DNA from: Propionibacteriales bacterium | GTDB lineage: Bacteria; Actinomycetota; Actinomycetes; Propionibacteriales; Nocardioidaceae | DNA: 64,000 nt | Assembly: GCA_026392455.1 (NCBI GenBank) | Contig: JAPLCB010000008.1 | Coordinates: 1 to 64,000, forward strand | Reading direction: 5' to 3' | In this document: piece after piece, positions 1 through 64,000 of the stretch | Numbering within the stretch: position 1 is the stretch's first letter | Layout of the letters: each line of letters starts with the position of its first letter | Notes under the pieces: generated by a model | Databases searched by the model: none | What the model saw: the letters and a program-made list of their open reading frames with translations, nothing else | Told to the model about the DNA's origin: nothing | Made by a program: the position numbers and the translations under genes

Positions 1-70
1 TGTCCCAGACACTGGGACATCTCCGCCCGCTCGGCGTATCTGGCCGGGACATCTGCGCCCGCTCGGTACG
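1..70. repeat. Short inverted and direct repeats at the left edge
   Basis: Positions 1-8 (TGTCCCAG) and 12-19 (CTGGGACA) form a perfect 8-bp inverted repeat around a 3-nt centre. A 25-nt unit starting GGGACATCT at 14 recurs at 46 with a 32-bp period and few mismatches. No coding sequence was recognised here. It could be the edge of a repeat family or an operator extending left of the window. Confidence 0.4.
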
Positions 71-75
71 TCGAA

Positions 76-112
76 GCGCCGGGCCGGTCACCCCCAGTGA
101 CCAGCCCGGCGC
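76..112 (-). terminator. Hairpin after the chemoreceptor gene
   Basis: Arms at 76-91 and 97-112 (16 nt, one mismatch) enclose a 5-nt loop, 15 bp past the stop of the minus-strand chemoreceptor gene. No T-run follows, which is usual for GC-rich actinobacteria. It most likely ends the cheA-cheW-MCP transcript. Confidence 0.6.
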
Positions 113-126
113 TCGCGCCCCCCGTG

Positions 127-2892
127 TCAGACGGTGAACCGCCCGACCAGACCCTTGAGCTCGGCCGCCATGCCCGCGAGGTCGGTGGCCGACTGAAGGG
201 TGTTCTGGGCACCCTGGCGGGTGTCCTCGGCCGCGCTGGCGACCTGGGTGACGTCTTCGGCGATCCCGTTCGCGCCGGCCGCAGCTTCGGTGACGCTGCG
301 GGCGATCTCGTTCGTCGTCGCCGTCTGCTCCTCCACCGCGGAGGCGATGGTGGTCTGGATGTCGTTGATCCGGCCGATCACCTCGGAGATCTCCGCGATC
401 GCCGCCACCGCACCTTGGGTGTCGGACTGGATCGCCTCGATCTTCTGACCGATGTCCTCGGTCGCCCGAGCGGTCTCCTTGGCGAGCTCCTTGACCTCGT
501 TGGCGACCACCGCGAAGCCCTTGCCGGCGTCGCCGGCCCGAGCCGCCTCGATGGTGGCGTTGAGGGCGAGCAGGTTGGTCTGCTGGGCGATCGAGGTGAT
601 CACCTTGATGACCTGGCCGATCTCCGCGCTGGACTCACCCAGCGACGCGACGGTCCCCTGGGCCGAGCTCGCGACACTGACCGCCCCGGTGGCGACGGTG
701 GCCGCCTCGGTGGCGTTCTTCGCGATCTCCCGGATGCTCGCCGTCATCTCCTCGGCAGCGGTCGCCACCGTCTGGATGCTGGCCGAGACCTGGACCGAGG
801 CACCCGAGGCGCTGGCAGCCCGCTCGGAGGTGGCGGTGGCCCCGTCACCCATGCCCTGGGACAAGATGGTCAGCTGCTCGGACGCGACGGCCAGCGTGTC
901 GGCCGTCGTACCGATGTTCGTCATGCTGCCGCGCAGGTTTTCCAGCAACGAGCCGAGGCCCGCGGCCAGCTGGCCGATCGCGTCCGTCCCGGAGACCGGG
1001 ATCTCCCGGGTCAGGTCACCCTCGGCCGCGGCCCGCACGACCTCGAGGACCAGGTCCACCTTGCGGGACAGGTCGGCTGCGGCCTCGCGGTCGGCGCTCT
1101 CCTTGTCGATCCGCTCGATCGCCTGGCTGACCAGCCGACCCACGTTGCGCAGGGCGTCGAGCCGCTGCGCCGTCGGGTGCAGGGTCTCGGTGGCGAAGAA
1201 GTCCATCGTGCCGGTGACCTCGCCACCGACGACGATCGGGAAGCAGATTCCGGACTTCACACCGACCTGCTGGGCGACCGGCGCCCGCACGCAGTCGGTC
1301 ATCTCGCCGATGTCCTGGGTGAAGAACAGGTCGCCGGTCGCCCAGGCCCGGCCCGACAGGCCGACACCCTTCGCGAACGACGCCTCCAGGGTCACCTTCC
1401 GGAACTCCGGACCGGCGTCACCGGACTCCTGCACGAACTTCAGCTTGTTGTCGGCCTCGTCGATCTTCCAGAACGAGCCGTAGGCCCACCCGAAGTCGTT
1501 GCGCACCGTGTCCAGCGCCAGCTGGACGGCCTCGTCCACCGAGGTGGCCGAGGTCAGCGAGGAGAGCACGTTGTTGACGGCCGAGGTGTCGGCCGCGGCT
1601 TCGCGGTCCGCTGCCTCGCGGTGCAGCCGGTTGATCGTCTGGCTGACCAGCCGACCGACGTTCCGCAGCGAGTCGAGCCGCTGCTCGGACGGGTGCAGGG
1701 TCTCGGTGGCGAAGAAGTCCATCGTGCCCACGACCTCGCCGGCCACGGTGATCGGGAAGCAGATCCCGGACTTCACGCCGACCTGCTGGGCGACCGGCGC
1801 CCGCACGCAGTCGGTCATCTCGCCGATGTCCTGGGTGAAGAACAGGTCGCCCGTGGCCCAGGCCCGGCCCGACAGGCCGACACCCTTCGCGAACGACGCC
1901 TCCAGGGTCACCTTCCGGAACTCCGGACCGGCGTCGCCGGACTCCTGCACGAACTTCAGCTTGTTGTCGGCCTCGTCGATCTTCCAGAACGAGCCGTAGG
2001 CCCACCCGAAGTCGTTGCGCACCGTGTCCAGCGCCAGCTGGACGGCCTCGTCCACCGAGGTCGCTGCGGAGAGCGAGCCGAGCACGTTGTTCACCGCCGC
2101 GGTGTCCGCAGTCGCCTCGGCGACCCGGCGCTCACCGGCGAGACGCTCGGTCACGACCTCCCAGGTCGCCATCGCGCCGATGTAGGCACCGGAGTCGTCG
2201 CGGATCGCGGAGACCAGCAGGTCGAGGGTCTCCGGACCGACGCTGATGTTGGCGCGACGGGGCAGGTTGGCGTCGTCGACGAGGATCCCGCGCTGGTACG
2301 CCGGCGACTTGTGGAAGATGTCCAGGCTCGAGCCGACGACGTCCGCGGCCTTGACCGGGAGGTGGTCCTCCAACGCGGTCAAGGTCTCCAGGGACGCCGG
2401 GTTCATGTAGGTGATCACGAACTCGCGGTCGGCGAACATCATGTTCGTCGGGGAGTTCTCCATCATCGAGGTCACCCGGGCGACCTCGAGCTCGCTCTGG
2501 CGACGTGCGGTGACGTTCTCCCAGGTCATCGCGACCGAGGTGAGCGCGCCGTTGTCGGCGTACGACCCGACCAGGCTGTAGTCCAGGGTGGCCGCACCGA
2601 TGCTGACCGATCCGTGCCGCGGCAGGTCCTCGTGCACCAGGTCGGACCCGAAGATGTCCAGGCGGCTGCCGACGATCTGGTCCGGAGCGACCTCCAGCCA
2701 GTCGGCGAGCCCGCGCAGGCCGTCGACCGATGCCGGGTTCGCGTAGGTGATGACCCGGTCGGCGTCCGCGAGGACGACACAGGTCGGCAGGGTCTCGAGG
2801 ACGGCGGTCGGCGACAGCGCCGGCGTCTTCGGGGTGGTCTTGCGCCGGGCGTTGCCGTTGACGCCTGGTGCGGCGGTGTCGAGCTCGGTCAT
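127..2892 (-). CDS. Soluble methyl-accepting chemotaxis protein (2 PAS, 2 GAF)
   Basis: This 921-residue chemoreceptor has no signal peptide or membrane segment, so it should be cytoplasmic. In order it holds two PAS-like segments (about 30-135 and 136-250), two almost identical GAF segments (about 263-434 and 435-606), a short HAMP-like linker, and the long helical methyl-accepting signalling domain to the C-terminus. The signalling hairpin tip, with the classic [18 protein letters not shown] core, is near residue 765-790. It presumably signals to the CheA and CheW encoded just upstream; its ATG overlaps the cheW stop (ATGA), so the three are probably co-translated. The ligand is unknown. 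PAS and GAF domains commonly bind haem, flavin or small metabolites. Confidence 0.95.
1075..2106 (-). repeat. Tandem 516-bp duplication encoding twin GAF domains
   Basis: Two head-to-tail 516-bp units (172 codons each) inside the chemoreceptor gene encode residues about 263-434 and 435-606. A stretch of roughly 100 residues is identical between the copies, and the DNA differs at only a few, partly synonymous, positions. This indicates a recent duplication or continuing gene conversion. Confidence 0.9.
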
Positions 2893-3365
2893 GGGGTTCC
2901 TCCGGTGGTGGTTTCGAGCGCAACCGAGACATCGGCTGCACGGTCGGCGTCGAGCACCAGCAGGACCGCTTCGGGAAGCGCGAGCACTCCCGAGACGACG
3001 TCCTGCACGACCGACGGCACGTTGGCGGGTGCGGGCTCGAGCTCGAGTCCGCTTCGGGGTGAGGTGTCCACGGTGATCACGTCACCGATGTCGTCGACGA
3101 GGAGGCTGACCACCTCGCCGCGGCTGCGGACGATGACATTCATGGGCAGGGCGTCGTCGGCGCGGGCCGGGAGCCCCAGCCGGTAGCGCAGGTCCACGGC
3201 GGTGACGATCTGGCCGCGCAGGTTGATCAGGCCCTGGATCGCCTCCGGCGCCGACGGTACGACGGTGAGCTGCTGGTAGCGCAGGACCTCCTGCACGCTC
3301 GACACCGGTACGCCGAAGAAGAGGCCGTCCACCCAGAAGGTGCAGTACTGCGACTGGTGATCCAT
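2889..3365 (-). CDS. cheW: Chemotaxis coupling protein CheW
   Basis: A 158-residue single-domain CheW that links receptors to the CheA kinase. The fold is recognisable from [20 protein letters not shown] near the start, followed by the [20 protein letters not shown] segment. The chosen ATG at 3363-3365 overlaps the cheA stop (TGATG) and gives the standard CheW N-terminus; the open frame runs 38 codons further upstream, inside cheA. The stop overlaps the chemoreceptor start. Confidence 0.93.
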
Positions 3366-5608
3366 CAGGCACCCACTCCGGACAGGGCGACCACGGCATC
3401 GAGGTCGACGAGATCGGTGACCCGGTCCTGGATCACCGCGGAACCGAGGACCCCGGCCCGGCGGCCGACCTCGCTGCACACGACCGACGCCTCGACGACG
3501 TCGAGCACCCGGTCGATGACGATCCCGACCCGGCTGGTGCCGGACTCGTGGACGACGACCGAGACCTGGTCGTCCTCGCGGACGCTCTCGACGAGCCCGA
3601 TCGCTCCGGCCAACCGCACCAACGGAAGGATCCCGTCGCGGTACTGGACCGCCTCGGCGTTGCCGGACCGCTCGATCCGGTCGACCGAGAACTCCTCGAG
3701 CCGGGAGACCTCGCGCAGCGGCAACGCTGCCCGGCGGCCTCCGCCGACCTCGAGAACCAGGAGGGCGGTGCTGGACTCCTCCTCGGCAGTGCGGCTGTCC
3801 TGGGCGGACTTCGACTGCGTGACGGTCTGGGCGACGGCATGGGCGTGCGCGATCCCGGGGACGTCGAGGATCAGGGCGACGCGACCGTCGCCCATGATCG
3901 TCGCGCCGGCGTACGTCGGCAGCAGCTTGAGCTGGCGGCCGATCGGCTTGACCACGATCTCCTGGGTGTCGTGCACCTTGTCGACGCAGATCCCGAACCG
4001 CATGTCGTCGGCCTGGACGACCACGACGGTCAGCGCCTCGGCGTCCGGGCGCGGACGCCCGAGGACCTCGGCCATCGACACCAGCGGCAGCAGGTGCCCG
4101 CGCAGCCGCAGCAGCGGCGCTCCAGCCACGACCTCGACGCTGCGGGCCATGTCCTCGGCCTCGAGGCGGACCAGCTCGACGAGGTTCGCCTGCGGGATCG
4201 CGTAGGTCTCCTCGCCCTCGCCGATGACCAGCGCGGGGATGATCGCCAGGGTGAGCGGGATCCGGACCCGGCAGGTGGTGCCCTGACCGACCTGGCTCTG
4301 CATGTCGACGGTCCCGCCGATGCGTTCGATGTTGGTACGCACGACGTCCATCCCGACGCCGCGGCCGGACACGTTGGTCACCTCGGCCGCCGTGGAGAAA
4401 CCGGGCCGGAAGATCAGGTTGATCACCTCGCGGGTCTCCATCCGGGCGGCCTGGTCACGGGTGACCACTCCACGCTCGATGGCGAACCTCAGGATCGTGT
4501 CCGGGTCGATGCCCTTGCCGTCGTCACTGATCTCGACGACGACCTGACCACTCTCGTGGAAGGAGCGCAGCAGCAGCCGGCCTTGGGACGGCTTCCCGGC
4601 CGCGACCCGGTCAGCCGGGGTCTCGATGCCGTGGTCCAGCGCGTTGCGGACCAGGTGGGTCAGCGGTCCCTTGAGTGCCTCGAGCAGCGAGCGGTCGAGC
4701 TCGGTGTCGTGGCCCTCCATCTGCAGGTCGACCTCGCGGCCGAGCTGGAGAGCCAGGTCGCGGACGATCCGGGGCATCTTCGACCAGACCTGGCCGATCG
4801 GCTGCATCCGGGTCTTCATGATCCCCTCCTGCAGCTCGCTGGCCACCAGGTCGAGGCGCTGCACGGCACGGACGAGCTCGATGTCCTCGGCTGTCTCGGT
4901 GCGCTGGAGGACCTGGTTGCGGGTGAGCACCAGCTCCCCGACCAGCTGGACGAGACTGTCGAGCAGGTCGACGTCGACCCGGACCGAAGCGTCCACGACG
5001 GCCCGCTTGGCAGGCTCGTCGTCGTCGGCGACCACGTCGGCGACGAACTCGGGGAGAAGGTCCGGGACCGGCTCGAAGACCGGGGTGGGTGCGACCGGGA
5101 GCGCGACGACCTCAGCGACCTCAGCGACCGGCACCTCGACGACCTCGGCGACTTCAGCGACCGGCACCTCGGCTACCTCGGCCACCTCGACCGCCTCGAC
5201 GGGCTCGGCGGCGGTGGGGCCCTCCAGGGCCACCTTCAGCGCAGCGACCACCACGTCGACGTCCACGGCGGCGGCGGTGTCCTTGCCGGTCTCCTCGACG
5301 GAGCCGAGCAGCGCCCGGACCGTGTCGACCATGGTCAGCAGGGACTGCGCCACCGGCGGCGTGAGCTCCATCTCGCCGTCGCGAAGCCGCGACAGCAGGT
5401 TCTCACCGACGTGCGTCAGGGCCTCGAGACGGTTGAACGCCAAGAAGCCGCTGGTGCCCTTGATGGTGTGGATGGTGCGGAAGATGCTCGACAGCAGCTC
5501 CCGCGATCCGGGCGCTCGTTCGAGCTCGACCAGGTCCCGGTCGAGCTGATCCAAGTTCTCGTGGCTCTCCACCAGGAACTCGGCGATGATTTCGGCATCG
5601 TCGTCCAC
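3365..5608 (-). CDS. cheA: Chemotaxis histidine kinase CheA
   Basis: Histidine autokinase of the chemotaxis array, which phosphorylates response regulators not present in this window. The HPt domain carries the phospho-accepting His in IHTIKGTSGF (about residue 47). An acidic Val/Ala/Glu repeat linker (about 130-190) follows, then the dimerisation helices (about 206-265) and the ATPase domain (N box LVRNALDHG about 320, G boxes DDGKGID and GRGVGMD about 421). There are two CheW-like regulatory domains (from about 453 and about 609) rather than the usual one. The GTG at 5606-5608 is chosen because GAGGGAG sits just upstream, and because the ATG codons at 5641 and 5635 overlap the -10 element of the predicted sigma-28 promoter. 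No cheY, cheB or cheR is visible here. Confidence 0.93.
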   Translation of the reverse strand: MDDDAEIIAEFLVESHENLDQLDRDLVELERAPGSRELLSSIFRTIHTIKGTSGFLAFNRLEALTHVGENLLSRLRDGEMELTPPVAQSLLTMVDTVRALLGSVEETGKDTAAAVDVDVVVAALKVALEGPTAAEPVEAVEVAEVAEVPVAEVAEVVEVPVAEVAEVVALPVAPTPVFEPVPDLLPEFVADVVADDDEPAKRAVVDASVRVDVDLLDSLVQLVGELVLTRNQVLQRTETAEDIELVRAVQRLDLVASELQEGIMKTRMQPIGQVWSKMPRIVRDLALQLGREVDLQMEGHDTELDRSLLEALKGPLTHLVRNALDHGIETPADRVAAGKPSQGRLLLRSFHESGQVVVEISDDGKGIDPDTILRFAIERGVVTRDQAARMETREVINLIFRPGFSTAAEVTNVSGRGVGMDVVRTNIERIGGTVDMQSQVGQGTTCRVRIPLTLAIIPALVIGEGEETYAIPQANLVELVRLEAEDMARSVEVVAGAPLLRLRGHLLPLVSMAEVLGRPRPDAEALTVVVVQADDMRFGICVDKVHDTQEIVVKPIGRQLKLLPTYAGATIMGDGRVALILDVPGIAHAHAVAQTVTQSKSAQDSRTAEEESSTALLVLEVGGGRRAALPLREVSRLEEFSVDRIERSGNAEAVQYRDGILPLVRLAGAIGLVESVREDDQVSVVVHESGTSRVGIVIDRVLDVVEASVVCSEVGRRAGVLGSAVIQDRVTDLVDLDAVVALSGVGA

Positions 5609-5631
5609 TTTGTCTCCCTCTGACAGAGAGC

Positions 5632-5658
5632 CCATCGGCACTGTCCAGGGAGAGTTGA
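5632..5658 (-). promoter_or_regulatory. Predicted sigma-28 (FliA) promoter of cheA operon
   Basis: On the minus strand TCAA (5658-5655), exactly 15 nt, then GCCGATGG (5639-5632) matches the flagellar sigma-28 pattern (TAAA-N15-GCCGATAA in enterics). The same arrangement precedes fliC and flgN. Transcription should begin around 5626, about 18 nt before the GTG start. Confidence 0.7.
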
Positions 5659-5699
5659 GGGTTACCAGCCCGTTTAGGGACCTGTGGCCCGCTGCACGG

Positions 5700-6683
5700 T
5701 CAGCGGGCGAGCTGCTTCATCACCGAGCGGTACTGGGAGGCGGCACCGGCCGAGTTGGGGTGGGCCGGGATGGCGATCGCCGGGTCGTTGAGCGAGACCC
5801 CGCCGAGGCCCTCGACGTACCGGACGTTCGGCGGCTGGCAGACGTCGTGACCGTGCGAGTCCGCAAAGGTGTTCACGAACTCGGCGCCACCGCGGGCAGC
5901 AGCGCGCTTGACCATCGCGTTGAGCCGGCCGAAGGTGGCGTGCAGGTAGGCCATGTCCAGGTCGGTGATCGGCACGACCGGGTAGCACCCCTTCGCCGGG
6001 ATCCCGTCGAGGTAGTCGACCATCAGGACCCGGGCCCGCGGCGACCGCCGGTGGATCTCCTTCAGGGCGTTGACCAGCTTGATCTCCGACGCCCGGATCG
6101 ACTCGGCGAGCAGGTCCCGGCCGTTCTTGACGAAGCGCTGCTTGCAGCCACCGAGCGGGACGCCGGAACCCAGGAACGGGACACCGACCGGCAGCTGGAC
6201 ACCCTCGAAGGCATCCGTGTTGGTCCGGAGCAGGTTGATGCAGCTGACGGCAGCGGAGGCGAACCCGGCGTCGTTCCCGCCGATCCCGACGGTCACCAGG
6301 TCGGTGGTGCGGGTCAGCCGGTCGAACTGGGCCGGGTTGGTGCCCCCGGTCGGCAGACCGGTCTGCGGGGCGTAGAAGTCCCGGGTCGTCGCCGAGCCGC
6401 AGGTCGCGTCCCGGAAGGTCGTGACCCCGAGCGCCCGGGCCACCTGCTTGGGGTAGCTCACCATCGACTGGGCGCAGTCGATCGGCGCGTGCGTGGTGTC
6501 AGGCAGCCCCTGGGCATTGGCGATCACGACGTCGGCCGACCAGGAGTCGCCCAGCGCGACGTACTCCCGGTAGCGGGGCGTGGTGGCGGAGGCCGACGGG
6601 GTCTGACCTGCCGGGGCAGCAGGGGCGACCGGCGCCAGCAACGAGGCGATGACGGCAAACGACGCCAGGAGGCTTTCGAGCAC
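5700..6683 (-). CDS. Secreted SGNH-family hydrolase (GDSL-like esterase/lipase)
   Basis: A 327-residue protein with a hydrophobic, Ala-rich N-terminal signal sequence, so exported. The SGNH signatures are in order: nucleophile Ser47 in GDSWSA, the GGND block around 135-138, and the catalytic His308 in the IPAHPNS segment close to the C-terminus. Several Cys residues suggest disulfides. Such enzymes cleave acyl esters of lipids or acylated polysaccharide; the substrate cannot be told from sequence. The GTG start (6681-6683) has AGGGA about 8 nt upstream. It sits between csrA and cheA on the same strand but has no obvious motility role. Confidence 0.85.
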   Translation of the reverse strand: MLESLLASFAVIASLLAPVAPAAPAGQTPSASATTPRYREYVALGDSWSADVVIANAQGLPDTTHAPIDCAQSMVSYPKQVARALGVTTFRDATCGSATTRDFYAPQTGLPTGGTNPAQFDRLTRTTDLVTVGIGGNDAGFASAAVSCINLLRTNTDAFEGVQLPVGVPFLGSGVPLGGCKQRFVKNGRDLLAESIRASEIKLVNALKEIHRRSPRARVLMVDYLDGIPAKGCYPVVPITDLDMAYLHATFGRLNAMVKRAAARGGAEFVNTFADSHGHDVCQPPNVRYVEGLGGVSLNDPAIAIPAHPNSAGAASQYRSVMKQLAR

Positions 6684-6775
6684 GGTGGGATCCCTACGGG
6701 TGAGGACGACGGGTGCAGATTCTCGTGTCCAACGGCCCAGTGCCCCGGGAAGTCACGGCTCCGGTCAGGCCCGGA

Positions 6776-7024
6776 TCACGCTCCGGGCTGCTCCGGGCGC
6801 TTCTTGAGCGCTTCGCTGAGGGACGCGACCGCGTCCTCGCTCGGCGACGCTGCTTCCCGGTTGCTGGTCTCCAGCTGCTCCAGGAGCTCGGCGCGGTGGA
6901 CCGCGACGGAACGAGGCGCGTCGATCCCCACCCGAACGATGTCTCCACGGACCTCGAGGATGGTGACCGTGACGTCATCTCCGATGACGACGCTCTCGCC
7001 GACCTTGCGGCTCAGAACCAGCAT
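6776..7024 (-). CDS. csrA: Carbon storage regulator CsrA
   Basis: An 82-residue RNA-binding translational regulator. It starts MLVLSRKVGESVVIGDDVTV, the signature CsrA beta-strand, and continues with RVGIDAPRSVAVHRAE, which contains the conserved RNA-contacting Arg. The C-terminal extension is low-complexity. It lies downstream of fliW. In Bacillus, FliW sequesters CsrA until flagellin binds FliW, releasing CsrA to repress flagellin translation. The same gene pair here, beside flagellin and hook-filament junction genes, supports a similar circuit. Confidence 0.93.
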   Translation of the reverse strand: MLVLSRKVGESVVIGDDVTVTILEVRGDIVRVGIDAPRSVAVHRAELLEQLETSNREAASPSEDAVASLSEALKKRPEQPGA

Positions 7025-7100
7025 GGAGGAGAGGTTACGCGAACGAGCGGAGCAAAGTGCGAGCTTGCTCGTGTCTTGGCGTAGCGAGGAGCGTGGACGG

Positions 7101-7499
7101 TCACGCGACGAGGGGTGCCGCGATGGACAACGACGGGTCATCGAGGATGACCTGGCTCGCCCGCCTCGTCACGGTGTTGATCAGGACCGGCGCCATCAGG
7201 TTGGCGGTGGTGCTGTCCAGGGACGCGCCCGCGTTCAGGACGAGCAGCACGATGACGTCCTCCGCGGAGCCGATCTGCAGGTCGTCGACGACGTCGTCGG
7301 AGACCTCGGGAGCGTAGTCGGGGAAGAACGGCGCCGGCGGCATCACCAGGAACCGCAGCTCGGGGTCGTCCAACGACCGCAGCTGGCAGAGCATGCCGTC
7401 GTCGCTGAGCTGGACCAGGGCGAACCGGCTCTGGTCGGGGAACCCGGGCATCGGGTGCACCAGGTCGATCACGGGAAGGTCGATCATCGTGGCGGTCAT
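7101..7499 (-). CDS. fliW: Flagellar assembly factor FliW
   Basis: FliW binds flagellin and antagonises CsrA, coupling flagellin translation to secretion. The 132-residue protein contains the family pattern DLVHPMPGFPDQSRFALV near the N-terminus and the FFPDYAPEVSDD and VIVLLVLNAG segments. Two starts are possible. The ATG at 7509-7511 overlaps the flgL stop (TAATG). The ATG at 7497-7499 has GGAG six nt upstream and is preferred here. It is followed 76 nt later by csrA. Confidence 0.9.
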   Translation of the reverse strand: MTATMIDLPVIDLVHPMPGFPDQSRFALVQLSDDGMLCQLRSLDDPELRFLVMPPAPFFPDYAPEVSDDVVDDLQIGSAEDVIVLLVLNAGASLDSTTANLMAPVLINTVTRRASQVILDDPSLSIAAPLVA

Positions 7500-7510
7500 C
7501 GCAGACTCCA

Positions 7511-8401
7511 TTATCTCAAGAAGTCCAGAAGACTGGGCTGCATCACTTTGGCGGTGGCGGCCAGGGAGGCCTGGTACGCGACTTGCTGCATCTGGAGGTC
7601 CACGATCACCTTCGGTAGGTCGGCGTTCTCGACGTTGGAGAGCGAAGTACTGAGCTTGAGCTCGTTGTCGGAGGCGGCCTGGATCGCCGCTTCCACCCGG
7701 ATCTGCCGGGAGCCGACCTCGGTCTGGGTGGTGGTGATCCGGTCGCGGTCGGCGGTGAGCGCGGAGATGCTGGCGCTGATCCCCGCCTGGTCGCCGGCCC
7801 GCAGGGCGGTCGAGAGCGCATCGAGGTGGTCGAAGACCGAGCTGCCGGCGGAACCGAAGGCCTGCTGACCGTCGACGTCGACCCGGATCGTCGAGCCCTG
7901 CGAGATGGTCCGGTTCACCGCACCGGAGGTACCGACGAAGGTGCCGCTCGCGTCGTACGCGAACGCGCCGGCAGTGACGCCGCCGAAGACCGGTCGGCCC
8001 AGGTAGTTGGTGTTCGCCGTGTCGATCAGGCCGCCGCGGATCTGGTCGACCTCGGACGCGAGGGCTTCGCGTGCCGTCGGCCCCATCCCGCCCTGGTTGG
8101 CACCCTGCAGGGCGAGGTCCCGGGCCCGCATGACCTGGTCGTTCATGGTGGTCAGCGCCGAGTCGATCTGGCTCAGCCAGCCGTTGCCGTCGTTGGCGTT
8201 GCGGCCGTACTGCTTGACGTCGGCCATCGAGGACCGGATCCGCATCGCGGAGGTGGTGTCCGTCGGCGAGTCCGAGGGGCGGTTGAGCACCCGACCGGTC
8301 GACATCTGCTCCTGGAGCTTGGCGAGCCGGGACAACCCGGCCTGCAAGGACCCCACCGAGCGGTCGGTGAGCATGTGCTGCGTGACTCTCTGGATCGGCA
8401 T
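7511..8401 (-). CDS. flgL: Flagellar hook-filament junction protein FlgL
   Basis: A 296-residue hook-associated protein 3 that, with FlgK, joins hook to filament. The flagellin-like N-terminal coil (RVTQHMLTDRSVGSLQAGLSRL) and the C-terminal coil (about 250-296) are the parts that pack in the axial structure; the variable middle lies between. The start overlaps the flgK stop (TGATG), consistent with coupled translation. Confidence 0.93.
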   Translation of the reverse strand: MPIQRVTQHMLTDRSVGSLQAGLSRLAKLQEQMSTGRVLNRPSDSPTDTTSAMRIRSSMADVKQYGRNANDGNGWLSQIDSALTTMNDQVMRARDLALQGANQGGMGPTAREALASEVDQIRGGLIDTANTNYLGRPVFGGVTAGAFAYDASGTFVGTSGAVNRTISQGSTIRVDVDGQQAFGSAGSSVFDHLDALSTALRAGDQAGISASISALTADRDRITTTQTEVGSRQIRVEAAIQAASDNELKLSTSLSNVENADLPKVIVDLQMQQVAYQASLAATAKVMQPSLLDFLR

Positions 8402-9792
8402 CAGCGGGTCACTCCTGTCCGGTTGATGAGCGTGTCGAGAACGGAGTCCAACGTGGTCATGACGCGTGACGCTGCTTCGTAGGCGTGCTGGGCGGCGAGC
8501 ATGGAGACGGTCTCCTCGTCGAGGTTGACCCCGGAGAGCTGCTCGCGGGAACCGTCGACCTGGCTGGTCAGGACGAGCTGGTTGGCGGCCAGCCGGGTCA
8601 CGGAGGCGACCTCGGTCCCGAAGCTGTTGATCAGGCGCTGGTACGACGCCTCGACGCCCGTGGAGCTTGCCAGGGCGGTCGCGTTCGAGGCATCCAGCAC
8701 GCCGCCCGGGATCCCGGAGGCGGCCAGCTCGGACGGCGTGCTCAGCGCGACCCCGATCGAGGAGGCGGCGCTTCCGGGCGTGTAGCTGAAGAACGGTTGG
8801 CCCGGGTTGCCGTTCACGTCGTACCCGGCCTGGTGCTGGGCGTTGGTCTCGTCGGCGAGCTGTTGGGCAATCGCGTCCAGGCCTGCGGTGTACGCCGGCA
8901 GGGTGGTGGTCAGCAGATCGGTGACCCCACCGATCTCACCGAGCATCCCGGCGCCGAGGGTGGTCGTCCCGCTGCCGTCGGTGATCGAGAAGGTGATCGG
9001 CGAGCCGTCGCTGGCGCCGGCACCGGTGATGCCGCTGGCGACCTGCATGGTCCCGGCGGTCCCTCCCACGACGAGCGGGACACCGTTGACCGCGACGTCG
9101 AAGCCGCCGTCGGGGCGCAGGGTCGCCGAGGCGCCGGTCAGCTCGGAGAGCCGCATCGCGAGCTGGTCGCGCTTGTCGAGGAGGACCCCGGCGTCGGTGC
9201 CGTTGAGGTTCGCCACCGCGATGCTCTTGTTGGTGGCTGCCAGGTCGCTGGCAACGGTGTTGACCTCGGAGACGTCGGCCAGCACCCGGATCCGCTGGTC
9301 GCCGGCCTCGGACTCGATGTTGCGGGCCTGGATCTTGATCGCGTCCGCGAGGGTCGCTGCCCGACCGAGCACCGCGGAGCGCGCTGCGTCGCTCCCGGGG
9401 TTGTTCGCCAGGTCGTGCCACGCGGTCCGGAAGTCCGCGATCGCGGCAGCGACCCCGGAGCCGCCCGGCTCGCCGATCCCGCTCTCGACACGCTCGAGGA
9501 CCGACTGGCGGATGTCGAGGTAGCTCTGGTTGCCGTGCTCGCGACGGGCCCGGATGTCGAGCAGCATGTCGGCCATCCGGTCGATCCCGGCGACCTGCAC
9601 CCCGTCGCCGGCACCGGAGTAGCGCGACCACATGGCCGGCTGGTCGGGGGCGCCGACCGCCACTCCCTGGATCGTGCGGCGGGTGTAGCCCTCCGTGCCG
9701 ACGTTGGCGATGTTGCCGCTGGCAACGTCCATCGCCACCCGGTTGTAGCGCAGCGCGCTCAACGCGGTGTTCAGACCGGAGAAGGTGGACAT
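8401..9792 (-). CDS. flgK: Flagellar hook-associated protein FlgK
   Basis: A 463-residue hook-associated protein 1. The N-terminus FSGLNTALSALRYNRVAMDVASGNIANVGTEGYTRR-type segment is the universal rod/hook motif, and the C-terminus (NLDEETVSMLAAQHAYEAASR) is the FlgK/FlgE terminal helix. It is shorter than the roughly 547-residue enteric protein, reflecting a reduced middle domain. It is preceded immediately by flgN, its likely export chaperone, and followed by flgL. Confidence 0.94.
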   Translation of the reverse strand: MSTFSGLNTALSALRYNRVAMDVASGNIANVGTEGYTRRTIQGVAVGAPDQPAMWSRYSGAGDGVQVAGIDRMADMLLDIRARREHGNQSYLDIRQSVLERVESGIGEPGGSGVAAAIADFRTAWHDLANNPGSDAARSAVLGRAATLADAIKIQARNIESEAGDQRIRVLADVSEVNTVASDLAATNKSIAVANLNGTDAGVLLDKRDQLAMRLSELTGASATLRPDGGFDVAVNGVPLVVGGTAGTMQVASGITGAGASDGSPITFSITDGSGTTTLGAGMLGEIGGVTDLLTTTLPAYTAGLDAIAQQLADETNAQHQAGYDVNGNPGQPFFSYTPGSAASSIGVALSTPSELAASGIPGGVLDASNATALASSTGVEASYQRLINSFGTEVASVTRLAANQLVLTSQVDGSREQLSGVNLDEETVSMLAAQHAYEAASRVMTTLDSVLDTLINRTGVTR

Positions 9793-9793
9793 G

Positions 9794-10273
9794 TCAGAGA
9801 CTCCAGTCCACGAGCCGCTGCCGGGTGTCGGTCACGGTGACGGCAGCGCCGTCGGCGCCGTAGCCCTCGGGCCCGCCGTCCAGGCTCATCAGGGTCTCGC
9901 GGGCCGAGCGGTAGCCGGCGGTGATCAGGTCCCGGTTGGCATCGGCGAGGGCGCCGATCTCGTGGGTGACGGTGACGAAGCCTTCGTGGTGCTCGGCGAG
10001 GATGGTCCGCCACGGCTCGTCGACGGCCTCGGCCAGGGCGCGCAGGCTGGGGTTGTGGTCGAGACCGAGCTGGGCCGCGACCGCGTCGGAAGCGACCGAG
10101 CGCAGGATCTCGGTCTCCCGGATGGTGCTGAGGACGTTCTCGACATCACGGGCCGAGCGCATCAACCACCGGGTACGCCCGCTCGCCAGCACCATCTGTT
10201 CGACTTCGAGCCTGAACAGAAGGGTGTCGAGCAGCTCGCGCTCACGCATGAGGATCTGCGACAGCTTTTCCAT
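9794..10273 (-). CDS. flgN: FlgN-type flagellar export chaperone
   Basis: A 159-residue, largely helical protein whose stop lies one nucleotide before flgK. FlgN proteins keep FlgK and FlgL soluble before export. The N-terminal MEKLSQILMRERELLDTLLFRLEVEQMVL heptad-like helix and the gene position support the call; sequence conservation in this family is low, so synteny carries much weight. It is the first gene of the flgN-flgK-flgL-fliW-csrA operon. Confidence 0.8.
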   Translation of the reverse strand: MEKLSQILMRERELLDTLLFRLEVEQMVLASGRTRWLMRSARDVENVLSTIRETEILRSVASDAVAAQLGLDHNPSLRALAEAVDEPWRTILAEHHEGFVTVTHEIGALADANRDLITAGYRSARETLMSLDGGPEGYGADGAAVTVTDTRQRLVDWSL

Positions 10274-10335
10274 GACGTTCCTTCGTTGACGACACTGACC
10301 ACCGGGCGGCTCCCGAGCGGAGCCCTGGACCCTTC

Positions 10336-10362
10336 ACATCGGGCTGGCAGGTCGCTAGTTGA
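10336..10362 (-). promoter_or_regulatory. Predicted sigma-28 promoter of flgN-flgK-flgL-fliW-csrA
   Basis: On the minus strand TCAA (10362-10359), 15 nt, then CCCGATGT (10343-10336). Six of eight -10 positions match the GCCGATGG seen at cheA and fliC, with identical spacing. It lies about 63 nt before the flgN start. Confidence 0.6.
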
Positions 10363-10402
10363 GCGATTCTGGGAGACAATCGGGTCACCGGGGGTCGGTC
10401 TC

Positions 10403-10442
10403 CTGGTCACATGTGACCAGAGCCATCAGGGACTCAAGTCCC
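10403..10442. promoter_or_regulatory. Perfect 18-bp palindrome (operator candidate) between flgN and fliA
   Basis: CTGGTCACATGTGACCAG at 10403-10420 is a perfect palindrome, followed at 10429-10442 by GGGACT-CA-AGTCCC. Both lie in the divergent region between flgN and fliA, upstream of the flgN -35 and about 75-115 nt before the fliA start. A dimeric regulator could control both flagellar directions from here. No regulator gene is adjacent to suggest which. Confidence 0.5.
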
Positions 10443-10517
10443 GACTTAACGCACTAAGCGGTCCAAATAGGTACATATCCCTATCAAATCGGACATTTCT
10501 CCATAAGAGTGTTCGGC

Positions 10518-11357
10518 ATGAGGGAGAACGCCGACACCACCGAGATGGATGCGCTGATCACGAGCAGCATCCCCGTCGTCACCCATATCGTTCGCGAGAC
10601 CATGGGCCGGGTACCCAGCCACGTCAGTCGCGACGATCTCACCTCCGCCGGTCTCACGGCGTTGGTGCAGGCCAGCAAGTCCTTCGACGCGTCTCGCGGT
10701 GTTCCGTTCGCCCGGTACGCCGCGACCCGGGTCCGGGGCGCCGTGCTGGACGAGCTGCGCGGGATCGACTGGGCGTCGCGATCGGTACGTCGCCGGGCCC
10801 GCGACCTGGACTCGACCCGGTCGCAGCTGGCCAGCATCCTCGGCCGGACCCCCAGCACCCAGGAGGTCGCCGAGGCCGTCGGGATGACGCTCGGCGAGAT
10901 CGCCCAGAACGACGAGGACATCGCCCGCGCGCAGGTCCTCTCCCTCCAGGGCGCCCAGGACGCGTCGCTGGACGACGTCCTGCCGTCGGCCGGTCCCACC
11001 CCCGAGCAGCTGATCGAGCACCGCGAGCGCCTCGCCTACCTGGTCGAGGCCGTCGCCGAGCTTCCCGAGCGCCTGCGGATCGTGGTCTCGGACTACTTCC
11101 TCGAGGAGCGCCCGATGGCGGAGATCGCTGCCGAGCTCGGTGTCACCGAGTCCCGGGTCTCGCAGATGCGGGCCGAGGCACTGGTCCTGCTGCGCGACGC
11201 GATGAACCACGAGCTCGACCCGACCCTGCTCCAGGCCCACGCCCGACCGAACGGTTCGGCGTCGCGCCGCCGCGAGGCCTACTTCGCCGCGGTCGCCAGC
11301 CGGCACGCCGCCACGGTCCGGCGCCCGTCGATGGCCAGGCTCGACGAGACTGCCTAG
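10518..11357 (+). CDS. fliA: Sigma-28 family sigma factor FliA/WhiG
   Basis: RNA polymerase sigma factor of the flagellar/WhiG group. Region 2 spans roughly residues 15-90 (SKSFDASRGVPFARYAATRVRG is the core-binding/-10 helix). Region 3 covers the segment with GRTPSTQEVAEAVG, and region 4 (PERLRIVVSDYFLEERPMAEIAAELGVTESRVSQM) carries the -35 helix-turn-helix. The ATG at 10518 is used; a GTG at 10509 in frame is an alternative, and neither has a clear Shine-Dalgarno. It probably directs the three matching promoters seen before cheA, flgN and fliC. No anti-sigma FlgM was identified in the window. Confidence 0.9.
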   Translation: MRENADTTEMDALITSSIPVVTHIVRETMGRVPSHVSRDDLTSAGLTALVQASKSFDASRGVPFARYAATRVRGAVLDELRGIDWASRSVRRRARDLDSTRSQLASILGRTPSTQEVAEAVGMTLGEIAQNDEDIARAQVLSLQGAQDASLDDVLPSAGPTPEQLIEHRERLAYLVEAVAELPERLRIVVSDYFLEERPMAEIAAELGVTESRVSQMRAEALVLLRDAMNHELDPTLLQAHARPNGSASRRREAYFAAVASRHAATVRRPSMARLDETA

Positions 11358-11380
11358 TAGTACCTGTCCGATCTGGACGA

Positions 11381-11417
11381 CGAGCCCGCCGAGCAGCACC
11401 ACCGCTCGACGGGCTCG
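11381..11417 (+). terminator. Terminator hairpin after fliA
   Basis: Arms 11381-11394 (CGAGCCCGCCGAGC) and 11404-11417 pair over 14 nt with one wobble, with a 9-nt loop, starting 23 nt after the fliA stop. It separates fliA from the flagellin promoter. Confidence 0.75.
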
Positions 11418-11453
11418 TTGCCGGAACAGGCCAAGAAAAATCCGCAGAACTTC

Positions 11454-11480
11454 TCAACCCGGTCGGGGCGGCGCCGATGG
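11454..11480 (+). promoter_or_regulatory. Predicted sigma-28 promoter of flagellin fliC
   Basis: TCAA (11454-11457), 15 nt, GCCGATGG (11473-11480). The -10 is identical to that of cheA. A start near 11487 would give a leader of about 55 nt before the fliC ATG. Confidence 0.75.
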
Positions 11481-11489
11481 ATAGGCGCA

Positions 11490-11535
11490 AGGCCAAGGAC
11501 GGCCTGCAGCATCTGACTCACTATTCCAGGAGGGA
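11490..11535 (+). promoter_or_regulatory. Candidate CsrA-binding leader of fliC
   Basis: In the predicted fliC leader, AGGCC (11490-11494) and GGCCT (11501-11505) form a stem whose loop is AAGGAC, presenting GGA at 11497-11499. A second GGA (11529-11531) lies within the AGGAGGG Shine-Dalgarno. A GGA in a hairpin loop plus a GGA on the ribosome site is the standard CsrA target architecture, and csrA-fliW are close by. The binding itself is inferred. Confidence 0.55.
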
Positions 11536-11541
11536 ACCATC

Positions 11542-12321
11542 ATGAGTCTCCGTATCAACCAGAACACCGACGCCTTCAACAGCTACCGCAACCTGTCCGT
11601 CACCCAGGGCCAGCTCTCGAAGTCCCTGGAGAAGCTGTCCAGCGGCTTCCGGATCAACCGGGCCGCGGACGACGCCGCCGGTCTCGCCATCTCCGAGGGC
11701 CTGCGCTCGCAGGTCGGTGGCCTCAAGGTCGCCGTTCGGAACGCTCAGGACGGCATCAGCGTCGCGCAGACCGCTGAAGGCGCACTGACCGAGGTCCACT
11801 CCATGCTCCAGCGCATGAACGACCTGGCGGTCCAGTACAACAACGGCACCCAGAACGCCGACTCCCAGGCTGCCCTGCAGTCCGAGTTCGACGCTCTGAC
11901 CGCTGAGATCGACCGGGTTCAGACCAGCACCCAGTTCAACGGTGTTGACCTGTTCAACAACGCCTCGGTCGACTTCCAGGTCGGCATCGCCACGACGGAC
12001 GTCCTCTCGGTCGACCTGTCCGGCTCCGTCGACACCTCGGCGCTGGACATCACCGACAACACCACGGTCACCGACGCCATCACGGCGACGTCGACGCTGC
12101 GTGGCGAGCTCGGTGCGGTCCAGAACCGGTTCGAGCACACCATCAACAACCTCAACGTCGCGGTCGAGAACCTGTCCGCCTCCGAGAGCCGGATCCGTGA
12201 CACCGACATGGCGTCCGAGATGGTGAACTTCACCCGCGCGAACATCCTGAGCCAGGCCGGCACCGCGATGCTCGCTCAGGCGAACCAGGCACCGCAGAGC
12301 GTTCTGCAGCTGCTCCGCTGA
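11542..12321 (+). CDS. fliC: Flagellin FliC
   Basis: A 259-residue short flagellin made of little more than the conserved D0/D1 cores. The N-terminus starts SLRINQNTDAFNSYRNLSVT and continues through SSGFRINRAADDAAGLAISEG. The C-terminus carries the usual ESRIRDTDMASEMVNFTRANI motif and ends QSVLQLLR. The central variable domain is only about 70 residues. A strong AGGAGGG lies 7 nt before the ATG. It is regulated by a predicted sigma-28 promoter and probably by CsrA, and is followed by a strong terminator. Confidence 0.97.
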   Translation: MSLRINQNTDAFNSYRNLSVTQGQLSKSLEKLSSGFRINRAADDAAGLAISEGLRSQVGGLKVAVRNAQDGISVAQTAEGALTEVHSMLQRMNDLAVQYNNGTQNADSQAALQSEFDALTAEIDRVQTSTQFNGVDLFNNASVDFQVGIATTDVLSVDLSGSVDTSALDITDNTTVTDAITATSTLRGELGAVQNRFEHTINNLNVAVENLSASESRIRDTDMASEMVNFTRANILSQAGTAMLAQANQAPQSVLQLLR

Positions 12322-12341
12322 GTCTTCGGACAACGCTGCAT

Positions 12342-12387
12342 GATCCGGGCGAGGGTCTGAGTCCCCGACTCGTCCCTCGTCCGGATC
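12342..12387 (+). terminator. Two-tier terminator after fliC
   Basis: Outer arms 12342-12355 and 12374-12387 pair over 14 nt with one wobble. An inner perfect 5-bp hairpin (12359-12363 with 12367-12371) fills the loop, and TTCTGCTT follows. It starts 21 nt past the fliC stop and should reduce transcription into fliD. Confidence 0.8.
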
Positions 12388-12428
12388 TTCTGCTTCACGC
12401 ACAGCTCAATTGAGAAGGAGGCTCCGTC

Positions 12429-13766
12429 ATGGCAGCCAGCGTCAGCGGCCTGGTCAGCGGCCTCGACACCAGCACGATCATCTCTCAGTTGATGAAGGTC
12501 GAGGCCCAGACCCAGACCAACCTGAAGAGCAAGCTCAGCACCGAGCAGACCAACGTCAAGTCGCTCCAGGACCTCAACAGCGCGTTCGCCGCCCTGGCCA
12601 CCAGCGCCGCGGACCTCGCCAAGGCGACCGCCTGGAACCCGGTCTCGGTGACCACCTCGATCGGCGGCACTGCCACGACCCTGGTCTCCGCCACCGCCGG
12701 CGCCAACGCCATCACCGGCCCGCTCAGCTTCACCGTCGGCCACACCGCGCTCAGCCAGCGACTCACCTTCGGCACCAGCGCCCTGCAGACCGATGTCGTG
12801 ACGACCGGGTCGACCTTCGTCCGGATCGACAACCTCGACGGGACCACCCAGGACATCGACACCGGCGACGGCTCGCTGGCCGGCCTGGTCCGCGGCCTCA
12901 ACGCGACCGGGACGGGGGTCAAGGCCAGCACCGTCCGCCTCGACGACGGCACCTTCCGGCTGCAGGTCACCTCGACCGCCACCGGCGACGCCTCCGACTT
13001 CACCCTCACGAACATCGACGGCTCCGACCTCCTCGGCGGGGCGACCGTGCGCGCCGGCCGGGACGCCGAGATCACCATCGGCACCGACACCGTGCACTCG
13101 GCGACGAACACGTTCACCGACGTCGCCAACGGGCTGTCGATCACCCTCGGGTCGACCGTCGCCGACGGCACCGTCGTCGACGTCAACGTCAGCCAGGACA
13201 CCGCCGGCATGACCAAGACGGTCAAGGGGATCGTCGACGCGATGAACGCCGCGCTGGCCAAGATCGACAGCCTGACCGGCTACAACAGCACCACCAAGAC
13301 CGCCGGACCACTCGCTGGCGATGCCTCGGTCAGGGCCCTGCGCAACAACGTCCTGAACAGCATCTACCCCGGCGACGGCACCAGCATGGCCGGCGTCGGC
13401 ATCCAGCTGGACCGGTTCGGGAAGCTCACCTTCGATGCCGACAAGTTCACCGCGGCGTACACCGCCGACCCGGGTGCCGTGGCGGCCCAGTTCACCTCCG
13501 GAGCCTCAGGTTTCGCGTCCCGCGTCCAGGTTGTTGCTAAAGGCGCGAGCGACTCGGTCGATGGGAGTATCACCACCTCGATCAGCGGACGGAACTCGAC
13601 GATCAGGCGGATGCAGGACAGCATCGACGACTGGGACAACAGGTTGGCACTGCGGCAGAACACGCTCACCAAGCAGTTCACGGCCATGGAGTCCGCGCTC
13701 CAACAGATGAACAGCCAGTCCAGCTGGCTGACATCGCAGCTCGGTTCACTCTCATCGGGAAGCTAA
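12429..13766 (+). CDS. fliD: Flagellar filament cap protein FliD
   Basis: A 445-residue hook-associated protein 2 that caps the growing filament and places flagellin subunits. The N-terminal SGLVSGLDTSTIISQLMKVEAQ motif is diagnostic, and the C-terminal coiled coil (DWDNRLALRQNTLTKQFTAMESALQQMNSQSSWLTSQLGSL) matches the family. GAAGGAGG lies 7 nt upstream of the ATG. FliS follows 13 nt after the stop. Confidence 0.95.
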   Translation: MAASVSGLVSGLDTSTIISQLMKVEAQTQTNLKSKLSTEQTNVKSLQDLNSAFAALATSAADLAKATAWNPVSVTTSIGGTATTLVSATAGANAITGPLSFTVGHTALSQRLTFGTSALQTDVVTTGSTFVRIDNLDGTTQDIDTGDGSLAGLVRGLNATGTGVKASTVRLDDGTFRLQVTSTATGDASDFTLTNIDGSDLLGGATVRAGRDAEITIGTDTVHSATNTFTDVANGLSITLGSTVADGTVVDVNVSQDTAGMTKTVKGIVDAMNAALAKIDSLTGYNSTTKTAGPLAGDASVRALRNNVLNSIYPGDGTSMAGVGIQLDRFGKLTFDADKFTAAYTADPGAVAAQFTSGASGFASRVQVVAKGASDSVDGSITTSISGRNSTIRRMQDSIDDWDNRLALRQNTLTKQFTAMESALQQMNSQSSWLTSQLGSLSSGS

Positions 13767-13779
13767 GGAAGGCACCCAC

Positions 13780-14187
13780 ATGATGACCAACGCACGCGCG
13801 ACGTACATGGATGCATCGATCGCGACGGCAAGCCCCGCACGACTGCTGGTGATGCTCTACGAGCGCCTCGTCCTGGACGTGCAGCGCGGCCTGGACGCCC
13901 AGCAGCGCAACGACCTGCAGGAGACCCACCGCCAGCTGACCCACGCCCAGGACATCGTGATGGAGCTGCACAGCAGCCTCAAGGTCGAGGCGTTCTCCGG
14001 CGGCCGGGACCTCGCTGCCCTCTACGGCTACCTGCACAGCCGGCTGATCCTCGCCAACATGCGCAAGGACGCCGACATCACGGCCGAGTGCCTGCAGATC
14101 GTGACCACCCTGTGCGACACCTGGCGCCAGGCAGCTCTCGAGTCGGCCACCTCCGCGGCCCACGGTGTTCTTGCGCGGGGGGCGTGA
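13780..14187 (+). CDS. fliS: Flagellin chaperone FliS
   Basis: A 135-residue cytosolic chaperone that prevents premature flagellin polymerisation. Family features are the N-terminal ASIATASPARLLVMLYERLVLDVQRG and the DIVMELHSSLKVEAFSGGRDLAALYGYLHSRLILANMRKD helices. AAGGAAGG precedes the ATG. The stop overlaps the GTG of the next gene. Confidence 0.93.
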   Translation: MMTNARATYMDASIATASPARLLVMLYERLVLDVQRGLDAQQRNDLQETHRQLTHAQDIVMELHSSLKVEAFSGGRDLAALYGYLHSRLILANMRKDADITAECLQIVTTLCDTWRQAALESATSAAHGVLARGA

Positions 14188-14510
14188 CCGCCGTGAAGGG
14201 AGATCGCATCCGCGCCGTCTGGGAGACCGAGCTCGAGCGCCTCGAGCTGGAAGTGATCTCCGTCGAACGTTTGATCCGCGGCCTGGACGCCGCCCCGCTC
14301 GAGCCGTGGGCACCGCCCGCCGTGCTCGGCGCGATGCCGGTCGACCTGGCCGCGCGGGCCCAGGACCTGCTGGCCCGCCAGCGGACAGCCGCGAAGTCGC
14401 TGACCAGTGCCCTGGAAGCTGCTCAGAAGCAGGTCGCCTACGCAGGCCGGGTCATCGACATCACCGGCCGTACGCCCTCGGAGCCGATCTACTTCGACCT
14501 GGAGGCGTAG
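14184..14510 (+). CDS. FliT-like flagellar protein (putative)
   Basis: A 108-residue helical protein whose GTG start overlaps the fliS stop (GTGA). It has two long amphipathic helices (TELERLELEVISVERLIRGL and LLARQRTAAKSLTSALEAA) and no recognised catalytic motif. Position after fliS and size fit FliT, the FliD chaperone, but sequence support is weak; call it by synteny only. A GTG at 14193 is an alternative start. Confidence 0.6.
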   Translation: MTAVKGDRIRAVWETELERLELEVISVERLIRGLDAAPLEPWAPPAVLGAMPVDLAARAQDLLARQRTAAKSLTSALEAAQKQVAYAGRVIDITGRTPSEPIYFDLEA

Positions 14511-14519
14511 GCCAGCAGG

Positions 14520-14601
14520 TTTCACACCATCTGGCGTGAATCTGACTCGAACGGTCGATGTATCGACGGTTCGAGTCAGTTTTTCACCAACTGGTGTGAA
14601 A
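14520..14601. repeat. Pair of 20-bp palindromes flanking a terminator
   Basis: Two related imperfect palindromes, TTCACACCA-TC-TGGCGTGAA (14521-14540) and TTTCACCA-AC-TGGTGTGAAA (14582-14601), flank the terminator hairpin. Their outer halves (TTTCACACCA at 14520 and TGGTGTGAAA at 14592) also pair with each other, so the whole 82-bp segment can fold as one large nested structure. Confidence 0.6.
14542..14584 (+). terminator. Strong intrinsic terminator at the end of the flagellar series
   Basis: An 11-bp stem (CTGACTCGAAC with GTTCGAGTCAG), one mismatch, then a 6-bp stem (GTCGAT/ATCGAC) span 14542-14579 and are followed by TTTTT. This is one of the few hairpins here with a real T-tract. It lies between the FliT-like gene and the convergent moaE. 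Confidence 0.88.
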
Positions 14602-14612
14602 CCGACAGCCGA

Positions 14613-15050
14613 TCAGCAGGACCCGACCCACTCGTCGGTGCCGTCCGAGAACACCTGGTGCTTCCAGATCGGGACCCGCTCCTTGAGCCGGTCGATCAGG
14701 GCCCGGGACGCGGCGAAGGCCTGGTCCCGGTGAGCGGCGGAGACCGCCGAGACGACGGCCAGGTCACCGACGTCCAGGACGCCGATCCGGTGCACGGCCG
14801 CGAGGGCGATGACGTCGAACTCGGCCGCGACCTCCTCGGCGACCTCGGCGAGCTTGTCGAGGGCGGTCGGGTGCGCCGAGTACTCCAGGCGGACCACCCC
14901 GAGGCCGTGGTCGTGGTCGCGGACCGCGCCGACGAAGAGGTTCACGCCGCCGGCGGCCTGGTCCTGGACTGCAGCCAGCACCTCGCCCGTGTCGAGCGGA
15001 GTGTCGCGAACGCCGAGCAGACGCACGGTGTTCCCGGCAGTCCCGGACAT
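14613..15050 (-). CDS. moaE: Molybdopterin synthase catalytic subunit MoaE
   Basis: A 145-residue large subunit that transfers sulfur from MoaD thiocarboxylate to precursor Z. Conserved segments are GAVRDHDHG, LEYSAHPTAL, AAVHRIGVLDVGDLAV and RLKERVPIWKHQVFSDG, including Lys123 and Lys130 at the positions expected for active-site lysines. The ATG at 15048-15050 gives the usual MoaE length. No moaD is in the window; MoeZ, which activates MoaD-like proteins, is encoded at about 50-51 kb. Confidence 0.92.
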   Translation of the reverse strand: MSGTAGNTVRLLGVRDTPLDTGEVLAAVQDQAAGGVNLFVGAVRDHDHGLGVVRLEYSAHPTALDKLAEVAEEVAAEFDVIALAAVHRIGVLDVGDLAVVSAVSAAHRDQAFAASRALIDRLKERVPIWKHQVFSDGTDEWVGSC

Positions 15051-15114
15051 CACCGATGAAGAGGTCACACCCCAGACTCTAGGGCGTACCAGGTGAGCCC
15101 GGTAACTTGGAACC

Positions 15115-16428
15115 ATGAGCAACGAGTCCGGCAGCGAGTCACCCGACGGTCCCGAGAACAATCCTTTCAAGGGCACGCCGTTCGAGGCGCTGTTCGGTGC
15201 CGGCGGGGTTCCCGACCTGAACGGCCTCGACCTGAACGCGGTGATGGGGCAGATCCAGTCGCTGATGCAGCCGTACGACGGCCCGGTCAACTGGCAGCTC
15301 GCCACCGACATCGCCCGCCGGACCGCGGCGGCCGAGCCCGACCCGAGCCCCGACCAGGCCGCCCAGACCCGGGTCGCCGATGCACTGCGGCTCGCCGACC
15401 ACTGGCTCGACGAGACCACCTCGCTCCCCTCCGGCATCACCACCACGGCGGCCTGGAGCCGCGCGGACTGGATCGAGGAGACCACCGGGGTCTGGCGGGT
15501 CCTGGTCGAACCGGTCGCCGAGCACATCGTCGGCGCGATGGGCAACGCGATCCCCGAGGAGGCCCGGGCGATGGCCGGCCCGTTGATCGGGATGATCGGG
15601 AAGGCCGGCGGTGCCATGTTCGGCTCCCAGGTCGGCCAGGCGCTCGGCGGTCTCTCGGCGGACGTGCTCAGCGCCTCCGACATCGGCCTGCCGCTCGGTC
15701 CCACCGGCAAGGCCGCCCTGGTTCCGCACAACGTCGAGGCGTTCGCCCGCGGCCTGGACGTCACTGAGGACGACGTCCTGCTCTACCTGGCGCTGCGCGA
15801 GGCCGCCCACCAACGGCTCTTCGCGCACGTCCCGTGGCTGCGCGCCCACCTGATCGCAGCGGTGGAGGACTTCGGTCGCGGCGTCACCCTCGATCTCAGC
15901 GGCATCGAGGAGTCCTTGGCCGGCCTCGACCCGACCAACCCGGCGGCGATCAACGAAGCCATCTCGTCGGGGCTGTTCGAACCCAAGCAGCAGCCGTCGC
16001 AGACAGCGGCGCTGGCGCGTCTGGAGACCACGTTGGCCCTGGTCGAGGGCTGGGTCGACGAGGTCGTCGGGCTGGCAGCGGGCGAACGGATGCCGTCGGC
16101 GGGCAAGCTCCAGGAAGCGATCCGCCGACGGCGTGCAGCCGGCGGGCCCGCCGAGGAGACGTTCGCCGCCCTCGTCGGTCTGGAGCTGCGTCCCCGGCGA
16201 CTCCGGGACGCCTCGGCACTCTGGGGCTCGCTGCGGACCCGCCAGGGCATCGACGCCCGCGACGCCGTCTGGGCCCACCCCGACCTGCTGCCCAGCGCGG
16301 CCGACCTCGACGACCCGCTCGGGTTCCGCGAGAACCTCGGCGGCCCCGGTGATTCCGAGACGCTCTCCGACGAAGCGTTCGACCAGGCCCTGGCCGATCT
16401 CCTCGACGAGGAGAACCCGCAGGCATGA
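15115..16428 (+). CDS. DUF2342 zincin-like metallohydrolase family protein
   Basis: A 437-residue protein of the actinobacterial DUF2342 family, which is often labelled zinc-dependent metalloprotease on fold grounds. The characteristic LALREAAHQRLFAHVPWLRAHL segment lies around residue 225-245. It lacks a classical HExxH (it reads REAAH), so peptidase activity is unproven. The C-terminus (about 400-437) is acidic. Its last codon overlaps the Nudix gene (ATGA), so the two are co-expressed. It corresponds by family and position to Rv3195 of M. tuberculosis as recalled. Confidence 0.8.
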   Translation: MSNESGSESPDGPENNPFKGTPFEALFGAGGVPDLNGLDLNAVMGQIQSLMQPYDGPVNWQLATDIARRTAAAEPDPSPDQAAQTRVADALRLADHWLDETTSLPSGITTTAAWSRADWIEETTGVWRVLVEPVAEHIVGAMGNAIPEEARAMAGPLIGMIGKAGGAMFGSQVGQALGGLSADVLSASDIGLPLGPTGKAALVPHNVEAFARGLDVTEDDVLLYLALREAAHQRLFAHVPWLRAHLIAAVEDFGRGVTLDLSGIEESLAGLDPTNPAAINEAISSGLFEPKQQPSQTAALARLETTLALVEGWVDEVVGLAAGERMPSAGKLQEAIRRRRAAGGPAEETFAALVGLELRPRRLRDASALWGSLRTRQGIDARDAVWAHPDLLPSAADLDDPLGFRENLGGPGDSETLSDEAFDQALADLLDEENPQA

Positions 16429-16973
16429 CGGCACTGCACACCGACGCCCTCACGGCGCTGGCGGGCTGGACCGCGCCCGACGCCGAGCAGGAGCTCCGCC
16501 GGGCTGCGTACGTCGAGCACCTGCGCCGTGAGCCCGACGGGCTGGCGAAGGCGTGCTTCCCCGATCACCTGACCGCCGGTGCGCTGGTGCTGAGCCACGA
16601 CGGCTCGTCGGTCCTGCTCAACCTGCACGGAAAGGCCCAGCGCTGGTTCGCGTTCGGCGGTCACCTGGAGCCGGAGGACACCACCCTGGCCGGGGCGGCA
16701 CTGCGCGAGGCCACCGAGGAGTCCGGGCTCACCGACCTCACGATCGATCCGGTTCCGGTGCACCTGTCGTTGCACACCGTCGACTTCTGCAGCCCCCGAG
16801 GACCGGTCCGGCACTTCGACGTACGGTTCCTGGCGCGCCTGGGAGCCGCCACCGAGCCGGTGGTCAGCGACGAGTCCCTCGACGTCCGCTGGTTCGGAGT
16901 CGACGACGTCCCCACCGACGAGCCGGACATGCTCGACCTGATCCGGCTGGCCCGAGCCCGGCTCGTGGTCTGA
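16425..16973 (+). CDS. Nudix hydrolase
   Basis: A 182-residue Nudix-fold protein that would hydrolyse a nucleoside diphosphate linked to another group. The Nudix segment GGHLEPEDTTLAGAALREATEESGL-type region (about 79-103) has the REATEESGL helix intact. It carries one extra residue between the first Gly and REA compared with the textbook motif, a variant common in actinobacteria. The substrate is not predictable. The start overlaps the DUF2342 stop; the gene converges on a lipoprotein gene 3 bp away. Confidence 0.85.
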   Translation: MTALHTDALTALAGWTAPDAEQELRRAAYVEHLRREPDGLAKACFPDHLTAGALVLSHDGSSVLLNLHGKAQRWFAFGGHLEPEDTTLAGAALREATEESGLTDLTIDPVPVHLSLHTVDFCSPRGPVRHFDVRFLARLGAATEPVVSDESLDVRWFGVDDVPTDEPDMLDLIRLARARLVV

Positions 16974-16976
16974 GGG

Positions 16977-17501
16977 TCAGCTCCCGGCGACGTCGAGGTT
17001 CGCGTCGACCACCCAGGTGCCCTTGCTCAGGACCAGCGCGTAGGTGTCCGGATCGGCCCCGCTGGAGAGGTAGTCGACCCGGACCTTCGCCGTCCGGGCA
17101 TCGGCCTCGGTCGCCGTCACCCGGTACTCCGGCGCGGCCGGCGTGGTGGCCTTCGCCTTCTTCGCCGTGGCCACCACCTCGTTGACGAACGCGACGCAGC
17201 CGGTCCCGGTCGGTACGAAGTCCAGCTTCACCGCCCGGTCGATCTGCTCCCGGACGAACCGGTCCGACTGCAGGCGGCACACCGCGCGCGCGTCGCCGGC
17301 GAGGAAGGCAGCCAGGTACCGCCGGGTCACCCGGACGGCGGCAGCCCCGGCGGCCGGGTCCTGCAACGTCACCGGTGACGGCGACGCGGGCGTGGGCGTC
17401 GGCGTACCGGCCGGCGTCGCGTCGGAGTCAGCGCCCCCGCACCCGGCGACAGCCAGGGCGAGCAGGAGACCGAGCGGGGCCGGGACGTACCTCAGTCGCA
17501 C
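16977..17501 (-). CDS. Putative lipoprotein, NTF2-like
   Basis: A 174-residue predicted lipoprotein. A short hydrophobic signal ends in the lipobox LAVAGC, followed by a Pro/Thr-rich spacer. The remainder (TRRYLAAFLAGDARAVCRLQSDRFVREQ onward) resembles NTF2/SnoaL-like secreted domains that end in a strand such as GTWVVDANLDVAG. The GTG at 17499-17501 overlaps the end of the preceding YgjP-like gene by 10 nt. No function can be assigned. Confidence 0.7.
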   Translation of the reverse strand: MRLRYVPAPLGLLLALAVAGCGGADSDATPAGTPTPTPASPSPVTLQDPAAGAAAVRVTRRYLAAFLAGDARAVCRLQSDRFVREQIDRAVKLDFVPTGTGCVAFVNEVVATAKKAKATTPAAPEYRVTATEADARTAKVRVDYLSSGADPDTYALVLSKGTWVVDANLDVAGS

Positions 17502-18019
17502 GGATCGAACTCCAGGTTGGCGGCCGCGGCCACCCCTTCGAGGTAGCCCTTGGCGCGCTCGGCCCGGGGGTACTTGTCGACCCAGTGCCAGAACCGCTTG
17601 TTGTGGCTGGGCTCGAGCAGGTGCGCCAGCTCGTGCACCAGGACGTAGTCGATCACCCAGGTCGGCATCGACTGAAGCCGGTCGGAGAGGCGGATGGTCC
17701 CTTCGCCGGTGGTGCACGACGCCCACCGGGACGCCATGTTGTCCACCCAGCGCACCGAGACCGGACGCGCCTGGCCGGCCAGGTAGTCGCGGCTCAGCTC
17801 GGCGGCGCGCCGCATCAGCTGGTCCGAGGTCTGACGACCTCGCGGCGTGGTCCGCTCCAGCTTGCTGAGCATCGTGTCGACCCACTCGGTCTCCTCCGCG
17901 CGCGTGAAACGGTCCGGGATCATCACGATCACCTTGCCGTCCTTGCGGTACGCCGAGACTGTCCGGGTACGTCGGGCGGAGCGACGAACCTCGACCTCTG
18001 GCCTCACCGGGAGCCACAC
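17492..18019 (-). CDS. YgjP/SprT-like metal-dependent hydrolase (M48-related)
   Basis: A 175-residue zinc peptidase-like protein of the YgjP (DUF45/WLM) group. The motif HELAH is at residues 129-133, with His139 in EPSHNKRFW as a likely third ligand. WASCTTGEGTIRLSDRL upstream is the family substrate-cleft strand. The GTG start begins one nucleotide after the PHP gene stop, so the two are coupled. Family members are intracellular peptidase-like proteins of unknown substrate. Confidence 0.85.
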   Translation of the reverse strand: MWLPVRPEVEVRRSARRTRTVSAYRKDGKVIVMIPDRFTRAEETEWVDTMLSKLERTTPRGRQTSDQLMRRAAELSRDYLAGQARPVSVRWVDNMASRWASCTTGEGTIRLSDRLQSMPTWVIDYVLVHELAHLLEPSHNKRFWHWVDKYPRAERAKGYLEGVAAAANLEFDPCD

Positions 18020-18020
18020 C

Positions 18021-19106
18021 TCATGGCGAGACGGTACCGCCGGGACCGGGCCGGGCCCACGACAAAAGCCGGGTTGCCGGCCACGTGTTGACGATCCGTT
18101 CGGGGTCGACGCCCAGCTCCTCGGCCCGGGCGCACCCGTAGACCTGGAAGTCCAGCTGCCCGGGGGCGTGCGCGTCGGAGTCGATGGAGAAGAGGCAGCC
18201 CAGCTCGACCGCCCGCCGGATCAGCGCGCTCGGCGGGTCACGTCGCTCGGGACGGGCGTTGATCTCGACCGCCACCCCGTGCTCGGCGCAGGCCGCGAAG
18301 ACCTCGTCGGCATCGAACTCGGACTGGTCGCGGGTGCCACGAGCACCGGTCACGAGCCGCCCGGTGCAGTGCCCGAGGACGTTGGTGAACGGGTTCTCGA
18401 CCGCGGTCACCATCCGGCGGGTCATGGCGCGGGCGTCCATGGCCAGCTTGGAGTGCACCGAGGCCACCCGCAGGTCGAGCCGGTCGAGCATCTCGTCGGT
18501 CTGGTCGAGGGTGCCGTCGGTGAGGATGTCGACCTCGATGCCCTTGAGCAGCCGGAAGGCACCACCACCCAGGTGCTCGTTGATCGCGTCGACGACCTCG
18601 AGCTGACGGTTCAGCCGCTCGACGGACAGTCCGTTGGCGACCCGCAGCCGCGGCGAGTGGTCGGTGAGGACCAGGTACTCGTGGCCGAGCTCGATCGCGG
18701 TGAACGCCATCTCCTCGATCGGGGAGCCGCCGTCGGACCAGTCGCTGTGGGAGTGCAGGTCGCCGCGCAGCGCTGCCCGCACGGCCTCGCCACCGCCGAC
18801 GAGCGGTCCACCCTCGGTGCTCTCCAGCTTCGCCAACCGCGCGGGCAACCGCCCTTGCGCGGCGGCAGCGATCACCTCGGCGGTCGAGGCGCCGATGCCG
18901 TCGAGCTCGCGCAGCGTCCCGTTCCTGGCCCGGGCCAGCACGTCGGCGGGATCGAGCGGCAGGATCGTCGCAGCCGCCGCCCGGAACGCCTTGACCTTGT
19001 AGGTCTCGGCCCGGCTGCGCTCGAGCAGGAACGCGATCCGGCGCAGCGCAGCGACCGGCCCGTCGTCGTAGGGCCGGTCGTCACGATCTCCGGAGGGCGC
19101 CACCAT
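18021..19106 (-). CDS. PHP-domain phosphoesterase with helix-hairpin-helix N-terminus
   Basis: A 361-residue protein with two parts. Residues about 15-95 resemble the helix-hairpin-helix 8-kDa region of family X DNA polymerases (FRAAAATILPLDPADVLARARNG, ELDGIGASTAEVIAAAAQG). Residues about 115-345 are a PHP phosphoesterase with metal-ligand blocks GDLHSHSDWSDG, LVLTDHSPRL, KGIEVDI, ASVHSK, VLGHCTGR, EINARPERRD and SIDSDAHAPGQL. It looks like the C-terminal half of bacterial PolX without the polymerase, suggesting a DNA 3'-end processing or phosphatase role. A cluster of DnaA-box-like sites lies upstream. Confidence 0.85.
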   Translation of the reverse strand: MVAPSGDRDDRPYDDGPVAALRRIAFLLERSRAETYKVKAFRAAAATILPLDPADVLARARNGTLRELDGIGASTAEVIAAAAQGRLPARLAKLESTEGGPLVGGGEAVRAALRGDLHSHSDWSDGGSPIEEMAFTAIELGHEYLVLTDHSPRLRVANGLSVERLNRQLEVVDAINEHLGGGAFRLLKGIEVDILTDGTLDQTDEMLDRLDLRVASVHSKLAMDARAMTRRMVTAVENPFTNVLGHCTGRLVTGARGTRDQSEFDADEVFAACAEHGVAVEINARPERRDPPSALIRRAVELGCLFSIDSDAHAPGQLDFQVYGCARAEELGVDPERIVNTWPATRLLSWARPGPGGTVSP

Positions 19107-19140
19107 GGGCCCATTCTCGCAACTCGGAGGGTGCCCTACG

Positions 19141-19192
19141 TGATCCACAGCACATCGGTGGCTGTCCACACCTGTCCACATAGTTATCCACA
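19141..19192. promoter_or_regulatory. Cluster of four DnaA-box-like 9-mers
   Basis: TGATCCACA (19141-19149), CTGTCCACA (19162-19170), CTGTCCACA (19172-19180) and TTATCCACA (19184-19192) occur on the same strand within 52 bp. TTATCCACA is the strict consensus DnaA box and TTGTCCACA the actinobacterial favourite. The cluster sits 35-86 nt upstream of the PHP gene start and past the 3' end of the convergent-side crotonase. No dnaA, dnaN or gyrB is near, so this is not oriC as annotated. Confidence 0.6.
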
Positions 19193-19218
19193 GGCGGTGG
19201 AGACCCAGAATTCCTGGC

Positions 19219-20025
19219 TCAGACTCCCCGGAAGTCGGCCGTTCGCTTCTCGCGGGCGGCGAGCACACCCTCCTGCAGGTCCGCCGTCGCCAGGGTGATC
19301 GGCTGCGCCAGCGCCTCCCACTGGATCGCGGTCTCAAAGTTCTCGTGGCCGCCGTCGCGCAGCGCCACCTTCGTGTAGCGGCTCGGGATCGGCGCGGTCG
19401 CCGCGATCCCCTCAGCGATCTGCTGGACCTGGTCGGCGAAGTCCTCCGCGGCGAAGACGCCGTTGACCAGCCCCATCCGCAGGGCCTCGTCGCCCTCCAC
19501 CGCGCGCCCGGTGAGCAGCAGGTCACGGGCGTGCACCGGGCCGACGACGTTCGGCAGCAGGTACGTCGCGGCCATCCCCGGGTGCATCCCGAGCTTCACG
19601 AACGGGACGCTGAGCTTCGCGCCGTACGCGGCGTAGCGCAGGTCGCAGGCCAGCGCCATGCAGAGACCGGCGCCGACCGCCGGCCCGTTGAACGCCGCGA
19701 TCGTCGGGACCTCGAGGCGCCGGATCGCCAACCAGCCCCGGTAGAAGGCCATCATCCGGGTTCGCAGGTAGTCCACGCTCGCGTCGGGCTCCCCGGCGAT
19801 CCAGGCCGGGTTCCCGCCGGAGCAGAAGGCACTGCCCTCGCCGGTCACCACGACCACGCGGACCTCAGGGTCGGCGGCGAGGGCGTCGATCGCCCGCATC
19901 CAGGAGTCGGTCATGGCGTCCGACATGGCGTTGCGCTGCGCCGGGTTGTCCAGCACCAGCCGGGCCACCCCCGGAGAGGGACGCTCGAGGCGGAGGTCGG
20001 TCAGGGAGAGGTTCGCAGAAGGCAT
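19219..20025 (-). CDS. Crotonase-fold enoyl-CoA hydratase/isomerase family protein
   Basis: A 268-residue crotonase superfamily protein acting on an acyl-CoA. Oxyanion-hole segments are VTGEGSAFCSGGN (about 60-75) and FNGPAVGAGLCMALACDLR (about 105-125). Where classic enoyl-CoA hydratases carry two catalytic Glu, this protein shows Met (GLCMALA) and Val/Lys (PFVKLGMHPG). Hydration of a trans-2-enoyl-CoA is therefore doubtful and another crotonase reaction is more likely. The ATG at 20023-20025 is preferred over an upstream start that adds an unusual Arg/Gly-rich extension. Confidence 0.82.
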   Translation of the reverse strand: MPSANLSLTDLRLERPSPGVARLVLDNPAQRNAMSDAMTDSWMRAIDALAADPEVRVVVVTGEGSAFCSGGNPAWIAGEPDASVDYLRTRMMAFYRGWLAIRRLEVPTIAAFNGPAVGAGLCMALACDLRYAAYGAKLSVPFVKLGMHPGMAATYLLPNVVGPVHARDLLLTGRAVEGDEALRMGLVNGVFAAEDFADQVQQIAEGIAATAPIPSRYTKVALRDGGHENFETAIQWEALAQPITLATADLQEGVLAAREKRTADFRGV

Positions 20026-20241
20026 GGTCGGGAGAGTACCGCCGCCCCGGGGCCGCAAACCGCTCCAGCGAGCCAGGTCACACCCGATTTGTCCCGCTCA
20101 GACACGCTCAACTAGTCGCTTGCGGTACCACCATCGGGGCACTTCGTGGTCTAGGGTCGAAATGGTCCTGAACGGACCCCGGCGGGTCTTCCCCAGACTC
20201 CCGCCGCGACGACCAGAGCTACAAGAATCAAGGAGGCCGTC

Positions 20242-20400
20242 ATGGCGGAGAGCTGGAGCGGCGAATTTTACTGCGTGAAGTGCAAGGCCAAGCGTGAGGC
20301 CGCAGGCCACATCGAGGTCAACGAGAAGGGCACCAAGATGGCCAAGGCCACCTGCCCCGAGTGCGGTACCAAGCTGAACCGAATCCTGGGTCGCGCCTGA
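20242..20400 (+). CDS. DUF5679 small zinc-ribbon protein
   Basis: A 52-residue protein beginning MAESWSGEFYCVKCKAKREA with two CxxC knuckles (Cys11/Cys14 and Cys38/Cys41), the form of a rubredoxin-like or zinc-ribbon domain. AAGGAGG lies 5 nt before the ATG. It is followed by its own terminator. DUF5679 is widespread in actinobacteria; the function is not known to me. Highly basic residues between the knuckles could contact nucleic acid. Confidence 0.85.
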   Translation: MAESWSGEFYCVKCKAKREAAGHIEVNEKGTKMAKATCPECGTKLNRILGRA

Positions 20401-20430
20401 GGGTCTCCCTCAGCACGTCCGTTCGGTCAC

Positions 20431-20469
20431 AACGGCGGGAGCTCCACCTCACGGTGGGCGCCCGCCGTT
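20431..20469 (+). terminator. Nested hairpin after the DUF5679 gene
   Basis: Perfect 9-bp outer arms AACGGCGGG (20431-20439) and CCCGCCGTT (20461-20469) enclose an inner 5-bp stem CCACC/GGTGG (20444-20448, 20453-20457) with a TCAC loop. It starts 30 nt past the DUF5679 stop. Confidence 0.75.
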
Positions 20470-20547
20470 GCTGCTTCCTGGACCTGGGGAGCGGACCTGT
20501 GGAGACCGGGTCGCCGGCCCGGCCGCCGCTGCCTACGCTGCGGCCCC

Positions 20548-21423
20548 ATGATCCGACGACCCGTCATCGCACCCGGCCTGCACGTCCTGACCGACCCGAC
20601 CGGCGATCTCCAGCTCGGGCTCACCGGCCGGCACCGGTTGCGGGTCCCCGACACCCCGGGCGTCCGTCGGGCGCTGGGCTACCTCGCCCGGGGAGAGGCC
20701 CTGCCCGACGGCCGGGAGCTGCGCCGGGCCAGGGCGCTGCTGGCACCAGCGTTGCGGGACGGGGACAGCCTGGTCCGTCCCGGCATCGCGGCGGCTGATC
20801 TCGCCGCGGTGGTGCTGCAGCACCCGCACTCGGCCGCGGCGCGTCTCGACGCCCGTCAGCGGGCCCGGATCGGCGTGCTTGGTGACCTCGGGACCGATCC
20901 GTCGCCCCTGCTCGACGCCGTCGGCCTGCCCCGGGCGGACCAAGGAACATCACCGACCGTGGTCCTGGTCCTCAGCAGGGGCGAGCCCGACCGGGCACCG
21001 ATCGACCTGCTGGTCCGGACCGGAACGGCGCACCTGGTGGTGCGTGCCGTGGAGTCCGAGGTCCTGGTCGGACCGTTCGTGGTGCCGGGACGGACCGCCT
21101 GCCTGCGCTGCTGCGACCTGCACCGCGAGGAACACGACCCCGGGTACGCAGCGCAGCTGCACGAGCTTCTCCGGACCGGCCGGACCGACGGCGTGGCCGA
21201 GCCGTTGGAGACGACTCTCGCGTGGATCGGCCTCGGCCTGGCCGTCCACGACCTGCTCCGGTACGTCGAGGACGAGCAACCCGTCGCCTGGTCGAGCATC
21301 CGGCGGCTACGTCTGCACAGCGGGTCCGACGACCTCCGGACCTGGCCACCGCACCCGGACTGCAGCTGCACCTGGGCCGAGGCGCGCGTGCCTGTGGAGC
21401 GATCAGCCACAATGGAGGCATGA
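20548..21423 (+). CDS. Cyclodehydratase-like / ThiF-like family protein
   Basis: A 291-residue protein resembling the N-terminal portion of TOMM-type bacteriocin cyclodehydratases and E1/ThiF-related folds. The most telling part is VVGPFVVPGRTACLRCCDLHREEHDPGY-type (about 175-200), with CxxC matched by a C-terminal CSC (about 275), giving a likely structural zinc site. The nucleotide-binding glycine loop of true E1 enzymes is not evident (RIGVLGDLG only), and no precursor peptide, YcaO or dehydrogenase is nearby. It is therefore probably a conserved housekeeping relative rather than a RiPP enzyme. It is followed 19 nt later by an ABC1 kinase gene. Confidence 0.65.
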   Translation: MIRRPVIAPGLHVLTDPTGDLQLGLTGRHRLRVPDTPGVRRALGYLARGEALPDGRELRRARALLAPALRDGDSLVRPGIAAADLAAVVLQHPHSAAARLDARQRARIGVLGDLGTDPSPLLDAVGLPRADQGTSPTVVLVLSRGEPDRAPIDLLVRTGTAHLVVRAVESEVLVGPFVVPGRTACLRCCDLHREEHDPGYAAQLHELLRTGRTDGVAEPLETTLAWIGLGLAVHDLLRYVEDEQPVAWSSIRRLRLHSGSDDLRTWPPHPDCSCTWAEARVPVERSATMEA

Positions 21424-21442
21424 GCACCCCGAGCACGAACCG

Positions 21443-22765
21443 ATGACCGAGCTCCCCCGCAAGGCCGTCACCCGGACCGCGAAGCTGGCGGCACTCCCCC
21501 TGGGCTACGCCGGCCGCAGCGCACTCGGGCTGGGCAAGCGGCTCGGCGGCAAGTCGGCCGAGGTCGTGATGACCGAGGTGCAGGCCCGCACCGCCGCCCA
21601 GGTCTTCAAGACCCTGGGCGAGCTCAAGGGCGGGGCGATGAAGTTCGGGCAGGCGATGTCGATCTTCGAGGCCGCGCTGCCCGACGAGATCGCGGCGCCG
21701 TACCGCGAACAGCTCACCCGGCTCCAGGACTCAGCACCGCCGATGCCGACGATCACGGTCCGGCAGATCCTCTCCGACGAGCTCGGTGCGGACGCGAACC
21801 GACTGACCGATCTGGACCCGGAGCCTGCCGCGGCCGCCTCGATCGGCCAGGTCCACCGGGCCCGGTGGGACGGGCAGGACGTGGCCGTCAAGATCCAGTA
21901 CCCCGGAGCCGGCGACGCGCTGCGCAGCGACCTGCGCCAGCTCTCCCGCCTCGCCCGGACCATCGGACCGGCGTTCCCGGGGATCGACGTGAAGCCGCTG
22001 ATCGCCGAGCTCCAGGCCCGCACCGAGGAGGAGCTCGACTACCGGCTCGAGGCCCAGGCGCAGCGGGTGTTCGCGGAGGCCTACGCCGGCGACCCGGACA
22101 TCGCCGTCCCGACGGTCCTGGCCGGGACCGAGCGGGTCCTGGTCACGTCCTGGATGGAGAGCACCGCCTCCCTGGCCCAGGTCATCCGTGAGGGCAGCGA
22201 CGCCGAGCGGGACCACTACGGCGAGAGGTTCGCCCGGTTCCTGTTCAGCGCTCCGGCGCGCACCGGGCTGATGCACGCCGACCCGCACCCGGGGAACTTC
22301 CGGCTGATCCCGAACGCCGACGGGACGCCCGGCAAGCTGGGTGTGCTCGACTTCGGCGCCGTGGCCCGGCTTCCCGGCGGGGAGATGCCGGCTGCCATCG
22401 GCACCTTGCTGGGCCTGGCCTGCGGCGACGACTACGTCCCGTTCGTCGAAGCCTTGCGGGCCGAGGGCTTCATCCGGGACCGGATCTCGTTGGACCCCGA
22501 CCTGCTCTACAGCTACCTCAGCCCGCTGGTCGAGCCCGGTCGGGTCGAGGAGTTCACCTTCTCCCGGGCGTGGATCCAGGACCAGTTCGCCCGGCTCAAC
22601 GACCCGAAGAGCGGCGCCTACACCGTCGCGGTCCGGGTCAACCTGCCGCCGTCCTACCTGCTGATCCACCGCACCTGGGTCGGCGCCGGCGGGGTGCTGA
22701 GCCAGCTCGGGTCGACCATCAGGCTGCGTCAGATCCTGGCCGAGACCCTGCCCGGCTTCGCCTGA
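21443..22765 (+). CDS. ABC1/AarF (UbiB) atypical protein kinase-like protein
   Basis: A 440-residue AarF/ABC1 kinase-fold protein. The signature KxGQ motif reads GAMKFGQAMSIF (about 65-75). The AAAS loop that replaces the glycine-rich loop (AAAASIGQVHRARW) is near 130-145, VAVKIQYPG holds the ATP-binding Lys, LMHADPHPGNF the catalytic loop and VLDFGAV the metal-binding Asp. In mycobacteria the gene next to whiB7 (Rv3197) is a homologue linked to macrolide tolerance and belongs to the WhiB7 regulon. Here it likewise lies near whiB7 but on the opposite strand, separated by a lipoprotein gene. Confidence 0.9.
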   Translation: MTELPRKAVTRTAKLAALPLGYAGRSALGLGKRLGGKSAEVVMTEVQARTAAQVFKTLGELKGGAMKFGQAMSIFEAALPDEIAAPYREQLTRLQDSAPPMPTITVRQILSDELGADANRLTDLDPEPAAAASIGQVHRARWDGQDVAVKIQYPGAGDALRSDLRQLSRLARTIGPAFPGIDVKPLIAELQARTEEELDYRLEAQAQRVFAEAYAGDPDIAVPTVLAGTERVLVTSWMESTASLAQVIREGSDAERDHYGERFARFLFSAPARTGLMHADPHPGNFRLIPNADGTPGKLGVLDFGAVARLPGGEMPAAIGTLLGLACGDDYVPFVEALRAEGFIRDRISLDPDLLYSYLSPLVEPGRVEEFTFSRAWIQDQFARLNDPKSGAYTVAVRVNLPPSYLLIHRTWVGAGGVLSQLGSTIRLRQILAETLPGFA

Positions 22766-22790
22766 CCCTCCGCGACCGCCCGCTCGCGGG

Positions 22791-23156
22791 TCAGTGCCCG
22801 GAGTGCAGGATCGGGGAGCCCGAGCGCACGCAGGCCTGGTCGACGGTGACCGACGCCGGGTGGACCCCGCGCAGCGCGGACCCGTACGCCGGACCGCGGC
22901 CGGCCTCGCGAAGGTCGCGCGCCGCCTGCAGCAACGGGGCGACCGCATCCCGGCTCTCCTGGTCCCCCGCCGCGGTGATGCGTTCGAGCTCGACCACGAA
23001 GGCAGCCTGGGACTCGACGTTCGAGACCACCAGACCGTCCAGCGCCTGGTGCACCTCGGGGCAGATCCGGGTCAGCCCGACCGACGGCACCGCGGCCTGC
23101 TGAGTGCCGCACGCGCTGCTCAGCGCCAGGGCGGCAGCCACCACGATCACCCGCAT
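22791..23156 (-). CDS. Small putative lipoprotein
   Basis: A 121-residue protein with a signal sequence and lipobox LALSSAC (Cys about 16), followed by a mostly helical domain with two further Cys residues (RICPEV and DQACVR) that may pair. No family was recognised. The ATG at 23154-23156 is used; a TTG three codons upstream is an alternative. Confidence 0.65.
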   Translation of the reverse strand: MRVIVVAAALALSSACGTQQAAVPSVGLTRICPEVHQALDGLVVSNVESQAAFVVELERITAAGDQESRDAVAPLLQAARDLREAGRGPAYGSALRGVHPASVTVDQACVRSGSPILHSGH

Positions 23157-23179
23157 GAGCAGCAACCTAGCGTGACAAA

Positions 23180-23217
23180 GGCCGGGTGGCCGACGAACTG
23201 TCGTCGGCCACCCGGCC
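23180..23217. terminator. Perfect 17-bp hairpin after the whiB7 unit
   Basis: GGCCGGGTGGCCGACGA (23180-23196) pairs perfectly with 23201-23217 around an ACTG loop. It lies 34 nt past the stop of the small gene after whiB7 and just before the lipoprotein start. It most likely ends the whiB7 transcript on the minus strand and could work in both directions. Confidence 0.8.
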
Positions 23218-23250
23218 CTGGTGTTTCCCGCGATCGAAACGAGAAAGGGT

Positions 23251-23436
23251 TCAGATCACGCGGGCGAGCGCAAGTCGTGCTTGCGCCGCCGTGCGCTCGG
23301 CTCTGCGCGTGAGGCGCTCGGCTCTGCGGGTCAACCGGTTGGCAGTGGCGAGGCTGGCGTACTGCCTCTCCTTCTGCGCTCGGTCCAGGCGCGCGCTCAC
23401 GTGAGCGCGGGCCAGGTCTTCTCCGATGAGGCTCAT
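23251..23436 (-). CDS. Small basic helical protein coupled to whiB7
   Basis: A 61-residue protein (or 71 residues if it starts at the ATG 23464-23466, which overlaps the whiB7 stop as ATGA). The internal ATG at 23434-23436 has GGAG 7 nt upstream and gives MSLIGEDLARAHVSARLDRA at the N-terminus. The C-terminal half holds a repeated RLTRRAE unit and is strongly basic and helix-prone. No family was recognised. Its place between the whiB7 stop and the terminator means it should be expressed with whiB7. Confidence 0.6.
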   Translation of the reverse strand: MSLIGEDLARAHVSARLDRAQKERQYASLATANRLTRRAERLTRRAERTAAQARLALARVI

Positions 23437-23462
23437 CGGCGTGCTCCGTTCGGCTAGTCGGT

Positions 23463-23738
23463 TCATGCGGCAACCGGGTTCTTGCGCGGCCGGCCGCGCG
23501 GGCGCTTGCGGGCGATCACTGCTCCGGAGAGGAACAGCTCACCGCCCCAGACTCCCCAGGGCTCGCGCCGCTCGAGTGCCCCGGCGAGGCACTCCAGGCG
23601 CACCGGGCAGGACTGGCACAGGGACTTGGCCAGCTCCACGTCGGTCGGCGACTCGGCGAAGAACAGCTCCGCCTCGTTCACCCGGCACGGCAGCTGTTCC
23701 TCGTCGGGTCCTGCTGGGTCGAGAACGCTGATACTCAT
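23463..23738 (-). CDS. whiB7: WhiB7-type transcriptional regulator
   Basis: A 91-residue WhiB-family iron-sulfur regulator. The four cluster ligands are Cys18, Cys41, Cys44 and Cys50, followed by the G(V/I)WGG turn (GVWGG, 62-66) and the C-terminal AT-hook RGRPRK (81-86), which distinguishes WhiB7/WblC. In mycobacteria and Streptomyces WhiB7/WblC binds the housekeeping sigma factor and activates intrinsic resistance to ribosome-targeting antibiotics. The ATG at 23736-23738 follows an AGAGGTG site. Expression is probably controlled by the upstream attenuation leader described separately, and the gene is placed beside uvrD2 and ABC1 as in mycobacteria. Confidence 0.93.
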   Translation of the reverse strand: MSISVLDPAGPDEEQLPCRVNEAELFFAESPTDVELAKSLCQSCPVRLECLAGALERREPWGVWGGELFLSGAVIARKRPRGRPRKNPVAA

Positions 23739-23806
23739 GCGTTCACCTCTTTCTTCTTCACATCGATCGCTGCTGAAACTGAGAACTGGGTTTCTCGGGA
23801 ATGACG

Positions 23807-23894
23807 AAGGCCGCGGATCCCTGGTCTGGGATTCCGCGGCCTTGGAGGTGCCGGTCAATGAGTGTGAACTCAGGTGACGGGTGGACTCCAAGGC
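23807..23894 (-). promoter_or_regulatory. whiB7 transcription attenuator (antiterminator/terminator)
   Basis: On the minus strand, GCCTTGGAG (23894-23886, inside the end of the upstream ORF) is perfectly complementary to CTCCAAGGC (23847-23839). The latter shares AAGGC with the 5' arm of a strong terminator: AAGGCCGCGG (23843-23834) pairs with 23816-23807, extended by ATCCC/GGGAT across a bulge. The two pairings are mutually exclusive. A small TGAGT/ACTCA hairpin fills the antiterminator loop. Ribosome position on the upstream ORF could decide which forms. Confidence 0.75.
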
Positions 23895-24046
23895 TGGGGG
23901 CCCTTGACCATGGCCTTGACGGCCTTCATGGCTGCTGCGTGGTGCGTCGTCGTTGCACCGGCAAACCGGGAGGCGCGCACGACGAAGCTCGACGGGGATA
24001 CGTTCGCCGTCTGCCAGGACTGATTGAGCGTCTGCTGGATCTTCAT
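23870..24046 (-). CDS. whiB7 leader peptide (upstream ORF)
   Basis: A 58-codon ORF preceded by GGAGGTG 8 nt before its ATG, starting MKIQQTLNQSWQTANVSPSS and ending GPQPWSPPVT. It covers most of the whiB7 leader, and its final codons contain the 5' arm of the antiterminator. Slow or stalled translation near the end, which holds a Pro-rich PQPWSPP stretch, would control terminator formation. Upstream ORFs with attenuators are established for whiB7/wblC; this particular peptide is inferred. Confidence 0.7.
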   Translation of the reverse strand: MKIQQTLNQSWQTANVSPSSFVVRASRFAGATTTHHAAAMKAVKAMVKGPQPWSPPVT

Positions 24047-24091
24047 GAGTCGTGCACCTCCTTCAACGGGTCGAAATCTGTGGGCAGAGAC

Positions 24092-24130
24092 AAGGTACGC
24101 CCGGGTTCCGTAAGGGCGCAAATCATTTAA
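24092..24130 (-). promoter_or_regulatory. Putative autoregulated whiB7 promoter
   Basis: On the minus strand an AT-rich element (TTAAATGATT, 24130-24121) abuts -35 TTGCGC (24121-24116). An 18-nt spacer leads to -10 TACCTT (24097-24092). WhiB7-dependent promoters are known for an AT-rich box just upstream of the -35. It lies in the 91-nt gap after uvrD2, 46 nt before the leader ORF. Confidence 0.55.
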
Positions 24131-24137
24131 CGACGGC

Positions 24138-26192
24138 TCAGCGCCCGAGGACGTCGAGCAGCTCCTCGGCGTACTTCTCGACCTTCGCCGGGCCGATCCC
24201 CTTGATCCCGGACAGCGCACCGCGGTCGGCCGGCCGGACCTCCGCGAGCGCTTCGAGGGTCGCGTCGGAGAAGACCACGTAGGCCGGCACCTCGTCGGCC
24301 TCGGCCCGTTGCTTGCGCCAGGCGCGCAACGACTCGAAGAGCTCCTCGTCGTACGGGATCGGGCAGTCGTTGCAGAACCCGCGGTTGCGTTCCTTCGAGC
24401 TCGCCAGCGGCTGCTGGCAGAGCTTGCACATGGCTGCTTTGCCGCGTTTGCGGGCGGTGCTCGCCCGGGCCGCCTCGGGCCGGTCGAGGACCGAGGCCGG
24501 ACGCAGCCCGGAGAGGAACCGTGACGGCTTGCGACGGGCCTGTCCCCCGGGGTTGCGGGCCAGCGACCAGGAGAGCATCAGGTGCTTGCGTGCCCGGGTG
24601 ACGCCGACGTACAGCAGCCGGCGCTCCTCCTCGACCGCAGCGGGGGTGTCGGCGTAGGTGATCGGCATCGAGCCCTCCTGCATGCCGGCCAGGAACACCG
24701 CATCCCACTCGAGGCCCTTCGCCGTGTGCAGGGTCGCCAGGGTGACGCCTTCGGCAACCGGCGCGTGCTGCTCGTGCGCCCGACGGTCCAGCTCGGCGAC
24801 GAAGCCCTCCAGGGTCGGCGCGAGCTCGACCGTCGCGTACTCCTCGGCCTGGGAGACCAGCGCCATCAGCGACTCCCACCGGTCACGGGCCTGGCCCCGG
24901 GCGGCCGGGGCCTCGGTCGACCACCCCATGCCCGCGAGAACCGCGGAGACCTGGTCGAGCATCCCCTCACGAGCAGCCTCCCCGGCGCGGAGACTGGCCC
25001 GCAGCAGAGCCAGTGCCTGGCGCACCTCGGGTCGCTCGAAGAACCGGGCCGCACCACGGACGACGTACGGGATCCGGCGCGCGGTCAGTGCCTCCTCGAA
25101 CTGCTCGGACTGCGCGTTGATCCGGAAGAGCACCGCCATCTCCCGCAACGGGACACCGGCCGCCTGGAGCCGGGCCACCTCGGCGGCGACCGCGTCCGCC
25201 TCGGCGACCTCGTCGGCCGACTCCTGCCAGGTGATCTCGGCCCCGGCCGGCTGCTGGGCGCGCAGCTGCACCGCGCCGGTGGCAGTCCCGGCGAGGAGGC
25301 TGTTGGCGGCAGCGATCACCTGCGGCGTCGACCGGTAGTTGCGGACCAGCTCGACGTTGGTCGTGCCGGGGTACTTCTTGGCGAAGTCGGTCAGGTACGA
25401 CGCCCGGGCCCCCGCGAAGGAGTAGATCGTCTGCGCCGGGTCGCCGACCACGCAGAGCTCGTTGCGGCCGCCCAGCCAGAGCTCGAGCAGCGCCGACTGG
25501 ATCGGGCTGACGTCCTGGAACTCGTCGACGACGAACCACTTGTACTGCGAGCGCACCGACGCGGCGACCCGGTCGTCCTCGCTCAACAGGGCCGCGCCGA
25601 TCAGGAGGACGTCCTCCATGTCCATCCGGCCCTGCTCGCGCTTGAGCTCCTCGTACGTCGAGAACACGTGGGCGACCTCGCCGTGGCTCAGGCCGCTCAC
25701 CTCGCGGCCGTGCCGCGGGGCGAGCTGCTCGTAGTCGTCGGGCCGGACGTTGGTCACCTTGGACCACTCGATCTCGCTGGCCAGGTCGCGGAGCCGGGCC
25801 TGGTCGACCTCGAGCCGGTTGCGGCGGGCCGCTCCGGCCACGATCGGGATCTTCGAGGCGGTCAGCTCCGGCGGCTCGCCGCCGTAGACCTTGGGCCAGA
25901 AGTAGCGGACCTGGCGCAGCGCGGCGGCGTGGAAGGTGCGGGCCTGGACACCGGGGGCGCCCAAGGACCGCAACCGGGTGCGCATCTCGCCGGCCGCGCG
26001 CGCCGTGAAGGTGACCGCGAGCACCTCCGACGGGTTGTAGACCCCCGTCGCGACGCCGTACGCGATCCGGTGGGTGATCGCCCGGGTCTTGCCGGTGCCG
26101 GCCCCGGCGAGCACCCGGACCGGACCACGGAGCGCCTCGGCCACCTGCCGCTGCTCGGGGTCGAGCGCTTCGAGAAGGCGTTCGGCACTCAC
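24138..26192 (-). CDS. uvrD2: ATP-dependent DNA helicase UvrD2
   Basis: A 684-residue superfamily 1A helicase of the actinobacterial UvrD2 type. Walker A GAGTGKT lies near residue 31, the Walker B region VVDEFQDVSPIQ and motif IV-VI blocks (ATLHTAKGLEWDAVF, LLYVGVTRARKHL) follow. The C-terminal tetracysteine segment CKLC...CNDC (about 589-611) and the HRDC domain (about 615-684) are the UvrD2 hallmarks. The GTG at 26190-26192 is used. It is divergent from the mycoredoxin gene and precedes whiB7, as in mycobacteria. Confidence 0.93.
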   Translation of the reverse strand: MSAERLLEALDPEQRQVAEALRGPVRVLAGAGTGKTRAITHRIAYGVATGVYNPSEVLAVTFTARAAGEMRTRLRSLGAPGVQARTFHAAALRQVRYFWPKVYGGEPPELTASKIPIVAGAARRNRLEVDQARLRDLASEIEWSKVTNVRPDDYEQLAPRHGREVSGLSHGEVAHVFSTYEELKREQGRMDMEDVLLIGAALLSEDDRVAASVRSQYKWFVVDEFQDVSPIQSALLELWLGGRNELCVVGDPAQTIYSFAGARASYLTDFAKKYPGTTNVELVRNYRSTPQVIAAANSLLAGTATGAVQLRAQQPAGAEITWQESADEVAEADAVAAEVARLQAAGVPLREMAVLFRINAQSEQFEEALTARRIPYVVRGAARFFERPEVRQALALLRASLRAGEAAREGMLDQVSAVLAGMGWSTEAPAARGQARDRWESLMALVSQAEEYATVELAPTLEGFVAELDRRAHEQHAPVAEGVTLATLHTAKGLEWDAVFLAGMQEGSMPITYADTPAAVEEERRLLYVGVTRARKHLMLSWSLARNPGGQARRKPSRFLSGLRPASVLDRPEAARASTARKRGKAAMCKLCQQPLASSKERNRGFCNDCPIPYDEELFESLRAWRKQRAEADEVPAYVVFSDATLEALAEVRPADRGALSGIKGIGPAKVEKYAEELLDVLGR

Positions 26193-26312
26193 GGGTTGGT
26201 CACCTCAGGTCTGGTCGGTAGGCAAGCAGCCTAGTTGGGGCCACGGACAACGACCGCAGCTGACCGGGGTCGAGCCGGGAATGGTCGCAGCCGGATCGCT
26301 GTTGGCGAAGGT

Positions 26313-26576
26313 GTGAACGACACCAACGACGCGCGCTTCGTCATGTACTCCACCACCTGGTGCGGCTACTGCCACCGGCTGAAGTCCCAGCTCAACCGCG
26401 AAGGCATCGAGTTCGAGGTCATCGACATGGAGCAGACGCCGGGTGCGGTGGACGTCGTGATGAAGGTCAACAACGGCAACCAGACGGTCCCGACCCTGGT
26501 CTACTCCGACGGTACGGCGCAGACGAACCCGTCGGTCGCCCAGGTGAAGGCCAAGCTCGCGTCACTGGCCGGCTAG
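26313..26576 (+). CDS. mrx1: Mycoredoxin (glutaredoxin-like)
   Basis: An 87-residue glutaredoxin-fold protein with active site WCGYC (Cys17/Cys20) near the N-terminus and the cis-Pro segment NQTVPTLVYSDG. Mycoredoxins reduce mycothiol-mixed disulfides in actinobacteria, so mycothiol is expected in this organism. GTG at 26313 is chosen; a later ATG would remove the first beta-strand. Confidence 0.9.
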   Translation: MNDTNDARFVMYSTTWCGYCHRLKSQLNREGIEFEVIDMEQTPGAVDVVMKVNNGNQTVPTLVYSDGTAQTNPSVAQVKAKLASLAG

Positions 26577-26604
26577 GACCGTCCGAGGCCCTATCGTCTG
26601 AGAC

Positions 26605-27636
26605 GTGACCAGGACACGCGCTCGCGGGATCGATGCGCTGCGCGTCCTGGGGATGCTCGCCATCGTCGCGGGCCACCTGTGGACCTTCGCACCGTGGGTC
26701 CGGCCCTGGCTGTTCACCTGGCACGTGCCGTTGTTCTTCGTGCTGGTCGGCCTGTTCTGGTCCCCGACGCGGACGGTTCTCGCCGAGGTCCGGTTCCGCG
26801 CCCTGACCCTGCTGGTCCCGTTCGTGTTGTGGGCCGTGATCCTGATCGCGACCGGGCCGCGCGACCTGTGGTCCCAGCAGCTGGACGACTTCACCCGAGC
26901 CACCTGGTCGACAGGGTCCTACCAGACCCCGTTCTGGGCCTTCTGGTTCCTGCCCGCACTGTTCTGGGGCGCTGTCTGGTTCCGGATCGCCGGTCTGCTC
27001 CCCCTGGCGATGCGCGCCGTCGCCCTCGTCGGTGCCGCGGTGGTGGTCGCCCAGGTCCCCGCAGTCGGGGATCACACGCCGCTCCTCGCTGCACAGGGCC
27101 TGATCTGCGCCCTGTGGATCTTCGCCGGAGAGCTCCTGGGGCGGGCACGGCAGTTCTGGCGGGCGGACCCGAACCGACGATTGCTGGCCGCAGCCGGCGG
27201 TCTCGCGCTCCTGGTCGTTGCGGCCATCTTCGTCGACTCCTCCCGCGGCACCGATCGCGTCCTCGCTCTCGACCTCCGCGCCAGCTACCTCGGCAGCGAC
27301 CCGCTGGTCTCGGTGACCCTGTCCCTGGTCGTCTGCGCGTCTCTGGTCATGGTCTTCGACTGGGTCCCCGACCCTGCGCTGCCCGCGGTGATCCACGACC
27401 TCGCCCGCGGCTCCCTGGTGGTGATGGTCGTGCACGTCGCTGTGATCGACTGGATCTCCGGGCTCGCCGCTCCGTCGGTTCGCCTGCTGGCGGTCGTCGC
27501 GGCGGCGTCGTGGGGTGTCGCCCTGGTCCTGACCTCGATGAACCGGACCTCCTGGCTCACCGGTGCAGCGCCCAAACAAGGGCCCCGCTCCCTAGACTCG
27601 TCCCGTGCTGGACGCCGAGACCGAACCCTTCGCTGA
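26605..27636 (+). CDS. Membrane acyltransferase (acyltransferase-3 family)
   Basis: A 343-residue polytopic membrane protein with about ten hydrophobic segments. It starts RARGIDALRVLGMLAIVAGH, the acyltransferase-3 signature with the likely catalytic His in VAGHLW, and continues with WHVPLFFVLVGLFW. Such proteins O-acylate extracellular glycans or lipids. The last 32 nt overlap the start of the downstream membrane glycosyltransferase gene, so they probably modify or build the same surface polymer. Confidence 0.8.
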   Translation: MTRTRARGIDALRVLGMLAIVAGHLWTFAPWVRPWLFTWHVPLFFVLVGLFWSPTRTVLAEVRFRALTLLVPFVLWAVILIATGPRDLWSQQLDDFTRATWSTGSYQTPFWAFWFLPALFWGAVWFRIAGLLPLAMRAVALVGAAVVVAQVPAVGDHTPLLAAQGLICALWIFAGELLGRARQFWRADPNRRLLAAAGGLALLVVAAIFVDSSRGTDRVLALDLRASYLGSDPLVSVTLSLVVCASLVMVFDWVPDPALPAVIHDLARGSLVVMVVHVAVIDWISGLAAPSVRLLAVVAAASWGVALVLTSMNRTSWLTGAAPKQGPRSLDSSRAGRRDRTLR

Positions 27637-29665
27637 GCCGGTTCGGGCCAGCACGCCCCGGCTGGGTCGGACCGGACTCGCCGCCGTTGTCGTCCCGGCC
27701 GCGGTGTCGTTGCTGTTCAGCCTGTCCTTCTTGCTACGCCCCGGTCTCCTGACCGGCGCCCGGAACCGTTGGGACGGGTACGACGACGGGGTCTACCTGG
27801 GCGCGGCGATCCGCCTGGTCCACGGTGACCTCCCGTACCGCGACTTCGCCTTCCTGCACCCACCAGGGATCTCGTTGCTGCTGGCCCCCTTCGCAGCAGT
27901 CGGCGAGGTGACCTCCGGAACCACCGCGCTCGCGCTCGCCCGTCTGGCCACGGTCCTGGTCATCGCCGTGAACGTCGCGCTGGCTGCGCTGGCCGTACGC
28001 CACCGCGGGACGGTGGCGATGGCGACGGCCGGGACGGTCCTGGCCTGCTACCCGTTGGCCATCACGACAGCGAACACGGTCCGCCTGGAACCGTTCCTCA
28101 TCTTCTTCTGCCTGCTCGGGGTGACGCTCCTCTTCGAGGACGGTCGGATCGCCCCAGGACGCCGTACCTTCTGGGCCGGGGTCGCTCTCGGATTCGCCGG
28201 AACGATCAAGGTGTGGGCCGTCCTGCCCCTGCTGCCGGTCGTCGTTCTCTGCGTCCTGCGCGGCTGGCGGCCGACCGCGACCTTGGCCCGGGGAGGGGTG
28301 CTCGGCTTCGGGCTGCCCGTGCTCCCCTTCTTCCTGGCGGCGCCCTCGGAGTTCGTCCGCGACGTCATCGGCGCCCAGCTGGGGCGGGTCGTGCCACCGG
28401 ACCTGTACCCGGTGAAGTTGCGGCTCTCCTACCTCACCGGCACGTTCGGGATCCCGGACCTGTCCGATGCGGCGGGGGCCGCGACCGTCGTCAGCGCAGG
28501 CGTGGCCGTCCTGCTCGGTGCCGGATACCTGGTGGCACGACCCACCCTGCGACCAGCCGACCTGGTAGCGCCGCTGTCCGCTGCGGTCGTGGTGCTCGCT
28601 CTGCTCAAGTCGCCGAGCATCTACCCGCACTACGCGTCGTTCGCAGCGCCCTACCTGGCGATGACGCTGGGGATCGCACTCTCCGCCCTGCTCGGCCCGG
28701 TACTCGCGCGCGCCAACGGCCTGTGGGCACCGCCGGTTGCCCTGGTCTCGGTGGCCGTCCTCCTGGGGGCGGTCGGGCTCGACCAGCAGTCGGCCTTCTC
28801 CCAGCGGTACCAGGACGAGACGAACCCGCCACTGACGAGCAGCGCGGCCGTCATCCCCCGGGGGGCGTGCGTCCTGTCCGACCAGCCGATGCAGCTGATC
28901 GTGACCGACCGCCTCGCCGGGGACGGGAGCTGTCCGGACGAGGTAGACCTGTTCGGCGTCTGGCTGGTCCGCAACCAGGGCCGGGAGCCGTCGTTCGACG
29001 GACCGATCACGACCTCGTTCGCGGCCTCGTTCGCCCGGGACCTGGCCCGGGTCGACTACCTCTGGGTGGTCGCTCGCCGCTCCAGCTTCGTCCCCTGGTC
29101 CCCCGCGCTCGGGGTCTGGTTCGACAGCCAGTTCCGCGTCGTGCACGAAGAGCGTCGGGCGGTGATCTACCAGCGGACCGGAGACGTACCGCCGCCGCCG
29201 GCCTCGCTGCTGGCGCGCAACCTCTCCGCCGGTGAGCTGGTGGCCCAGGGGTTGCAGCTCGAGCGGCTGGGCGACGTCACCAACGCCCTGACCGCCTACC
29301 GGGCGGCACTGGTCGTCGATGCGGAGGACCCGGTCGCGAACTTCGACGTCGGTCACCTGCTGCAAGACCGCGGGGACGTCGACGGCGCCCGGACGTCCTA
29401 CCTCCGAGCTGTCGACAGTGACCCCCGGTTCGTCCCGGCGCTCTACAACCTCGGCGTCCTCGAGACCGAGAAGAACCCGGAGGCCGCGATCGAGTGGTTC
29501 CGTCGGGCGCTGAAGGTGGAGCCGGGCAAGGCGTCGGCCCTCCTGAACCTCGGGGTCCTCCTGTCCCGTTCCGGGGACGCCGCCGAGGGCAGCGAGCTGA
29601 TCGAGCGGGCACTCGTGCTCGACCCGGGCCTGCGCTCGTCGGTGCCCGACGACCTCACCCGGTGA
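27605..29665 (+). CDS. Polytopic membrane glycosyltransferase-like protein fused to TPR
   Basis: A 686-residue protein. Residues about 25-395 are about 10-12 membrane helices with an early extracytoplasmic DDGVYLGAAIRLVHGDLPYRDFAFLHPPG-type loop, typical of GT39/GT87-class transferases that use polyprenyl-phosphate sugars. About 400-545 is an extracytoplasmic domain, and 550-686 is four TPR-like repeats (FDVGHLLQDRGDVDGARTSYLRA, YNLGVLETEKNPEAAIEWFRRAL and others). GTG start. The acceptor is unknown. Fusion of a GT-C-like module to TPRs is uncommon enough to note. Confidence 0.78.
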   Translation: MLDAETEPFAEPVRASTPRLGRTGLAAVVVPAAVSLLFSLSFLLRPGLLTGARNRWDGYDDGVYLGAAIRLVHGDLPYRDFAFLHPPGISLLLAPFAAVGEVTSGTTALALARLATVLVIAVNVALAALAVRHRGTVAMATAGTVLACYPLAITTANTVRLEPFLIFFCLLGVTLLFEDGRIAPGRRTFWAGVALGFAGTIKVWAVLPLLPVVVLCVLRGWRPTATLARGGVLGFGLPVLPFFLAAPSEFVRDVIGAQLGRVVPPDLYPVKLRLSYLTGTFGIPDLSDAAGAATVVSAGVAVLLGAGYLVARPTLRPADLVAPLSAAVVVLALLKSPSIYPHYASFAAPYLAMTLGIALSALLGPVLARANGLWAPPVALVSVAVLLGAVGLDQQSAFSQRYQDETNPPLTSSAAVIPRGACVLSDQPMQLIVTDRLAGDGSCPDEVDLFGVWLVRNQGREPSFDGPITTSFAASFARDLARVDYLWVVARRSSFVPWSPALGVWFDSQFRVVHEERRAVIYQRTGDVPPPPASLLARNLSAGELVAQGLQLERLGDVTNALTAYRAALVVDAEDPVANFDVGHLLQDRGDVDGARTSYLRAVDSDPRFVPALYNLGVLETEKNPEAAIEWFRRALKVEPGKASALLNLGVLLSRSGDAAEGSELIERALVLDPGLRSSVPDDLTR

Positions 29666-29674
29666 CGGTCCGGC

Positions 29675-30568
29675 TCACCACTGCCCGGGGAGCGCCTCGC
29701 CGTACCAGTGCTCGATCAGGGATCGCGAGATCGAGATCCCACCAGGCAGCAACAAGGTCCCGGCCTCGGCCTCGGCCTTCATCTGCTCGCGGGTGAACCA
29801 GCGGGCGTCCTCGATCTCCTCGCCATCGACCGAGATGTCCACCGAGGTGGCCTTGGCCAGGCAGCCGATCATCAGGCTCCGGGGCAGCGGCCACGGCTGG
29901 GAGCCGAAGTACTCGACCTCACCGACGCCGATGCCGGACTCCTCCAGCACCTCGCGGCGGACGGCTTGCTCGATCGACTCACCGGGCTCGACGAAGCCGG
30001 CGAGCGTGGAGTACCGGCCCGGCGGCCAGGACGGGTGCCGACCCAGCAGGCAGCGGTCGTCGGGGGCCTCGCCGTCGGTGACGACCATGATCACCGCCGG
30101 ATCGGTGCGCGGGAACTCCTCACGGCCGCAGTCGGTGCAACGCAGCACGTGTCCCAGGTGCATCACCTCGTAGCTGCCGCCACAACGGACGCAGTGCCGG
30201 GTCGCCCAGATCCACTCGGCGATACCGATGGCGTGGACCACCAGGGCCGCCTCGTCCTCGGTGACCGCGAGGACCAGGCCGCGCAGCGGCACCCAGTCGG
30301 GGCCGGCGTTCACCGAGTCGGTGATCACGGCGAACGAGACCACCCCGTCACGCTCGCCGAGCAGGACCCGGGTGCCCTCGGGTGCCTGCGCCGGGGAGAC
30401 CCAGGCGTAGGACCCGTCGACGAGCTGGATCCGGGTGCCCGCGACGACCAGCACCCGGGTGGCGTCGCTGGCCCAGACCTCGGCCAACCAGTCCTCGTCG
30501 GTACGGCGGTGGCCGATCCGGTCGTGCGGGTAGCTGGAGAACGCGATCGGCGTGGTGCTCGCTGTCAT
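29675..30568 (-). CDS. nudC: NAD+ diphosphatase NudC
   Basis: A 297-residue NADH pyrophosphatase that cleaves NAD(H) to NMN(H) and AMP and can remove NAD caps from RNA. The zinc ribbon uses Cys126, Cys129, Cys144 and Cys147. The Nudix box GFVEPGESIEQAVRREVLEESG is intact, and the NudC-specific SQPWPLPRSLMIGC motif follows. The ATG at 30566-30568 overlaps the stop of the upstream peptidase gene. It converges with the TPR fusion gene 9 bp away. Confidence 0.93.
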   Translation of the reverse strand: MTASTTPIAFSSYPHDRIGHRRTDEDWLAEVWASDATRVLVVAGTRIQLVDGSYAWVSPAQAPEGTRVLLGERDGVVSFAVITDSVNAGPDWVPLRGLVLAVTEDEAALVVHAIGIAEWIWATRHCVRCGGSYEVMHLGHVLRCTDCGREEFPRTDPAVIMVVTDGEAPDDRCLLGRHPSWPPGRYSTLAGFVEPGESIEQAVRREVLEESGIGVGEVEYFGSQPWPLPRSLMIGCLAKATSVDISVDGEEIEDARWFTREQMKAEAEAGTLLLPGGISISRSLIEHWYGEALPGQW

Positions 30569-32466
30569 CGGGCCAGCCAATCAGTAAATGCCTCGGTGTT
30601 GTACGGCCGCCCGAGAAACTCCTCCACCAACGCAGCAGCGTCGGCCGACCCGCCAGCGGCTAGGACCAGGTCGCGGTAGCGGGCCGCCTGCCCGGGCTCG
30701 AAGAGGTCCTCGGGGTCGAAGGCGCTGAACAGGTCCTTGGCGATCACCAGCGACCAGAAGTAGGTGTAGTACGCCGACGTGTAGCCGTCGAGATGGCCGA
30801 ACCCGGCATGGAAGTGCGATCCGGGGATCGGCGCGATCAGGTTGTACTGCCGGTGCAGCTCGAACAGCCTGGCAGTCAGGTCGGTCGGGACTTCCTGGTG
30901 GAACCGGTAGGAGACGGCGGCGTAGAACATCTGGGTGCGCGCCAGCAGGCCCTTGCCGAACTCGTCCGCGGCCCGCATCTTGTCGACCAGCTCGGTCGGG
31001 ATCGGGGTGCCGGCCGCATCGGTGGCGAACATCTGCAGCACCCGGGCGTCCCAGGCCCACTCCTCCAGCATCTGCGAGGGCGCCTCCACGAAGTCCCACT
31101 CGGTGGCGACGCCGGAGAACCGAACCCAGTCGTGGCGGCCCGCGAGCACGTGGTGCATCAGGTGGCCGAACTCGTGGAAGAGGGTGACGACCTCGGCGTG
31201 GTCCATCAGGCCGCGCGGGAAGTTGCAGACCAGCACCCCTTCGGGCAGCTGCCGGTCGCGCACCCCGGGCACCAGGTCGAACTGGGCGGCGTGGTTGTAC
31301 TTGCGCTCGCGCGGGTGCAGGTCCAGGTGGATCCGTCCGAGGAGCTCGCCGTCGAGGTGGACGTCGTAGGTGGTGACGTCGGGGTGCCAGGTGGGTGCCG
31401 CCACGGGTACGTAGGTCAGCCCGAAGAGCCGGGCGGTGACGTCGAGCAGCCCCTGGTGGACGCGGCCGAAGTCGAAGTACCGGCGTACCGCCTGGGCGTC
31501 CACGCCGTACTGCTCGCGCTTGACGGCCTCGAAGCAGTACCGCCAGTTCGACTGGTCGATCTCCTCGATCCCGTCCCGCGCCCCGCGCTCGGCCAGGATC
31601 GCGAGGTCGCGGCGACCAGCGGTCTCGGAGTCCGCCGCGATCCGGTCGATGAAATCGGCGATGGCCGGGCCGCTGCCGATCATCTTGACCTCGGCGTCGA
31701 AGGCCGGCCAGTCCGGGTAGCCGAGCAGCTGGGCCTTGTCACGGCGCAGCGCCAGCAGGTCGGCGAGGACGCCCTCGTTCTCCGGCCAGGCCAGGTTGAA
31801 GTACTCGTTCGCCACGGCTCGTCGTGCGTCCGGGTCGGTACTGAAGGTGAGGAACGGGTGCACGTCGGGGTACTCGGTGGTGATGGTCACCCGACCGTTC
31901 TCGTCGACGGGATGGTCGGCGACGAAGTCAGCCGGGAGCCCTGCCAGCGACGCGGGGTCGACCTCGATGCTGCGTCGGCCGTCGCGGATGTTCCGGCCGA
32001 AGGCCTGGCTGAGCTCGGTCTGGCGCTCGTTGAGGATGCGGAGCTCGGTGCGGGTGGCCTCGTCCCGGTCGACCCCGGCCCTCCGGAAGCTCCGCAGGGC
32101 GTCGGCAAGCACGCGCCGGGCGGGACCGTCGAGGTCCTCGGGAGCCAGTGCGCTCAGCTGGTCGAACACCTCCCGGTCCATCATCAGCTCGCTGCTGAAC
32201 CGGCGCACCTCGACCTCGATCGCCTCGGCGAGATCGATGATCGCGGGATCGGGGTGGACCGAGGAGAGCAGCCCGGTGACAGCCGACGCGTTGCCGATCG
32301 AGATCGCGGCATCGTTCCAGCACTGGAGGACCGCGACCCCGGACGTCGTCTTGAGCCGCGCGACGTGGCTCTCCGCGTCGGCCAGCGAACCGCGCGACCG
32401 TTGCTCGAGCCAGCCGGCCCAGTCCTCGGTACCGGCGGGGAACGCGAGCAGCTCAGTCGGTTGCAT
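30565..32466 (-). CDS. M3-family oligopeptidase (thimet/PepF-like)
   Basis: A 633-residue zinc metallopeptidase that degrades short peptides in the cytoplasm; no signal sequence. The active site HEFGHLMHH is near residue 429, with the third ligand Glu in the following WDFVEAPSQMLEEWAWD helix. Closing residues FHAGFGHLDGYTSAYYTYFWS match the family's substrate-binding end. Coupled to nudC by a 4-nt overlap. Confidence 0.92.
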   Translation of the reverse strand: MQPTELLAFPAGTEDWAGWLEQRSRGSLADAESHVARLKTTSGVAVLQCWNDAAISIGNASAVTGLLSSVHPDPAIIDLAEAIEVEVRRFSSELMMDREVFDQLSALAPEDLDGPARRVLADALRSFRRAGVDRDEATRTELRILNERQTELSQAFGRNIRDGRRSIEVDPASLAGLPADFVADHPVDENGRVTITTEYPDVHPFLTFSTDPDARRAVANEYFNLAWPENEGVLADLLALRRDKAQLLGYPDWPAFDAEVKMIGSGPAIADFIDRIAADSETAGRRDLAILAERGARDGIEEIDQSNWRYCFEAVKREQYGVDAQAVRRYFDFGRVHQGLLDVTARLFGLTYVPVAAPTWHPDVTTYDVHLDGELLGRIHLDLHPRERKYNHAAQFDLVPGVRDRQLPEGVLVCNFPRGLMDHAEVVTLFHEFGHLMHHVLAGRHDWVRFSGVATEWDFVEAPSQMLEEWAWDARVLQMFATDAAGTPIPTELVDKMRAADEFGKGLLARTQMFYAAVSYRFHQEVPTDLTARLFELHRQYNLIAPIPGSHFHAGFGHLDGYTSAYYTYFWSLVIAKDLFSAFDPEDLFEPGQAARYRDLVLAAGGSADAAALVEEFLGRPYNTEAFTDWLAR

Positions 32467-32491
32467 GCGCCGAGGCTAGTCGGTGCCGACC

Positions 32492-33184
32492 TCACCGTCC
32501 GACCTCGCGGGCGGTCACGACCAGGTTGGCCGTGTAGTGGAACCCGCCTCCGGCGGTACTCACCCGGTGGGCGCAGGTGACCAGGTGCAGCAGGTGCGGG
32601 CCGGTGACCCGGAAGAGCCGGGCCGGTACGCCGCGGTTGCGCGGGTAGCGATGGATCGCGGTCACCACGAACCGGTGCCGGTCACCGCGGACGCCGCTCC
32701 AGGTGATCACCGTGCCGGGCCGCACCTCCCGCAACCGACTGAGGGCACCGGGCCGGTCGTGGGAGTCCGAGACGTGGCCGGACAGGACGCTGCTCCCGAT
32801 CCGGTCGCCCACGGCAGCCGTCGTCCGCAGCCAGCCGATCCGGGTCGGGTTGTCCGGGAGGGCCATCACCCCGCCGTCCAGGCCGACCGCGTCGACCGGA
32901 GCGACGATCCGCAGGCTCGGAACCCGGAGAGTCCCGGCCGTGCTGCCACGCCTGGCGACCGTCGCGCCGGCGGGGGCTTGGTAGTTCCGGGCCAGGTACT
33001 GCGGTTGAGCGCGGGCCGTCGGCACATCCGGGGACAGATTCGAGGGCAGCACGGGCCCGACCCGGGCAGCGGGTGCGGCCGGTCGCTCGACGGACGAAGC
33101 GGTCGGCGTCGGTGCCTCGGTGGCGGACGGGCCGCACGCCGTCACCAGCAGGATCAGGCCGGCCAGGGCGGTGCGCCCGATCAC
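32492..33184 (-). CDS. Class F-like sortase with lipoprotein signal
   Basis: A 230-residue transpeptidase-fold protein. Catalytic triad candidates are His137 (LSGHVSD), Cys204 (LVTCAHR) and Arg207, with strands LRVPSLRIVAPV and YTANLVVTA framing the sortase barrel. The N-terminus carries a lipobox, ILLVTAC (Cys17), so it may be lipid-anchored on the outer membrane face. The GTG start overlaps the stop of the upstream secreted protein (GTGA). Class F sortases anchor LPxTG-type proteins, but the coupled partner shows no such motif. Confidence 0.82.
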   Translation of the reverse strand: MIGRTALAGLILLVTACGPSATEAPTPTASSVERPAAPAARVGPVLPSNLSPDVPTARAQPQYLARNYQAPAGATVARRGSTAGTLRVPSLRIVAPVDAVGLDGGVMALPDNPTRIGWLRTTAAVGDRIGSSVLSGHVSDSHDRPGALSRLREVRPGTVITWSGVRGDRHRFVVTAIHRYPRNRGVPARLFRVTGPHLLHLVTCAHRVSTAGGGFHYTANLVVTAREVGR

Positions 33185-34935
33185 GACCTCGCTCCACGGT
33201 GGCCGAACGAGACCGGCCCGGAGGGGATCTCCGGGACGAACGGGATCACCGGTCGGGTGACCAGCGCCGTCTCCGTCACGAGCCCCGGAGGTGATTCCGC
33301 CCCCGTCGTGGTCTCGGTGGCGGCCAGGCTCTCGGTGTAGGTGACGCACCCCGGGACCCGCAGCACCGAAGGCCGGGTGAGATAGCGCCCGTTGCCGGTC
33401 GCCGTGAAGCTGCCCTGGTCGAGCACCCGGGCGTTGCTCCAGTCGAGCCCGGCGCACGACCCTGCCCGGGGAGCGAGCGGGCCGAGCAGCGACCAGCGGA
33501 CAACAACCCGGTCGGTGGCGGCGAGTCCGGAGAGCACGACGGTGTCGCGGACCGGCTGACCCACCTGCGCCCGTTGGGCGGAGATCACGGTGCGGACCAG
33601 AGGCGTCCTGGCCACCACCTGGGTGGTCTCCTCGACGAGACCGCACGGTGTCGTGACCGGGTTGGTCCGCCGGTCACCGGGGAGGGTCTCGGTCCAGACG
33701 TAGTAGCCGGGCTCGGTGACCATCACCGTCGGCGTCCGGTACTCGCCGTTGCCCGCGACGGCAAGGACCACCGACCCCGTGAGCCTGTCGGAGGTGCAGG
33801 AGGTCGCCCCGGGCTGCTGGTCGTACGGGCCGTAGAGGTGCGCGGTGACGGTCTGGTCGTACCCGGCCGGCAGCTGGCTCACGGTCACGAGGTCGTGCAG
33901 CGCGGCCCCGGGGGCGGCCTGCTGGTGCGAGGCGGTGGTCCGCACCTCCGGCGTGCCCTTGACGATGACAGCGCTGGCCTGGACGCGGGCAGTCATCGCG
34001 CTGCGCTCGGCGATCCAGCCTCGTTGGACGCCGCGGTCGGCAGCGGTGCCACCGCCGTGGGTGTGCCACCCGCCTACCCGGTAGATCTGCCCGTCGGCCG
34101 CGGGTCCGCTCGCGGTGGCCGTCACGGTGAACTCACCGACGTCGCGCGGGGTGACGTCGACCGGGACCGAGCTCGTCGCGGTCGTCGTCACCCGCGGGCA
34201 GGTGACCGGTCCGGTGCAGGTGAACCGGACCCGGACACCGGGCACCAGGCGACCTGCGGCCGAGAGGACCGCCAGGGCGTAGCGCCGGGAGGTGCCGAGC
34301 TCGACGGGGCCGGTGCGGGTCGCGCGGAGGGTCAGACGGTAGCCGCCGCGGTAGCGCGACGCCTCCGACCACATCGACTGCGCCTGGGCCATGATCGCTC
34401 CGCCGAGTCCACCGACCGGAGGCCGCACCCGCTCCCCGACCTTGAGACCGCGGGGGTACACGACGGTGCCATCGGGCCGGACCCCGTCGGACATCAGCTC
34501 CCGGATGATCAGGGCGATCGCCGCGTCGCGGGTGTCGCTCCCGGTCGAGCCGTCGGCCGCCCAGGTGGAGACGAGGTAGTTCAGTGCAGCAACCTCGGCG
34601 TCGCCAATCCTCCGGCCGAGCTGGTTGACCAGACCCTGGGTGGACGTGATGGTCGGACGTCCGGCGATCCGGGAGTCGTACAGGTAGTCGATGCAGAAGA
34701 ACACCCGGCCGTTGCTCGCCCGGTACGAGCCGATCCAGGTGAACGCCGTGCCCGAACGTGCCTGGTAGCGCAGGCAGGCCCCGCGGACCAGGTTCGGGTC
34801 GAGGCGGCGACAGTGGCTGTCGGCGACGACGACTGCAGCGTCGGCTGACGGGAGCCTGCCGCTGGAGATCGGGGCGACCACGAGGGCCCCGAGCAGCAGG
34901 AGCAGAGCACAGAGGTTTCGTACGACGGCGATCAC
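33181..34935 (-). CDS. Large secreted surface protein with tandem beta domains
   Basis: A 584-residue exported protein with a signal peptide (to about residue 33). An N-terminal domain of about 190 residues contains a Cys in VFFCIDYL and a helical AALNYLVSTWA segment, reminiscent of thioester-type adhesin domains but lacking a clear Cys-Gln pair. About 200-320 is Ig-like, and two similar repeats of about 120 residues follow (around 325-450 and 450-565), each with paired Cys and a YYVWTETLPG or CVTYTESLAA strand. The C-terminus has no LPxTG and no membrane anchor. GGAAGGA lies 7 nt before the GTG start. Probably an adhesin or wall-associated structural protein. Confidence 0.65.
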   Translation of the reverse strand: MIAVVRNLCALLLLLGALVVAPISSGRLPSADAAVVVADSHCRRLDPNLVRGACLRYQARSGTAFTWIGSYRASNGRVFFCIDYLYDSRIAGRPTITSTQGLVNQLGRRIGDAEVAALNYLVSTWAADGSTGSDTRDAAIALIIRELMSDGVRPDGTVVYPRGLKVGERVRPPVGGLGGAIMAQAQSMWSEASRYRGGYRLTLRATRTGPVELGTSRRYALAVLSAAGRLVPGVRVRFTCTGPVTCPRVTTTATSSVPVDVTPRDVGEFTVTATASGPAADGQIYRVGGWHTHGGGTAADRGVQRGWIAERSAMTARVQASAVIVKGTPEVRTTASHQQAAPGAALHDLVTVSQLPAGYDQTVTAHLYGPYDQQPGATSCTSDRLTGSVVLAVAGNGEYRTPTVMVTEPGYYVWTETLPGDRRTNPVTTPCGLVEETTQVVARTPLVRTVISAQRAQVGQPVRDTVVLSGLAATDRVVVRWSLLGPLAPRAGSCAGLDWSNARVLDQGSFTATGNGRYLTRPSVLRVPGCVTYTESLAATETTTGAESPPGLVTETALVTRPVIPFVPEIPSGPVSFGHRGARS

Positions 34936-34953
34936 GACGCGTCCTTCCGGTCC

Positions 34954-34989
34954 GGTGACTTCGAGGAGTCACCGTCACCGACGTCGGTG
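34954..34989. promoter_or_regulatory. Hairpin and 14-bp palindrome upstream of the surface-protein gene
   Basis: GGTGACT (34954-34960) and AGTCACC (34967-34973) form a perfect 7-bp hairpin, immediately beside the perfect palindrome CACCGACGTCGGTG (34976-34989). Both lie 19-54 nt before the GTG of the surface protein, in its probable leader or promoter. Confidence 0.4.
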
Positions 34990-35059
34990 GGACCGTGGGT
35001 CGTCGACCGGACGGGCTGTGGAAACCAGCCGGCCCGACGGCTGCTGTGGACGGAGCCTG

Positions 35060-36157
35060 TTACCCGAGCTTCCGGACGCTGAAGTCCAGGTTCTGCGCGA
35101 TCCGGGCACGCTGCTCGTCCGGAAGGAGCGCGGAGGCGAGGAGCTCCTCGCAGACCTGCTTCGAGGTCTGGTAGTCCCCGACCCAGTAGCTGGCGATCGC
35201 GTACTCGTCCCGGGCGCGCCACCGGTAGGTGGCCTCGTCGATGAACAGCACGTCGTCGGGACGCGGGATCTCCACGGCTCTGCGAGCGAAGATCAGCCCC
35301 AGCGCGTACCGCTCGCCGTTCTCGCGATGGTAGCGGGCCAGGTGCATCAGCGGCTCCGCGCGCGTCGGACGCAGCTCGTAGGCCTCCAGGTACGCCTCGA
35401 CCACGCTCGAGTAGCTGCGCCCCAGACGCTCGGTGAGCAGCGCGACCTGGAACTTCGCGTACCAGACCTCCTCGACCCAACCGCCCATCTCGACCCGGCG
35501 CTGGTAGGTCCGCAGCGCCTTCGCGAAGTCCCCGGAGTCGCGGTAGCTCTGCGCCAGGTAGAAGACGTACCGGGAGTTGTCGTGGTCGGTGGCCAGCGCC
35601 TTGACCAGCAGATCGATGTCGCGCTCGTACTTGACCGCACGGCTCGACCCGGCCGCGTGGTCGACGTACGAGGCGCCGTGGAGCAACGAGTGCGGCAGGG
35701 TGCCGGCGGAGAGGACCTCGTGGGTGACGCCGACGTACCGACCGGGCTCGTCGCGGCGCAGCAGGCGCACGTTCTGGTAGCCGAGCTCGCTGCTGACCGA
35801 GTACTGCATCAGGTTGTAGACCGGCTCGGTCAGGTCTCCGGGGAACTCGTCACCCTCGACCTGCAGCTCCATGTCGGCGTCGCAGAACAAGACGTAGTCG
35901 AAGTCCAGGCTGCTGGCGCGGGCTGCGTCGAGCGCCTCGTTACGTGCCTGCTCGAAGTTCTCGAACGTGGTGTGCACGACCTCCCCGGGGATGCCGTGCT
36001 CGGCGAAGACCCGGGTGATCAGCGCGGGGGTCCCGTCGGTCGAGCCGGTGTCGCAGATGACGTAGCAGGCGATGTGGGGGGCCGCTGCCTGCAGCGCCCG
36101 CTCGATGATCGACGCCTCGTCCTTGACGATCATGTTGAGGCAGAGCTTGGGTCGCAC
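35060..36157 (-). CDS. Family 2 glycosyltransferase with TPR-like C-terminus
   Basis: A 365-residue cytoplasmic protein. The GT-A domain occupies about 1-200: LCLNMIVKDEASIIERALQA is the nucleotide-sugar strand, VICDTGSTDGT and the metal-binding DxD in LFCDADMEL follow. Residues about 210-350 are TPR-like helices (YVFYLAQSYRDSGDFAKALRTYQRRVE). Similar SunS/tetratricopeptide glycosyltransferases modify peptides or small acceptors, but the acceptor here is unknown. GTG at 36155-36157 has GAGGAG 4 nt upstream and lies 8 nt after the DUF6941 gene stop, so the two are co-transcribed. Confidence 0.85.
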   Translation of the reverse strand: MRPKLCLNMIVKDEASIIERALQAAAPHIACYVICDTGSTDGTPALITRVFAEHGIPGEVVHTTFENFEQARNEALDAARASSLDFDYVLFCDADMELQVEGDEFPGDLTEPVYNLMQYSVSSELGYQNVRLLRRDEPGRYVGVTHEVLSAGTLPHSLLHGASYVDHAAGSSRAVKYERDIDLLVKALATDHDNSRYVFYLAQSYRDSGDFAKALRTYQRRVEMGGWVEEVWYAKFQVALLTERLGRSYSSVVEAYLEAYELRPTRAEPLMHLARYHRENGERYALGLIFARRAVEIPRPDDVLFIDEATYRWRARDEYAIASYWVGDYQTSKQVCEELLASALLPDEQRARIAQNLDFSVRKLG

Positions 36158-36165
36158 GGCGCTCC

Positions 36166-36597
36166 TCAGGCGTACTCGACGGTGAAGCCGACCCGGCGGA
36201 CCTCGGTCCCGTCGACCTGGGCGACCAGGACGTAGCGGCCGAGGGCACTGAACGGGACGCCCTGGAACGTGTACGCGAACGCGATCAGCTGGTCGTCGGT
36301 CGGCACCTGCTCGCCGGCCTGGAGCACCAGGTCGCCGCCGACGACGCGGGTCTCGGTCTGACCGAAGCCGGCGATCCACGGCGAGCTGCCGTCCTCGTGC
36401 AGGACCCGGAAGGTCACCGTGTGGTTGATCATCGCTTCGGTCGGGGTCAGCGACAGGACGCCGCCGAGCGCGAAGGTAGCCAGGAACGGCTCCGCACTTC
36501 CGGCCGGCACCCGCATCCGGTCGATGCCCGCGCCGGAGACGAACAACTTGTCGCCGGACACCTGGGCGTAGTCACAGAGCATCAGGTCGATGTGCAT
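36166..36597 (-). CDS. DUF6941-like small beta protein
   Basis: A 143-residue protein beginning MHIDLMLCDYAQVSGDKLFV, the pattern I associate with DUF6941, followed by an all-beta region (HTVTFRVLHEDGSSPWIAGFGQTETRVVGG and FTFQGVPFSALGRYVLVAQVDG-like strands). No catalytic residues are visible. GGAG precedes the ATG at 36595-36597. It is the first gene of a two-gene unit with the GT2 protein. Confidence 0.65.
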   Translation of the reverse strand: MHIDLMLCDYAQVSGDKLFVSGAGIDRMRVPAGSAEPFLATFALGGVLSLTPTEAMINHTVTFRVLHEDGSSPWIAGFGQTETRVVGGDLVLQAGEQVPTDDQLIAFAYTFQGVPFSALGRYVLVAQVDGTEVRRVGFTVEYA

Positions 36598-36674
36598 CGG
36601 TTCTCCATCGTGTGGGGTGGCGGTCACAGCCTAGGCGGGCCGTACGCCGATCTGCTGGCTTTGCCCAGGGACGG

Positions 36675-36706
36675 CGAAGGGCCCGACCCGGAGGTCGGAC
36701 CCTTCG
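36675..36706 (-). terminator. Terminator after the collagen-like gene
   Basis: CGAAGGG-C-CCGACC (36675-36688) pairs with GGTCGG-A-CCCTTCG (36692-36706) around a short loop, 19 nt past the stop of the collagen-like gene on the minus strand. Confidence 0.75.
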
Positions 36707-36724
36707 CGCGTGTGGTGCTGGTGG

Positions 36725-39646
<2,922 letters not shown>

Positions 39647-39874
39647 TCATACCTCCGAATAGCGAGGCTGGAAAGACCCGTGCACAGGCCCCCACGCCCC
39701 AGTGAAATCCCGCTCACCTTAGGTGGTGATTTTTAACGAGCCACGCCGTGCGATCGGTCGGCCTAGACCAGCTCCCAGGACACGCCGAAAGGCCGTAACC
39801 AGGCGCGCTTTCCCACGTACGGGACAGATCTGGACATACCACCTCTACCGGTCAGACGCCGGCGGAGACGGAGT

Positions 39875-40447
39875 TCAGCGAACGGCGAAGGTGTCGAGCG
39901 CGCGGGCACAGGCCGCGTCGATCGCCGCACGTTCGGCGTTCGACTCGCACTCGAGCTGCCACGTCACCTGACCGGCGACGAAGTAGAAGAACTGGGAGTG
40001 CAGGGTCTTGTCGCCGAGGATCGTGTCGGCGACGAACTTGACCAGCTCGATCCCGCCGCGGCTCTCGGTGCCCTCGCTGGTGATCGTCAGCCCGGGCACC
40101 TTGGTGAGGGCCTCGCGCGAGGACTTCTTCAGCCGGGCCACCGGGTTCGGCTGGTTCGCCAGTCGCTTGACGTTGATCATGTCGTACGGGCCGATGCCGC
40201 CGATCCAGACGTAGCCCTGGGGGCCGTCGTTCAGGGCGAAGTTCCCCGGGTACTCGAAGGTGAACGGGATGCCGGGCAGGTCGAACGTCTTGGCCGTCAA
40301 AGACCCGGTCGAGGAAGTGCCGTTGTCCTTCTCGTCGTCGTCACGCAGGACGAAGAAGTAGACGAGGCCCACCACGAGAACGAGGACCACAACGAGGGCT
40401 GCAACGAGCTGGCCGGTGACCGGTCCAGTGCTCTTCCGCTGATTCAC
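39875..40447 (-). CDS. Membrane-anchored protein, PsbP/LpqN-like
   Basis: A 190-residue protein with one N-terminal membrane helix (about 13-34) and an external domain. The strand pattern IPFTFEYPGNFAL and the closing FFYFVAGQVTWQLECESNAERAAIDAACARALDTF resemble LpqN/PsbP-type lipoprotein domains of actinobacteria. Two Cys near the end may pair. GTG start. It lies just downstream of adnB and upstream of the collagen-like gene on the same strand. Function unknown. Confidence 0.65.
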   Translation of the reverse strand: MNQRKSTGPVTGQLVAALVVVLVLVVGLVYFFVLRDDDEKDNGTSSTGSLTAKTFDLPGIPFTFEYPGNFALNDGPQGYVWIGGIGPYDMINVKRLANQPNPVARLKKSSREALTKVPGLTITSEGTESRGGIELVKFVADTILGDKTLHSQFFYFVAGQVTWQLECESNAERAAIDAACARALDTFAVR

Positions 40448-40473
40448 GCGGCAGACGCTACCTCAGCCGTGGG

Positions 40474-43400
40474 TCAGGACTCATCAATTCGCTGCGCCGC
40501 CGTCACCAGACTCTCCAGAGCAGCACGGTCCTCGAGTCCCTCCGGCTCCAACGTCTCACCGGTCCGGACGTAGTGGAAGACCGCACGCACCTGCGCAACG
40601 GGCGCGTCGACGAGATCGGCCCACGCCTGCCGGTAGACCGCGAGCTGCAACGGGTCCGACCCGCGTGCGCTTCCGGTCTTCCAGTCCACCACCAGCCACG
40701 ACCCGTCCGGCTCGGCGTACACCGCATCGATCCGACCCCGGACCACCTGTCCCCCCAGCACCAGGGCGAACGGCGCCTCGACGGCGTACGGCGCCCGGTC
40801 GGCGAAGGGGCCGGCCTCGAACGCGGCGATCACCTCGGCCAGGTCGGCATCGTCGGAGATCCCGAGGTCGCCGCGGCCAGGAAGGTCGTCGGGGTCCAGC
40901 AGCCCCTGCTGGCCGAACCGGGACTCGACCCAGGTGTGGAACCGGGTGCCGAAGCGGGCCGCCGGTGACGGCGGTCGAGGCATCGGCCGCGCCAGTGCCC
41001 GGGCGAACCCGTCCGGGTCGTCGACCAACCTGCGCAAGCCGGTCGCCGCCAGGGTCGCCGGTCGCGGCACCACGATCTCGGTCGCACCGTCGGTCCGTGC
41101 TTCGGCCAGCAAGTTGCTGATCTCGGAGTCCCAGTCGGCCACCCGCGCAGCGTCGACCACGTCCAGGCCGTCGTCGTCCAGACCCGCACCGGCGGCCATC
41201 GCGTCGCGCACCAGCGCGGCCGCCACCAACCGGCGCTCGGTCTCCGCCGTCCGCTCGACCACCGGCCAGTCGAAGACCGGACGAACCGCGTGCAACGGGT
41301 TGGGGGTGCCGTCCTCGGGCTTCTCGGCCCAGGACTCCGGCACCTCGTCCCAGTTCTCCATCACCTCCCGGACCACCACCTGGTACGGCGACGGCCCCAA
41401 CGGTGTGGCCCGGCTGTCGCGCCACAGGTACGACGACACCGACAGCTCGTGCCGGGCCCGGGTGAAGGCGACGTACCCCAGTCGGAGCTGCTCGATCTCC
41501 TCGTGCGCCTTGGCCGCCTCGCGCAGCGCCTTGAGGTCGGCCGGTTCGTAGCCGCGCAGCTGCGGCAGGTCCTGGGCGTCACCGCGCAGGGTCGCCGGCA
41601 TCACCCAGGAGACCGTCGTCCACTGGCTGCGAGCGGTCGTGTTGGGGAACTTCTGCTCGCAGACACCGACCAGGAAGACGGTGTCCCACTCCAGGCCCTT
41701 GGCCCGGTGGACCGTCAGCAGCTTGACCGAGTCCGCCTCCGACGGGGTCGCGACGTCCAGACCGGTGCCCATCTCGTCCTCGGCGTTCAACCACGCCAGC
41801 AGCGCCACCAGGGTCACCTGTCCGTCGACGGCCTGGAAGTCCGCGACCGCCTTCACGAACAGGTCGAGGTTGTCGCGCCGGGCCCGGGCCGAGGGCGAGA
41901 CCGACGAGGCCAGCTCGACGTCGATGCCGGTGACCTCGACGATCCGGCGGATCAGGTCCAGCAACGGCTCGCCGACGTGCCGGCGCAACGACCGCAGCTC
42001 GGCGGAGAGCAACGCGAACCGGGCCCGGGCCTCGTCCCCGTACGCCAGCTCACCGGGGTCGTCCAACGCATCGGCCAGCGAGAGCACCTCGGTGGGATCG
42101 GCGCCCGCGACCGCTCGGTCGAGCTCCTCGGTGACGCTGAGGACCTCCTCGGGCTTCCGGACCGAACCGGCCAGGTCGCGCGCCCGCTTCCCGAGCAGGG
42201 CAAGGTCACGCGGTCCGATCGCCCAACGAGGACCGGACAACAGGGTCAGCAGATCGGCGTTCGCGGTGAGGTCCTGGAGCACCGACAGGGTCGCCACGAC
42301 CTCGGCAACCTCCGGGAGTCGCAGCAACCCCTTGAGACCGACGATCTCGACCGGGATGTCCGCAGCCGTCAGGGCGTCGAAGACGTCGGCGGCGTGGTCG
42401 TTGTCGCGGGTCAGGACGCCGATCTCCTTCCACCCGCGTTCGGCGTTCCAGGCCGACCGGACCGCGCCGACCAACCATGCCAGCTCATCGGCGTACGTCG
42501 CGTGGACGCTGGCCCGGACCCGCCCCTCGAGGGCGTCCTCCTTCGGCTCCAACGGGGCGACCCGGTCGGAGCCGGCGTACAACGGTGCCGCCAGGTGGTT
42601 GGCGACCTCGAGGATCCGCCGGTCCGAACGCCGGTTCACCACCAACCGGTACGTCGCCGCGCTCGCCTCCTTGCCGGGGAAGAACTGCTCGAAGTTGAGG
42701 ATGTTCGAGACCGAGGCGCCCCGCCAGCCGTAGATGGCCTGGTTGGGGTCGCCGACCGCCATCACCGGGTGGCCCCCGAACAACGCCGACAGCATCCGGG
42801 CCTGGGCTACCGACGTGTCCTGGTACTCGTCGAGCAGGACCACCTTGTACTTCTGGCGTTCCAGCCGACCCACGTCCGGGTGCTCCAGCGCGAGGGTCGC
42901 CGCCAACGAGATCTGGTCGGAGAAGTCCATCAGCCCGTACCGGGCCTTGAGCCGCCGGTACCCGGCCACCAGGGCGAGCAGCTCTTCGCGCTCGTCCATC
43001 TTGGTCAGCACCTTGGTCAGATCCGCCTTGGCCCGGGCCGCGGCCAGGGCCTCGGTGAAGTGCGGCCGCTCACGCCGCTGGAAGTCCACGACCTCGTCGA
43101 TCGACACCAGGTGCTCGGCCATCGCGCCGTCCAGGGCGAGCAGGTAGTCGATGGCGTGCGTCGGACTCTCGGTGAGGTGCCGGACCCGGTCGTGGTGGGC
43201 GTCGACGGCCCGGGCGGCCAACTGGTAGCGCGACGCATCGGCCATCACCCGGGTGTCGGGCTCGTGACCGATCCGCAGGCCGTGCTCGGCCAGCAGCACG
43301 GTGGCGTAGGAGTTGTACGTCGCCACCATCGGCTCCAGGAGCTCGGCCTCCTCGTCGGCCACCGCGGCCAGCTCCGTCAGCCCGGCCTTCTCCAGGGCAC

Positions 43401-43665
43401 CGTTGATCCGTCGCGCCAACGACGCCGTCGCCTTGGTGGTGAACGTCAGACCGAGCACCTCGTCGGCCCGCACCTGACCGGTGGCAACCAGGTAGACGAC
43501 CCGGGCCGCCATCACCTCGGTCTTCCCCGACCCTGCCCCGGCGATCACGACCGCCGGCTCCAACGGGGCGGTGATCGCCGCGAACTGCTCGGCACTGACG
43601 GTGAAGTCGGTGCCCATCACCCGCTGCAGGTCCGCGGCGGTCTCGATCGACACGAGCTCGGTCAC
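40474..43665 (-). CDS. adnB: AdnB-type helicase-nuclease subunit
   Basis: A 1063-residue UvrD-like motor plus C-terminal RecB-type nuclease. Walker A GAGSGKT is at about 43-49, LLDEYQDTS is the Walker B, KLLTVHRAKGLEWDTVFLVG and LRLGYVAFTRARHEL are motifs V-VI, and the nuclease centre LVVDWKTGS is near residue 993 with QLAVYRQAW after it. In mycobacteria AdnA and AdnB form a heterodimer that resects double-strand breaks. The GTG start overlaps the adnA stop (GTGA). The nuclease residues appear intact in both partners. Confidence 0.9.
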   Translation of the reverse strand: MTELVSIETAADLQRVMGTDFTVSAEQFAAITAPLEPAVVIAGAGSGKTEVMAARVVYLVATGQVRADEVLGLTFTTKATASLARRINGALEKAGLTELAAVADEEAELLEPMVATYNSYATVLLAEHGLRIGHEPDTRVMADASRYQLAARAVDAHHDRVRHLTESPTHAIDYLLALDGAMAEHLVSIDEVVDFQRRERPHFTEALAAARAKADLTKVLTKMDEREELLALVAGYRRLKARYGLMDFSDQISLAATLALEHPDVGRLERQKYKVVLLDEYQDTSVAQARMLSALFGGHPVMAVGDPNQAIYGWRGASVSNILNFEQFFPGKEASAATYRLVVNRRSDRRILEVANHLAAPLYAGSDRVAPLEPKEDALEGRVRASVHATYADELAWLVGAVRSAWNAERGWKEIGVLTRDNDHAADVFDALTAADIPVEIVGLKGLLRLPEVAEVVATLSVLQDLTANADLLTLLSGPRWAIGPRDLALLGKRARDLAGSVRKPEEVLSVTEELDRAVAGADPTEVLSLADALDDPGELAYGDEARARFALLSAELRSLRRHVGEPLLDLIRRIVEVTGIDVELASSVSPSARARRDNLDLFVKAVADFQAVDGQVTLVALLAWLNAEDEMGTGLDVATPSEADSVKLLTVHRAKGLEWDTVFLVGVCEQKFPNTTARSQWTTVSWVMPATLRGDAQDLPQLRGYEPADLKALREAAKAHEEIEQLRLGYVAFTRARHELSVSSYLWRDSRATPLGPSPYQVVVREVMENWDEVPESWAEKPEDGTPNPLHAVRPVFDWPVVERTAETERRLVAAALVRDAMAAGAGLDDDGLDVVDAARVADWDSEISNLLAEARTDGATEIVVPRPATLAATGLRRLVDDPDGFARALARPMPRPPSPAARFGTRFHTWVESRFGQQGLLDPDDLPGRGDLGISDDADLAEVIAAFEAGPFADRAPYAVEAPFALVLGGQVVRGRIDAVYAEPDGSWLVVDWKTGSARGSDPLQLAVYRQAWADLVDAPVAQVRAVFHYVRTGETLEPEGLEDRAALESLVTAAQRIDES

Positions 43666-46600
43666 GACAGCACCGTCCCGGCGTTCTTGGCCGGGCAGAG
43701 CGCGGTGAAGTCGCAGCGCTCGCACGGCTTCCCGGGACGTGCCTCGAACCGCTCGGCGCGGATCAGCGAGACCGCTTCGCCCAGCTGCCGCTGAACAGCC
43801 GTCGCGCCGTCGGGGCCCGGCTCCTGCGGGACCTGCTCCTGAACCTTCAGCGCGCCGCGGACCTCCTTGCGCAGGTGCCACAGCTCGGCGCCCCCGGGCT
43901 CGACCGGATGGCCGACGAGATCGTCGACGGCACCTGCGGCGATGGCCTGCTGGTACAGCCCCAGCTGCGGGTTCTCGGGGAGCTCCTTGTCGCTCGGGGG
44001 GTACTTGCCGGTCTTCAGGTCGACCACGATGACCCGGCCGGCGTCGTCGATCTCGAGCCGGTCCGCGAACCCGTGCAGGGTCACCTGCTGCCCGTCGGGC
44101 AGCGTGACCTCCGCCCGCAGCTCGGCCTCGGTGGCCAGCACCGTCCGGGCCTCGGGCCGCTGGTGCCAGCGGACGAACCGGGTCAGGGCGGCTTCGATCT
44201 CCGCACGTTCGCGGACCCGGGACCACGGCGTCCGGAAGGCCAGCCGGTCCCAGATCTGGTCGACGTGCACCATCAGGTCGGAGACGGTCTCCGGTGTCGC
44301 CGACAGGTCGCCCCGGGCAATCCGGTCGGCGATCGCGTGCACCACGTTCCCAAAACCCTGGGACTGGCTGGAAGCGCTGGACCCACCGGCCTCCCGCTCG
44401 AGGAACCACTTCGCCGGGCACTCGATGAGACCCGCCAGAGCACTCGCCGAGAGCACCACCGGACGATCGGCCGGACGGACAGGTTGCGCGGAGAAGGACC
44501 GTTCCCGGGTCCCCCACCAGGTGGCCGGGTCGGCGGCCGGGGCCAACGAGCGGTCCCCCTGGCGCTGCTGCGCCAGCACGGCCAACCGGCGCACGGCAGC
44601 GTCCCGCAGGGCCGGGGACGAATCCGGGTCCGCGGCCGTGCGACGCAGCTCGCTGATGATGCCGTCCAACGACAACGGGCGCGGCGGGCGACCCGAACGG
44701 TGCCGGACCTCGACGCCGAGCTCGGCCAGGAACCGGGAGGCCTGGGCACCGTCGTCGTCGGAGGACGCGACCGCCGTGACCACCAGGCGCTCCCGGGCCC
44801 GGGTGCAGGCGACGTAGAACAGCCGGCGCTCCTCGGCCAGCAGCTCGCGCGGGGTGGTGTCGGGCTGGAGGACCGGCACGCCGTACTTCTCCGCGCCGAT
44901 CCTGCCGGCCTGCAGCAGGGTGGCCCGACGCCGCAGGTCCGGCCAGCCGCCCTCCTGGACCCCCGCGACGACGACCAGGCGCCACTCCAGCCCCTTGGAC
45001 CGGTGGGCCGTCATCAGCCGGACCGTCTCGCCCCGGATGCCCTTGTCGGCCAGGTTGTCAGCGGGGATCTCCTGCCCGTCGACCGTGTCCAGGAACGCCC
45101 GGACGCTGGCGTGGCCCTTCTGCTCCTCGGCACGACCGGCGCTCTCGAAGAGCGCGCAGATCGCATCCAGGTCCCGGTGCGCGAGCCGCCCCGAGGCACC
45201 CACCCGTTCCGAGCTGCGGCGGACGTGCTCGGGCCAACCGGTCCCCTGCCAGACGGTCCAGAGAACCTCCTCGACCGACGCACCGGCCTCGACCAGGCCA
45301 CGCGCCTGGTGCAGCAGCCGGGCCAGCCGCAGCGCCCGCCCGGCGGCCGAACCGGGGCCTGGCACCTCGGCGCCCTCGAGCAGCTCAGGACTGACCATCG
45401 CCGCGCGGATCAGCGCCGGGGAGGACCGCACCGGTCGCCCTTCGGCCTCGGCCGCCCCCTTCTCCACCGCGCGCAGCGCCCGGGCCAGAGCCCGTACGTC
45501 GGTCGCGTCCAGCCCCGCCAATGGTGAGGTCAGCAGGCCTTCTGCGCGGATGGTGTCGAAGTAGTCCGGGTCCTCGGCGTCCTCGTTGTCCAGGTTGATC
45601 GCGGCCCGCAGCGCCTCGAGCAACGGTCTGACCGCGGGCTCGCGGCCCAGCGGGGTCTCGTCGGCGGCGACCTCGACCGGCACCCCGGCCGCGGTGAGGG
45701 CGCGGCGCAGCCCCGGGATCGACGCCTTGCCGGAGCGGACCAGCACCGCCATCTCCGACCAGCCGACCCCGTCCTCGAGGTGGGCCCGGCGGAGCAGGTC
45801 GGCGATCCGTTCGACCTCGGCACGCTCGGTGTCGAAGGTGAACACCTCCACCCGACCGTCCGGCGTGCCCGGGTGCACCGACGGCGCCAGGAAACGCTCA
45901 CGGGTCTCCTCGCCGATGCTCCCGGTCAGCGGGATCCGGCCGGCAACCCGCTGCACCGCAGTCAGCACCCGGACCCCGAAGCGCCGCGTCGTCCCCAGGA
46001 CGGCGACCTCGGCGGGCGCTCCCCCGACCTGCGGAAACGATGCCGGGAACTCCAGGATCCCGCGGACGTCGGCGCCCCGGAAGCCGTAGATCGACTGGTA
46101 CGGGTCACCCACGACCACCAGGTCACCGCCGTCTCCGGCGATCGCCTGCAGCAGTGCCACCTGCCCGGGGTCGGTGTCCTGGTACTCGTCGACGAAGACG
46201 TGCCGGTAGCGGGCGCGCAGGACGTCGCGGTGCTCCTCGGCGACGATCACCGCCCGTCTGATCAGGTCGGCGTAGTCGGTGGTGGCCTGCTGGTCGAGGT
46301 TCGCGAGGTACTGCTCCAGGAACCAGCCGGCCGCGACGAACTCGTCGATGGCGTGCTTCTCGCCGAGCCGGGTCAGCGCGAACTCGTCGAGACCCTTCTC
46401 CCGCGCCCGGCTCAGCACCGCGCCGACCTCGCGCGCAAAGCCCCGGGTGCCGGCGGCGACCCGCAACGACTCCGGCCAGCGCACCGACTCCGGGGAGTCC
46501 TGGAGAAGCTCCGCGATGATCACGTCCGCCTCCGGTGCGGAGAGCAGCCGCAGCGGGCCGTCGTACAGGTCGGTGTCGAACTCGCGGACCAGCCCGTAGG

Positions 46601-46919
46601 CGAAGGAGTGGAACGTCGCACTGGTGGCCAGCGACGTCGTCCGGCCCAGCCGGGCCGTGACCCGGTCGCGCACCTGCTCCGCAGCCTTGCGGCTGAACGT
46701 CAGGGCCAGCACCTCGGCAGGGGCGGCCCCGCGACGCTCGACCCGGTCAAGAATCGCCTCGACGAGGGTGGTGGTCTTGCCCGAGCCCGGACCAGCGAGC
46801 ACCAGGAGTGGCCCACCGGGGTGGTCGACCACGCGCTGCTGGTCCGCGTCGAGAACCGGAACCACCGCCGCAGGAAGCGGCCCGGCGAGGCGGTACGTCG
46901 GGCTGGTCACGGGGAACAC
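43662..46919 (-). CDS. adnA: AdnA-type helicase-nuclease subunit
   Basis: A 1085-residue partner of AdnB. Walker A GPGSGKT lies near residue 43-49, VFVDEYQDTDPGQ the Walker B, RLMTAHRSKGLEWRLVVVAG and LFYVACTRARERLVV the later helicase motifs. The RecB-like nuclease motif VIVVDLKTGKYPP is near 965, and the C-terminal CERCDFTALC may hold a metal. The pair carries out DNA end resection in place of or beside RecBCD. GTG start at 46917-46919; a second GTG four codons later is possible. Confidence 0.9.
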   Translation of the reverse strand: MFPVTSPTYRLAGPLPAAVVPVLDADQQRVVDHPGGPLLVLAGPGSGKTTTLVEAILDRVERRGAAPAEVLALTFSRKAAEQVRDRVTARLGRTTSLATSATFHSFAYGLVREFDTDLYDGPLRLLSAPEADVIIAELLQDSPESVRWPESLRVAAGTRGFAREVGAVLSRAREKGLDEFALTRLGEKHAIDEFVAAGWFLEQYLANLDQQATTDYADLIRRAVIVAEEHRDVLRARYRHVFVDEYQDTDPGQVALLQAIAGDGGDLVVVGDPYQSIYGFRGADVRGILEFPASFPQVGGAPAEVAVLGTTRRFGVRVLTAVQRVAGRIPLTGSIGEETRERFLAPSVHPGTPDGRVEVFTFDTERAEVERIADLLRRAHLEDGVGWSEMAVLVRSGKASIPGLRRALTAAGVPVEVAADETPLGREPAVRPLLEALRAAINLDNEDAEDPDYFDTIRAEGLLTSPLAGLDATDVRALARALRAVEKGAAEAEGRPVRSSPALIRAAMVSPELLEGAEVPGPGSAAGRALRLARLLHQARGLVEAGASVEEVLWTVWQGTGWPEHVRRSSERVGASGRLAHRDLDAICALFESAGRAEEQKGHASVRAFLDTVDGQEIPADNLADKGIRGETVRLMTAHRSKGLEWRLVVVAGVQEGGWPDLRRRATLLQAGRIGAEKYGVPVLQPDTTPRELLAEERRLFYVACTRARERLVVTAVASSDDDGAQASRFLAELGVEVRHRSGRPPRPLSLDGIISELRRTAADPDSSPALRDAAVRRLAVLAQQRQGDRSLAPAADPATWWGTRERSFSAQPVRPADRPVVLSASALAGLIECPAKWFLEREAGGSSASSQSQGFGNVVHAIADRIARGDLSATPETVSDLMVHVDQIWDRLAFRTPWSRVRERAEIEAALTRFVRWHQRPEARTVLATEAELRAEVTLPDGQQVTLHGFADRLEIDDAGRVIVVDLKTGKYPPSDKELPENPQLGLYQQAIAAGAVDDLVGHPVEPGGAELWHLRKEVRGALKVQEQVPQEPGPDGATAVQRQLGEAVSLIRAERFEARPGKPCERCDFTALCPAKNAGTVLS

Positions 46920-46938
46920 TCAACCACCTACCGCCGAC

Positions 46939-48150
46939 TCAACTGGCGAAGGCGAACTCCCAGTCGAGGTCCGGGCGGTCAACACGAGCGTGCTTAGCCT
47001 TGTGATGACGCCGGCACAACGGCTGCAGGTTCACCGTGCTGGTCTCCCCCACCGGCCACGGCACGTCATGATCCAGCTCGCACTCCACCGACGGACGGTC
47101 ACACGCCTGGTGCGAACACGTCGGCCGGGTCGCCACGACGTACCGCCAGATCGTCGAGGTGGGCTGGTAGCTCTTCGTCGAGAGGGAGACCGGGTCGCCC
47201 TCGGCATCGGTCAGCAACCGCAACCACGTCGCGCCCTCACTGGTCGCGATCGCCCGCGCCAGATCAGCCGGGATCACCTTCCCACCCGACAACAGCCCCG
47301 GGTCGTCGGACACCCCCGCCAGGGTCTCCAACGGCACCGTCACGTTGATGACCGGGCGCGCGAACCCCGGTACCGGCACCCCGTCAGCGCGCCCGATCAA
47401 CAGGTCCAGGGCCAGATCACTCATCAGCTGATCGATCGTCCGCGGATCACCCTGCGCCCGCAGCGCCTTGGCTCCCAGGTGCAACCGGTGCCGCGCCAAC
47501 ACCACCTGATCGATGCTGTGCGTCACGTTCAGCTGACCGATCCCCTCCTCGGACTCGAAGGCCACCACCCGACGATCCGCGAACTGCTTCACGAACTCCT
47601 CGTCAGCCGTCACCAGCCTGCGGATCTCGTAGTTCAACCGGTTCCGCAGCTGGGTGATCGTGCAGGTCACCATCTCGATGTTGACTTCCTCGTACCGGCG
47701 CAGGTGCTTGCGCAGGAACCGACCGATCCGGTCCGCGACCACCGCCCAGTCCTCCGGATCATCAAGGCGGTGCCGCACCAGGTCCGCGATCGTCACCGCC
47801 CGGAACCGGTCCAACGACCCCGACCCGCACAGCTCCCACACCATCGGGAAGTGCTCGGACAAGAACAGCGCGATGTTCAGCTGAGTACGAGCATGTTGAT
47901 CACTGACCGCCCACACCTCACTGGTCTCCAACGCCACCCACTCCCGACCCCGCATCGCGAAAGTCCCGCCGGTGTCCGGACGACGCCGGTGCAGCTCCAC
48001 CAACCGCGCCCACCGACGAGCAGACGCCCGGTTCTCCGCCACCAGGTCCAGAACCCCACCCACCAGAAGCTCACGGTCACTCAACACAGCCACACTGAAA
48101 TCGCCCACCAGGTCGTCCCATCCCGAGAAAAGTGTTCGACCCACCACCAC
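46939..48150 (-). CDS. DUF222/HNH endonuclease family protein (13E12-type)
   Basis: A protein of about 403 residues. The N-terminal two-thirds are the helical DUF222 region. The C-terminus has an HNH nuclease with CSHQACDRPSVECELDHDVP-type zinc ligands (Cys, Cys, the His in LDHDVPW) and LCRRHHKAKH. These proteins occur in many copies in actinobacterial genomes and are related to the mycobacterial 13E12 REP family, which behaves like a mobile or domesticated element. The start is uncertain: in-frame GTGs at 48150, 48147, 48144 and 48108 are all possible. It sits between adnA and the alkyltransferase-like block and looks like an insertion. Confidence 0.8.
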   Translation of the reverse strand: MVVGRTLFSGWDDLVGDFSVAVLSDRELLVGGVLDLVAENRASARRWARLVELHRRRPDTGGTFAMRGREWVALETSEVWAVSDQHARTQLNIALFLSEHFPMVWELCGSGSLDRFRAVTIADLVRHRLDDPEDWAVVADRIGRFLRKHLRRYEEVNIEMVTCTITQLRNRLNYEIRRLVTADEEFVKQFADRRVVAFESEEGIGQLNVTHSIDQVVLARHRLHLGAKALRAQGDPRTIDQLMSDLALDLLIGRADGVPVPGFARPVINVTVPLETLAGVSDDPGLLSGGKVIPADLARAIATSEGATWLRLLTDAEGDPVSLSTKSYQPTSTIWRYVVATRPTCSHQACDRPSVECELDHDVPWPVGETSTVNLQPLCRRHHKAKHARVDRPDLDWEFAFAS

Positions 48151-48182
48151 TAGACAACCACCGAGCACCGACACTTTTCCCG
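48124..48182. repeat. Inverted repeat at the HNH promoter
   Basis: CGAGAAAAGTGT (48124-48135) and ACACTTTTCCCG (48171-48182) are complementary at 11 of 12 positions across 35 nt. The pair spans the divergent region between the HNH gene and the plus-strand gene at 48233. It could be an operator, a large hairpin in the HNH mRNA leader, or an element end. Confidence 0.5.
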
Positions 48183-48232
48183 GGTGAGAATGGATGCCTC
48201 GACCCGACCGCGAGACCCCGGAAGGGATCCCG

Positions 48233-48730
48233 ATGGCGCGCACGATCACCGTCACCCAACGGGCGTTGACCGACTCCACCCTCACCTTGACCGAGGCCGG
48301 CGCCCCCGACGGCACGTTCTCCTTCCGCGGGCTCCTCAAGCGGTCCGCCGAGCTGAACCTGGGCCACCAGCAGATGACCTTCACGACGCAGGGCCTGCTC
48401 GGACGCTCCGTCCGCGCCGACGACGCGGACGGCAGGACCGTCGGCGAGTTCCACCAGACCGGAGTCCTGGGCCGCGGTGACGCCGAGGTCGACGGTCATC
48501 GCTACCGCCTCAAGGTCAGCGGGGTGTTCTCGCCCAGCTTCCACTGGGTCGCCGTCGACGGCACCGAGGCGATGTGCCTGAAGCTCGGCGGCCTCCTGCG
48601 AACGACCGGGACCATCGAGATCTCCGACACCACCACCGCGGAGCACGCAGCCGTCCTCATCGGGCTCGGTCTCGTCGCGCGCCGGGCCCTGGAGAGCGAC
48701 TCCAGCTCAGGGGCGGTCGCTGCCAGCTGA
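48233..48730 (+). CDS. Conserved hypothetical protein
   Basis: A 165-residue, mostly beta protein (TITVTQRALTDSTLTLTEAG, FSFRGLLKRSAELNLGHQQM, RYRLKVSGVFSPSFHWVAVDG), with a helical C-terminal segment (AEHAAVLIGLGLVARRAL). It resembles phospholipid-scramblase/LURP-like beta barrels loosely; that is only an impression. AAGGGA precedes the ATG at 48233, which is preferred over an ATG 13 codons upstream. Its 3' end overlaps the convergent alkyltransferase-like gene by 24 nt. Confidence 0.65.
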   Translation: MARTITVTQRALTDSTLTLTEAGAPDGTFSFRGLLKRSAELNLGHQQMTFTTQGLLGRSVRADDADGRTVGEFHQTGVLGRGDAEVDGHRYRLKVSGVFSPSFHWVAVDGTEAMCLKLGGLLRTTGTIEISDTTTAEHAAVLIGLGLVARRALESDSSSGAVAAS

Positions 48731-49042
48731 CCCGAGACCGGGCAGCCACACGGACATCCGCACGTCCACCGCCCCCGACCCCGTCAGCGGCGTCCCCTCG
48801 ACCAGGTACTCCGGGCGCGCCCGATCAGCCAGGCCTTGCGGCAGCGTCCCGTCGGCCCGCACCACCCGCCACCAGGTCACCGACTCGCCGTCGGACGCCA
48901 TCACGGCCGCGACGGTCCGAGGCCCGCCACGCCCCAGGGACTCCTGGAGCACCTCGGCGATCAGCCCGTACGTCGTGACCCGTCCGCGCGGAACCTGCTC
49001 GACGAGCGCGAGCACGCACTCGACGTACTCCTCGTCGGCCAT
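48707..49042 (-). CDS. Alkyltransferase-like protein (ATL)
   Basis: A 111-residue homologue of the DNA-binding domain of O6-alkylguanine-DNA alkyltransferase. VPRGRVTTYGLIAEVL (about 17-32) is the recognition helix. Where repair enzymes carry PCHRV, this protein reads TWWRV, so the alkyl-accepting Cys is absent and Trp stands in its place. ATL proteins bind alkylated bases and pass them to nucleotide excision repair rather than reversing the damage. It corresponds by family and order to Rv3204 as recalled. Confidence 0.85.
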   Translation of the reverse strand: MADEEYVECVLALVEQVPRGRVTTYGLIAEVLQESLGRGGPRTVAAVMASDGESVTWWRVVRADGTLPQGLADRARPEYLVEGTPLTGSGAVDVRMSVWLPGLGSAGSDRP

Positions 49043-49051
49043 GGGCCCAGG

Positions 49052-49915
49052 TTAGGGCCTGAAGCCCCTCGTGCCGCGGGCCAGCACCAGGCCGGTGATC
49101 CCGGAGTAGCGCTGCGCCCAGGCCAGCTCGTAGACCAGGTTGCCCATCGTGTTGGTGACCGGTGTCAGCCCGAGGCCGACGTTGATGGTCGAGAGCACGC
49201 CGGCCGCACGACCGGTCGCGTCCATGTAGCCGCTGCCGGAGTCTCCGGGGATCCCCGGGTTGGCGGTCTGGATCTCGTAGCCGAGCACCAGGTTGGTGCC
49301 GACCCGGCTCAGGACCTTGCCGGACTTCTTCGCCGGCTGCCCGGTCCGCAGCGACGAGTTACCGATCGTGTAGATCCTGGCGCCGGCACTGAGCGGCGGC
49401 GCGGCCAGCCCGGTCGGACCCCCGAAGACCGGGACCGTCGGGTTGACCAGCTTCACGCTGGCCCGGTCGACCCGGACCAGGGCGAAGTCGTTCAGACCGC
49501 ACCGCTCGGGGTTCTTGGTCTTGAGCTTCTGCATCGAGATCCACGAGCTGTAGGCCAGCCGGCCGGTGCCGACCGTCGTTCCGGAGCTGAAGAAGTTGCC
49601 TCCGGTGACGAACTTGACCGGGGTGCCGAGCGGGAGCGACGGCGTGGTGCAGCCGTTGGTGTCGCTCGACTCGCCCTTGCCGGCGCAGTGCGCGGCGTAG
49701 CCGACGTACACGTTGCCGGCACCGTCACGGAAGACGAAGTTCGCGGTGCACTGGGCCCCGGCGGTGTACATCTGCACGCCCGGCTTGATCTTGGCCGTCG
49801 ACTCGGGCGCCCACGCACTGACCGCACCGGCGGTGGTGCCGGTCGGCACCAGGGCGGCGACCACCGAGAGCACACCGAGGACGACGACGAGCAAGCGTTT
49901 GCGAGCAGCGAGCAT
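49052..49915 (-). CDS. Secreted trypsin-like serine protease
   Basis: A 287-residue exported chymotrypsin-fold protease. The signal sequence runs to about residue 30. The triad is visible: His76 in YAAHC, Asp142 in LNDFALV and Ser225 in GIPGDSGSGY. Several Cys pair in the catalytic domain. Substrate specificity is not determinable. The ATG at 49913-49915 gives a normal signal peptide; the open frame extends 33 codons further. It follows moeZ but is separated by a terminator. Confidence 0.85.
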   Translation of the reverse strand: MLAARKRLLVVVLGVLSVVAALVPTGTTAGAVSAWAPESTAKIKPGVQMYTAGAQCTANFVFRDGAGNVYVGYAAHCAGKGESSDTNGCTTPSLPLGTPVKFVTGGNFFSSGTTVGTGRLAYSSWISMQKLKTKNPERCGLNDFALVRVDRASVKLVNPTVPVFGGPTGLAAPPLSAGARIYTIGNSSLRTGQPAKKSGKVLSRVGTNLVLGYEIQTANPGIPGDSGSGYMDATGRAAGVLSTINVGLGLTPVTNTMGNLVYELAWAQRYSGITGLVLARGTRGFRP

Positions 49916-49958
49916 TCTGGGACCCCCGTTGGAAAGCTGTGAGGTCCTGTTCAACGAC

Positions 49959-49990
49959 AGCGCCCGCCCTCGGTCACGAGAGCGGGCGCT
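49959..49990 (-). terminator. Terminator after moeZ
   Basis: Arms 49959-49972 and 49977-49990 pair (AGCGCCCGC with GCGGGCGCT, one mismatch, then 3 bp) around a short loop, 36 nt past the moeZ stop. It separates moeZ from the protease gene. Confidence 0.75.
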
Positions 49991-50026
49991 GAATGTTTGC
50001 TGAGAAACCGTCAACCAGGAGAACCG

Positions 50027-51226
50027 TCAGTACGTCGGCTGGGACGGGTCGATCTGGTTCACCCAGGCCACGACGCCACCGCCGACGTGCACGGCGTCGG
50101 CGTACCCGGCACCCTTCACGATGGCCAGGCACTCAGCCGAGCGGACGCCGCTCTTGCAGTGCAGCACGATCGGCTTGTCCGCCGGAAGCTGCTCCAACGC
50201 GCTTCCGTTGAGGAAGTCGCCCTTGGGGATCAGCACCGAGCCGGGGATCGAGTTGATCTCGTACTCGTTGGGCTCGCGGACGTCGATCAGGACGAAGTCG
50301 CGGGTGCCCTCGGTCCGCTCCTTGAGCATGTGCTCCAGGGTGACCACCGAGATCGTCGCGTCCGCAGCAGCATCGGCGGCGTCCTCCGAGATCGCACCGC
50401 AGAAGGTGTCGTAGTCGATCAGCTCGGTGACGGTCGCGTTCTCGCCGCAGAGCGCGCAGTTCGGGTCCTTGCGGACCTTCAGCTTGCGGTACTCCATCTC
50501 CAGGGCGTCGTAGATCATCAGCTTGCCGACCAGCGGGTCGCCGATGCCGGTGAGCAGCTTGATGGCCTCGTTGACCTGGATCGAGCCGATGCTGGCGCAC
50601 AGGACACCGAGCACGCCGCCCTCGGCGCAGCTCGGGACCATGCCCGGCGGCGGGGGCTCGGGGTACAGGCAGCGGTAGCAGGGAGCGTCGTCGACCATGC
50701 TCGGCGCGAAGACCGAGGCCTGACCGTCGAACCGGTAGATCGAGCCCCAGACGTACGGGATCTTCAAGAAGTACGCCGCGTCGTTGACCATGTAGCGGGT
50801 CGCGAAGTTGTCGGTGCCGTCGACGATCAGGTCGTAGCCGCGGAAGACGTCGTAGACGTTGTCGTTGTCGAGACGCTCCTCGTGCAGGATCACGTTCACG
50901 TAGGGGTTGATCTCGGCGATCGACTCCTTGGCGGACTGCCCCTTGGGCTTGTCGATGTCGCTGACGCCGTGGATGACCTGGCGCTGCAGGTTGGACTCGT
51001 CGACGGTGTCGAACTCGGCCACACCGAGGGTGCCCACGCCCGCAGCGGCGAGGTAGAGCAGGGCCGGGCTGCCGAGGCCGCCCGCGCCGATCACCAGGAC
51101 CTTGGCGTTCTTGAGCCGCTTCTGCCCGGTCATCCCGACGTCGGGGATGATCAGGTGACGGCTGTAACGGCGTACTTCGTCGATGCTCAGCTCGGCGGCT
51201 GGCTCGACCAGTGCAGGCAGGGACAC
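50027..51226 (-). CDS. moeZ: Adenylyltransferase/sulfurtransferase MoeZ (MoeB-like)
   Basis: A 399-residue E1-like enzyme that adenylates and then thiocarboxylates ubiquitin-like sulfur carriers (MoaD, ThiS, CysO). The ThiF domain has GAGGLGSP (about 51), the adenylation Arg/Asp region DTVDESNLQRQV and a zinc site CYRC (about 183) with CALC (about 257). A rhodanese domain from about 295 carries the sulfur-accepting Cys in VLHCKSGVRS (about 357). GTG at 51224-51226. It supplies thiolation to molybdopterin synthase, whose MoaE subunit is also in this window. Confidence 0.93.
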   Translation of the reverse strand: MSLPALVEPAAELSIDEVRRYSRHLIIPDVGMTGQKRLKNAKVLVIGAGGLGSPALLYLAAAGVGTLGVAEFDTVDESNLQRQVIHGVSDIDKPKGQSAKESIAEINPYVNVILHEERLDNDNVYDVFRGYDLIVDGTDNFATRYMVNDAAYFLKIPYVWGSIYRFDGQASVFAPSMVDDAPCYRCLYPEPPPPGMVPSCAEGGVLGVLCASIGSIQVNEAIKLLTGIGDPLVGKLMIYDALEMEYRKLKVRKDPNCALCGENATVTELIDYDTFCGAISEDAADAAADATISVVTLEHMLKERTEGTRDFVLIDVREPNEYEINSIPGSVLIPKGDFLNGSALEQLPADKPIVLHCKSGVRSAECLAIVKGAGYADAVHVGGGVVAWVNQIDPSQPTY

Positions 51227-51434
51227 GGTGCTCAGGGCTCCTCGGTGCGGTGGACTTGTCGGATGAACACCACCGACCCGGCAAGTGTTCCCCGCTGGCG
51301 GGGGGCGGCAGCGCCCGAGTCCGCCATCTGGAACCGTCCGTCCGGATCCGGGGAGGTCCCGCGAACCACCAAGCCGGACGAGTAGGCTCGCGTCACTCCG
51401 TCCCACCCGTGACGGCCAGAGGAAGGCACCATCC

Positions 51435-52094
51435 GTGACGACCCCGGCGAGCCGCTCCGCCAGCGGCGACCAGCCCGCGCGCGGAGCCCGGCTGCCCCGA
51501 CGCGCTCGACGTGCCCAGCTGCTGGAGTCCGCCCTCGAGGTCTTCGTCGCCCAGGGGTACCACTCCGCTGCCATGGACGACATCGCCGAGAGCGCCGGCG
51601 TCTCCAAGCCCGTGCTCTACCAGCACTTCCCCGGCAAGCTCGACCTCTACCTGGCCCTGCTCGACCAGGCCGTCGAGAAGGTCATCGGCGGGACCCGGGA
51701 GGCGCTGGAGTCCACCGACGACAACAAGCAGCGCGTCGCCGCGACCATGCACGCCTTCTTCTCGTACGTCGCCAGCGAGCAGGGCGAGTTCCGGCTGGTC
51801 TTCGAGTCCGACCTGACCAACGAGCCCGCGGTCCGCGAACGCATCGACCGGGTCACCCGGGAGTGCTCGAACCTGATCGCGCACGTCATCCACGACGACA
51901 CCGGCCTGCCCGACGAAGCCTCCCAGCTGCTGGCGGTCGCCCTGGTGGGAATGGGCCAGGTCAGCGCCCGGTTCTGGCTCCAGGACCGTTTGGCCGGCAG
52001 TGACACGATCAAGCAGGGCGACGCCGCCAGCCTGGTTGCCGGCCTGGCCTGGCGGGGCATCCGCGGCTACCCCCGCACCGACGAACCCACCTAA
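51435..52094 (+). CDS. TetR-family transcriptional regulator
   Basis: A 219-residue repressor. The N-terminal HTH (LLESALEVFVAQGYHSAAMDDIAESAGVSKPVLYQHFPGKLDLY, about 28-71) is canonical. The ligand domain is all-helical with MHAFFSYVASEQGEFRLVFE and closes with a dimerisation helix. GAGGAAGG precedes the GTG by 8 nt. It is followed 25 nt later by the DUF3107 gene, as in mycobacteria (Rv3208-Rv3208A as recalled). The ligand and operator are unknown. Confidence 0.9.
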   Translation: MTTPASRSASGDQPARGARLPRRARRAQLLESALEVFVAQGYHSAAMDDIAESAGVSKPVLYQHFPGKLDLYLALLDQAVEKVIGGTREALESTDDNKQRVAATMHAFFSYVASEQGEFRLVFESDLTNEPAVRERIDRVTRECSNLIAHVIHDDTGLPDEASQLLAVALVGMGQVSARFWLQDRLAGSDTIKQGDAASLVAGLAWRGIRGYPRTDEPT

Positions 52095-52119
52095 TCCACC
52101 AACACAGGAGGTCCTCCGC

Positions 52120-52347
52120 ATGGAGGTCAAGATCGGCATCACCCACGCGAACCGCGAGCTCGTCGTCGACACCGCCCTCGACGCTGCCGATGTCGAGGAG
52201 CAGGTCCGCGCGGCGCTCACCGAGGGTGGCGTGCTGAGCCTCACCGACATCAAGGGCCGCCACGTCGTCGTACCGGGCCACAAGCTCGCCTACGTCGAGG
52301 TCTCGGTCAGCACCGTCGGCAAGGTCGGCTTCCACTCCAAGGACTGA
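52120..52347 (+). CDS. DUF3107 small protein
   Basis: A 75-residue protein matching DUF3107 (TB9.4 in M. tuberculosis as recalled): MEVKIGITHANRELVVDTAL, then a short helical segment and the beta strand KVGFHSKD at the end. No active site is visible. Co-transcribed with the TetR gene; ACAGGAGG sits upstream of the ATG and is followed by CCTCC, so the ribosome site can pair with itself. Confidence 0.85.
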   Translation: MEVKIGITHANRELVVDTALDAADVEEQVRAALTEGGVLSLTDIKGRHVVVPGHKLAYVEVSVSTVGKVGFHSKD

Positions 52348-52348
52348 C

Positions 52349-53098
52349 CTAGCTGGCCAGCCCCAGCTCGGCCATCCGCGCTGCGTGGTTCTCGGTCAAC
52401 CGGTTGAACATCCGCCCCAGGGCGACCAGGTCCAGCCCGGGTCGGTCGACCCCACCAGCGAGCAGCGCTGCCAGCGAGTCACGCTCCGCGGCAACGCGCT
52501 GGGCCTGCGAGAGCGCCTCGCCCATGAGGCGTCGCCCCCAGAGCGCCAACGGGCCGGCGACCCTCGGGTCCTCGGCGATGGCCTGACCGACCCGCTCCAC
52601 GACGAAACCCGCGTGGCCGGTGTCCTCCAGCGAGGTGATGATCAGGTCGCGGGTGTCGGCGTCCAGGAACGCCGCGACCTCCCGGTAGAAGTCCGCGGTC
52701 ATCCCCTCGCCGACGAACGCCTTGACCAGACCCTCGAGCCAGTTGCTCGGGGCGGTCTTGGCGTGGAAGGCGTCGAACGGCTTCTGGAACGGCGCCATCG
52801 CCTCCATCGGTTCGGATCCGAGCGCAGCGATCCGGGCGATCAGCGGCTCGACGTGCGCGAACTGGACGGTGGCCATCTTCCCCAGCGCCAGCTTGTCGCC
52901 CAGGGTCGGCGCGAGCTTCGCGTCCTCGGCCAGACGTTCGAAGGCCGAGATCTCGCCGTACGCGATGGCGCCGAGGAGGTCGACCACAGCGGCCCGGTAG
53001 CCCGGGTCCTGGAACGCCACCGGTACGTCGTCGTCCGGCGCCGACGGGGAGTGGCGCGGAGCAGGCACCGACGTGGCAGATGCGGAGATTTCGGTCAT
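52349..53098 (-). CDS. Ferritin-like fold protein (MiaE-type)
   Basis: A 249-residue helical-bundle protein with metal-ligand-like residues in LLGAIAYGEISAFERLAE, QFAHVEPLIARIAAL and LEDTGHAGFVVERV. This pattern fits the MiaE-like ferritin superfamily seen next to rhlE in actinobacteria. Whether it is a tRNA hydroxylase or a storage/oxidase protein is not clear. Divergent from the DEAD-box helicase gene. Confidence 0.75.
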   Translation of the reverse strand: MTEISASATSVPAPRHSPSAPDDDVPVAFQDPGYRAAVVDLLGAIAYGEISAFERLAEDAKLAPTLGDKLALGKMATVQFAHVEPLIARIAALGSEPMEAMAPFQKPFDAFHAKTAPSNWLEGLVKAFVGEGMTADFYREVAAFLDADTRDLIITSLEDTGHAGFVVERVGQAIAEDPRVAGPLALWGRRLMGEALSQAQRVAAERDSLAALLAGGVDRPGLDLVALGRMFNRLTENHAARMAELGLAS

Positions 53099-53170
53099 AG
53101 GACCAGGGTACCGATAGACTGCCCCTGGCAGACGGCCCCCGTCAGCGCCCGGACACGACCGGGGAACAAC

Positions 53171-54730
53171 CTGGACGACACCGCTCAGGCGAACGGGGAA
53201 GCAGCCGAGCCTTCGCCCCCACTCGAATTTTCGAGCACACAGAACGGCAAGACTCTGACTACCTTCCGAGACCTCGGGGTACTCCCCGAGATTTGCGACG
53301 CGCTGGAGCGCGGCGGCATCACCACTCCCTTCGCCATCCAGGAGATGACCCTCTCGGTCGCCCTGATGGGGACCGACCTGATCGGTCAGGCCCGCACGGG
53401 TACCGGCAAGACCCTCGCGTTCGGCATCCCGGTGCTGCAGCGCTCGTTCGCCCCCGGCCACCCCGAGTACGCCGAGCTCGACGCCCCCGGCAAGCCGCAG
53501 GCCCTGATCGTCGCCCCGACCCGTGAGCTCGCGCTCCAGGTCTCCAGCGACCTCCAGCTCGCCGGCAAGGACCGCGGCATCCGCGTCCTGACCGTGTACG
53601 GCGGCGTCCCCTACGAGCCGCAGCTCGAGGCCCTGGAGACGGGCGTCGAGGTCGTCGTCGGTACGCCCGGCCGTCTGATCGACCTGATGAACCGACGCGC
53701 GCTGGACATCAGCCACGTCAAGTCGCTGGTGCTCGACGAGGCCGACGAGATGCTCGACCTCGGCTTCCTGCCCGACGTCGAACGCCTGCTGGCCAAGACG
53801 CCGGAGACCCGTCAGACGATGCTCTTCTCCGCCACGATGCCGGCCGCGATCGTCTCGCTGGCCCGCACCCACATGCGGCACCCGATGAACATCCGGGCCG
53901 AGTCGTCGTACGACAACCAGACGGTGCCGGCCACCGCGCAGTTCATCTACCAGGCGCACGACCTGGACAAGACCGAGATGATCGGCCGGATCCTGCAGGC
54001 CGAGGGCTCGGGCCTGACCATCGTCTTCACCCGGACCAAGCGTTCCTCGCAGCGGGTCGCCGACGACCTGACCGAGCGCGGTTTCGACGCCAGCCCGCTG
54101 CACGGCGACATGGCGCAGACCGCCCGCGAGAAGGCCCTGGCCAAGTTCCGGGAGGGCAAGCTCCGGGTCCTGGTCGCGACCGATGTCGCAGCCCGAGGTA
54201 TCGACGTCACCGGCGTCACCCACGTCATCAACTACACCTGCCCCGAGGACGAGAAGACCTACGTCCACCGGATCGGTCGTACCGGCCGCGCGGGTGCCAC
54301 CGGTATCGCGGTGACCTTCGTCGACTGGTCGGACCTGCACCGCTGGAAGATGATCAACAAGGCGCTCGACCTGCCCTTCGAGGAGCCGGCCGAGACCTAC
54401 TCCAGCTCCGAGCACTTCGCCCACGACATGGGCATCCTGGCCGGCATCAAGGGTCGGGTGATCCCTGAGGGCCAGGTCGTGATCAAGCGCGAGCCCCGCA
54501 AGGACGACCGTGGCGGTCGCGACGGTGGTCGCGGAGGACGTGACAGCGGACGCGGAGGCCGTGACAGCGGCGGTCGCGGGCGCAGCAGCGAGCCCCGCTC
54601 GCAGGAGCGTTCCAGCGCTCCGGCCGCAGCAACCGCCGAGGGCGACAAGCCGGCTCGCGCCCCGCGCAACCGGAACCGTCGACGCACGCGTGGTGGAGAC
54701 GGCGGCGGCGCAGCAGCCGCGGCCGAGTAG
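53171..54730 (+). CDS. DEAD-box RNA helicase (RhlE-type)
   Basis: A protein of about 519 residues. Q motif and FRDLGV region, Walker A ARTGTGKT, PTRELA, TPGRL, LDEADEMLDLGF (DEAD), SAT, and HRIGRTGRAG are all present. An Arg/Gly-rich basic tail (GGRDGGRGGRDSGRGGRD and RNRNRRRTRGG) follows, for RNA binding. No ATG, GTG or TTG lies in frame between the Q-motif region and the promoter area: the first such codon is the ATG at 53343, inside motif Q. The CTG at 53171, with GGGGA 5 nt upstream, is given as the likely start; a CTG at 53258 is another option. Confidence 0.82.
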   Translation: MDDTAQANGEAAEPSPPLEFSSTQNGKTLTTFRDLGVLPEICDALERGGITTPFAIQEMTLSVALMGTDLIGQARTGTGKTLAFGIPVLQRSFAPGHPEYAELDAPGKPQALIVAPTRELALQVSSDLQLAGKDRGIRVLTVYGGVPYEPQLEALETGVEVVVGTPGRLIDLMNRRALDISHVKSLVLDEADEMLDLGFLPDVERLLAKTPETRQTMLFSATMPAAIVSLARTHMRHPMNIRAESSYDNQTVPATAQFIYQAHDLDKTEMIGRILQAEGSGLTIVFTRTKRSSQRVADDLTERGFDASPLHGDMAQTAREKALAKFREGKLRVLVATDVAARGIDVTGVTHVINYTCPEDEKTYVHRIGRTGRAGATGIAVTFVDWSDLHRWKMINKALDLPFEEPAETYSSSEHFAHDMGILAGIKGRVIPEGQVVIKREPRKDDRGGRDGGRGGRDSGRGGRDSGGRGRSSEPRSQERSSAPAAATAEGDKPARAPRNRNRRRTRGGDGGGAAAAAE

Positions 54731-54742
54731 GGCCCACCGGCC

Positions 54743-55414
54743 TCAGACGACGACGACCTCGGTACCGACCGGGGCGAAGTTCCACAACCGCTCGGCATCG
54801 ACCAGACGCTGGCGGATGCACCCGTGCGACTGCGGCGTGCCCAGCTGCTTCTCGGTCTGGAGCGGATCGCCGTTCTTGGTCGGGATGCTGTGGAACCCGA
54901 TCGGGGCGTTCTTGCCGCGGGTGAACCGGACGAAGTACTGCATCACCCCGGAGTCGTCGATCCCGACGGCCCACCGCGACCGGGAGTACACGTCGTAGGT
55001 GCCGCGCTGCAGGTTGTTGGTGAGACTCCCGGAGACCAGGTAGGTGGCAAGCATCTTGTTCTGGCTGTTGACCAGCCAGACCCGCTGCTCCTCCATCGAG
55101 AAGACCACCCGTCGGCCGGTGCCGCTGCCCGCGGGGAGTGCGTTGTCGTCCACCGGAGCTGCCGGCACCACCGGGGCCTGCTTGGCGGCAACCTCGGGCC
55201 GGGCCTGCTCGGCCTCGGCGGTAGCAGCACCGACCGGGGTCGCGGGGAGCCTGACGACCGCACCTGCGGGCCCGACCGGGTTCGCGTCGAGGTCGATCAC
55301 GCCGATCCCGCTCAGCAACGCGACGCCCGTGACGGCAAGCGCCAGTGCAGCGGCCACCAGGCGGCCCGGGCGCGGTCTGACCCGCGGCGGGGGCTCGGCC
55401 CGGTGCTTGCCCAT
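54743..55414 (-). CDS. L,D-transpeptidase (YkuD family)
   Basis: A 223-residue exported enzyme that forms 3-3 peptidoglycan cross-links or attaches proteins. A membrane segment lies at about 18-40, a Pro/Ala-rich spacer follows, then the YkuD domain from about 95 with GFHSIP and the active-site SHGCIRQ (Cys about 199). Coupled by position to the ParA gene upstream (6 nt gap). Confidence 0.9.
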   Translation of the reverse strand: MGKHRAEPPPRVRPRPGRLVAAALALAVTGVALLSGIGVIDLDANPVGPAGAVVRLPATPVGAATAEAEQARPEVAAKQAPVVPAAPVDDNALPAGSGTGRRVVFSMEEQRVWLVNSQNKMLATYLVSGSLTNNLQRGTYDVYSRSRWAVGIDDSGVMQYFVRFTRGKNAPIGFHSIPTKNGDPLQTEKQLGTPQSHGCIRQRLVDAERLWNFAPVGTEVVVV

Positions 55415-55420
55415 CCTCGA

Positions 55421-56185
55421 TCAGCCTCGCCCGAGGAGGTTCTTGGCGACCGCGCGGTAGGCCTCGGCGCCCTTGGTGGAGCGGGCGGTGGTCAGGATCG
55501 AGCGGCCGGACGCGGGCGCCTCGGCGAAACGGATCGACTTCGGGATCGGCGGCTCGATCACGGCCAGGTCGTAGGTCTCCGAGATCGTCTCCAGGACCGT
55601 CCGGGCGTGCGTGGTGCGACCGTCGTACAGGGTGGGCAGGACGCCCCAGACCTCGAGCTCGCGGTTGGTGAACCGACGGACGTCGTGGACGGTGTCGAGC
55701 AGCTGGCCGACCCCGCGGTGCGACAACGTCTCGCACTGCAACGGGATGACCACGCCGGTAGCCGCGGTCAGGGCCGCGACGGTCAGGACACCGAGGGAGG
55801 GCGGGCAGTCCAGCAGGATCCAGTCGTACTCGCCGTCCAGCTCCTCGACGACCGATCGGATCACGTACTCGCGGCCGGTCCGGGTCAGCAGGTCGGCCTC
55901 GGCCCGGGCGAGCTCGATGGTCGCCGGCAGCAGGTCGACGCCGTCCTCGGTGGTGGCCAGGACCTCGGTGACCGGCACCCCCTTGGTCAAGACGTGGTGG
56001 ACCGAGATGTCCAGGTCCTCGGGGTCGATGCCGAGGCTGAAGGTCAGGCAGGCCTGCGGGTCCAGGTCCACGAGCAGGACTCGCTGCCCCAGCTCGGCGA
56101 AGGCCGATCCCAGGGACGCAACGGTGGTGGTCTTCGCCACGCCACCCTTCTGGTTGGCAACGGCGATCACTCGAGTCGTGGACAT
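55421..56185 (-). CDS. Orphan ParA/Soj-type ATPase
   Basis: A 254-residue deviant-Walker ATPase with KGGVAKTTT at residue 12-20, LVDLDPQACLTF and WILLDCPPSLGVLT. Such proteins act in chromosome or plasmid partitioning or in placing cell-surface machinery. No parB lies here, and by order it matches Rv3213c rather than the chromosomal parA near oriC. ATG at 56183-56185 is preferred over the GTG one codon earlier. Divergent from the SDR gene. Confidence 0.88.
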   Translation of the reverse strand: MSTTRVIAVANQKGGVAKTTTVASLGSAFAELGQRVLLVDLDPQACLTFSLGIDPEDLDISVHHVLTKGVPVTEVLATTEDGVDLLPATIELARAEADLLTRTGREYVIRSVVEELDGEYDWILLDCPPSLGVLTVAALTAATGVVIPLQCETLSHRGVGQLLDTVHDVRRFTNRELEVWGVLPTLYDGRTTHARTVLETISETYDLAVIEPPIPKSIRFAEAPASGRSILTTARSTKGAEAYRAVAKNLLGRG

Positions 56186-56247
56186 CACGGTCCATCATGC
56201 CGCACACCCCTTGCCGGTGCCGACATCGTCCGTGGATGCTGTGGTCC

Positions 56248-57021
56248 ATGTCGCCCACGAAATCTCGCTGCGCCCTGATCACCGGACCCACGGCCGGGAT
56301 CGGCCTGGAGTTCGCCCGCCAGCTCGCCGCCCGGGGGCACGACCTGGTGCTGGTGGCCCGCAACGAGGAGACGCTGGCGTCGGTCGCTGCGGACCTGACC
56401 CGGGAGTTCGGGGTGGCGACCGAGATCATCGCGGCGGACCTGACCGACCGGGCAGCACTCGCCGTGGTCGAGGCCCGGCTGGCCGATCCGGACCGTCCGG
56501 TCGACGTCCTGGTCAACAACGCCGGTTTCGGGCTGAAGGGGCGGTTCCTGGACAACGACCTCGAGGCCGAGCAGGCCCACCTCGACGTGCTGGTGGTCGC
56601 CCCGATGCGGCTGAGCCACGCGGCCCTCGGCCCGATGGTGGCCCGCGGCAGCGGCCAGATCATCAACGTCTCCTCGGTCGCGGGCTTCCTGCCCCGGGGC
56701 ACCTACTCGGCGGCGAAGGCGTACGTCACCAAGTTCAGCGAGTGGGCGCACAACGAGTACGGACCGGCCGGCGTCCACGTGATGGCGCTCTGCCCGGGCT
56801 TCGTGCGCACCGAGTTCCACGAGCGGATGGAGGTCGGCCGGGACTCGGCGCCGTCCTTCCTGTGGCTGGACACCGAGGAGTTCGTGACGATGGCCCTGGC
56901 GGATGCGGACGCAGGCAAGGCGATCAGCGTCCCGACCCTGCGCTACAAGGCGATCGTCGCGGGCGCGAAGTACGTCCCGGCCGGCGTGCTCCAGCGGTTC
57001 CAGAGCCTGGGCCGCAAGTAA
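56248..57021 (+). CDS. Short-chain dehydrogenase/reductase
   Basis: A 257-residue Rossmann oxidoreductase. The nucleotide-binding motif is ALITGPTAGIGLEFARQL, NNAGFGLKG the NNAG strand, and the catalytic residues lie in INVSSVAGFLPRGTYSAAKAYV (Ser, Tyr, Lys). C-terminal residues match Sco/DltE-like SDRs acting on hydrophobic substrates. The ATG at 56248 is chosen; ATGs at 56236 and 56197 are upstream. It converges on marC with a 2-bp gap. Confidence 0.88.
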   Translation: MSPTKSRCALITGPTAGIGLEFARQLAARGHDLVLVARNEETLASVAADLTREFGVATEIIAADLTDRAALAVVEARLADPDRPVDVLVNNAGFGLKGRFLDNDLEAEQAHLDVLVVAPMRLSHAALGPMVARGSGQIINVSSVAGFLPRGTYSAAKAYVTKFSEWAHNEYGPAGVHVMALCPGFVRTEFHERMEVGRDSAPSFLWLDTEEFVTMALADADAGKAISVPTLRYKAIVAGAKYVPAGVLQRFQSLGRK

Positions 57022-57023
57022 CC

Positions 57024-57629
57024 TCAGCCCTCGCCGGCGATGAAGGCACGGACGGAGTCCGCCACCAGCTGGACGGCGATCGCGGAGAGCAGCAGGCCGG
57101 CGATCCGGGTCACCAGCAGCACGCCGCTCTCCCGGATCACCCGCAGGATCGGCAGCGAGAACCGCATCGCCAACCAGATCGTCAGGTGGACGCCGATCAC
57201 GCCGATCGCCACCGCAGCGAAGTCCGGGAAGTCGTGCACCCGCTTGCTGAACACCATCGTCGCCACGATGGCGCCCGGCCCGGCGAGCAGCGGCGTCCCC
57301 AGCGGCACCAGCGCGACGTTGGTCTCCTGCGCGCCCGACGGCTCGGTCTGGTTGCCGGTCAGGAGCTGCAGCGCGACCAGCAGGAGCAGCAGTCCGCCGG
57401 CGCACTGCAGCGCCGGGAGCGAGATGTGCAGGTAGCCCAGGATCTGCTGGCCGAAGAACGCGAACGCGCTGATCACGCTGATCGAGACCGTCACCGCCTG
57501 CCAGGCCAACCGCCGCGAGGCCTGCGGCGAGCGACCGCCGGTGAGCGACAGGAAGATCGGGATGGTGCCGACGGGGTCCATGATCACGAACAGGGTCACG
57601 AAGACCTCGGTCACCAGCACCCACTCCAT
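57024..57629 (-). CDS. marC: MarC family (UPF0056) membrane protein
   Basis: A 201-residue protein with six hydrophobic segments. The VTLFVIMDPVGTIPIFLSLT N-terminus and GPGAIVATMVF motif are diagnostic of MarC/UPF0056. Function unknown; earlier links to multiple antibiotic resistance were withdrawn in E. coli. Confidence 0.9.
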   Translation of the reverse strand: MEWVLVTEVFVTLFVIMDPVGTIPIFLSLTGGRSPQASRRLAWQAVTVSISVISAFAFFGQQILGYLHISLPALQCAGGLLLLLVALQLLTGNQTEPSGAQETNVALVPLGTPLLAGPGAIVATMVFSKRVHDFPDFAAVAIGVIGVHLTIWLAMRFSLPILRVIRESGVLLVTRIAGLLLSAIAVQLVADSVRAFIAGEG

Positions 57630-57648
57630 GGGACACCACCCTAGGGCG

Positions 57649-58281
57649 TCACCAACGGGGTCGCGCACCACCGAACGGCATCTCCAGGGCCTCGGGCCCG
57701 AAGCCGGTGACGTCCTCGAACAACCACTCGTCGCGCAGCAGCAGGGCTGCGGACGCCGGACGGACCACCAGCCACAGCCAGCGGCCGTCGGCCTCCCCGG
57801 CGAAGACCGACTTCGCCAGCAGGTCGTCGTCGTCGGCCGGGTCCACGGCCCACATCCGGACCGGCCGACCACCGGCACGGACGTTGATCGCGTGCGGCCC
57901 GCGCCCGATCTGCTCACCCGGATCGACGTACGCCGTACCGGCGCAACGGGCGCCGAGACCGACCCCCGGCTCCTCGGAGATGACGGTGACCTCGACCGGG
58001 CCGTCCAGGTCGCTGGTGCCGACCGTGGTAGTCACGGTGGCGCTGGTGCGCCCGCGCTCGGCGACGCAGCCGAAGTCGGCGATCGACCAGCCGGGGCTCA
58101 TCGGCCAGGGCAGGTAGGTCGGCAGCTCCTCGGAGAGCCCGACGAGCTCGGCGAAGGACGCGTAGTTGACCTCCTCGGGGCGCCACAGCGGTGGGACCGG
58201 ACCGTGCACCGGGCACGCCCAGGAATCGTCGGCCGCCGTGACGGCGGCGGTACACCGGGGACACCACGCTGCAAGAGCCAC
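57649..58281 (-). CDS. DUF6758 zinc-ribbon protein
   Basis: A 210-residue protein whose N-terminus has a zinc-ribbon-like pair, WCPRC and WACPVHG, then a beta-rich region with no visible catalytic motif. It matches what I recall as DUF6758, an actinobacterial family often next to MarC and phosphoglycerate mutase-like genes. The GTG at 58279-58281 is chosen; a TTG two codons upstream also opens the frame. Confidence 0.75.
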   Translation of the reverse strand: MALAAWCPRCTAAVTAADDSWACPVHGPVPPLWRPEEVNYASFAELVGLSEELPTYLPWPMSPGWSIADFGCVAERGRTSATVTTTVGTSDLDGPVEVTVISEEPGVGLGARCAGTAYVDPGEQIGRGPHAINVRAGGRPVRMWAVDPADDDDLLAKSVFAGEADGRWLWLVVRPASAALLLRDEWLFEDVTGFGPEALEMPFGGARPRW

Positions 58282-58290
58282 AGGCAAAGC

Positions 58291-58866
58291 CTAGGGTTCG
58301 GTGTTCCAGCGCGCTACGACCGGGGAGTCCCGCTCGTAGCCGAGGACCGAGACCCGTGCGGTGTCGAGCCGGAACAGGCGCCCGTCGGTGACCGGGAGCC
58401 CCAGCCAACGGCAGGCGAGCGCGCGGGACTCGTGGCCGTGCCCGAAGGTGAGCACCCGACCCCCGTGGTCGCGGACCCGGGCGACCACCCGGTCGAGGCG
58501 ACCGGTGACCTGAGCGGCGTCCTCACCGCCCGGGCACGGGTGGCTCCACACGGTCCAACCGGGGACGTCGAGGCGGATCTCCGGGGTGGTGAGTCCCTCG
58601 TAGTCGCCGTAGTCCCACTCGGTCAGGTCGTCGTCGACCTCCGCCTCGGCGAACCCCGCCAGCTCGGCGGTACGACGGGCGCGCGCACGCGGGCTGGTGA
58701 GGACCAGGTCGAAGCTCGTCGTCGCCAACGGCGCAGCCAGCGCGCGGCCGGCCTGCTCACCGGCCGGCGTCAACGGGAGGTCCGTCGTCGAGGTGTGCTT
58801 GCCGGCACTGCTCCACGCGGTCTCGCCGTGTCGCACGATCCACAGCTCGCCAGTTCGTTCGCTCAT
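58291..58866 (-). CDS. Histidine phosphatase (phosphoglycerate mutase-like)
   Basis: A 191-residue branch-1 histidine phosphatase. Catalytic RHGET near the N-terminus (residues about 12-16), SPRARARRTAE as the second Arg block, and GHGHESRAL with the second His. Small size argues for a phosphatase rather than glycolytic mutase. Likely in one unit with the DUF6758 and marC genes. Confidence 0.88.
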   Translation of the reverse strand: MSERTGELWIVRHGETAWSSAGKHTSTTDLPLTPAGEQAGRALAAPLATTSFDLVLTSPRARARRTAELAGFAEAEVDDDLTEWDYGDYEGLTTPEIRLDVPGWTVWSHPCPGGEDAAQVTGRLDRVVARVRDHGGRVLTFGHGHESRALACRWLGLPVTDGRLFRLDTARVSVLGYERDSPVVARWNTEP

Positions 58867-58895
58867 GGGCCCCAGCCTTCTGTGATCATGGGCGG

Positions 58896-60062
58896 GTGAC
58901 AAATCCGGTGGTCGATCCCGCCCTGCGACGCGCTCGGACGGCGGTGGCGGCGGCGTTCGCGACCCAGGGCATGGTCTTCATCAACCTGACCACCAGGCTC
59001 CCGGACTTCACTGACCGGTGGGACCTCGCCGACAGCGAGCTCACCTTGTTCCTGCTGATGATGGTCCTGCTCGCCGGCGCCGGCTCGGTGCTGGCCGAGA
59101 AGCTCGCCCGTTCCCACGACTCGGCGGTCCTGCTGCGGATCGGCCTCGGGCTGATCGCCCTCGCGGTCCCGGTGATGGCCCTGGCGCCGGCCCTCGTCGT
59201 CTTCGGCGCCTCGATGGCCGGGTACGGCATCGCCCTCGGGGTGGTGGACGCCACCACGAACATGCAGGGCGTCGCCCTGGAGCACCGCTACGGGCGACCG
59301 ATCCTGCCCTCGTTCCACGGGGCCTGGACCGTGGGCGGCCTGCTCGGCGCGGGCGTCACCCTGGCCACCACCCACCTGGACCTCGGCGCCGGCGCAGTGC
59401 TGGCCGTGGTTCCGCTGGCGGTCGCGACCGCGCCGTTCCTGCGCCGGGTCGGCGACCCGGTGGCCGACGCCCCCACGGTCGAGGTCCCGTGGCGCCCGAT
59501 CATCTGGGTGGGGGTCGGGATGGTGCTGTTCTACATGGTCGACACGGCCGCGTTCACCTGGGGACCGCTGTACCTGGAGCACGTCTTCGCCGAGACCCCT
59601 GCGTCACTGTTCGCGCTCGCCGTCGTCCCGTACCTGCTCTCCAGCGGTGCGATGCGCCTGGCCGGGGACAGCCTGGTGGCCCGGTACGGCGCCGTCCGCA
59701 TCCTGCGGGTCGGTGGCGTGGTCGCGTCGGCGGCCCTGGCGATCGTGGTGTTCGCCCCGACCTGGCAGGTCGCGGTGCTCGGCTTCTTCGTGCTCGGCTC
59801 GGGCGTCGGGGTGATCGCGCCACTGAGCTTCTCCGCAGCAGCCCGGATCGCCGGAGGGTCCCAGCTCGATCCGGTGACCCGGCAGGCCCGGGTCGATGCG
59901 GTGATCGCCCGGTTCAACCAGTTCAACTACGGCGGCGCGCTGCTGGGTTCGGTGCTCACCGGCGCAGTCAGCAGCGACAGCCTGCGGGTCGGTTTCGCCG
60001 TACCGATGGTGCTGATCCTGGGCATCCTGCCGCTGGCGCGGGCCTTTGCCCCGAAGGTCTAG
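58896..60062 (+). CDS. MFS transporter
   Basis: A 388-residue major facilitator with about 12 membrane helices. The loop 2-3 region (LAEKLARSHDSAVLLR) and SFHGAWTVGGLLGAG resemble the fucose/YbjJ-type MFS group. GTG start; the substrate is unknown. Its stop overlaps that of the DUF5302 gene by 4 bp. Confidence 0.85.
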   Translation: MTNPVVDPALRRARTAVAAAFATQGMVFINLTTRLPDFTDRWDLADSELTLFLLMMVLLAGAGSVLAEKLARSHDSAVLLRIGLGLIALAVPVMALAPALVVFGASMAGYGIALGVVDATTNMQGVALEHRYGRPILPSFHGAWTVGGLLGAGVTLATTHLDLGAGAVLAVVPLAVATAPFLRRVGDPVADAPTVEVPWRPIIWVGVGMVLFYMVDTAAFTWGPLYLEHVFAETPASLFALAVVPYLLSSGAMRLAGDSLVARYGAVRILRVGGVVASAALAIVVFAPTWQVAVLGFFVLGSGVGVIAPLSFSAAARIAGGSQLDPVTRQARVDAVIARFNQFNYGGALLGSVLTGAVSSDSLRVGFAVPMVLILGILPLARAFAPKV

Positions 60063-60241
60063 GACCCGCCGCCACCGGCCTTGCGGCGGTGCATCTTCGG
60101 CGCGCCACCGACGACCTCGGAACCGTGCACCTTCTCCTGGGCCGATCCCGAGCCGGCTCCGCCGCGCTCGTTGGCCTTCTTCTTGTCGAGAGCCTCACGC
60201 ATCTTCGCCTTGAGGTCCTCGTTGGAGTTCTGGTCGGCCAT
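60059..60241 (-). CDS. DUF5302 small protein
   Basis: A 60-residue, highly charged protein (MADQNSNEDLKAKMREALDK, then Gly-rich, ending HRRKAGGGGS). Typical DUF5302: short, disordered, actinobacterial. Function unknown. The ATG at 60239-60241 is used, with the open frame extending 17 codons upstream. Confidence 0.8.
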   Translation of the reverse strand: MADQNSNEDLKAKMREALDKKKANERGGAGSGSAQEKVHGSEVVGGAPKMHRRKAGGGGS

Positions 60242-60297
60242 GGTGGAACCTCCGTGATTGTCAGGCGTCCGTCTGGGACCACCTTGCCACAACGAGG

Positions 60298-61497
60298 TCA
60301 GCCCTTGAGCTGGTACTCCTTGAGCATCGCGTTGCCGATGATCATCTTCTGGATGTCGGTGGTGCCCTCACCGATCAGCATGAACGCGACCTCGCGGTAC
60401 AGCCGCTCGATCTCGTACTCCTTGGAGTAGCCGTAGCCACCGTGGATCCGGAAGGAGTCCTCGACGACCTCGTGGGCGTACTCGGACGCCACCATCTTGG
60501 CGATGCCGGCCTCGACGTCCATCCGCTGGCCGGTGTCCTTCAGCCGGGCGGCCTTCACCATCATGGTGTGCGCGACCTCGACCTTGGTGGCCATCTCCGC
60601 GATCCGGAAGAGGATCGCCTGGTGCTTGGCGATCGGCTTGCCCATCGTCTCGCGCTGCTGGGCGTACGCGACGCCGAGCTCGAAGCCCCGGATCGCCAGG
60701 CCGCACGCGCGGGCGGCGACGTTGACGCGGCCGACCTCGACGCCGTCCATCATCTGGTAGAAGCCCTTGCCGGTCTCGCCGCCGAGGACCTGGTCGGCAC
60801 GGACGACGTGCTTGTCCAGGATCATCTCGGTGGTCTCGACGCCCTTGTAGCCCATCTTGTCGATCTTGCCTGGGATGGTCAGGCCGGGGGCGGTCTCGCC
60901 GAAGCCGGCCTCCTTCTCGATCAGGAAGGTCGTCATGTTCTTGTAGACCGAGTCGGCACCCTCGTCGGTCTTGCAGAGGGTGGCCACCAGTCGGGACTGG
61001 CCCCCGTTGGTCAGCCACATCTTCGAGCCGGTGATCTCGTAGCTGCCGTCGGCCTGCTTGACCGCCTTGGTCGCGACCGCGGCGACGTCGGAGCCGAGAC
61101 CCGGCTCGGACATCGAGAAGGCGCCCCGCATCTCGCCGGTGGCCATCTGCGGCAGGTACTTCTGCTTCTGCTCGTCGGTGCCGTGCTGCATCACCATGTA
61201 CGCCACGATGAAGTGGGTGTTGATGACGCCGGACACGCTCATCCAGCCGCGGGCGATCTCCTCGACGCAGAGTGCGTAGGTGAGCAGCGACTCGCCGAGA
61301 CCGCCGTACTCCTCGGGGATCATCAGCCCGAAGACACCGAGCTCCTTGAGGCCTTCGATGATCTCGGTCGGGTACTCGTCGGCGTGCTCGAGCTCCTGGG
61401 CGACCGGGATGATCTTCTCGTTCGTGAACGCTCGGACAGCCTTGAGGATCTCCTCCTGGATGTCGTTCAGTCCGTCGGTCTGGGCGAGTCGAGCCAT
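60298..61497 (-). CDS. Acyl-CoA dehydrogenase
   Basis: A 399-residue flavoenzyme that introduces the alpha-beta double bond into an acyl-CoA. FAD-binding motifs AFSMSEPGLGSDVAA and MWLTNGGQS, and the C-terminal EYEIERLYREVAFMLIGEGTTDIQ, with the catalytic Glu in GEGT (about 375), are clear. An operator-like element lies 38-52 nt upstream. No other beta-oxidation gene is adjacent; the crotonase at 19-20 kb is distant. Confidence 0.9.
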   Translation of the reverse strand: MARLAQTDGLNDIQEEILKAVRAFTNEKIIPVAQELEHADEYPTEIIEGLKELGVFGLMIPEEYGGLGESLLTYALCVEEIARGWMSVSGVINTHFIVAYMVMQHGTDEQKQKYLPQMATGEMRGAFSMSEPGLGSDVAAVATKAVKQADGSYEITGSKMWLTNGGQSRLVATLCKTDEGADSVYKNMTTFLIEKEAGFGETAPGLTIPGKIDKMGYKGVETTEMILDKHVVRADQVLGGETGKGFYQMMDGVEVGRVNVAARACGLAIRGFELGVAYAQQRETMGKPIAKHQAILFRIAEMATKVEVAHTMMVKAARLKDTGQRMDVEAGIAKMVASEYAHEVVEDSFRIHGGYGYSKEYEIERLYREVAFMLIGEGTTDIQKMIIGNAMLKEYQLKG

Positions 61498-61534
61498 GGT
61501 CGATGCAGTCCCTTCGAGAGGCGTAGAGCCCCGA

Positions 61535-61549
61535 TATTACCGGTCAGTA
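61535..61549. promoter_or_regulatory. Possible operator before the acyl-CoA dehydrogenase
   Basis: TATTACCGGTCAGTA at 61535-61549 is a partial dyad centred on ACCGGT, 38-52 nt before the dehydrogenase start and in its only upstream gap. Similar ACCGGT-centred elements are common for TetR-type fatty-acid regulators. The dyad is imperfect, so support is weak. Confidence 0.3.
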
Positions 61550-61603
61550 CGGTCGGGCGGGTCCCCGCTGACCATGAAACAGGTCACTCCCTGGAGCAGT
61601 GCC

Positions 61604-61846
61604 TCAGAGAGCCTTCTGGAACTTCTCCACCGCAGCAGCGATCTTCGCCTGGTCCTGCGACGCCACCGGCACCAGGAGCTCGGAGACGACGTCGATGAGC
61701 TCGGCCAGCCTCAGGTTGAGGTGCCGGTTCTCCTGGATCTCGGCCTCCAGCTCGCCGATCCGCTGGGTGAGGTCGTCGATCAGCACGCCACCGACCTTGC
61801 GGGCCAGCCGGGTCCGGACCGATCCCTTGCTGCTTACGCCTGCCAT
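61604..61846 (-). CDS. DUF6752 small coiled-coil protein
   Basis: An 80-residue protein with a coiled-coil stretch (VGGVLIDDLTQRIGELEAEIQENRHLNLRLAELIDVV), family DUF6752 as recalled. The ATG at 61844-61846 overlaps the end of the LicD/methyltransferase gene by 13 nt, so it is translated with it. It may be a partner of that protein; no activity is visible. Confidence 0.72.
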   Translation of the reverse strand: MAGVSSKGSVRTRLARKVGGVLIDDLTQRIGELEAEIQENRHLNLRLAELIDVVSELLVPVASQDQAKIAAAVEKFQKAL

Positions 61847-63408
61847 TGCGCCACCAATCGAGTTGTCGGACGTCCGGTGTCTCCGGACGCTGTGTCTTCG
61901 GTGAAGTCTTCGCGGTGCACCACCACGGCCCCGTACGCCGCCAGCTCGGCGATCACCTTCTCCGCCGGGATCGGGCGGACCAGCTCCTCGCGCCCGCCGC
62001 CGGTGTAGAACTCCAGGTACAGCCGTCCACCACCGCGCAGCGCCATGTCGCACAGCCGCCAGGCAGCCTTCCGAGCGGCCGGCGCGGTCGCGTCGATCAG
62101 GTGGCGGGCGACGATCACCTGCGTCGGGAACGTGTGCGCCAGGTGGACCCCCTCAGCCATCCAGCCACGGATCGAGTTCAGGTTCAGGTCGCTGACCTCG
62201 AGGACCAGCCCTTCGTCCACCGCGGCCTTGCGCGCCGCAGCCGAGGGGTAGACCACGAAGTCCAGTGCCCGTACCTCCGAGCCCTGACGGGCGAACCACA
62301 GCGCGTCCTCGCACCGCCCGGCCCCCAGGTCCACGACCCGAGCCGGCACGGCACCCTCGCGCTCGACCACCAGCTCGGCGAGCTCGCTGGGCCCGGACCT
62401 CAGCGGCGACCGGACCTTGTAGCGCATCACCCACTCCTGGCGGAGCAGCCGCACGCCACGGAACCACCCGGTCAGGCGTCGCACCGTGGTCCGGGGCGTC
62501 GTGAACTTGTACGCCGGGTCCGGCACCTTCCAGCCGGTGCCGTACATGGCTTCGAGCAGCTTCTCCGGTCGCGCCGGTGCCGGCAGCGTCCGCTCCTCCA
62601 GGGTCACCTGGCTCAGCGGGTAGATCCAGTCCAGCTCGAACGGGGCCCCGACCTCGCCCATCATGTAGAGCATGCTCGGGTTGCCGTCGTACGCCGGCGC
62701 GATGAACCCGCCGAAGAGGTCCAGCCCACGCTTGGAGCCGTCGGACTCGTAGACGTCGATGCGGAACGCGAAGCCGGAGTAGCGGAACGACTCGTAGCCC
62801 AGCTCGCGCAGCCGGCGCTGGATCCGGAACGACTCCACCTGGACCTCGACCGGGTGCGTGTAGCGGCTCACGTAGCCGAGGTCGGCGTCACTGTCGTGGC
62901 CGATCAGCTTCCCGGCGCGCACGGCACCGAGCAGGGAGCCGTAGACCACGAAGGCCTCGATGCCGGCCTCCTTCAGGGCCGCCAGCACGTTCTCCATCGA
63001 GTCGAGCAACGGCTTGACGTGCTCGGCCGTCCGGGTGTCGAAGGTCAGCATCAGCTTGTTGGTCTTGTCCAGCCCCATCGGGGCGCCGGCACTGTTGACC
63101 ACCGCGATCCGGTCGGTCCTGGTCCCGACCTTCAGCTCGGCGTCGTACAGCACCGTCTCGGTGACGTGCGCGACGATCGCGAGCTGGGTGACGCCGTTGA
63201 GGAACGGCCTCAGCCCGCCCGGCCAGGGCACGAACCTCTGACCGTCGACCGGCTTGGAGTCCCGCAGCAACCAGAACGACCAGACCCGGCGCCCGTCGAA
63301 CCGGACGTCCACGACGTCGTCGACGGCGGGTTCGGCGAAGAAGAAGCCCTTGTCGTCGACCCGGAGGCCGTCGACCTTGGGCCGCTGGGCAGGCTGGGCT
63401 CCGCTCAT
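61834..63408 (-). CDS. LicD-like protein fused to a class I methyltransferase
   Basis: A 524-residue fusion. Residues about 95-310 include a LicD-type nucleotidyltransferase motif YGSLLGAVRAGKLIGHDSDADLGYV (Gly-Ser and the DxD-like acidic pair). Residues about 350-500 are a Rossmann methyltransferase with ARVVDLGAGRCEDALWFARQ as the SAM-binding loop and a later CDMALRGGGRLYLEFY strand. LicD proteins attach phosphocholine or other phospho-alcohols to teichoic acids or glycans; the methyltransferase may N-methylate the same head group. Its start overlaps the next gene's stop (TGATG). Confidence 0.75.
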   Translation of the reverse strand: MSGAQPAQRPKVDGLRVDDKGFFFAEPAVDDVVDVRFDGRRVWSFWLLRDSKPVDGQRFVPWPGGLRPFLNGVTQLAIVAHVTETVLYDAELKVGTRTDRIAVVNSAGAPMGLDKTNKLMLTFDTRTAEHVKPLLDSMENVLAALKEAGIEAFVVYGSLLGAVRAGKLIGHDSDADLGYVSRYTHPVEVQVESFRIQRRLRELGYESFRYSGFAFRIDVYESDGSKRGLDLFGGFIAPAYDGNPSMLYMMGEVGAPFELDWIYPLSQVTLEERTLPAPARPEKLLEAMYGTGWKVPDPAYKFTTPRTTVRRLTGWFRGVRLLRQEWVMRYKVRSPLRSGPSELAELVVEREGAVPARVVDLGAGRCEDALWFARQGSEVRALDFVVYPSAAARKAAVDEGLVLEVSDLNLNSIRGWMAEGVHLAHTFPTQVIVARHLIDATAPAARKAAWRLCDMALRGGGRLYLEFYTGGGREELVRPIPAEKVIAELAAYGAVVVHREDFTEDTASGDTGRPTTRLVAQWQA

Positions 63409-64000
63409 CAGCCCTCCACGCTCTGCCCGTTCTGGACGCTCTGCCCATTTTGAACAAACGTATTGGCCCGGGTGAGGTCCTCGTCGAAGTCGACCTCGAC
63501 GATCTCGTACTGGGAGATGTCGACGGCCTCGATCCGGACCCCGTCCTTCTCGATCGCCAGCTCCAGGCCGCGCTCGAAGTAGTCCTGGTCGCCGACCTCG
63601 TCGAGCCGGGCGATGAACGCCGCCTTCTCGTCGGCCGAGATGTAGTTGATGCCGACGGCCTCGCCGAGTCCGCCCACGACGCTCTTGGAGAGCTCGTTGA
63701 TGTAGCCGTCCGCGTCGAGGGTGTACTTGACCTCTTCCTCGGCGACCGAGGCGGTGTTCACGCAGACGAAGCTGCGGCCGGCCTCGATCTTGTCGTGGAT
63801 CAGCTGGAGCACCCGCGGGTCGAAGACCACGTCGCCGTTGAGCCAGAGCACGCCGCCCGGCTGGGAGAGGGTGAGTGCCTTGTGCAGGCTCTTGGAGGTG
63901 TTGGTGGAGTCGTAGACCTCGTTGTAGACGAACGAGATGTCCGGCATCGCCTCGATCACCAGGTCGAGCTTGAAGCCGACCACGGCCGTCACGAACACCT
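63408..64000 (-). CDS. LicC-like nucleotidyltransferase (5' end beyond the window)
   Basis: The C-terminal 197 residues of a sugar/choline-phosphate nucleotidyltransferase. FVTAVVGFKLDLVIE is the buried strand after the start region, FVYNEVYDSTNTSKSLHKAL matches the LicC-type loop, and WLNGDVVFDPRVL carries the catalytic Asp. The tail has a repeated NGQSV unit. Coupled to the LicD-like gene, so a CDP-activated alcohol is probably made here and used there. The gene begins past position 64000. Confidence 0.75.
   Translation of the reverse strand, partial: VFVTAVVGFKLDLVIEAMPDISFVYNEVYDSTNTSKSLHKALTLSQPGGVLWLNGDVVFDPRVLQLIHDKIEAGRSFVCVNTASVAEEEVKYTLDADGYINELSKSVVGGLGEAVGINYISADEKAAFIARLDEVGDQDYFERGLELAIEKDGVRIEAVDISQYEIVEVDFDEDLTRANTFVQNGQSVQNGQSVEG

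Follow-up and report, generated by a model that had tools for sequence, protein, structure and literature searches.

A putative ribosome-mediated transcription attenuator of whiB7 in Nocardioidaceae

In trp-type attenuators, the position of the ribosome on a leader ORF selects between two overlapping hairpins. Attenuation through an upstream ORF (uORF) is also described for whiB7/wblC. It is stated, with citation of Lee, Lee and Roe 2022 (Mol Microbiol 117:179), in passages of PMC9618640, PMC10727445 and PMC11550727, and the same mechanism is given with the same citation in passages of PMC13393426, PMC13236596 and PMC12421871. In the section of Dinan 2014 (PMC4128351) on the whiB7 leaders of M. 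marinum and M. bovis, the uORF lies about 10 nt after a Shine-Dalgarno (SD) sequence, transcription falls at a stem-loop after the uORF, and the start is placed about 350 nt upstream of whiB7. In the literature searched, no title or opening of an abstract pointed to whiB7 leaders of Nocardioidaceae, and the sole paper to bring Nocardioides and whiB7 together was a review of Streptomyces development; Lee, Lee and Roe 2022 may contain an alignment of such leaders.

We analysed a whiB7 leader in a stretch of 64,000 nucleotides, called the window here, from contig JAPLCB010000008.1 of a Propionibacteriales bacterium (GCA_026392455.1). All of its features described below lie on the minus strand. 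Judged from the passages available on the whiB7/wblC attenuator of Mycobacterium and Streptomyces, the window leader is like it in the gene, in an A/T box set 3 nt before the -35, in a long leader with an SD and a uORF, in a terminator before the gene, and in an antiterminator overlapping both the uORF end and the terminator. With the M. marinum and M. bovis leaders, as far as that section describes them, it shares the SD-spaced uORF, the stem-loop after the uORF and a putative start about 350 nt upstream; their stem-loop has a T-rich tail, unlike the predicted one of the window. Compared with trp-type attenuators, the window leader would make the same choice by ribosome position, but it has no run of regulatory codons, and most uORF codons could act as sensor. 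We read it as a ribosome-mediated transcription attenuator of whiB7, with a probability of roughly 0.93. This reading is carried by the parts and their conservation, by the compensatory changes and by two states of nearly equal predicted energy; an earlier note on the same DNA had already proposed it, and it is supported here as the best one. The attenuation mechanism of whiB7 is already known, and the window appears to hold one more, well-conserved copy of it.

The gene downstream of the leader is WhiB7/WblC (23738-23463), a regulator of the response to antibiotic stress. Its product of 91 aa, with a Cys cluster, GVWGG and an RGRP AT-hook, matched the Pfam family WhiB (9.6e-16), and its best match among solved structures was WhiB7 7kif (7.1e-31); against NCBIfam there was no match at E<=0.01. 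An ORF of 71 codons (23466-23251) overlaps whiB7 at its stop codon (ATGA) and has no Pfam match at E<=0.01. It is possibly translationally coupled to whiB7, or nothing.

The earlier note had claimed a promoter with an AT-rich box, and the corresponding WhiB7-type sequence pattern is present at 24130-24092. The box TTAAAT (24130-24125) lies just upstream of the -35 TTGCGC (24121-24116), 3 nt away, and an 18-nt spacer leads to the -10 TACCTT (24097-24092). The distance from box to -35 is the same as that stated for the GAAAWY of WblC in a passage of PMC7157823. The -35/-10 pattern was found in 108 of the 112 leaders examined, against 31/2380 in mononucleotide-shuffled neighbouring leader sequence as a control, and 101/112 have at least seven A/T within the 12 nt preceding the -35. 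A sigma-70 consensus scan called no promoter in the window leader, because both hexamers fit the consensus at 3/6 only. Our guess for the transcription start is near 24085.

The leader ORF has 58 codons (24046-23870, ATG at 24046); its SD, AAGGAGG, ends 10 nt ahead of the ATG, and its peptide ends with PQPWSPPVT. The antiterminator is a 9-bp helix, whose 5' arm GCCUUGGAG (23894-23886) runs from the third base of codon 51 to the second base of codon 54, and whose 3' arm CUCCAAGGC (23847-23839) overlaps the terminator in AAGGC (23843-23839). Between the arms (23885-23848), folding predicts an internal loop and an inner hairpin around the uORF stop codon. The predicted intrinsic-terminator hairpin AAGGCCGCGGA..UCCGCGGCCUU (23843-23807) stands between the uORF and the gene. 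Both the helix and the hairpin appear when short segments are folded to minimum energy. The fold z-scores were -5.3 for both hairpins, -3.5 for the uORF end with the antiterminator and -6.1 for the terminator alone, and in each of these three segments 0/200 shuffles were as stable as the native RNA. In translation and folding, the coordinates of the uORF, helix and terminator in the earlier note proved exact; its uORF with its own SD, the strength of its terminator, the AAGGC common to both hairpins and the upstream arm within the last uORF codons were all recovered. Its statement that the hairpins cannot form together stands for the basal AAGGC/GCCUU pairs, but not for the upper 6+4 bp of the terminator, which remain folded in the antiterminator state. 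The exclusion thus concerns only basal pairs, next to a poor U-tract (UUCGUCAUU). A terminator consensus scan called no terminator in the window leader because of this poor U-tract, and Rfam 15 gave 0 matches at E<=1 in the 12 kb of the window from 18000 to 30000. The U-tract, the negative promoter and terminator scans and the Rfam result count against the attenuator reading.

The two states of the window leader have predicted energies within 0.4 kcal/mol of each other, -50.8 for the antiterminator and -50.4 for the terminator. Over 160 leaders, the antiterminator was predicted to be less stable by a median of 1.4 kcal/mol (interquartile 0.7 to 2.6). To mimic a stalled ribosome, only RNA more than 15 nt past the P site was folded, with an assumed footprint and at sampled codons; the figures obtained are equilibrium values, not a kinetic model. 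The antiterminator probability was 0.48-0.99 at the sampled positions up to codon 47 and 0.44 at codon 48, and from codon 49 onwards none of the seven sampled positions retained the antiterminator, with a basal terminator pairing of 0.93-0.96. Because stalls up to codon 47 leave the antiterminator and those from codon 49 abolish it, roughly the first 47 of the 58 codons are predicted to be able to act as sensor. Basal terminator pairs were also likely at several early ribosome positions (up to 0.87), and at equilibrium the antiterminator was not clearly favoured even with its 5' arm free. Therefore, the argument for an attenuator needs the co-transcriptional order of events.

From these elements, we infer the start and stop sites of transcription, stalling as the trigger, the identity of the drug and autoregulation as follows. 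RNA polymerase would start near 24085, with a ribosome trailing on the 58-codon uORF. A ribosome in the last 10 codons or so would cover the 5' arm of the antiterminator and free AAGGC to close the terminator base, and transcription would then end before whiB7. If the ribosome stalled earlier, by a drug or the lack of an amino acid, the 5' arm would capture CUCCAAGGC first and the terminator base could not close. whiB7 would then be transcribed, and WhiB7 would activate its own promoter.

WhiB7 and its leader were searched for in related genomes. WhiB7 was found in 24/24 genomes of the genus and, at E<=1e-27, in 197/244 genomes of the family; the protein of Nocardioides pocheonensis (L035), one of the named relatives on which the assignment to Nocardioidaceae is based, is 82% identical to that of the window. 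A covariance model, R1, was made from 45 leaders, including that of the window and three of Streptomyces/Kitasatospora, and scores 74.5 bits on the whole switch segment of the window (23902-23802). It matched the switch at whiB7 in 24/24 genomes of the genus, the weakest at E 0.002. In these genomes, with 150 of 878-6477 candidates scored per genome, R1 at E<=0.1 gave, besides the whiB7 leaders, only matches to the antisense strand of those leaders and a weak one elsewhere (G017:C125, E 0.068). When run on 40 of 69 class-level loci (L223-L262), R1 matched 26/40 at E<=1e-4, two of these being in the model. In family f18, whose WhiB7 starts mostly resemble those of Streptomyces, it matched 5/5 tested leaders (L223-L227) with 68.8-72 bits. 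In the Streptomyces loci compared, the arm is CCCUGGAG, against GCCUUGGAG/CUCCAAGGC in the window, and the uORF tail is PWRDPA or PWSDPA, against WSPPVT. The 12 loci of family f5 (L243-L254), which we take to be mycobacteria, gave no match at E<=1e-4 and weak ones in 9, at most 24.8 bits, and 7/12 have SVDRG- or SVER-like uORF tails, not W-S/R-P-P. The f5 leader appears, by its sequence, to be another version of this kind of leader. As its terminator, GGCCACGGA was picked in 3/12.

Two observations concern the distribution of the gene itself. For three of the 24 genera in family f1 (g14, g18 and g19), the WhiB7 search gave nothing at E<=1e-27; in g18 at least 17 genomes, among those listed, are matchless, with 27 further matchless genomes in the family. 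This suggests that the regulator was lost or strongly diverged in these genera. A second WhiB7-like gene with 53-63% identity occurs in 11/24 genomes of the genus. The window's genome has no second WhiB7 match above 45% identity. Six second-copy loci (L028-L033), on which R1 was also run, gave no match at E<=0.1; four have an ORF of 105-118 codons of another kind and two have no ORF.

Compensatory changes were looked for in 259 loci, which gave 234 distinct leaders, of which 172 could be anchored; the other 62 had no terminator anchor or no in-frame TGG shortly before the stop. As TGG was required for anchoring, its letters in the anchored rows are uninformative on conservation. The base common to both hairpins changes together with both of its partners, from C-G-C to U-A-U. 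At position -1 of the antiterminator arm, C-G was found in 140, U-A in 18, C-A in 5 and U-G in 4 of the 172 leaders, and the terminator pair of the same base was G-C in 139, A-U in 23 and G-U in 7. It was paired in 163 leaders in the antiterminator and 170 in the terminator; shuffles averaged 145.9 and 149.5. Of two registers, 0 and -1, the one with more pairing was used, a choice that leans towards pairing, most at -3. The full change to U-A-U is seen in the window and its relatives (L005-L010 among others), in L117, L122, L135 and L128, and in L207 of another family, while L121 has the U-A change in the antiterminator only. Streptomyces and Kitasatospora have a parallel form, CCCUGG/CCAGGG/CCCU. 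These counts are of distinct leaders rather than of independent changes on a tree. The covariation at this base, with its two alternative partners, indicates that the two hairpins are alternatives.

The same question was asked of a MAFFT alignment of 45 sequences, A1, in which 85.9% of the antiterminator cells and 92.9% of the terminator cells are paired. When either structure was slid along the alignment, none of the slid versions reached the true paired-cell fraction or covariation score, although the margin was narrow for the terminator score (0.077 vs at most 0.069). By the number of pairs with two-sided changes, the antiterminator did not beat its slides (6 vs 7 at -2 and 6 at -1), nor did it by the number of pair types (18 vs 18 at -1); the terminator pair types were equal in slid versions (7). 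These ties also weigh against the attenuator reading. In A1, window-type leaders, with their extra U-A, are misplaced by one column in the outer helix, which the antiterminator test therefore understates. The earlier note had asked for a conserved ORF and compensatory changes in homologous leaders. The ORF keeps its position in relatives, and compensatory changes were found at the shared base, in the terminator and at the W+1 pair described below, and in part in the antiterminator alignment.

These results also bear on a rival view of the locus, that the hairpins are the mere end of an upstream transcript and whiB7 is unregulated. A gene for a UvrD-like helicase with an HRDC domain (24138-26192; Pfam) lies upstream on the same strand, and its stop codon is 7 bases before the AT-rich box, as such a view would have it. 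The terminator, however, is about 300 nt past this stop codon and behind the promoter pattern kept in nearly all leaders, a second overlapping helix covaries with it, and the element stands at whiB7 in every genome of the genus. We regard the helicase-end explanation as hardly credible and keep to the attenuator.

Within the genus, Trp is missing from its usual position in seven leaders (L020-L024, L026 and L027), whose antiterminator arm is remodelled. Even with the pairing-maximising register, the best arm reaches only 5-6 of 8 pairs in seven of eight divergent leaders of this genus, and 7 in the eighth, L020, which counts against the attenuator reading. In L021, L023, L024 and L027, which keep only 6/8 arm pairs, a Pro or Ser codon replaces Trp, and W+1 pairs as C-G, not G-C; the W+1 partner base is C in 169/172 anchored leaders and G in these four. 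From the sequences, this compensated flip may be one shared ancestral event. In L023 and L024, the terminator base is in addition masked by a 10-bp helix some 28 nt further upstream.

The uORF was examined for constraint on its peptide. A uORF that follows an SD, has 35 codons or more and stops 95-230 nt ahead of the gene was found in all 119 non-paralog leaders of Nocardioidaceae, i.e., the 125 distinct leaders assigned to the family (L053 and L090 classified only as Propionibacteriales and L084 only as Actinomycetota) minus the six second-copy paralogs; the ORF of L140 among them is a mis-pick. It ends with Trp-Ser/Arg/Gly in 112/119, with Trp as the fifth- or sixth-last codon in 109/112. 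In 29 pairs of relatives, picked without a tree and with each leader used once, the pN/pS of the uORF body was 0.80 (0.72-0.90), compared with 0.98 and 0.95 in off-frame controls and with 0.22 for WhiB7 (26 of the 29 pairs). Conserved in position together with its SD, the uORF is a candidate translated ORF, and the body of its peptide appears nearly unconstrained. The median length in the family is 69 codons and the longest uORF has 117; the shortest has 52 once the L140 mis-pick (38) and the paralogs are set aside. The earlier note had hinted that the leader peptide is unlike others in length and sequence; because the body is nearly unconstrained, its odd length and sequence mean little, and this hint of novelty is not supported. 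Most of the uORF probably acts as a generic translation meter.

A recurring tail, (F/V)-P-G-x-x-(A/P)-W-(S/R)-P-P, would fit a drug- or amino-acid-specific arrest peptide whose own sequence decides the stall. In the same direction, 107/112 leaders have CCN for the first Pro after W-S/R, though the predicted antiterminator pairing of its three bases is 56%, 16% and 22%, respectively. The pN/pS of the body, close to the off-frame values and far from that of WhiB7, speaks against such a peptide, and we rejected it as the main mechanism on this ground. Furthermore, the Ser or Arg at W+1 is written AGN in 109/112 rows (84 Ser and 25 Arg; the other three are two GGT Gly and one TCG, in L140), in line with what the RNA pairing of the arm demands; the four leaders that lost Trp still keep the W+1 pairing; and the GFGMGDVCP-like stretch of the nearest relatives is absent from the window peptide. 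An arrest peptide is thus very unlikely, and a ribosome-mediated attenuator paced by a largely generic uORF is preferred.

The two hairpins leave a Gly codon unexplained and the first Pro after W-S/R partly unexplained. This Gly, four codons before Trp (codon 49 of the window's uORF, 23902-23900), is present in 140/160 leaders with all four codons used, and its GG is conserved at 93% and 91%; it lies outside both hairpins, and no cause was found. One refinement compatible with the attenuator would be a three-segment, trp-like switch, in which a segment at codons -6 to -4 relative to Trp, for which relatives often have UUC-CCG-GGN and the window has CAAGG, pairs with the 5' arm of the antiterminator if the uORF is untranslated, so that termination is the default without a ribosome. 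The conserved GG would suit such a protector hairpin, as would the upstream partners clustering at -14 to -9 in folds of the uORF tail with the arm, and the minimum-energy fold of the window tail segment contains CAAGG/CCUUG. The protector energy also beats that of random uORF codons (-5.8 vs -3.3, mean z -1.04), but it does not beat that of the same codons shuffled (mean z -0.05, with 7/172 below -1.64) and is slightly weaker than with synonymous codons (-5.8 vs -6.1), and the paired cells are hardly above letter shuffles at the five inner positions. Having beaten random codons only, and having failed the codon-shuffle, synonymous-codon and covariation tests, the protector hairpin is unsupported, and we consider the three-segment switch quite improbable.

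A broader proposal, which we hold to be unlikely, joins a third element upstream of the arm (the Gly codon with its CCGG context, in Nocardioidaceae and Streptomyces) with a rebuilt switch in sister species. The third element might take the form of a protector hairpin forcing termination if the uORF is untranslated, or of a nascent-chain pause parking the ribosome over the arm. If this were true, the rebuilt sister switches, with Trp lost and the C-G pair gained or with the 10-bp masking helix of L023 and L024, would change the sensor codons.

As a ribosome-mediated attenuator, the window leader and its relatives would extend the known whiB7 attenuation mechanism to the Nocardioidaceae. The nearly unconstrained body of the leader peptide would explain how one leader answers many unrelated ribosome stresses, and it predicts that most uORF codons could stand in for one another as sensors. 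With their rebuilt leaders, the sister species would offer a natural mutant series of this switch.
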